From the NCBI GenBank assembly GCA_003565035.1, contig PXDP01000189.1, positions 1 to 33,212 on the forward strand: a DNA stretch of 33,212 nucleotides, read 5' to 3'. This document shows, piece by piece, positions 1 to 33,212 of this stretch (within the stretch, counting starts at the first letter, position 1; the number at the start of each line of letters is the position of its first letter). Origin of the DNA: PVC group bacterium (GTDB lineage: Bacteria > Verrucomicrobiota > Kiritimatiellia > SS1-B-03-39 > UBA6053). The notes below the pieces were generated by a model. The model made no database searches. It was not told the DNA's origin and saw only the letters and a list, made by a program, of their open reading frames with translations. Position numbers and translations under genes: made by a program.

Positions 1-165
1 CGTACGCTCTAGACTAGCTATACGCTGTCGCCATAACCGTACCTTGCGATAGTAATCAGGATGAGGCTGATTGAAAGTCTCTATCTTTCTTTCATAATCC
101 TCTACCTGTCTACATAATGCACGTAGTTGATCTTCAAGTTTTTCTATTTGATCATCAGTTAGCAT
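1..165 (-). CDS. hypothetical protein, truncated by window start
   Basis: Minus-strand ATG at 165-163 opens MLTDDQIEKLEDQLRALCRQVEDYERKIETFNQPHPDYYRKVRLWRQRIASLERT... with no stop before the window edge; charged, helical/coiled-coil-like composition. Confidence 0.6.
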   Translation of the reverse strand, partial: MLTDDQIEKLEDQLRALCRQVEDYERKIETFNQPHPDYYRKVRLWRQRIASLERT

Positions 166-167
166 TA

Positions 168-443
168 TTACTTACCCCCTTTAATTAATGCCACAGTTGC
201 ATCATAACATTTTTCGCAACACATATCTTTATAGATAGCTAATGTTTTATTGTCCACAGAATTATCATGAACTTTAATAATAGCTTCTAAGATATCTGTT
301 ACAGCATCATACTTTTCTAAGACATCATTAAGGATGTCAAACGTTATGTCAACACAGATCTCTCTAGTTTTTGGATTCTCGATAGCTAATAAAGCTTCTT
401 TAAGTTCAGCTAGTTTTTTCTTATCTCTCATTATACTCACCAC
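168..443 (-). CDS. hypothetical protein (~87-91 aa)
   Basis: Supplied ORF. ORF start is GTG at 443; ATG at 431 is an alternative start. AAGGAGG lies just upstream on the minus strand. Confidence 0.65.
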   Translation of the reverse strand: MVSIMRDKKKLAELKEALLAIENPKTREICVDITFDILNDVLEKYDAVTDILEAIIKVHDNSVDNKTLAIYKDMCCEKCYDATVALIKGGK

Positions 444-522
444 CCTCCTTTATAAAACTATATAACTTGTACATATATACAAGCATCAAGAAACACAATG
501 TTGTCAAACCTAACTCGGCCAT
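421..522 (-). CDS. small single-pass membrane peptide (33 aa)
   Basis: Read by eye: MAELGLTTLCFLMLVYMYKLYSFIKEGGEYNER*, preceded by AAAGGAGG; overlaps the next gene's start, consistent with translational coupling. Confidence 0.5.
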   Translation of the reverse strand: MAELGLTTLCFLMLVYMYKLYSFIKEGGEYNER

Positions 523-552
523 TTGACTACTCCTCCTTTATGTTTTGATAAT

Positions 553-561
553 ATTATACCA
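553..561 (-). promoter_or_regulatory. extended -10 promoter element TGGTATAAT
   Basis: Plus strand ATTATACCA reads TGGTATAAT on minus, ~30 nt upstream of the 33-aa ORF start. Confidence 0.5.
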
Positions 562-650
562 CTTTTTAAGAGATTTTGCACCCTTAAATAGTGACACTCA
601 TCCCAAAATATCATGCCAATAGAGCATATCATTTAGCATCATCTCCTTTC

Positions 651-953
651 TTAAAAAACCATCTCATAATCTATATACCTTGCTAGAAACTGTGCTGGTG
701 TCAGGTGTTTACCATCTGCATAGTTAGCACAAACAGCCTGCGCCACCTGATCTTCTGTAATACTATCATCTTCTATTTCCATGTACACTTCCTTAATATA
801 ATTAGCAACTGTAACAATTTCAGAAGGGTTATACTCTCCTTTCGGAGCATAGTTATGTACAAGCTCAATATAATATATATCATGAGCGAAGATATGATGT
901 TTAGATAAAATATTAAAAAGCTCTAAATGTTTGTGTTCAATTTTAAAAGCCAT
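651..953 (-). CDS. hypothetical protein (100 aa)
   Basis: Supplied ORF with ATG start and AAAGGAGG upstream (embedded in the 3' end of the preceding gene). Confidence 0.7.
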   Translation of the reverse strand: MAFKIEHKHLELFNILSKHHIFAHDIYYIELVHNYAPKGEYNPSEIVTVANYIKEVYMEIEDDSITEDQVAQAVCANYADGKHLTPAQFLARYIDYEMVF

Positions 954-1237
954 TACTTATCACCTCCTTTCTTGGTTAAGTCTAGGATCTTAATACGCCC
1001 ACTATCAACAGCATCTTGAATAGATATAGGTGGATATGATAAGGTAAAACATTCATCCCAATAATAATGCTTAATGTCATACACTACAGCTCCTGGTGGA
1101 ATAACTTTATGCTCTTTACAACGCCTAATATAAACAACAGTACCAGCAGGAACATTTATATAATCTTCTTTGCTATTATACATAGTCAAATCCCTAAGAA
1201 GTTCTGCATGCTGAATAGCTCGTTTACTTGTCAGCAT
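953..1237 (-). CDS. hypothetical protein (94 aa) with C-terminal ILDLTKKGG tail
   Basis: Supplied ORF; shares its C-terminal tail with the two upstream neighbours; Shine-Dalgarno upstream. Confidence 0.7.
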   Translation of the reverse strand: MLTSKRAIQHAELLRDLTMYNSKEDYINVPAGTVVYIRRCKEHKVIPPGAVVYDIKHYYWDECFTLSYPPISIQDAVDSGRIKILDLTKKGGDK

Positions 1238-1239
1238 TC

Positions 1240-1509
1240 TTAATCTCCTCCCTTCTTAGTTAAGTCTAGGATCTCAAAAATCTTCGAGTAATCCTCATCA
1301 ATATCAACGATCGCATCATACTGACTATCTTCAACATATGCACGAAGACACCACAGATTCTCTATAAGAGGAGAAGTTACTAGAAGCAGCACATCTCCAT
1401 GATCAAAGAGCTCATAAGAAGCATCATTAACATCCTGATAATTCCACAACCTTACCGCAGCCAATAGTCTTACGACATAAATACCCTTATCTAACGAACT
1501 CACTTTCAT
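1240..1509 (-). CDS. hypothetical protein (89 aa), tandem paralogue A
   Basis: MKVSSLDKGIYVVRLL...DYSKIFEILDLTKKGGD; near-identical N- and C-termini to the 1506-1781 product; ATGA start/stop overlap with that gene. Confidence 0.8.
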   Translation of the reverse strand: MKVSSLDKGIYVVRLLAAVRLWNYQDVNDASYELFDHGDVLLLVTSPLIENLWCLRAYVEDSQYDAIVDIDEDYSKIFEILDLTKKGGD

Positions 1510-1781
1510 GATCTCTCTCCTTTCTTGGTTAAGTCTAGGATCTCAAAAATCTTCGAGTAATCGTCCTTACCTTCAAAAACCTCGCGATGCTCCACATCAT
1601 CAACATGTGCTGAAAGATAATAGACAACATCCATATAATAAGAAGACCGTATCAAAAGTAAGACATCTCCTGGTTTAAATAATTTATAAACAATAGGGGT
1701 TTTACCACTATGATTATGCAGAGTGCGGGACGATAATAGCCTTACGACATAAGTACCCTTATCTAACGAACTCACTTTCAT
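1506..1781 (-). CDS. hypothetical protein (91 aa), tandem paralogue B
   Basis: MKVSSLDKGTYVVRLL...DYSKIFEILDLTKKGERS; paralogue of 1240-1509. Confidence 0.8.
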   Translation of the reverse strand: MKVSSLDKGTYVVRLLSSRTLHNHSGKTPIVYKLFKPGDVLLLIRSSYYMDVVYYLSAHVDDVEHREVFEGKDDYSKIFEILDLTKKGERS

Positions 1782-2040
1782 GATCTCTCTCCTCTTCTTC
1801 GATGATGTCCTTTATGATATCATTCTCGGCAACAGGTGCTGAGGCGTCGTACTCTGCTCTTTTCTTTTGTGTCAACATACGCAGATGCTGCTGTACAATC
1901 CGCGCCATAAACAGATCATGCTGCCCTTTCTTCTTGAGATATTTGAGTGCCTTCTGCACCTCAGGGTCAGACTGAACGATCTTCTCTCGTTCCTCCATGC
2001 TAAACATGTAGATTACAGGGTTAACTCTAGCTTCTTCCAT
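1759..2040 (-). CDS. hypothetical charged/helical protein (93 aa)
   Basis: Supplied ORF; ATG preceded by AAAGGA on minus; overlaps the next gene by 23 nt. Confidence 0.65.
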   Translation of the reverse strand: MEEARVNPVIYMFSMEEREKIVQSDPEVQKALKYLKKKGQHDLFMARIVQQHLRMLTQKKRAEYDASAPVAENDIIKDIIEEEERDHESEFVR

Positions 2041-2398
2041 ACAAAAATCACATCCTTTCTTATGTACGGATAGGGGAACGGCAATAGGCCTTGTTCCCCA
2101 AGCAAACTATGCTCGGTATAAAATAAGAGGCGTATATAATCGCCCCTCATCATGCTACTACATACGAGCATATGCCTGTAGTAACAACAGCTGACTAAAT
2201 CAGCCAATGAGACTAAACCTCAGTGACATTCGCATCACTCCTTTCTGCTACTATCGTAGCTATCACTGGATAGTCTCCTACCCGCCCCCTGATAGGCAGG
2301 ATACCCATGCGCCCCCTAGAACACGGGTACGTAGGTTAATACCTACTCTCTATCTACTACCACACTGCTAGAGTGTTGTAATAAACAGAGAGTAAGGA
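2041..2398 (-). other. hairpin-dense intergenic region (possible structured leader/ncRNA; strand uncertain)
   Basis: At least eight inverted repeats by eye, including ggggaac(2073-2079)/gttcccc(2093-2099), tactaca/tgtagta, gctga/tcagc, gctac-tatc-gtagc, ctatc-actg-gatag, gtaggt-taat-acctac, acact-gctag-agtgt and outer actctct/agagagt. Confidence 0.4.
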
Positions 2399-2605
2399 TT
2401 ACTCCTTACCCTTCGCCAAATCTTTTGCTGTATTATAAATGTCACGAGCTCTTTGATCAAACTCCTCGTCAGTGAAGCCGAAAGACTTAAACACTTCACG
2501 AGCGTTAGCATGATCACTTGCTGTACCACAAAACATCTCGTCATAACAAGCCTCTAACTCATTAACAAAATATCTAGCTAACTGAGCTATTATATCATTA
2601 TCCAC
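2399..2605 (-). CDS. hypothetical acidic helical protein (68 aa)
   Basis: Supplied ORF; AAAGGAGG upstream of the ATG on minus. Confidence 0.7.
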   Translation of the reverse strand: MDNDIIAQLARYFVNELEACYDEMFCGTASDHANAREVFKSFGFTDEEFDQRARDIYNTAKDLAKGKE

Positions 2606-2763
2606 AAGCGTACCTCCTTTCTAGTTAAAGTTTAAACCTTAACTGTATACACATGGACCTATATCAGCAGTTTTATGGCATGCTAAGGCCAAGCTTCTTA
2701 AGGTCGGAAGCTATCGCAAACCTTCCTCCCCAGCACAGACAAATTTTTTTCTCTGTACTACTA

Positions 2764-2783
2764 TAAAGAAAAATTTTTCTTTA
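2764..2783. terminator. perfect 20-nt palindrome TAAAGAAAAATTTTTCTTTA (possible bidirectional terminator or protein-binding site)
   Basis: Self-complementary by inspection; lies between two minus-strand ORFs. Confidence 0.35.
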
Positions 2784-2797
2784 CAGTTAATTACTCC

Positions 2798-2920
2798 TTA
2801 CTTCTTCTTGCGAAAAAAGCATAAGACTGACATGACCATGTAGTAAACAACACTAATGGTTATAATGACAACTATGCTAACAACTATGAAGACTATTAAG
2901 GCTACAGGTAATGTAGGCAT
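2798..2920 (-). CDS. small membrane peptide (40 aa)
   Basis: Read by eye: MPTLPVALIVFIVVSIVVIITISVVYYMVMSVLCFFRKKK*, preceded by AAAGGAGGAG; strongly hydrophobic with a basic C-terminus. Confidence 0.6.
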   Translation of the reverse strand: MPTLPVALIVFIVVSIVVIITISVVYYMVMSVLCFFRKKK

Positions 2921-2957
2921 ATAACATCTCCTCCTTTCATATGTATATGTATATATG

Positions 2958-3572
2958 TTAGTCGTGTTTGTATATAGCTACGATGTTGCCACGAAACTGT
3001 GGTGAGTTGTTAAAGTTACCGTGATTAACATAACCATTTGCTTCTTTCGTAAATGCTTGGCTATCTATGACAAACTCAATGACACTAGTGTCCCATCGTT
3101 GCTCACAACCATTATTAGTATGTTTGTCTGCTTTCGCCTCTACTTTAACTACGTGCAGGACTATGCCTGTATCTAAATGAAAGCTATATTTGGAACCAAT
3201 AGGCCCGAAATACGAGCCTAAGGCAACTCCGATGAAGTCATCTTCCCATAGGAAGCCATCTTTAATAGTAATGTTTCCGCTTTCGTGTATATAACGCCAT
3301 TGTTTGCTGTTTCTAGCGGTAATCATTCGATAATCCATATATGTCTTTACATTTGATGAGTTGCAGACTGCTATTTCTTGCAACACTATTTCTTCTTCTA
3401 TCGGAAATTCCGTTACAAGTTCGTTGTTAGTATTAGTAGTGGTAGTGTACGTGATCACCTCCATCTCCATCTCTGATACCTGTACCATAAACCATATCAT
3501 AAAAGCTAACCATATAATGAATATAATAAATGTTAATAGAAATAAATTCTTACTACCTTTATATCTTTTCAT
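2958..3572 (-). CDS. N-terminally membrane-anchored protein (204 aa)
   Basis: N-terminal KR-rich segment followed by LFLLTFIIFIIWLAFMIWFMV hydrophobic helix, then a soluble domain; AAGAAAGGAGG upstream. Confidence 0.75.
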   Translation of the reverse strand: MKRYKGSKNLFLLTFIIFIIWLAFMIWFMVQVSEMEMEVITYTTTTNTNNELVTEFPIEEEIVLQEIAVCNSSNVKTYMDYRMITARNSKQWRYIHESGNITIKDGFLWEDDFIGVALGSYFGPIGSKYSFHLDTGIVLHVVKVEAKADKHTNNGCEQRWDTSVIEFVIDSQAFTKEANGYVNHGNFNNSPQFRGNIVAIYKHD

Positions 3573-3594
3573 ATTATCACCTCCTTTCTTAATT

Positions 3595-3603
3595 ATTATA
3601 TCA
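3595..3603 (-). promoter_or_regulatory. extended -10 promoter element TGATATAAT
   Basis: Minus-strand TGATATAAT immediately upstream of the SD and start of 2958-3572. Confidence 0.5.
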
Positions 3604-3646
3604 GTAAATATATAGGTAAATATATAGGTAAATATATATAGGTAAA
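3604..3646. repeat. 12-bp tandem repeat GTAAATATATAG, ~3.5 copies
   Basis: GTAAATATATAG at 3604 and 3616, GTAAATATATATAG at 3628, GTAAA at 3642; abuts the 3595-3603 promoter element. Confidence 0.85.
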
Positions 3647-3697
3647 CATGGTGTACAAATGGTTTACATGTTGAAGAGAGGGTTTACACTTTTAGAC

Positions 3698-3893
3698 TGA
3701 CTTTTTTTGTGGTCAGTAGATTTGAGGGGTAGGTAAATTGGGGGTAAAAAAAGAGGCCTATGACCACAACTCTGTGGCCTAGTGCTTTTTGCCCTTTATT
3801 ATCATTGACTCCTTTTGTGGTCATTTAAAAAAAAGTTTTTCTATAATATACTTTCCTCCTAGAATAAAAAAGGTAATGACCAGGACACTGGTC
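3698..3893. repeat. alternating GGTCA/TGACC repeat cluster
   Basis: 18-bp near-identical copies TGACTTTTTTTGTGGTCA (3698-3715) and TGACTCCTTTTGTGGTCA (3806-3823); inverted TGACCACAA at 3761-3769; hairpin GACCAG-GACA-CTGGTC at 3878-3893. Confidence 0.7.
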
Positions 3894-4024
3894 GAGTCAG
3901 AGAAACTTTACACTTCTCCATCCGTTAAAGTGGGGTGTGTTAGGGTAGATTAGATGTGAATTATAGGGGAGAGAACTAGAACTCTCACCAAGACATCTCA
4001 CTCACGCCACACTCACCCACTTGG

Positions 4025-4282
4025 TTATCGAGTTAGGAAGAGGGAGGGAGGGAAGGGAAGGGTGGATTGTGTTAGTTTCTGGAACGCAGTACTAGGTTCA
4101 GTGCCCGATACTTTTTCCACAAACAATAAACGAGGATGATCCCAATGTGAATCTCCTCTATGCTTCTCATCAATTATATTATTTAGTTCTTCACCATAAT
4201 CAATGAAAAGTTTTGATGTAGTGTAATACTCACCGTTAGTATAGTCAGTATACACTTCGTAAGATGTTTTCATCTTCATCAC
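4025..4282 (-). CDS. hypothetical protein (~85 aa)
   Basis: Supplied ORF; upstream CTTAACTAGAAAGGAGTGATG leader resembles that of other minus-strand genes here. Confidence 0.6.
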   Translation of the reverse strand: MMKMKTSYEVYTDYTNGEYYTTSKLFIDYGEELNNIIDEKHRGDSHWDHPRLLFVEKVSGTEPSTAFQKLTQSTLPFPPSLFLTR

Positions 4283-4320
4283 TCCTTTCTAGTTAAGTTT
4301 AGAGACATTCTAGGTCTGTA

Positions 4321-4365
4321 AGATCACCAAGAGTAGGTAGATAGAGATAGATCACCAAGAGTAGG
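4321..4365. repeat. 17-bp direct repeat AGATCACCAAGAGTAGG, two copies 28 bp apart
   Basis: Exact copies at 4321-4337 and 4349-4365, upstream of minus-strand gene 4025-4282. Confidence 0.85.
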
Positions 4366-4572
4366 AAAGCGCTTTAAGTAAAGCACCGAGATTTTACACG
4401 GCTACTGTTCCGGCACACCCCTCTAGCAAAAAACCAGAGAGACTTCATCGGGTCTGTCCTGCGCATGCTGTCCTTTCTTCTAGTGTTCTACCGCGTCCAA
4501 TTCTACTGAGGGTCAACTAAGAGTGCGGGATTAGAGCTTTTTCAGGTGTCAGGATGAGGATAATAATGATTG

Positions 4573-4665
4573 TTAGGCTAAAGATGAGAATGCAATATAG
4601 GTATAAATAGCCATAACTAAGACAAAGAATAGATTGTCTTTGATAAATAGTATAAATTGTTTCAT
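4573..4665 (-). CDS. small membrane peptide (30 aa)
   Basis: MKQFILFIKDNLFFVLVMAIYTYIAFSSLA*; ATG at 4665 preceded by AAGAAAGGAG. The longer supplied ORF 4573-4902 reads through simple repeats and is unlikely to be the real start. Confidence 0.55.
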   Translation of the reverse strand: MKQFILFIKDNLFFVLVMAIYTYIAFSSLA

Positions 4666-4698
4666 AGTTAATTCTCCTTTCTTATGTATATAATATAT

Positions 4699-4787
4699 AT
4701 AATGTAATGTAATGTAATGTAATAGATATGTAATAGATATGTGATAAACAAGATGTGTGAGATGTGTGAGATGTGTGAGATGTGTGA
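4699..4787. repeat. short tandem repeats: ATGTA-type 5-mers, 11-bp TATGTAATAGA x2, 9-bp GATGTGTGA x4
   Basis: GATGTGTGA x4 at 4752-4787; taatgtaatgtaatgtaatg and tatgtaatagatatgtaatagatatg just upstream. Confidence 0.85.
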
Positions 4788-4972
4788 GCACCACCACACC
4801 ACCACAATAACCCCCAAACCCTATCATAACAATATACATACATACCCTACATACAATATACATACATATATACCCTATTGGGTAATACATACATATATAC
4901 ATATTCAGTACACCCCTCTCGTAAATTTTTAAAAATATGAAAAGCGCCCCCCTTTCAAAAGTGCCATAAATT

Positions 4973-4981
4973 TGCTATACT
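4973..4981 (+). promoter_or_regulatory. extended -10-like element TGCTATACT upstream of the giant gene
   Basis: TGCTATACT ~40 nt before the ATG at 5023; TTTCAA at a 17-nt spacing is a weak -35. Confidence 0.45.
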
Positions 4982-5022
4982 AAATATTAAGTAGGGCAAC
5001 CCCTATATAAGGAGGAGAATTA

Positions 5023-8000
5023 ATGGACGAGAAACGATTTGATCTAGAGGACAAGCCAAGAGCTTCAAGCATGCTTGACGACGAGATACGCAGATTAAAA
5101 GAGCAAAACACTTATGATGATAGTGTTAAGACAGCACAAGAAGAAGCAGCCGAAGCGTTCGTGTTAAATGTCACGCCACAAGAAGCCGGGCCTTTAGAAA
5201 GAAAGCAGGTCATAACAGATGACATTGCCAAACAGTTCCATACAATCAAACAAGAGTTCGGATCATACACTAATTATTACAAACAGAACAACAATCAGCA
5301 CTTCCCTGGATACGAAGCGATAGGAGCGGAGTATTTAAATAAGGAACATAAAGACAGGGAGTATGCGGAGTATGTAGAGACAGGCATCATTACCGAGGAG
5401 GAGTTTTTACGTAAGCACTACGTAGGAGACATATTGAAAGATGCGGGACATAATGTAACAAGTCGCGCATACTGGTATAACAAACTAATGAGTGGAGACG
5501 GCACATCACCGCTAACGAACAAATACACGATGCACAAAGCCTATGAGGTAGCAAGAGGAATGTACGAAGCACAAAGTATAGCGCAAGCTCACAAACGTGC
5601 CCAAGAAGGAACGCTTGAGCTTTCGGCAGAGTCGCTATTCGGAGAGAAGATAACTGGCGAGGACTTCGCTAGGTTATTTGGCGTGCCAGAAGGTTCGGAC
5701 CCCGATGAGCTTCTTCGCAGTTACAAGCAGCTAGGATATATAGCAACGGAGATGGAAGAGGCGATAGCGCCGATACTGCAGGACGCTGACGGAACGGTTT
5801 ACGGGTATTTGCACAGATCAGGTGTCTTGTACTCAGTAGGTGAGGACGATGAGGCATATCGCGCTATGTACGATGAGGCAAATAACGTACAGTACTTAAG
5901 AGCACAAGGCGGGGAAATACGCGGCGGGCTTGTAACATTCGCCGACTCGCTACTAGCAGGCGCGGTGAACTTCGTCGGAACATTAGGACAGATAATTGGA
6001 ACAGGTGTGTGGGGGATAGGTTCATTAGCCGTAGAGGCTGCCGATAAGGAGAAGTCGCTAGGCGAAGGGTTCATGAACGCGTACAGCGTCATAGAAGCGT
6101 TCAAACATGGTGAGGACTTACACCGCCTTACATCGAGTAAATTCGTGGACTTATCAGGGGAATGGAACGCGATGCGTGTAGCTGATGGGATAGCGGGACT
6201 AGTAGGTACGGTGGCAGGTATGAAAGCGACGTTTGGAGCAAGTGCTGCGTTAAATGCGGCATCGAGAGGCGCTATAGCTGCAGGAAAAGGTGCAGGTGTA
6301 AAGCACCTGGCGTGGAGCGGTGCGCAGAAAGCGTCGAACGTTACGATGAAAATGACGGGGATATACTCAGGTCGTTGGGGCGGCGTATCACCATCGCAGG
6401 TTATGAACAACCCGCAGATGATGGGGTTGCAAACAGCTAAGGGTGCGCTTGCTAAGAAAGGCGGCGTAGCTACAGCTAAAAGCGCTACTGAGCTTTTGAC
6501 GCAGGTAAGAACAGCCTCGGCGAAAAATCACGTAGCGTTGATAAGCACATACGGTGCTAAGGACTTTATCGACAACGCTGGGTACATGCTGATGCGTGCG
6601 GACTTAGACGATTCGTTCGCGGCAACATTCGGTGATACCGAAGAAGAGCAAAGAAGTGAAATATATAGAAGAGCGGCAGGAGTTGCGATATTCAACATGG
6701 GGGTTTCAGCAATATTTACAGGTGGGATTGACGACTCACCATCACGACGTATGGCGCTATTCGCTGGTGGAAGAGCACAGACAGATAAGGCAGCTACTAA
6801 GATTCTAAGTAAATACGTTAGCGGCGAGCGCTGGCGATTGTTCGCTGACTTCGGCGCTGACTCGATCGACAACATCGTAACGATGACACTTAATCAGGCT
6901 GTAAAGCAAGAGGGTGAAGGTAGCCCAGAAGCGTTTATAAGGAGTTTAAATCCTCATACCATCGGTATGGGTTTGTATATGGCGGGGGTAACTGCTAAAG
7001 GGTCGCAACGTTTTGCCTTAGAGGCTGGCGGTGCTACGCTAGGAAGAACGAAAAAAGAGATCGACAACTATATAGATGGACGGATCAACAGCGCTAAGAC
7101 ACCGGAAGAGCGAAGCTCATTTAATACAATCAAACAAGAGTTGCAGAAAACATACCAAGATGTGTTATCTGGTAAAGAGGTAACTATCGGAAGCGATACG
7201 TTCAAGCACGTTGATGATAAAGGCGAGCCGATAAAAGACATGACTATCCACGCGTCTATCGCGTATGTCAGGCAAGCGGAAACTCTGTTCCGCGCTGAGG
7301 AGATGAGGGGTTTTGTAAACAAAGGTCTTGATGATGTACGTCTTGCAGTGTTTAGAGAACTGGATGAGACTACCACTAGAAACCTCTTAGCTGTTGAGCG
7401 TGACTTAGCAACGATGACAAAAGGCATCTTAGGTGAAGGCGCTAAGCCGTACTTCAGAGAGATGTTCAAAAACATAGCCTCAGGTGGAACACGGACAAGT
7501 AACAGAAAGATGATAAGCAACATTCAAAACACGCTTAAAATAAGTAACGAGGCTGTTTTCTCAGCAGCGTTTGGGGATATAACACGAGATGTAACACCTA
7601 CGGACTTAGGTAAAGCGCTTGACGCAGGAGACACGCAACGTCTTACTAACGGGATGGAAGGTGTTCGTTTGAATACTGACATACCTGAAGGAGAATTATT
7701 AGCGACTGTTATTAAGCATTTGTTTCCAGAAGCTGATGTACGCGTTGAGGTCTTAGAAGATAAGACGTACTTAGGTGTTGCGGATTATTCGCTTCACGCC
7801 AGAGCTGACATTCTAAACAGAGTGCGCGACATTGCGCTTGAGGTAAACTCACTTAGAGGGGCAACACCTGAGCTTGACTTAAGAAAAACACTACAGAGTA
7901 TGTACGAAAGAAGATATGGCGAAGACGCTACATCAAAATCACCTATCGACGCGAGAGCTGCTAATATGCGGGATTTAATACAAGCGTTGGTAGATTCGAA

Positions 8001-11000
8001 ATTATTAACGATAGATCAGGCTGCGGAGTTATTTGGGGCCGCAGCTGCTGAGGGAGAAACCAAAAGATTATTTCAGCACGAGTATTTAAAGAACATGACA
8101 GCAGGAGAAAAGGACATTAAGCTTAAAGATATCAAAGAAGCTAATGAGACTTTACGCCTTGTTAATCAGTTCGTTCACAAAAACGTTGGAGCTAAGGAGG
8201 TTCCAGAATCGGAAATTAAAGCAGCTAAAGCTACACTAGGCCAGCTGTATGATAACGATGGCACACTCAAACCGGCGGTTCGGCATATCTTAAATGATAA
8301 GCCGCAACTTGAAGATTTTCTGTTGGATATGCAGAAGATGATCAAGGAAGCAGAACTGGACCCGCGAGTACTCCCTCAGCTCCTAAATCGTTTATTGGCA
8401 ACATCCTCAGCATCATACAAAGAAGATCCTGAGATAACAAAAACTATCGGGAAGTTTTTCACAACAGAAGACCCTGATAGTATATTACGACAAGTAACAG
8501 CGAACGACGATTGGGAAGTTAACAACGTCTATATTGACGTAGGAAGTTTCTCAACTAAGTTAATGAACAACTTACATAGAGGGTTGTTGGATTATTTATC
8601 AACACCTGATAACATTAACAAAACCGTTACTGATTATTTGAACACATCAGATGTGAAAGCTGACACTCTAGGTGCTAAGCAGCTAGTGATGTTAGACTAT
8701 ATAAAACAAGGGCTTAACGCCTCAGGCACACCTTATTTGAAATTCACTAAAGATGAGGCAGAAGGGTTTGCTAGAAACATGGGTTATAGAAGTCTTGCCG
8801 ATATGAATAAACATACCGGTGTCTTCTACTATGCATCATCACCATTTAGTATCGACGTAAAATTAGATAGAGATAGTAGAATAGCATTAGACGTACAGAA
8901 ACATAAAATCGTTACAACAGATGCAACACCGGATGAGTTAGCTAAGCAATTATCTAACGGCGTTATTAATTTATCAGGCGATGATGTTATTAATATCACA
9001 CGAATAAGCGGTGATGTGTTAACAGCTAGATCAGTAGACGCAAGAGGTTTAGAAGCAGAAGGTTTAAAAACTGAGCGTACTGCTTTTAAGTCAGCTATTG
9101 TCGCAGGTAAGAAAGGCGAGTCAGATACTATGATAGTACTGAACTCACCTAGATATAATGTTGATTTTGAAGATGCTTCGTATTATAAAGGTACGCAGCT
9201 ATTTGACATGCTTGATAAATTAAATGAAGGTAGTGTTGTAAGTACATTTAAAGATGATGTAAGTTTTTATAAAGAAACTATTAAGAAACAGCTAGGAAAG
9301 AAAACGCTAGGCCCCAAAGGTATAGAGAAATACTTCGGTGCTGACTCACCTTGGGATGCTACAGTAGATAGTGAGACTATAACCTTTAAGTTTAACAGAG
9401 CTAAATATGATAAGATTAAAAAAAGTTTTAATGCTGGTGAACTTAATAAAACCAACATCTTTAAGTTTCTTCCCTCTGACTTAACAGAACGAGAAGTAGG
9501 AAAAGATTATGGTAATCAAGCAGGCTATCAGATAGGTAGCGTTCCAGCTATAAGATCAACAATACTTGACTTCACTAAACTAATAACTAACTGGTACGAT
9601 ACAACAAATAATAAAGTTACAGGTTATAAGGATATTACTATTAGTAATAAGAAGTTTGTTCGCGACCCGGAAGTATTTAATAACATTAAAACAATGGGTG
9701 TTAAAGTAGATGACTTAATTGCAGAACTTAAAAGTAAACTAATGGTTGACAAAAAACGAAACGCTTATGTACAGGATATGTTAAATAGATTAGAGATAGC
9801 CAAAGCACCAAAGGAATATACTAATAAACTAAGTGATCGCGTTAATAAACTATTAGCATCACAAACAATAATAGATATGTTACTTAAAGAAGATATTAGT
9901 GATAGTCTTGTAAAGAAAATTAATAATATGCAAGCGCCGAAAGGTAGCGTATCTAAAGAGCTTGAAGAGGATAAGAACATTATAAATATTGAAGACGGCG
10001 AGTATCAAGCGGCGGCACAGATTTTTAGAAATGTAGAGCTACACCCTACTATTAAAGACGTTACCCTTAAAGAACTACAGGCAGCTAAGGATTATTTAAC
10101 TAATAATAAAGAGACTCATAATAAGGTAGAGTCTATCGATGTAGGGATAGGCGGACTAGCTATTTTTAAGTTTGGAAATAGTTTAAAAATACCAATAGAG
10201 AAACTAGCTAAACTAACTGACGAAGAGTTAACATTTTTAAGAGAGCTTGATCCTGATATAGATAAGAAACGTAAAGAAATTATAAAAGAGTTTTATAATA
10301 TAACTGACGAGGATTTATTAAAGCCTTCTGGCGCAGCTCCAAAGCTGTTAGATTTTACACAAGTCTCTAAAGCACAAAGCTTCTGGAAAGGTTTCGGACA
10401 CCCAGAACAAATCAAACAGTGGGCAGAGAACCATTTCAATAATAAAATCTTTATTAATAAAGCTAAGCACTATTTGTTTCATAACTTAAATAATACTAAG
10501 ATGGGTGAGAACTTTGACAAGGATATTTTTGAAACAATGTGGAAAGGATTAATTAATTTAAGCGATGAGTTCAAACATGTTATTAATCCTAAGGCTATAA
10601 GAAGTTATAACTTAGATACCGAAGCAGGACAGAAAATGTTTATCAATCACGTTGGGATGACGATGAAGACATTAAAAGATCTTATTAACGAATCTATGTC
10701 TTTAGACGATACCGGTCGAGTTAAAAGAAGTGCTGAAGATACTGATATATTCATGGATAACTTATTGAAATCCGCTGTTACTATTGTATTAAACAATAAA
10801 GGCGGCGCTAGTTATAACCAAACTAAGAACGCTTTCTTAATAGATACAGTCGGCACAAACGCGGGTAAGATTATCTTACATAGTAGAAACGATTCTGATT
10901 TCAACGCTAAGATCATTATGACAAAAGCAGAAGACTTAGATGGTAAAATATTATTGTCTCCTAAAGCTGGTACGTACGAGAGATTCTCAGTACCAGAATT

Positions 11001-14000
11001 TGGCGTACACAAAATTAATCATGGCGAAGGGCGTTTGATTAAGAAACGAATAGAAGACGTTGAAATGCTAGGGGTTTTAAAAAGAACAACAAAGGATGAG
11101 TTTAATAAACTTTCTAAGCCAGCTATTATAGCTAGAGCATTAGAGATGCCTAGAACTAGAGAGTCAGCGGTAGAAAGAGTAAGAGAAGCAGCGCATGAAC
11201 TGGGTATGAGCGATAAAGCTTTTGATAAGTTAATGACATCTGTTTCTGATATACAAGAACAGTTTTTAGATACCTCTCTTAGAAAAGTTTTAATTGATCG
11301 TAAGATAGATGAAACACTGCCACAAGCAAAAAGCAAACACTTAAAAGAAATAATAGATATCTTCGAGTTTGGTATAATGAGCGAAGACAGGAAACAATAT
11401 CAAAGTTCTTTTGATGCCGCTCCGTTCAAAGTATTTACAACACCTGATGATGTTGATTATAGTTTTGTAATTAGAGACAGTAAGGGTACTATCACATCTA
11501 AAATAGAAAGCAGAGTAATGGCTGTTGTTGATAAACTACTAGACACTAAAGACAAAATTAATATTAAAGAGTTTGAAGACGGTCTTAAAGAAGAGTTTGG
11601 AAAAAATATGTATATTGCTAAAGAAGAAGGTGGGAAGATTACACCTATACCTTTAGACTCTTCAGAATTAAAAGAGATATATAAAGATATGTATACTCGA
11701 GCAATCGTAGGAAACATCATCAAACCTCGGGGAGATAAGACTGAGGCTTTTGTGATAAGTAAAATGCTAGATGATTCTACTAATTTTAGTAAACAAAGAA
11801 AAGCTAAACTACCAATAGAAAACTTAGAAGAGTACTATAGTATTGATGTGGAAACAGTTTTAGGTAAGAAGTTTCAAATAGGTACATATCGCGAAGACGA
11901 TATCAGAAGAGTAAGTGCTTCAATGAAAGAGTTCTCTGATGCAGAGATAAAAGATTTAACTGATCTTGTTACTAAGGAAGTTAACATTAAAAAAGAAATT
12001 GTAGCTAGACTAAATGATCCATTTTTAAAAAAAGCTTACAAAGATGGTGTATTAGATAAAGAGTATGAGGCGTGGGAAAGCGCACTTAGATCAGCGCTAC
12101 TAGATAAAAAGAAAGCTGATTTTGACCCAGAGATACTACGTATTATAAAAGACGAGAAACTCTTAGGCTATAACATTAAAGGATTTGACGCTGACTACTT
12201 AGGTGTAAAGTGGGATGACACTAAACATTTTGATTTAGAAGATTTTGCTAAACAAAATTTAATAGGGGAAAAGAAACTTTCATTAGGAGCTCTTGTAAAA
12301 CGTTTTGATGTACCTACTGAAGATGCGAGAGCACATGATGCAGGATACGATGCAGAGATGGTGAAACGTTTAATTCCTTATATAACAAAAAGTTTAAAAG
12401 AATCTGATGTATCACTTATTAATAATAAATTTTATAACTATATAGATGACGTATCTAAAAAAGTAGGATTACCTGCTAAACAAATTCGTGATATGATACT
12501 AGATTATAAGAAGAATAGTTTTAATAAAACTAAAACCGATGCTTCTGGTAAACAATCATTACCAGTCCCACCACACAAATATAAAGCACAGAACCCGTAC
12601 TTTACTCAAATATTAAATAGATATTTAGATTTGGAGAGAAAGTATACTCATACTAAAACATTAAGAGATATTCATAATCTAACATATAACAAAACTTCAG
12701 ATACCCTTAGACAACATATTAGACAAGGCGGCGCTAAGATGTATACACAAATGTTTAACTACTTAGCTTCTTTAAGTGATAACATGTTAATGGGGGATAA
12801 TCCTATAATATCTTCAATATTAAAACAAGCTTTTGTAAATCCACAATCGTTTGGAAAAGAACAGTGGGAAGATTATCTTAACCCTAAGAACTACTTAGAC
12901 TTTGAGAAATTATCTGCTGCTTTAAAGAAACATAATATTAATAAAAGCGCTGAGGAAATTAAAAAAGAATACCACAAAGCTTCACCTGTAGTAGATGAAA
13001 AGATAAAAGGTATTCTGGAAGGTAAAGGGTTTAATGAGTTAGAAGATATTAGAGAAACATTTATGAACTCTAATGCTAACTACTTATTAACACGAACTGC
13101 TGAAGTAGTAACTGCTTTATCTAATAAACTAAAGCTAGATGCCAGAGTAGCTAACGAACTATTCAACAGAGCTATTTCATTATATGATAAAACAATAGAT
13201 GACGCGGGGTACACCCAAGGATTACATTCTATGGATGCTTTAACCAAAGAGTTTATGGATACTATTCAAAATAGATTAGGTAAACTTAAAGTTAAAGCCA
13301 GCTATAATTTATGGGGAGAAGCAGAAACAAAAGAAGTCTTTGGTAAAATGCGTGATAATAAAGACTTACAAGCAGATGAAATAAGACTACCAAAAGACGT
13401 CGCAGATAAACTAAATTTCCAAGAGATAGTTGACGATATGGGTAATACACATAAAGTTGTATTATTAACAATCGATCCAGCTGTTATAGCAGGGGGTAGT
13501 GCAATAGTTCTTAAAGCTATTGTTGATCCTAAAACTAAATATGTTCAAGCTCACCCTAATATGGCTAAACAATTACAGCGTGACTTTGATGGTGATAGTG
13601 TTAGACTCATCGCTAATGGTGATACTAAAATGGCGCAGTTTATGTATGAGATATATAGAGCTAGTAACTCCGCTTTAAAAAGAATAGAGGGTACTTATAG
13701 ACAGCTAGATAAGTTTATTACACCTAAGTATAAAAAAGATTTTGTTGATGCTGATATTGATCACATCTATAAAACTGTAGATGTTGTGTCAAAAGACGAG
13801 TGGAATAAAGCACATCAAGCAAACTTAAATAAGATCAATAATATTGAGACAATAGAAGGCAGACGAGTTGAGATAGAAAAAATTAAGTCTCAAGACATGT
13901 ACATAGTAGATGATAAAAACATTTTTGATGAGTATACTCAAGTAATAAATGCTACTGGTAAAACGTTTAATAAAAATCCTTTCTCTAAACTTACTGAAGC

Positions 14001-17000
14001 AGATATTAAAAATCGTAATGTTAATATAGCTTTAAGTAAAGTAGCCAAACAAAATCACGATAGCTTCACCCAACATGTAGGGTATTTAAATAAAATGCAT
14101 ATGCCGTTTAACGAGAGTGTAGACAAACCTTTAATGAGTCTATATCGAAAAACTCTTGTTCTTTCTGATGTTGAAACAGCACAACTTAAAATGGCTTATC
14201 ATAAAGCTATTGAGTCAGGAAAGTTTGACGAGTTAGAAGGTATAATAACAAAAGGTTATGAGCTTACTGAAGATCGAAAATACTTTGAAAACTTTAAAGA
14301 CATTGCTACTATTAAAGCTGATATTGAAAATAAAACATTTGATGGGGTTGATGACTTTATAAACGCTTATCACCGTGGAATGCAAAGTTATGATGAGATG
14401 TTAAAAGCAAACGATACTTTTAATAAGAAAATAGTAGATGCTTATGCAGCGTACATTAAAGATAATGAGGATACTTTATTACATAAAGAAATAACAAACT
14501 TAAGTAATGCTATTAAAGACTTAATGGAAGTCAATGCTCACATGCACCCAGATTTTCTAGCTACTAAAACTACCAATCCTGGGTATGCTGTACAATTTTT
14601 AAGTCACGCTTTAAATCTGTATGATGATAGATATAACCCATTAACAGGAAGAACTCTTAAGCAAGTACATTCAGAGTACACTAAAGGCTTAGAAAAACCT
14701 GCAAGAGTTTTATATGTAGATATGGCTAAATTCGGTTTTACCGAAGATGCTATGTTCATGCGATCAACTTTCTTTAACAATCATCATATGTTTAAAGGAC
14801 ATTACCACGAAGTAGATCCTGAATGGGGTAGCACTAATATAAAAAAAGGTAAGCTTAAAACCTATGTTAATATAAAAGGCAAGGAAGTAAAAATACCAGA
14901 GACGCGAGGCGACATAGATATTATTGAAAAGAATGGCCGCTACTATATTAACTATGCTGAAGCAGATAGAAGTGAGATATATAAAACCGCTGGTATAAAA
15001 ACCCTTGGGAGTGTAGCTCCTAAAGGTAGCCTTGTTGAAAAACTTCTAATAAATAATAAAGCCGATATTATAAGAGACATTAAACTTTTCGATAAAAAGA
15101 AAGGACACGTCACTAATATTAAACATGAAGGACAAGCAGAAAAAGGCTTTATAACTACTGAGCCTACTATGTTTACCGTTGGTAACAAAACCGATAGAGA
15201 TAAACAACACTACGGGTTGTCTAGTAATAACTTTATTCAATCATTTGCTGATGGGCTAGAAGGATTATTATTAGGAAAACATTTCTATAGACTTAATGAT
15301 ACAGGTGATGGCCTGGTAAAAGATAATAGAGATTTTGTAGATATGGTTAATAACATTAGAGATTTAACTACAAGACCTTCTGGAAGTACATCTAACGCTA
15401 TTGGAGAATTAGATTTATTAAAGCTATTATATTTATCAGACTTACATGAAAAAGTATTTGGCTTTAGACCTGAGAATGGAGACCCTGAGAACTTAATGAG
15501 CCTACAGGGTCTAGGTACAAGAACTAGCGCCGGGTATATTAAAAAGTTATCTGATACTATTACACAAGATAAATCATTAGATACACTTTTAGAAGAACAT
15601 TATGGGGATGACCCTATAGTTAAGAGATTATTTTCTCCGCAAGTAACAGATAAAATAATTAAAAACACAGTAGGTCAAAGCACCATAGCAGAGCCTGATG
15701 GCGCTATTAGTAAATCTACTAAGTTAGTTGATCAAACCGAAGGAACTTTAAAATCAGGACAACACTTCTCTGATGAGGATACTTCTCCTCGTGGTGTATA
15801 TCCTAAGACTTCTTTTCTTGAAGATGTCTTAGGTGTAAAGAACTACGGTAATTATAAAGATGATGCCCTTAGAAACATCATACCATCTAACTCTTTACAC
15901 AGAGGTACGATGACAGATGGTTTTATTGCCGCTGTCGATAGACGATTACCAGACCCGCAACAACGTGACATGTATAATATTATTGCTGCTGATGAAAAAG
16001 CTGGTAGAGAAGCTAGCATCAATGCACTTACTAAAAATATGAATACCGAAGGGGCAAAACGTTCTATACCTGTAGGAGATCCAGATGGGTTTACTAAAAC
16101 TAGAACTGACAGTCTTGACTATGCTAATTATGTTGGAGACAAAAATACTAAAAAATTATTTGTAGGATACGGGGGCATTAAAGGTCAAGCTGCTTTATAT
16201 GATCTTGCCAGACAAGAAGGTGATTGGAGTAAAGACGATATGAGTATCGAAAGACACTTCAGACCTGAGGCTGATGAGTATATGAATAATTTTAAATCAA
16301 CAACACAAGTACTCGATGCAGAAATAACAAAAGACGGTTTGAACTTTAAGTATAATACTGAGGCAGAAGAGCCACAAAGAGTTGAGCAACTGCTTTCTGC
16401 AACAAAGAGCAAAGCTTTCTCAGCTAGATTATTTGATGAGTTAGACCAACAAAAACTAGCAGAGTTCTTTGTATCAGATGAAATACCTAGTATATTAAGA
16501 ACTCCTGGAGATTCTTTATATCAAAAAGTTTCTGCTTATCTAAAAGCAAACCCGCTTGAAAACATGTCTGACACTATGTACAAAACTAAATCTGAGATAT
16601 GGAAAACTAAACTTGCAATAGCAGACACCATAACAACTAAGGAAGGCGAAACTAAATACCATATCTTTAAAGGGAACGCTAGCTTATTAGAAGATGATGT
16701 TAAATCTAATCGAGCGTTATTAACTTCTTCTGGACTAGATGAAAAATCTGCTACAAGTATGAAAGCAGGGCGAGTAATAACTATGGCTCAAGATGCTGGT
16801 AATAAATTTACAGATCGAGCTATTAATTTAAATATTAAACTTCAGATGTTAGTACAATCATTAGAAGGTAAGGAAGACTTTGTAAAGTATATGAAAGCTA
16901 GCTGGGTAGAATCTCAACGCAAAGGCTTGCAACCATTAGGGGAAGACGCTAAAGCTGTTATGAATAGTCTAGGGTTTAAAACTTATGATGAGATGAAAAC

Positions 17001-20000
17001 TTGGGCAAAAGGTTTTGATGCTAACCACAAGGACTTGGTTAATACTTATATTGCTTACACTAAAGAGATAATAGCCCACGCTACTGAACTACAGCGATTA
17101 CAGGGTGAAGACTTTAATTCTTTCTTAATGATTGCACCTTTCAGAGGAGCTAAAGAAAATGTTAAAAACAAAGCCCGAGCAACTATTAAACAAGGTTTTA
17201 AACTTTGGAACAAACCAGAGGACTTATTGTTTGATCACACGATAGATGATTTCTTTGAAGCAACTAAATCTATCTTATCAAATATTAAAAAAGGTTATAT
17301 ATCAGAAGCATTTAAAGCTGGTCTTAAAAGTGAGGGGCTTCTTGATAATGAAAAAATACTAAACGCTTTATTACTTAAAGAAGACGACTTTGACTCTTTG
17401 ATAAAAGAGCATGTGAAAACTCTATCTTCTGTAGATTCAAAAGCTTTAAAAGATCAGTTAGATCAAATAGCTAGTCTAATTAAAACAACTGATAAGTCTG
17501 CATTATTACAAGCAAGACATAGCAATATAATAACTACAGAACATTTAACTGCAGTATATAAAACAATAATGCAAGAGTTAGATACATTGTCAAGATACAG
17601 TGATTTATCTGAAGATGATATCAAACTAAACTTATCTGACCCCGAGTTAAAACTAGGGGCAGAAAAGCTAGAAGCTACTAGAGCTTTAGAATTAAAAACA
17701 CAACTAGCTGGTTTTGTAGGAGATATAGCAAAAGAAAATCCTAAGATAGCTGAGGCATTATTTACCAAGCTATCTTCAGCAGCAGCTTCTGCTGGAAAAC
17801 ACGGAGCCCTTGTTGACGCTAATGGAAGACCTATAACAGAAAGAGGTGCTTTCGGTAGATTACGCCCTGACTCTAGTGAGTTTATTAAACAAGAGTTAAA
17901 ATACAAAGGAGAAAACAGTTTGCTATTTAAAATAAATGTTATTAGAGAAGCTGTTAAAGGTAATGTATATGTTGGACATGGTCAGTTGGGTAAAATATTA
18001 AACGAAGAAATATATACTAAGCAAACACACGCATGGCTAGAGACATTACGAAAAGGTGGTAAAACTACACAAGGATTAATCATGATGAACTTACTTAAGT
18101 TACCGATCCGTATGTTTAGTTTCTCAGCTTTCGATATAGCTATGATATCAACTGTAGATCCTAAAGCTGTGCTTAAGATACCTACTACCGTTAGATTATT
18201 AAAAGCGTACTATCAATCTGACGGACAGTATAGCACGCCAGAACTAGATGCTTATTTTGTACAAAAAGGTTTTGATTCGTTAACAGCTAGACAAAGAGAT
18301 GTTATCGTCGGAGAGGCTGATGCTTTTTCTAACATGAGTCCTCTAGCTGCACCTTATCGAGGGATGAAAGATTTATCTCGTTATGCTTTAGATATCCAGT
18401 CAGACTTCGGAAGACTTGCTTTATATCTTAGCTTAAGAGATAGGTTTGACGACGCTACTAAAAACGATTTCTACGGGCCGGCTTATTATAATAAAGCACA
18501 AGTAGATATACTTAAAGATATGACACCGGAAGAAGCCGAAAGAATGGGCTTTAAAAACAAACAAGGTAAATTAGTTACGCCAAAGGCTGCTGATAGAAAA
18601 GCTTATTATATAGTAGAACAATTACTAGGAAGCCCTGGTAACTTCCCTAAAATAGCTAAAGATTTAAGTGGGTTATTAGTGTTCAACACATTCCCGCTAG
18701 CTATTACTAGAGCAACCAAAGGGTATACAAGTAGTATATTAAAATCCGTAGGTGATTCTTTTAAAGGAGATACGAGGGGTTTATTTCAAAATACTGCTCC
18801 GTTAGGTTTAGGTCTTGCTGGTACGTGGTTAATGTATGAGCTGATAATGAATTTTATAGAGAGTTTATATGGGATGGAGGAAGACGATGTAGAAGATATT
18901 AAAAGTAAAATGCTTACACCAGATCCGATAGGTACATTATTATTAAACACACCTACTTTTAATTACAATTCATTCCACCCATTAATGATTATGGATGAAA
19001 TGCTTACACGACCCATCAGGGATGCTATGAATCAAGAGGATCCTGACATACCCAAATCTGTTGATGCTTTAATTAGATTATTAAACTCTAATGCAATATC
19101 AAGAGCTAATCCATTTTTAAAAATACCAGTTGAGGTACTAGCACAAAAAGATTTATTCGGTAGCGATATTATAGATACTAAACACAGTTATAATATGTTT
19201 GAAAATACTGTCCGAAAAGTTGCGGGAATACCTTTAGGTATGGGAATGAGCAGAGCTTTAGTAGAAGGCTATCAGTTACAGAAGTATAATGATAACACAG
19301 CTATGCAAAATATCTTGTCATCTGTAGAGAGCGGCATTAAGAATGAACTTAATGCTAGTAGAGCATATAATAAATCTAGACAAAACTATTATAAAGGTCG
19401 AGGGATGATATCTAACTACAGAGCTACCATGAGAGAAGAAACAGAAGCTAGCTGGGAAGCTGCTGACTTATATAATGGAGAAATTAAAACCAATAGATTT
19501 AACAGCGGATATGATAGGGAAGAATATAAAGTAGCTCGCGGAGTTTTAAACAAACTAATACGTCAAGAGAGACCTATGTCGGAAATAGATGCTGCTATAC
19601 TAGATTTGATTGACCCATATGGTAAATATAAATTGTCACCAGATAGTGTACAAGCTGTTATTAATACCTTGTCACTACAGGCAAGATTTGAGGGCTTAAA
19701 AGACCCAGACCATTTCTTATCTACCTTGACTGATACGGAAAGACGACAGTTTGAGGAAGGGCTTTTATGGGAGCAACAAAACTTCCCATTGTTATCAGAA
19801 ATATCAATAGGTGGTAACGAGCCATATAAAAGAACTCCTTACCTTAATAGACATTATGGGGGTTATAGCAATAGATATTCTGGAGCAGGCCGCGTTCCAT
19901 ATATAAAGAAAGGTTATTATCGCTCACCTTATAGAGATCTAGAAAGAGGTGAATGGAATCAAGTTAAAGTAATCGGGCCATCTGACAAGATGGGTATATG

Positions 20001-20010
20001 GGAAAAATAA
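5023..20010 (+). CDS. giant multidomain phage protein (4995 aa): putative virion-associated single-chain DPBB RNA polymerase with DEDDh exonuclease domain
   Basis: Uninterrupted 4995-codon ORF, SD AAGGAGG before the ATG. Contains HPNMAKQLQRDFDGD (beta'-like catalytic motif), SIDVET/GYNIKGFDADYL/AHDAGYDA (DEDDh motifs), N-terminal Gly/Ala-rich hydrophobic segments and a C-terminal hydrophobic segment GLGLAGTWLMYELIMNFI. Lies directly upstream of terL. Confidence 0.75.
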   Translation: MDEKRFDLEDKPRASSMLDDEIRRLKEQNTYDDSVKTAQEEAAEAFVLNVTPQEAGPLERKQVITDDIAKQFHTIKQEFGSYTNYYKQNNNQHFPGYEAIGAEYLNKEHKDREYAEYVETGIITEEEFLRKHYVGDILKDAGHNVTSRAYWYNKLMSGDGTSPLTNKYTMHKAYEVARGMYEAQSIAQAHKRAQEGTLELSAESLFGEKITGEDFARLFGVPEGSDPDELLRSYKQLGYIATEMEEAIAPILQDADGTVYGYLHRSGVLYSVGEDDEAYRAMYDEANNVQYLRAQGGEIRGGLVTFADSLLAGAVNFVGTLGQIIGTGVWGIGSLAVEAADKEKSLGEGFMNAYSVIEAFKHGEDLHRLTSSKFVDLSGEWNAMRVADGIAGLVGTVAGMKATFGASAALNAASRGAIAAGKGAGVKHLAWSGAQKASNVTMKMTGIYSGRWGGVSPSQVMNNPQMMGLQTAKGALAKKGGVATAKSATELLTQVRTASAKNHVALISTYGAKDFIDNAGYMLMRADLDDSFAATFGDTEEEQRSEIYRRAAGVAIFNMGVSAIFTGGIDDSPSRRMALFAGGRAQTDKAATKILSKYVSGERWRLFADFGADSIDNIVTMTLNQAVKQEGEGSPEAFIRSLNPHTIGMGLYMAGVTAKGSQRFALEAGGATLGRTKKEIDNYIDGRINSAKTPEERSSFNTIKQELQKTYQDVLSGKEVTIGSDTFKHVDDKGEPIKDMTIHASIAYVRQAETLFRAEEMRGFVNKGLDDVRLAVFRELDETTTRNLLAVERDLATMTKGILGEGAKPYFREMFKNIASGGTRTSNRKMISNIQNTLKISNEAVFSAAFGDITRDVTPTDLGKALDAGDTQRLTNGMEGVRLNTDIPEGELLATVIKHLFPEADVRVEVLEDKTYLGVADYSLHARADILNRVRDIALEVNSLRGATPELDLRKTLQSMYERRYGEDATSKSPIDARAANMRDLIQALVDSKLLTIDQAAELFGAAAAEGETKRLFQHEYLKNMTAGEKDIKLKDIKEANETLRLVNQFVHKNVGAKEVPESEIKAAKATLGQLYDNDGTLKPAVRHILNDKPQLEDFLLDMQKMIKEAELDPRVLPQLLNRLLATSSASYKEDPEITKTIGKFFTTEDPDSILRQVTANDDWEVNNVYIDVGSFSTKLMNNLHRGLLDYLSTPDNINKTVTDYLNTSDVKADTLGAKQLVMLDYIKQGLNASGTPYLKFTKDEAEGFARNMGYRSLADMNKHTGVFYYASSPFSIDVKLDRDSRIALDVQKHKIVTTDATPDELAKQLSNGVINLSGDDVINITRISGDVLTARSVDARGLEAEGLKTERTAFKSAIVAGKKGESDTMIVLNSPRYNVDFEDASYYKGTQLFDMLDKLNEGSVVSTFKDDVSFYKETIKKQLGKKTLGPKGIEKYFGADSPWDATVDSETITFKFNRAKYDKIKKSFNAGELNKTNIFKFLPSDLTEREVGKDYGNQAGYQIGSVPAIRSTILDFTKLITNWYDTTNNKVTGYKDITISNKKFVRDPEVFNNIKTMGVKVDDLIAELKSKLMVDKKRNAYVQDMLNRLEIAKAPKEYTNKLSDRVNKLLASQTIIDMLLKEDISDSLVKKINNMQAPKGSVSKELEEDKNIINIEDGEYQAAAQIFRNVELHPTIKDVTLKELQAAKDYLTNNKETHNKVESIDVGIGGLAIFKFGNSLKIPIEKLAKLTDEELTFLRELDPDIDKKRKEIIKEFYNITDEDLLKPSGAAPKLLDFTQVSKAQSFWKGFGHPEQIKQWAENHFNNKIFINKAKHYLFHNLNNTKMGENFDKDIFETMWKGLINLSDEFKHVINPKAIRSYNLDTEAGQKMFINHVGMTMKTLKDLINESMSLDDTGRVKRSAEDTDIFMDNLLKSAVTIVLNNKGGASYNQTKNAFLIDTVGTNAGKIILHSRNDSDFNAKIIMTKAEDLDGKILLSPKAGTYERFSVPEFGVHKINHGEGRLIKKRIEDVEMLGVLKRTTKDEFNKLSKPAIIARALEMPRTRESAVERVREAAHELGMSDKAFDKLMTSVSDIQEQFLDTSLRKVLIDRKIDETLPQAKSKHLKEIIDIFEFGIMSEDRKQYQSSFDAAPFKVFTTPDDVDYSFVIRDSKGTITSKIESRVMAVVDKLLDTKDKINIKEFEDGLKEEFGKNMYIAKEEGGKITPIPLDSSELKEIYKDMYTRAIVGNIIKPRGDKTEAFVISKMLDDSTNFSKQRKAKLPIENLEEYYSIDVETVLGKKFQIGTYREDDIRRVSASMKEFSDAEIKDLTDLVTKEVNIKKEIVARLNDPFLKKAYKDGVLDKEYEAWESALRSALLDKKKADFDPEILRIIKDEKLLGYNIKGFDADYLGVKWDDTKHFDLEDFAKQNLIGEKKLSLGALVKRFDVPTEDARAHDAGYDAEMVKRLIPYITKSLKESDVSLINNKFYNYIDDVSKKVGLPAKQIRDMILDYKKNSFNKTKTDASGKQSLPVPPHKYKAQNPYFTQILNRYLDLERKYTHTKTLRDIHNLTYNKTSDTLRQHIRQGGAKMYTQMFNYLASLSDNMLMGDNPIISSILKQAFVNPQSFGKEQWEDYLNPKNYLDFEKLSAALKKHNINKSAEEIKKEYHKASPVVDEKIKGILEGKGFNELEDIRETFMNSNANYLLTRTAEVVTALSNKLKLDARVANELFNRAISLYDKTIDDAGYTQGLHSMDALTKEFMDTIQNRLGKLKVKASYNLWGEAETKEVFGKMRDNKDLQADEIRLPKDVADKLNFQEIVDDMGNTHKVVLLTIDPAVIAGGSAIVLKAIVDPKTKYVQAHPNMAKQLQRDFDGDSVRLIANGDTKMAQFMYEIYRASNSALKRIEGTYRQLDKFITPKYKKDFVDADIDHIYKTVDVVSKDEWNKAHQANLNKINNIETIEGRRVEIEKIKSQDMYIVDDKNIFDEYTQVINATGKTFNKNPFSKLTEADIKNRNVNIALSKVAKQNHDSFTQHVGYLNKMHMPFNESVDKPLMSLYRKTLVLSDVETAQLKMAYHKAIESGKFDELEGIITKGYELTEDRKYFENFKDIATIKADIENKTFDGVDDFINAYHRGMQSYDEMLKANDTFNKKIVDAYAAYIKDNEDTLLHKEITNLSNAIKDLMEVNAHMHPDFLATKTTNPGYAVQFLSHALNLYDDRYNPLTGRTLKQVHSEYTKGLEKPARVLYVDMAKFGFTEDAMFMRSTFFNNHHMFKGHYHEVDPEWGSTNIKKGKLKTYVNIKGKEVKIPETRGDIDIIEKNGRYYINYAEADRSEIYKTAGIKTLGSVAPKGSLVEKLLINNKADIIRDIKLFDKKKGHVTNIKHEGQAEKGFITTEPTMFTVGNKTDRDKQHYGLSSNNFIQSFADGLEGLLLGKHFYRLNDTGDGLVKDNRDFVDMVNNIRDLTTRPSGSTSNAIGELDLLKLLYLSDLHEKVFGFRPENGDPENLMSLQGLGTRTSAGYIKKLSDTITQDKSLDTLLEEHYGDDPIVKRLFSPQVTDKIIKNTVGQSTIAEPDGAISKSTKLVDQTEGTLKSGQHFSDEDTSPRGVYPKTSFLEDVLGVKNYGNYKDDALRNIIPSNSLHRGTMTDGFIAAVDRRLPDPQQRDMYNIIAADEKAGREASINALTKNMNTEGAKRSIPVGDPDGFTKTRTDSLDYANYVGDKNTKKLFVGYGGIKGQAALYDLARQEGDWSKDDMSIERHFRPEADEYMNNFKSTTQVLDAEITKDGLNFKYNTEAEEPQRVEQLLSATKSKAFSARLFDELDQQKLAEFFVSDEIPSILRTPGDSLYQKVSAYLKANPLENMSDTMYKTKSEIWKTKLAIADTITTKEGETKYHIFKGNASLLEDDVKSNRALLTSSGLDEKSATSMKAGRVITMAQDAGNKFTDRAINLNIKLQMLVQSLEGKEDFVKYMKASWVESQRKGLQPLGEDAKAVMNSLGFKTYDEMKTWAKGFDANHKDLVNTYIAYTKEIIAHATELQRLQGEDFNSFLMIAPFRGAKENVKNKARATIKQGFKLWNKPEDLLFDHTIDDFFEATKSILSNIKKGYISEAFKAGLKSEGLLDNEKILNALLLKEDDFDSLIKEHVKTLSSVDSKALKDQLDQIASLIKTTDKSALLQARHSNIITTEHLTAVYKTIMQELDTLSRYSDLSEDDIKLNLSDPELKLGAEKLEATRALELKTQLAGFVGDIAKENPKIAEALFTKLSSAAASAGKHGALVDANGRPITERGAFGRLRPDSSEFIKQELKYKGENSLLFKINVIREAVKGNVYVGHGQLGKILNEEIYTKQTHAWLETLRKGGKTTQGLIMMNLLKLPIRMFSFSAFDIAMISTVDPKAVLKIPTTVRLLKAYYQSDGQYSTPELDAYFVQKGFDSLTARQRDVIVGEADAFSNMSPLAAPYRGMKDLSRYALDIQSDFGRLALYLSLRDRFDDATKNDFYGPAYYNKAQVDILKDMTPEEAERMGFKNKQGKLVTPKAADRKAYYIVEQLLGSPGNFPKIAKDLSGLLVFNTFPLAITRATKGYTSSILKSVGDSFKGDTRGLFQNTAPLGLGLAGTWLMYELIMNFIESLYGMEEDDVEDIKSKMLTPDPIGTLLLNTPTFNYNSFHPLMIMDEMLTRPIRDAMNQEDPDIPKSVDALIRLLNSNAISRANPFLKIPVEVLAQKDLFGSDIIDTKHSYNMFENTVRKVAGIPLGMGMSRALVEGYQLQKYNDNTAMQNILSSVESGIKNELNASRAYNKSRQNYYKGRGMISNYRATMREETEASWEAADLYNGEIKTNRFNSGYDREEYKVARGVLNKLIRQERPMSEIDAAILDLIDPYGKYKLSPDSVQAVINTLSLQARFEGLKDPDHFLSTLTDTERRQFEEGLLWEQQNFPLLSEISIGGNEPYKRTPYLNRHYGGYSNRYSGAGRVPYIKKGYYRSPYRDLERGEWNQVKVIGPSDKMGIWEK
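11845..12400 (+). other. DEDDh (DnaQ-like) 3'-5' exonuclease domain inside the giant ORF
   Basis: ExoI SIDVET (D2275,E2277), ExoII LLGYNIKGFDADYLG (D2389), ExoIII ARAHDAGYDAEM (H2438,D2443; H-x4-D). Confidence 0.75.
13370..13620 (+). other. beta'-like RNAP catalytic double-psi-beta-barrel segment inside the giant ORF
   Basis: LPKDVADKLNF...LLTIDPAVIAGGSAIVLKAIV...VQAHPNMAKQLQRDFDGDSVRLI; DFDGD at nt 13582-13596 (D2854, D2856, D2858). The H-to-first-catalytic-D spacing (10) matches the bacterial beta' IQLHPLVCAAYNADFDGD motif. Confidence 0.75.
14980..15240 (+). other. candidate beta-like DPBB segment inside the giant ORF
   Basis: TLGSVAPKGSLVEKLLINNKADIIRDIKLFDKKKGHV...FTVGNKTDRDKQHYGLSS resembles bacterial beta ILVGKVTPKG...EKLLRAIFGEKASDVKD...LQVGDKMAGRHGNKGVVS by eye. 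Confidence 0.35.
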
Positions 20011-20025
20011 TAAGGAGGAGATCAC

Positions 20026-21600
20026 ATGGGCAAAACTCTAAATGTAATACCTAACTATAGACCCCATAAAAAGCAGGTGCTTCTACATAATGCACCTGTG
20101 TCATTTGATAGTTTATCCATTGTCTTATATGGGGGAACTCGTGGAGGAGGGAAGAGTGCAGGCATCTTAGCTGATGCCTTCCTTTTCTGCACCACATATC
20201 CAGGAGCTAAAGTATGTATTATTCGTGAAACGTTAGATGCTGTTAAGCAATCATTCTTAGATAAACTACCTACATTATTTCCACAAGAAATTGATGGTCA
20301 TAAGATATATGAGTATAGAGAAAAAAGCTCAAGCATCGTAGCACCACTATCCCGATCAGTTGTTTTTCCTAACGGCTCTTATATAACTTTTCAACGTGTT
20401 GCTAACTATGCTGAAGCAGAAGCAAAACAAGGTTGGGAGTTTCATTACTTAGCTATTGACGAAGTAACTAAGCAACAAGAAAAAGCAGTAATGTATTTAT
20501 TATCTACTGTTAGATCAGTTGAAGTAGATAATCCATATACCAAACAAAAACTTCAGATACCTACTAAAGTAGTATTCGGGTGTAACCCTGGAGGTGTTGG
20601 GCACAAGTGGGTTAAAGAAAAATACATTGATACAACTGTTACTAAGTATGACCCAGAAACAAATGCGCCTATTCAAACAAAAGATTATCAACAAACATTT
20701 AAAGACCCTGTAACTAAAAAAGATATTATATGTAATGTAAGATTCATACCAGCATCGTGGCGAGATAACCCATATCTTAGTGACGCGTATCTTATCCCTC
20801 TTAGTATGCAAACAGAAACTAAAAGGAAAATGGATATGGATGGTAACTGGGATATCGTAGCTGGTAAAATGTTTGAAGTATCTGAAGAACATATTGTCAG
20901 TAAGTTTGAAATTAGAGATATTCTAGAGAACCCTAAACTTATTAAAGATATTTACGTAACTATTGATTGGGGCTTTAGACCATCCTTTCATAGTGCTATC
21001 TGGGTAATGGTTTTACAAAACGGGAGATCCATTGCCTTTAAAGAAATATATGGGCAAGACTTAGTCTTTGAAGAATTTGTAGCGGAGATAAAACATATAT
21101 CTTCTTATTATGATATCACTAGCACACTCCTTCCTCATGATATGTTTAGACACGGAGACAACTATCGAAACAGTGAAGGTAAAATAATAGGAGAAACTAA
21201 AGCAGATGTCTTTGAATATCACGGTTTAAACCCTATACCTATTGAGTCTGGTAAAGGTACTGTTGACTTTAGGTATGATAAAATACATTCTTCTTTTGTA
21301 ATAAGAGATGAGGAAGATAATGAGTTTAGACACCTTATAGGTGAAAACGTAAGTAATTTACTTGATGAGTTAGAGCACGCTGTTCATGATGATAATGGTA
21401 CAGGACGTATCGCAGCTAGTTGTGCCGAGCATGCTATAGATGCTTATGGGTTGTTTCTAGTATTTTATAGCTCAGATATTGCACCTATTAGTTTAGAAGA
21501 TTATAAAGTAGACTTACGACCTCGCTTACAAAAAAGAATAGAAGACGAAGAAGAAGCACTTGATAGCGGGTACCACGACACCGATGCATATGATTTATAA
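20026..21600 (+). CDS. terL: terminase large subunit
   Basis: Walker A YGGTRGGGKS, Walker B-like HYLAIDE, nuclease-like VTIDWGFRPSF and LPHD; position before portal and MCP. Confidence 0.95.
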   Translation: MGKTLNVIPNYRPHKKQVLLHNAPVSFDSLSIVLYGGTRGGGKSAGILADAFLFCTTYPGAKVCIIRETLDAVKQSFLDKLPTLFPQEIDGHKIYEYREKSSSIVAPLSRSVVFPNGSYITFQRVANYAEAEAKQGWEFHYLAIDEVTKQQEKAVMYLLSTVRSVEVDNPYTKQKLQIPTKVVFGCNPGGVGHKWVKEKYIDTTVTKYDPETNAPIQTKDYQQTFKDPVTKKDIICNVRFIPASWRDNPYLSDAYLIPLSMQTETKRKMDMDGNWDIVAGKMFEVSEEHIVSKFEIRDILENPKLIKDIYVTIDWGFRPSFHSAIWVMVLQNGRSIAFKEIYGQDLVFEEFVAEIKHISSYYDITSTLLPHDMFRHGDNYRNSEGKIIGETKADVFEYHGLNPIPIESGKGTVDFRYDKIHSSFVIRDEEDNEFRHLIGENVSNLLDELEHAVHDDNGTGRIAASCAEHAIDAYGLFLVFYSSDIAPISLEDYKVDLRPRLQKRIEDEEEALDSGYHDTDAYDL

Positions 21601-21604
21601 CCAA

Positions 21605-21633
21605 TTGAGTGTTTATTAATTATATGCTATAAT
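21605..21633 (+). promoter_or_regulatory. sigma70/sigmaA-type promoter TTGAGT-N17-TATAAT with extended -10
   Basis: TTGAGT 21605-21610, TGC TATAAT 21625-21633, upstream of the 21656 ORF. Confidence 0.7.
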
Positions 21634-21655
21634 AAAATGAAAGGAGGACTATTAC

Positions 21656-22093
21656 ATGAATAAAGTATTTTTAAAAGAAACACAAAAAGAGTTGGGTATT
21701 AGTTTACATACAGCTATTTGCCCAATAGGTTCAAGGATTTCTGGTAGTTTAAGAGCTGGAAACATTTGCGTAACATTCCCTCAAATTATGCCAGCACACA
21801 TTTTTATAAACAGAAATGTACTGCGGGATGCTTTACTACAAGAGCCTGAAAAAACTGAGAAGTTATTAAACATCCAAGTTATTGACTTAGTTAAAACTAC
21901 CCCAGTGCCTACAGAGAATAAAAAAGAAGTAGAGCCAGTAGTTGATGAACCCCTTATTGAAAAGAAAGAACCTATTATAGAAGAACCTGTAGTAGAAGAC
22001 ATGCCTCTTACTGTTGAAGTAATACATAAAGATATAACTAATTCAAAGAAAGAAGATAAACTTATAAACAAGCCAAAAAAAGGAGGGAAATAA
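21656..22093 (+). CDS. hypothetical protein with Glu/Pro/Val-rich C-terminal tail (145 aa)
   Basis: Supplied ORF, AAAGGAGG SD; low-complexity EPVVDEPLIEKKEPIIEEPVVED tail. Confidence 0.75.
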   Translation: MNKVFLKETQKELGISLHTAICPIGSRISGSLRAGNICVTFPQIMPAHIFINRNVLRDALLQEPEKTEKLLNIQVIDLVKTTPVPTENKKEVEPVVDEPLIEKKEPIIEEPVVEDMPLTVEVIHKDITNSKKEDKLINKPKKGGK

Positions 22094-22326
22094 TGTTAGA
22101 AAATATTATAATTTTACTAAGCATAGGAATAACATTAATAGCCTTATGCTATATAATCATTAATCAAATGTTAATGTTAAATCAAGTTAACAAAAGAATG
22201 TTTGTATTAGCAGAAATAATGTTAGCACAAGTTGGTATAGATAAAGACCATACAGTCTTTACTGATAATGAAGAGTCAGAAGAACCTTTACCACCTACAC
22301 CCTATGATCCTCATGGAGTTGATTAA
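22093..22326 (+). CDS. small single-pass membrane protein (77 aa)
   Basis: MLENIIILLSIGITLIALCYIIINQ hydrophobic N-terminus, acidic/Pro-rich C-terminus; start overlaps the preceding stop. Confidence 0.75.
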   Translation: MLENIIILLSIGITLIALCYIIINQMLMLNQVNKRMFVLAEIMLAQVGIDKDHTVFTDNEESEEPLPPTPYDPHGVD

Positions 22327-22328
22327 TT

Positions 22329-24236
22329 ATGAAAGAAAAACCTACAAAGATGGTAGACTACATAGACCACTTTATACAAGATGCACAGCATAAAGCTCAA
22401 CCTTTTATTATATCGGGAATTTTAAATAGAGAATATTTAAAAGGTGCCCAACATAAAATGGTAGATCCACAGAAGATGGTTATAACTAATAAAGTTAATA
22501 CTCCTAATGTGTATTTGGAACGAAAGATATTTAATAAAATGTTGCCTATCTACCTTTCTAGGTATGGTATATTATCTGGGAGTAGACCTATTCCTGGATT
22601 TAAAGCAACTACAAATCAATCTCTATCTATTACAGGAGCACTAGAAGGAAACAATTTCATAACAGCTATTTCTAAAGAAATAGGATATAAAGAAAAATAT
22701 GATCAAGCTATAAAGCTTGGCGATGTTGATGGTATTGTATGGGTTAAGACTGGTATTGATTGGACTAAGGGAGATTTAATATCTACCAAAACTACCACTA
22801 ACGCAGAAACTGGAGAGAAAGTAGATATTAAAATTAACGAGGGGAGACCTTTTATTGATATTATTCCTATCCACGAAGTACTAATAGATAACTTTGCAAT
22901 AACCTCGCCGGATAAAATAAATGAATTAGTATATAGACGACCATACTCATGCGACTTTATAGAAAAGCGTTTTGGGTTTAGGCCACCTAAAGAAGATATA
23001 ACAGGTAACTTAACTACCCACCCTTATTATTTGGAATTAGGTTTTGGTATGCGACAAGGGAAAGACATGGAGTATGCTTATGTAGTAGAATATTACAAGA
23101 AACCAGACCCTCTTTATCCTAAAGGACGATACATTTTAAAAACAGGTAGTCATATATTACATGACGGTGTCTTACCTTTTGTAAATAAAATGGATGGGGA
23201 AAGAAAAATACCTTTTGTACCAATATCTTTAATGAATATACCCGGGCACATAATAAGCCCTACAGTATACAACCAAATTATTCCGATGCAAGATACATAT
23301 AACTCTGTTAAGAATAGATTATTAGAGTATATTAATCATATAGCTATTGGTCAATTATATTATTGGGAAGGCTCTTTAATTAATAAAGATAGCATAACTA
23401 ATAAACCTGGTAGAATGATAGGACTTAAGCGACATTCAAAAGCTCCACAACCTGTGGAGAAATCGCGTATAGGTTCAGAGATAGTTACATATCTAGAAGG
23501 CATCAGCTCTGATATGCTTATAACCGCAGGACTTTCTGAGTTACAGGCATATGGTATTAGTAAAAGTAATATGAGAACTGATGGTGTGGTTGATAAAATA
23601 TCAGAAAGCGATGATAATAAACTTACTAATGCTATAGATAATCTATCTATAGGGATTATAGAAATATTTAAACAACTCTTATATGTAGAAAAACAGCGAC
23701 GCAAAATATTGACAGAAGAGTATGGGGTTGCCAAAGCAGATAAGTATATGCTAAAATATAACTTAGATGAAGTAGACCCAGAAGAATTAGATATTGTAAA
23801 CAGAGAATATTTAAAAAACTCTGATATAATATTAGAGAAGAAAATAACACAAGCAGCTAGTCTTGGAGTATACAATCCTGAGTTAAACCTATCTTACAAA
23901 TCTAAATTAGAAATTTTAAATTCAGTAAATTGTGGATACTTACAAGATACTCTTGATCCTACACAACGTGTTAATTATGAATTAATACAGTGGGAACAAG
24001 AAGAGTTCTTAAACCTACGAGCACCTATCGTAGAAGAGTTCCAAGATCATGAACAACATATCGCGGAACATAATATTTTTAGGTTATCTCCTCTTTTGCA
24101 AAAGCTTAAGAGTAAAGATATAGATAGATATGATAAGGTAAGAGAGGCGCTGGACCATCATATCGGTAATCATCAACAATTAGTTGAGAACACAGCGCAC
24201 AACACAGATCTTGAAAATGCCAAGGCATATCTATAA
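22329..24236 (+). CDS. portal protein
   Basis: 635-aa ORF between terL and scaffold/MCP; content such as PIHEVLIDNFA, VYNQIIPMQDTYNSVKNRLLEYINH and AGLSELQAYGISKSNMRTDGVVDKISESDDNKL is consistent with podoviral portals. Confidence 0.85.
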   Translation: MKEKPTKMVDYIDHFIQDAQHKAQPFIISGILNREYLKGAQHKMVDPQKMVITNKVNTPNVYLERKIFNKMLPIYLSRYGILSGSRPIPGFKATTNQSLSITGALEGNNFITAISKEIGYKEKYDQAIKLGDVDGIVWVKTGIDWTKGDLISTKTTTNAETGEKVDIKINEGRPFIDIIPIHEVLIDNFAITSPDKINELVYRRPYSCDFIEKRFGFRPPKEDITGNLTTHPYYLELGFGMRQGKDMEYAYVVEYYKKPDPLYPKGRYILKTGSHILHDGVLPFVNKMDGERKIPFVPISLMNIPGHIISPTVYNQIIPMQDTYNSVKNRLLEYINHIAIGQLYYWEGSLINKDSITNKPGRMIGLKRHSKAPQPVEKSRIGSEIVTYLEGISSDMLITAGLSELQAYGISKSNMRTDGVVDKISESDDNKLTNAIDNLSIGIIEIFKQLLYVEKQRRKILTEEYGVAKADKYMLKYNLDEVDPEELDIVNREYLKNSDIILEKKITQAASLGVYNPELNLSYKSKLEILNSVNCGYLQDTLDPTQRVNYELIQWEQEEFLNLRAPIVEEFQDHEQHIAEHNIFRLSPLLQKLKSKDIDRYDKVREALDHHIGNHQQLVENTAHNTDLENAKAYL

Positions 24237-24291
24237 TTACAGCCATTAGGCCAAGGATTATAAGTACAGCATATAAAAGGAGGGATCAATT

Positions 24292-24942
24292 ATGACTGTA
24301 GAAGAACTAGAGCAACAGCTCGCTGAGACACAGGCAAAGCTAGACGCTAGCGAAAAAACAAACAAAACACTAGAGGCTAACCAATCTAATCAAAACTCTT
24401 ACATCACTAAACTAGAAGAAACTAAAAGTGCATTGACTGAACAGATAAACTCTATTAAGAGTACTGCTAACTCGCCTGCACTTGATCCGAACATCACTGC
24501 TTACTTCAAGAAGAAATACGTAGAAGACTTTGAAAAAGATGGGATAGCAGAAATCATTAGTCGCGATACTAAGGGAGTATTTCCTAAGGTAGAAGCAGAG
24601 CTAAGAAGTTTCTTAAAGGCACATATGACCGAGAACAACGCATCACTTAAGTTTGTGTTAGACGCATATTCTCTAGTGTTAGGGAGAGCTTACGCTGACC
24701 CAGAACATGAGATTCATAAAGTAGATGAGCCTACTCCAACTGAAGGAGAACCAACAGAACCTCCAGCAGATAAAGGAGTTCCGTCTAACATACATGAACC
24801 TATTCCACCAACGCTAACTGATAGTGACCCAGCTTCTGGCAACCCAGTACCAAGACCTCAAGTTGAAGTACGGAATACAAAAGAAGCCTTTAAAGTATTT
24901 GAAGACAGATTATTTAAACAAGGTCAAGACAAGTATGAATAA
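24292..24942 (+). CDS. putative scaffold / capsid assembly protein
   Basis: N-terminal coiled coil (VEELEQQLAETQAKLDASEKTNKTLEAN), acidic Pro-rich C-terminal half, directly upstream of MCP. Confidence 0.75.
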   Translation: MTVEELEQQLAETQAKLDASEKTNKTLEANQSNQNSYITKLEETKSALTEQINSIKSTANSPALDPNITAYFKKKYVEDFEKDGIAEIISRDTKGVFPKVEAELRSFLKAHMTENNASLKFVLDAYSLVLGRAYADPEHEIHKVDEPTPTEGEPTEPPADKGVPSNIHEPIPPTLTDSDPASGNPVPRPQVEVRNTKEAFKVFEDRLFKQGQDKYE

Positions 24943-24964
24943 TACTTAAAGGAGGTAAAGTAAA

Positions 24965-26260
24965 ATGATTAAAATGACAAATTTTAACGTCTCTCAGGCA
25001 ATCGAAGATTTCTTAAAGATTGAGTATACTGATGGATTAACTAACGAGTTTAACACAATGGAAGCTTTAATCAATCAATTCGGTAAAGAAGATTTAAAAG
25101 GAAAATATAAAACGAAAAGTTTTGCATTAGGTGTTACTGATAACATCCGTGCATTAGGTAAGTCTAACGATACTTATGTATTAGGTGTTAACGACTATAC
25201 TAATGGTGCTGATACTGTTGAAGCTCAGTTCGATACAACTAAATTATTAGGTGTATTCGCTATTACTGACGAAGCAATAGTAAAAGGTACAACTGATGGA
25301 AGCATCTTTAATGTCTTACAAGATTCATTACAAAGAATGCAATTAGGTCTTAAGCATACGATTAATCGTTATGGTTATGGATCAGCTTCTGGTAAAATAG
25401 GTGTTGTAAGTTCACAAGTTGCTACTGATGCAGATTTCTTAGGCACTGGCCGTAACATGTATGAAATCAAAATGACTAACTCTCATAGTGTTCTACCTGG
25501 TATGGGCTTATTACTAAGAAAAGATGGCTCAAATTATATCACTTGCCGAATATTTGATAAAACTAATAGTTCAGTACATGATGAAACAGTTCGTGTAGTT
25601 GAAATTGCAGCAGCTTCAGATGGTACTGTAGATTTATCTTCAGATACTGTAGAAGTATATGCTCGTCAATTAGATCCTACAGCTGCTGTTAAAGCAGAGT
25701 ATACTGGATTAGAAGATATTGTTATGACTCAAAATAATACCATCTTCAATGTTGATCGTTCTGTTTACAAGGCTCTTAACTGTACAGTTGAGGACTTAGA
25801 AAGCGAAATAATCACAGAAGAAAAATTAAGAGATATGTCTGACCACGTTGAATTATCTAACTCAGACGGTGCTGTTATTGATTTAGTAGCGTCTAACCAC
25901 AGAATCATTTCTAGTATCGAGAAACAATTATATCAATTTAAACAATATGATATGGATAGTTCAAAAGGCGAGTTTGGTTTAGGGCGACCTAAAGTTAAAT
26001 TCGACAACTACTCATTGTTTAAAGATAAGTATTCTCGCGACGCAAATATCTATATGTTAGACACTAAGAAAATCTATGAATTAACTCGTAAAGACTTTGG
26101 TTGGTTAACTAAAGGCGGAGCGGCTGGCATCTTAGAGCGTAGAGACGGATCAGAAATCTATGAAGGTATCATGACTAAGTATGCAGATTTAGCGGTTGAG
26201 AGCTTTAAAGCTCACGCTGCATTTAAAAATGTTGCGCACGAAGTAGCTACCTCAGAGTAG
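24965..26260 (+). CDS. major capsid protein
   Basis: 431-aa ORF after scaffold; HK97-fold-like sequence character; position and terminator after it. Confidence 0.85.
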   Translation: MIKMTNFNVSQAIEDFLKIEYTDGLTNEFNTMEALINQFGKEDLKGKYKTKSFALGVTDNIRALGKSNDTYVLGVNDYTNGADTVEAQFDTTKLLGVFAITDEAIVKGTTDGSIFNVLQDSLQRMQLGLKHTINRYGYGSASGKIGVVSSQVATDADFLGTGRNMYEIKMTNSHSVLPGMGLLLRKDGSNYITCRIFDKTNSSVHDETVRVVEIAAASDGTVDLSSDTVEVYARQLDPTAAVKAEYTGLEDIVMTQNNTIFNVDRSVYKALNCTVEDLESEIITEEKLRDMSDHVELSNSDGAVIDLVASNHRIISSIEKQLYQFKQYDMDSSKGEFGLGRPKVKFDNYSLFKDKYSRDANIYMLDTKKIYELTRKDFGWLTKGGAAGILERRDGSEIYEGIMTKYADLAVESFKAHAAFKNVAHEVATSE

Positions 26261-26264
26261 AAAT

Positions 26265-26290
26265 AAAGGAGCAGCAATGCTCCTTTTTAT
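26265..26290 (+). terminator. rho-independent terminator after MCP
   Basis: AAAGGAGC-agcaat-GCTCCTTT followed by T-rich tail. Confidence 0.85.
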
Positions 26291-26313
26291 TTTATTAAAA
26301 GGAGGATAAAGTA

Positions 26314-26889
26314 ATGGATATATATCAAGAAAGATATTTAAAACATCAACATAATAAAACAACTAATATGTATAAATTCATTGGAGAAGAGAAACTACAT
26401 TACACTCCTCAAGAAATAGACACACTATTTAAAATACTTAATAACAGAAGAAGTCAACGAAACTTTACTAAACAAAATATAAAACTTGATGTGTTAAAAA
26501 CAATAGAGCAAAGTATTGCTTTAAACCCCTCTAGCTGTAATCGAAAAAGTATTTATGGTGTGTGGATTACACCAGAAGGAATAGATCAGTATCTAGTAGG
26601 AGCTAAAGTATGGGCACCTAAAGCTAACAGTATACTATTATTATTCGCAGCAAAGGAGGCTTATAAAAGTCCTAATGAAAAAGCTTTTATGCCTTATCTA
26701 GATGGAGGCTTCGTAGCGCAAACATTATATTTAGTATGTGAAGTATTGGGTATAGGTGCTTGTTTTATAAACCCTAACCTTGTTAAAGAAAATGCTGAAG
26801 AGTTTACATTAATGTATGGTGAAGATTATTTTGTAGGAGCTTTTGCTTTAGGTAACTATGATTATAAAGCAAAGAACCCAAACCTTTAA
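26314..26889 (+). CDS. nitroreductase-fold (FMN-type) protein
   Basis: LNNRRSQRNFTKQ..., NPSSCNRKSIYGVWI, and DGGFVAQTLYLVCEVLGIGACFINP match the nitroreductase-family pattern. Confidence 0.8.
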   Translation: MDIYQERYLKHQHNKTTNMYKFIGEEKLHYTPQEIDTLFKILNNRRSQRNFTKQNIKLDVLKTIEQSIALNPSSCNRKSIYGVWITPEGIDQYLVGAKVWAPKANSILLLFAAKEAYKSPNEKAFMPYLDGGFVAQTLYLVCEVLGIGACFINPNLVKENAEEFTLMYGEDYFVGAFALGNYDYKAKNPNL

Positions 26890-26902
26890 AGGAGGATTAT
26901 TT

Positions 26903-27739
26903 GTGAAAGATATAACTGTTTATACCATTGTATATAACAAATACGGTAAGTTTATAAAAAAATGGGTGAAGATGTTAAAAAAACAAACTGTTGTACCTAA
27001 TATACTTATAGTTTTAGGACACGATCATGGTGCCGATTTAGATTGGTTAAAGAAAAACAACCTTAATTATATATACTACGATAGTGATAACATGGGGAAA
27101 CTAAGAAACATAGGCCTACAAGAAATAAAAACCACTTGGTGGTTATATTTTTCAGTCGATGATTTATTATATCCTCACGCGTGTGCTGAAATAGTAAATA
27201 CTAACGCACCGGCTATATCTATATTATTTGATGTAGAGTCACCTGAAAAAGTAATATCTTACGAACAGCTATCACCTTGTTTTCAATCTTTAAAAGATCT
27301 AAGCGAGTGGAAAAAATTTAAATGGGGAGGATATATAGCTCTTAAAAACAAAGATATTAAGTTTAGAGAAGATGTAGAAGTACCTAATATGCTATACCAC
27401 TTAGATCTATTTAAAGCGGGGATAAAACCCGTGTTTAGTAAATCAAGCTTAGGCTTACACCAACGAAGATTAGACTCTCATCACTATAAATCAGAAAAAA
27501 ATGGTTCGCGTATACCCATACAAAAAACAATTTCTAAAGAAATATCTAATTATTTAAATAAAACCTTAGGTAATAATCTAAAAAGATTAGTGTGTATCAA
27601 ATCCTATAAAGACCTTGAGACAAATAGAATTATAGCTAAAGGCCAAATAATAAACTTAGCTTATAAAAGATCTCGAAAACCTCTCACGCTATTTAGAAAA
27701 AAAGAACTAATAGATAAAGGAAAAGCTAAAATTGTCTAG
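26903..27739 (+). CDS. glycosyltransferase family 2-like protein
   Basis: Start re-assigned to GTG 26903 with AAAGGAGG upstream. VYTIVYNKYGKFIKKWVKMLKKQTV, NMGKLRNIGLQEIKTTWWLYFSVDDLLYPHA (acidic DD after a hydrophobic strand) fit a GT-A fold. Confidence 0.7.
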   Translation: MKDITVYTIVYNKYGKFIKKWVKMLKKQTVVPNILIVLGHDHGADLDWLKKNNLNYIYYDSDNMGKLRNIGLQEIKTTWWLYFSVDDLLYPHACAEIVNTNAPAISILFDVESPEKVISYEQLSPCFQSLKDLSEWKKFKWGGYIALKNKDIKFREDVEVPNMLYHLDLFKAGIKPVFSKSSLGLHQRRLDSHHYKSEKNGSRIPIQKTISKEISNYLNKTLGNNLKRLVCIKSYKDLETNRIIAKGQIINLAYKRSRKPLTLFRKKELIDKGKAKIV

Positions 27740-27758
27740 TCGACTAGACAGTTTTTTT
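27733..27758 (+). terminator. rho-independent terminator overlapping the GT stop codon
   Basis: Perfect palindrome TGTCTAGTCGACTAGACA followed by G and T7; stop TAG lies in the stem. Confidence 0.85.
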
Positions 27759-27759
27759 A

Positions 27760-27768
27760 TGCTATAAT
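27760..27768 (+). promoter_or_regulatory. extended -10 promoter TGCTATAAT
   Basis: Immediately after the terminator T-tract and upstream of the 27786 ORF; TCGACT at N17 as a possible -35. Confidence 0.6.
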
Positions 27769-27785
27769 AATTAAAGAGGTGGACT

Positions 27786-28160
27786 ATGAACGAAATACTT
27801 AGGTTTTACAAGGAGCTTCGGCTTGTCAATATAGGAAATATTTCCACTAGATTACTACGAGAAACTAATGGGGATACTTTTCTAGCTTATAATATTTTAA
27901 GAGACACCTACGAAGTACACTCTATTAATTCCTTTAAACATAATAGGATGTCGTGTAATGGAGTAATAGAAGTAGAAAATATTAACCAGGAGTTAATTGA
28001 AAATATTAAAGTAAACAATATTAAAAAGTTCGGAGACCAAATCCTTTCTAGACGAGAATACTTGGAAAATTTACTAGACCAACATGATAATTTTAAAGAA
28101 GAGCAACTGTATAAAAAAGGACATAAAATGATTAAACAATCATTAGGGAGGGAAATATAA
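27786..28160 (+). CDS. hypothetical protein (124 aa)
   Basis: Supplied ORF with AAAGAGG SD, head-completion region. Confidence 0.75.
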   Translation: MNEILRFYKELRLVNIGNISTRLLRETNGDTFLAYNILRDTYEVHSINSFKHNRMSCNGVIEVENINQELIENIKVNNIKKFGDQILSRREYLENLLDQHDNFKEEQLYKKGHKMIKQSLGREI

Positions 28161-28928
28161 ATGACATTAAAAGATTTATATATTAGAGTTAAAGATTCTA
28201 CTGGCTTAGAAGTTCTTACTGTTAGTGATATGTATACTATGTATCAAAACTGTGCTGCTGATTTAACAAGCAGGGGCTACAGAGAATTTGCAGAGCTTAC
28301 ATACACAGCCAACGAAGAAGACGAGCATACATTTGAAAAAGTTACAGACAATAAATATGTTCTAACATTATTTCCAACAGCTAAAAAAGTATTATACATT
28401 AAAATAAAAACTAGCTTAGGAATAATTAAAGCGTATAGACGACCATTAACAGATCCATATATAGATAGCTTAGCATCAGGAAACTCTACGAGATATAACT
28501 TCTCGGCGCATAATAACATTCAAGCTATATACTATATTAAAAACAATGTGTGTTATGTTGAATATGTACAGAATGTTGTAGCTGAAGAAATTACAGTGGG
28601 TTTATATAAACGTATAGATAGTAATATTGTACCTACAAGCTTCGATTATCTAGATCCTGAAAGCGGAGAGACTATAACTAGTACGGATGTATACCAAACA
28701 GCTATATTAGAGACAATAGAGTTACCAATAAGGGAAGAACTACAAGACGTGTTTACACTTTTTGGAATTTATTATTCTTATAACAAAAGATTAAAAGAAG
28801 AAGCTATGATTAACAGACACCTTAACAACTATAAATATTTAGTAGAGGATTTACTGCACGAATTAAATTATGAAGACGTATATAATGAAGAAGAAAGTGT
28901 GATTGCTACAGATAACCTGGATTCCTAA
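28161..28928 (+). CDS. putative head-tail connector / neck protein
   Basis: 255 aa, position between MCP and nozzle-like gene; no diagnostic motif recognised. Confidence 0.55.
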   Translation: MTLKDLYIRVKDSTGLEVLTVSDMYTMYQNCAADLTSRGYREFAELTYTANEEDEHTFEKVTDNKYVLTLFPTAKKVLYIKIKTSLGIIKAYRRPLTDPYIDSLASGNSTRYNFSAHNNIQAIYYIKNNVCYVEYVQNVVAEEITVGLYKRIDSNIVPTSFDYLDPESGETITSTDVYQTAILETIELPIREELQDVFTLFGIYYSYNKRLKEEAMINRHLNNYKYLVEDLLHELNYEDVYNEEESVIATDNLDS

Positions 28929-28940
28929 GGGGGTATTTAT

Positions 28941-31547
28941 ATGGCAAGAATAGAGAAAGACAATATACGATTATACGATGAACCCATTACTTATGGATCT
29001 TTTACTGGAGGAATAAACAATACTCCTTCAAATGAAAAGATGAGCATCAATGAATTAAAAGATGCTATTAATTGGCATTATAACGAGGGTATATTAGAAA
29101 GACGATTAGGTGCTAAAGTATTAGCTACCTTAGATAACTTATTTGATCAAGAAACTTTTGAAGATCTTAACGTTAGTAACTTTCAAAGTGTTTCTATTTA
29201 TGGAGTTGGGGATAACATTTATGTCATCATGATGATTGATGGCAGAATTTTTTATGCCCAAGTATCTACAGATATTACTTACGCATTAGATGTAGACCCT
29301 CAGAATTTAACTGTCTATGAAATAACTATAGATGTACCCGCAGCTAAAGTAGCTGTAGATACCGGAGCAGGTGTATATAATATAACAGGTAGTAAAGAGA
29401 ATGAATTTGAGGGATTAGTTTTATATACAGATGCCGATGAAATACCCGAAGCACATAATGGGTATGTTTTGAAAATAGATTCTGAATATAAATTAATATT
29501 ACAAAACAAGAATTTAACCGAGGGTGTGGGTATTAATGATGAGTTTTATCTAGCCTCGGGTACACGAATTATAAAAATATATGAAGAGGATGATGTTTTA
29601 AAAGGTGTAGTACTACCTCCAAAAACACCAAGCGGTGGGGAGTATTATAATATAGGCTTAAACAGATTAAGTCCCTACCCACTAACCCTTATAAAAGAAG
29701 TGTTTGATGCGTCGCACCCATTCATAAGTGCGATTGTAACAGATAATTTAAATATTTTAAACGCTGCTGAGGATTTAAGTTTTGAAGCAATACTAGACTA
29801 CCCTTCTGGTAAGACAGCAAACGATTATTATTTTAAGTGGGAATTTATGAGGCTTAATAGTGCTGACGTACCACAAACAGAGTGGATAGCTATCAACAAT
29901 GGAAGCGCTAGACTCTTTAAAACAGCTGGCTCTAAGGGTTTAAAGAAATTAACAGGAGTAGATGCTGCTTCTTTTGGAGCTTCTGTAGGAGATAAAATTA
30001 AAATAAGATGTACATTTACAGAAGACTTTGAACGTGTATCTACCATTGATACAAGTATACAAACAGAGCGTGTACTAGAAGATGTTTATAAAAACTCTAA
30101 CAGCTCTGGCGGACTTACTATAACAACCGATACCGATTATAAGAAAGATCCCCTACAAAGTTTTGGGGCAACTTTCATTACACTAAGTATAGTAGCAGAT
30201 ATACCAGCAGCTCTACCCGACGATAAATTTCTTAGGATTCACTCATGTAGAAAAGTTATAGCTGATGGATACAACTTAATGTTTTATGATGATAAAGATA
30301 ATACTGGCGACTGGTATAAGTGTGTTGTAAAACAATATGATTATATAGCAGATAAAGGTAACTTAAATTTTCAAACTAATAAAAACGAAAGACTTATTAA
30401 AGTTATAGGCTTTGAAGGGAACATAATAGCTTTTGGATATAATGATCAGATAGGTGGAAACATTAGTATCGTCAAAGGTAATGGTGATGACGTTGATACT
30501 GGTGATGGTTATTACTCTCCCTATAGAAGAACAATAGGACACACAGAAATATCTACTGATCACCCTAATAGTGTACAAGTTATTGAAAACAATTTAATTT
30601 TTAAATTTAAAGACAATTTTTATATAACAAACTCTAATCAATTAGACTCAGAGCGTATTCAACTACAGTGTGTAAATGATAAACTAAAACACTATACGTG
30701 GATCAAAGCCTCAACAGAAGAGTTTGATGAGATGACTATGCCACAAATGCCTAACGTTTATAATAATAATTTATTCCCCAACACTCCATATGAGCGTAGA
30801 CTATATACTGAAGTTACAGAAGATTACTATGGGGTTATTTACCCTGCGCAAAATCTAAGATGGAAGATGTATTTTAAACTACCTATTAGATATGAGGACG
30901 ACCCTAAAACATACTTCCCTTGGATAAGAGATGTTAGCGATAAAGCATTTAATATTATTGGAAGGATATATATACAAGGATTAAGTACTATGGTTACATC
31001 TACAGGAGAAATTATAAACTTTACAGATAACACTTACCAGGATCTAGGGGTAGATGGATACCCATCTATTATTGAAACAAAAGCTTTTGATCTAAACTAT
31101 CCTAAGTTTATAAAATTCTTGCGAAATCTAAATATATACTACTATAGAGATTTTTCTCAAGAATTTACACTAACAGTACATTTAAAAAACGAACATGGTG
31201 TTGATGTATATGGTACTAAGTATACAGCTTCACATGAATATCAAGAGGATGAAGAACAAAACACCACAATAGATAGAATAAACTACAGCCCTACAGAAGC
31301 TATTGATCAAGAATTATTAATAGCAGGGCAGACAAGTTTAGGAGAAGCTATTTTAGGAGACCAACCAAGCTATATATCAAAAGTTTTTACTCCTATCAAC
31401 ATGATACCGTTCTTATCGGTATCAGTTAGACTACACATAGGTGACACTACAAATGTTATATTAGGATCATTAGGGTTTAATTTTGTAACTGGAGGATTAC
31501 CAGATATTTCAATGGGTAATTATTATCCAGACATCATTAAATTATAA
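28941..31547 (+). CDS. putative tail nozzle / stabilisation-type structural protein
   Basis: N-terminus [42 protein letters not shown] matches the GGxN...NEL.dA.N...G.LerR.G pattern common in podoviral nozzle/stabilisation proteins. Confidence 0.65.
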
Positions 31548-31558
31548 GGAGGGTTACA

Positions 31559-33212
<1,654 letters not shown>

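Follow-up and report, generated by a model that had tools for sequence, protein, structure and literature searches.

Glycosyltransferases are commonly annotated in phage genomes, and the targets of these enzymes are seldom known. In mycobacteriophages, such enzymes decorate capsid or tail-tube subunits (Freeman 2023, as cited in PMC12619734). In Clostridioides difficile, the gene next upstream of bclA3 encodes SgtA, an O-GlcNAc transferase of the GT-A type that modifies threonine residues in the GPT collagen repeats of BclA3 (PMC7157674). The locus described here lies in a window that is an entire contig of 33,212 bases (C141) from a 526-contig genome bin, and it resembles both systems in part. 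Its glycosyltransferase is phage-encoded as in mycobacteriophages, and a GT-A enzyme is encoded near a collagen-like surface protein with GPT repeats as in the SgtA-BclA3 system, which differs from the window in being an adjacent gene pair, in acting on the spore and in having no flavoenzyme. We know of no nitroreductase partner for the phage glycosyltransferases that glycosylate virions, and no report of a nitroreductase-glycosyltransferase pairing in phages was found among open-licence papers. The cassette of the window, made of one gene of each kind, reads best as a glycosylation module of a phage, combined with a viral flavoenzyme that had so far escaped remark.

Organization of the contig

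The contig carries a tailed-phage late block and ends inside the collagen-like gene; megablast of the window against 50,697 phage records returned no similar sequence. The terminase (TerL, 20026-21600) and the portal (22329-24236) are supported by PHROG matches and are followed by a probable scaffold gene (24292-24942) and by the gene of the major capsid protein (MCP; 24965-26260, forward strand; PHROG 9953 major head protein, E=4e-5), which forms the left flank of the insertion. On the right flank lies gp124 (27786-28160, forward strand), the first gene of the neck unit, with homologues in four relatives (L002-L005), and the order 3' of the cassette is gp124, gp255, gp868 and the collagen-like gene (31559-33211, forward strand; PF01391, E=9e-31). 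The latter, rich in GPT repeats, open at the contig end and a candidate acceptor, is found about 3.8-4 kb downstream of the cassette.

Upstream of TerL, a single forward-strand open reading frame of 4,995 aa (5023-20010) gave no match in Pfam. It carries a DFDGD motif resembling that of multisubunit-type RNA polymerases and one stretch that reads as DnaQ-type exonuclease-like, and homologues of its C-terminal part, with 24-27% identity, lie upstream of TerL in L002, L003 and L005. Two neighbouring paralogous small genes (MKVSSLDKG...) on the reverse strand (1240-1781) are an apparent tandem duplication.

The two enzymes of the cassette

The first gene (NTR; 26314-26889, forward strand), preceded by a ribosome-binding site AGGAGG at 26300-26305, encodes a 191-aa protein of the FMN nitroreductase superfamily which belongs, according to Pfam, its model and its homologues, to a virus-enriched family. 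The nitroreductase fold claimed in an earlier note on this DNA was borne out by a match to PF00881 (E=2e-11, 44.8 bits for a cut-off of 23.5), by an AlphaFold2 model of the alpha/beta FMN-binding fold (pLDDT 95.2, pTM 0.89) and by Foldseek, in which this model gave 194 PDB matches at E<=0.001, the 50 listed being nitroreductase-superfamily flavoproteins. With described members of the superfamily (PF00881; NfsA/NfrA/YcnD, BT_1316), NTR shares significant profile and structure matches, the fold and the FMN-site motifs RxSxRxF, PSSxN and a late glycine strand, these motifs being intact in the window protein. On the other hand, identity to the solved nitroreductases among the Foldseek matches listed is about 13-22%, and NTR differs from these by an N-terminal YQxRYLxHQ helix, by the MPYLD and NPN motifs, by an invariant cysteine in PSSC[ND]R (isoleucine in YcnD), and by the presence of the family on viral contigs. 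An LVGxxxW motif completes the family set, and the positions invariant in 48 sequences are Q5, Y8, H11, R49, S74, C75, R77, L94-G96, W100, Y117, M126, P127, D130, N153, P154 and G180. The window protein is 32-48% identical to its viral relatives and is divergent in having LVGAKVWAPKA in place of LVGGxGWIHRA.

A query made from a two-sequence alignment found the family on 13 viral contigs, and one made from a ten-sequence alignment on 56 uncultured viral contigs, while 85,462 species genomes yielded six contigs only, some of them possibly viral. Among 50,697 isolate phage records, the queries tried found no homologue except a weak match to L007, and across 289 host-phylum genomes the window protein scored 212 bits and the next best match 70. 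Since pattern-based scans can miss divergent members, the family is more firmly described as virus-enriched than as virus-only. A single viral origin was considered and is unsupported, the cellular homologues attaching at two points of the tree on long branches. In one bin (Bacterium isolate M50B98), NTR is accompanied by glycosyltransferase genes on two different contigs, L077 and L078, four related GT2 genes standing in a run upstream of NTR in L077. Contigs L079, L080 and L081, from Saccharibacteria and Micrarchaeota bins, carry NTR with glycosyltransferase-like genes nearby; they may come from viruses that infect ultra-small cells or have been binned wrongly.

The second gene (GT; 26903-27739, forward strand) encodes a 278-aa glycosyltransferase of the GT-A/GT2 type, an assignment that rests on its fold, PHROG 9549 and its homologues. 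The ATG at 26858 proposed by the ORF finder was replaced as start by the GTG at 26903, since this codon stands behind an AGGAGG site (26890-26895, forward strand), and the alignment of homologues agrees. No match over the cut-off was obtained between the window protein and Pfam GT2; it matches the PHROG 9549 glycosyltransferase family (E=4e-7), and its homologue in L031 matches PF00535 (E=5e-8). The model (pLDDT 80, with low confidence in a C-terminal extension of about 60 aa) has a GT-A fold and was matched by Foldseek to RmlT, TarP, chondroitin polymerase and TarS at E values of about 1e-9 to 1e-8, with about 3e-9 for RmlT and TarP. The GT2-like fold read in the earlier note is thus confirmed by the model and the PHROG match. 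Among 12 aligned homologues D86 is invariant and D87 nearly so, a DXD-like acidic motif for metal and nucleotide sugar is present, and N69 is conserved among homologues. The GT2 fold and the conserved aspartate pair together point to sugar transfer from a nucleotide donor.

Transcription signals around the cassette

Both terminators, both genes and the promoter box reported previously were recovered at the same positions. Terminator 1, between MCP and the cassette (26265-26296, forward strand), is a 9-bp hairpin (26265-26286, -12.3 kcal/mol) with an interrupted T tail, TTATTTTATT, and terminator 2 (27728-27755, forward strand) is a 12-bp hairpin (-11.9 kcal/mol) followed by T7. Directly 3' of terminator 2 stands the extended -10 promoter of the neck transcription unit, TGCTATAAT (27760-27768, forward strand). 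The only other copy of this box in the window, between TerL and the next gene (21625-21633, forward strand), probably shares one promoter class with it. Terminator-like sites numbered 12 in the scanned region versus 5.4 +/- 2.3 in shuffles.

The interval from the MCP stop to the NTR start (26261-26313) yielded no promoter site, which makes read-through from the MCP transcript the simplest route of expression; terminator 1 is probably leaky, so that the cassette would be transcribed through it. Such read-through would allow NTR and GT to be made in step with MCP and in lower amount. As no promoter of the cassette was found, its time of expression is taken from its position.

The site without the cassette in relatives

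Four viral contigs (L002-L005) encode MCPs about 60% identical to that of the window. A profile scan for closer relatives returned the same four contigs only, and genomes from the same order gave none. All four keep the order TerL, portal, scaffold, MCP, gp124, gp255 and gp868 without NTR or GT, the gp124 homologues (33-40% identical) lying directly after MCP. Scans of the whole contigs with the NTR profile and with PF00535 gave no match. The earlier note had proposed comparing related phages for presence or absence of the two genes, and its view of the pair as an insert came through this comparison, MCP being followed by a gp124 homologue in each relative.

In the MCP-gp124 gap of the relatives there is one hairpin, then at least six T and a TTATAAT or ATATAAT box, and the promoter at 27760 has the same position and core as theirs. 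This single terminator with its TATAAT promoter in contigs devoid of the cassette indicates that terminator 2 and the promoter behind it are ancestral, belonging to the transcription unit that follows and not to the insert, which corrects the earlier note on this point. With this pair as the old boundary, NTR, GT and hairpin 1 would have been added between it and the MCP stop, a direction of change that we infer; alternatively, the same elements may have been lost in all four relatives.

The NTR-GT pair is a presence/absence cassette and not a strict moron. The comparison with a typical moron, made in the earlier note, holds in that extra genes accompanied by a terminator lie between neighbours that adjoin in relatives, as in lambdoid morons. 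It fails in that the cassette, unlike these, has no detected promoter of its own, the one at 27760 being ancestral and directed at gp124, and no foreign base composition (GC 0.31 for NTR and 0.30 for GT versus 0.30-0.35 for the flanks).

Cellular relatives of NTR in polysaccharide clusters

The nearest cellular homologues of NTR by profile include a long type of about 315-395 aa with a PS[AV]CNRQ motif, and many of them adjoin glycosyltransferases, flippases or apparent polysaccharide pyruvyl transferases, these neighbour names having been assigned by sequence inspection. The homologues located in surface-polysaccharide clusters (L007, L209, L212, L214, L218, L222, L224, L226, L227 and L235) are like viral NTR in this motif, in a P-Y-I-D-G motif (L007) and in the company of glycan enzymes, and unlike it in their length, in an N-terminal extension and in being cellular. 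Annotated nitroreductases are also contained in Klebsiella cps loci (PMC4616057). Record L007 (MT835768.1), matched by the NTR profile with E=1.8e-12 over 149 columns, is filed as 'Bacteriophage sp.' and reads as a bacterial exopolysaccharide cluster with a flippase, glycosyltransferases, a pyruvyl transferase and a nitroreductase; it is probably mislabelled. To our knowledge, no function has been assigned to the nitroreductase-like proteins of surface-polysaccharide clusters. Their location is the main independent reason for considering that NTR acts on glycans.

The same location favours the main rival to a virion target, namely that the pair alters a cell-surface polysaccharide of the host, as in O-antigen conversion, and thereby blocks superinfection. 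Consistent with it, the best structural matches of GT (RmlT, TarP and TarS) are wall-teichoic-acid or surface-glycan transferases, and three neighbour proteins at other NTR loci match PHROG 841, a GtrB-like family of O-antigen conversion. However, in the window and on several other contigs the pair lies inside the late structural block, which is late for exclusion, and no membrane partner of the GtrA/GtrC type was seen in the window, so that modification of the host surface is considered rather unlikely.

Linkage of NTR to glycosyltransferases

The immediate same-strand neighbour of NTR is a profile-recognised glycosyltransferase (GT2, GT4, GT32-like, Stealth and PHROG 3408 being counted) in 33 of 52 distinct loci, and the Pfam tally of 76 neighbour proteins is headed by the GT2, GT7C, GT4, DXD sugar-binding and GT1 models. 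PF00535 (GT2) was found on 19/45 NTR contigs versus 2/50 random viral contigs, the latter drawn by 14-mer and unmatched for habitat, host and length. Within contigs, 25 of 42 PF00535 matches lie at most 1.5 kb from NTR (3.8 expected), and this clustering is independent of the random set and thus unaffected by its lack of matching. Homologues of the window GT itself stand directly beside NTR in L023, L031, L039, L060, L077 and L078. Among the 19 loci without a profile-recognised glycosyltransferase neighbour, several are at contig ends, six have a neighbour family that looks like a glycosyltransferase and is confirmed by no profile, and those with no such neighbour of any sort include L024, L034, L048, L050 and L069. 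An unannotated family (FGWRxEPEWLV...SPDERWED) is repeatedly found beside NTR (L053, L054, L057, L063 and L074). This 'WRWEPEWLV' neighbour family, glycosyltransferase-like by eye, matched PHROG in 0/4 proteins tested, had an hhalign probability of 8% and was left uncounted.

The NTR-GT pairing is therefore real, beyond chance and more general than could be seen from the window. The cargo, called unusual for a head module in the earlier note, is so for isolate databases, yet dozens of uncultured viruses carry the same pairing. Of the window proteins tested, none but NTR and GT had a homologue in L007-L020, so the pair has moved between phages or arisen repeatedly. Its genomic place recurs as well: GT of the window is within the structural block between MCP and the neck genes, of the 11 NTR contigs with a recognised SU10-type adaptor, eight have it no more than about 3.5 kb downstream of NTR, and P22-type coat proteins are among the immediate neighbours of NTR. 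The adaptors close downstream and the coat neighbours indicate that a slot between shell and neck has been used repeatedly.

These results bear on the possibility that NTR shares its slot with GT by chance, being either a detoxifying auxiliary gene or a flavin reductase of general use. Nitroreductases are widespread in bacteria, and a nitroreductase-domain protein has been listed among the auxiliary metabolic genes of hydrothermal viruses (PMC10159854), but independent cargo is unlikely given a glycosyltransferase linkage far over expectation in otherwise dissimilar viruses and a near absence from cellular genomes not expected of a general enzyme. It is very unlikely that GT glycosylates modified phage bases which NTR helps to make or reduce: phage glycosyltransferases are known to hypermodify DNA (Pyle 2024, as cited in PMC12619734), but base-modification enzymes were not recognised in the window, GT resembles protein and polysaccharide transferases, the partners elsewhere (GT4, GT32, Stealth, methyltransferase) are typical of glycan assembly, and the pair is located in head modules. 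A role in anti-phage defence or counter-defence was dropped, PADLOC giving no match.

Proposed role of the cassette

The best reading, to which a probability of about one half is given, is that of a late module decorating the virion with glycans, in which NTR contributes a redox step. That NTR and GT share one pathway is likely from their linkage and from the cellular relatives; a virion target, as against the host or DNA, is about as likely as not and is suggested by the position in the late block. In this mechanism, the GT2 enzyme would move a sugar from a nucleotide-sugar donor onto a structural protein of the phage. The acceptor would most likely be the adjacent capsid or the collagen-like protein, at Thr/Ser residues of its GPT repeats, and NTR, as a predicted FMN-dependent oxidoreductase, would carry out a redox step on the sugar, the carrier or the acceptor in the same pathway.

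Glycosylation of the virion or of the collagen fibre, as guessed in the earlier note, is plausible and has circumstantial support. It is the analogy with SgtA and BclA3 that makes the GPT-rich collagen-like protein a candidate acceptor. A collagen match over the cut-off is present in the window and absent in the cassette-free L002-L005, a comparison of one genome with four that is anecdotal. Collagen enrichment was considered as support for this acceptor and rejected, such genes being on 8/45 NTR contigs versus 6/50 random ones; collagen-like genes being not enriched, this protein is one possibility only, and a doubtful one, among acceptors.

Through the NTR family, dozens of uncultured viral contigs stand out as likely builders of glycans, and these results suggest that the viruses carrying it put a chemically altered sugar on some target, probably on their own particles. 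The family has apparently been overlooked, as the queries tried found it in no isolate phage record and as very few genomes contain it. Should the linkage be functional, it would point to a redox step in the making of virion glycans. More tentatively, virus-specific flavoenzymes may put redox modification into the virion glycans of many unrelated tailed phages, a chemistry so far undescribed. The cellular relatives suggest that a similarly unassigned enzyme is present in bacterial capsule clusters.
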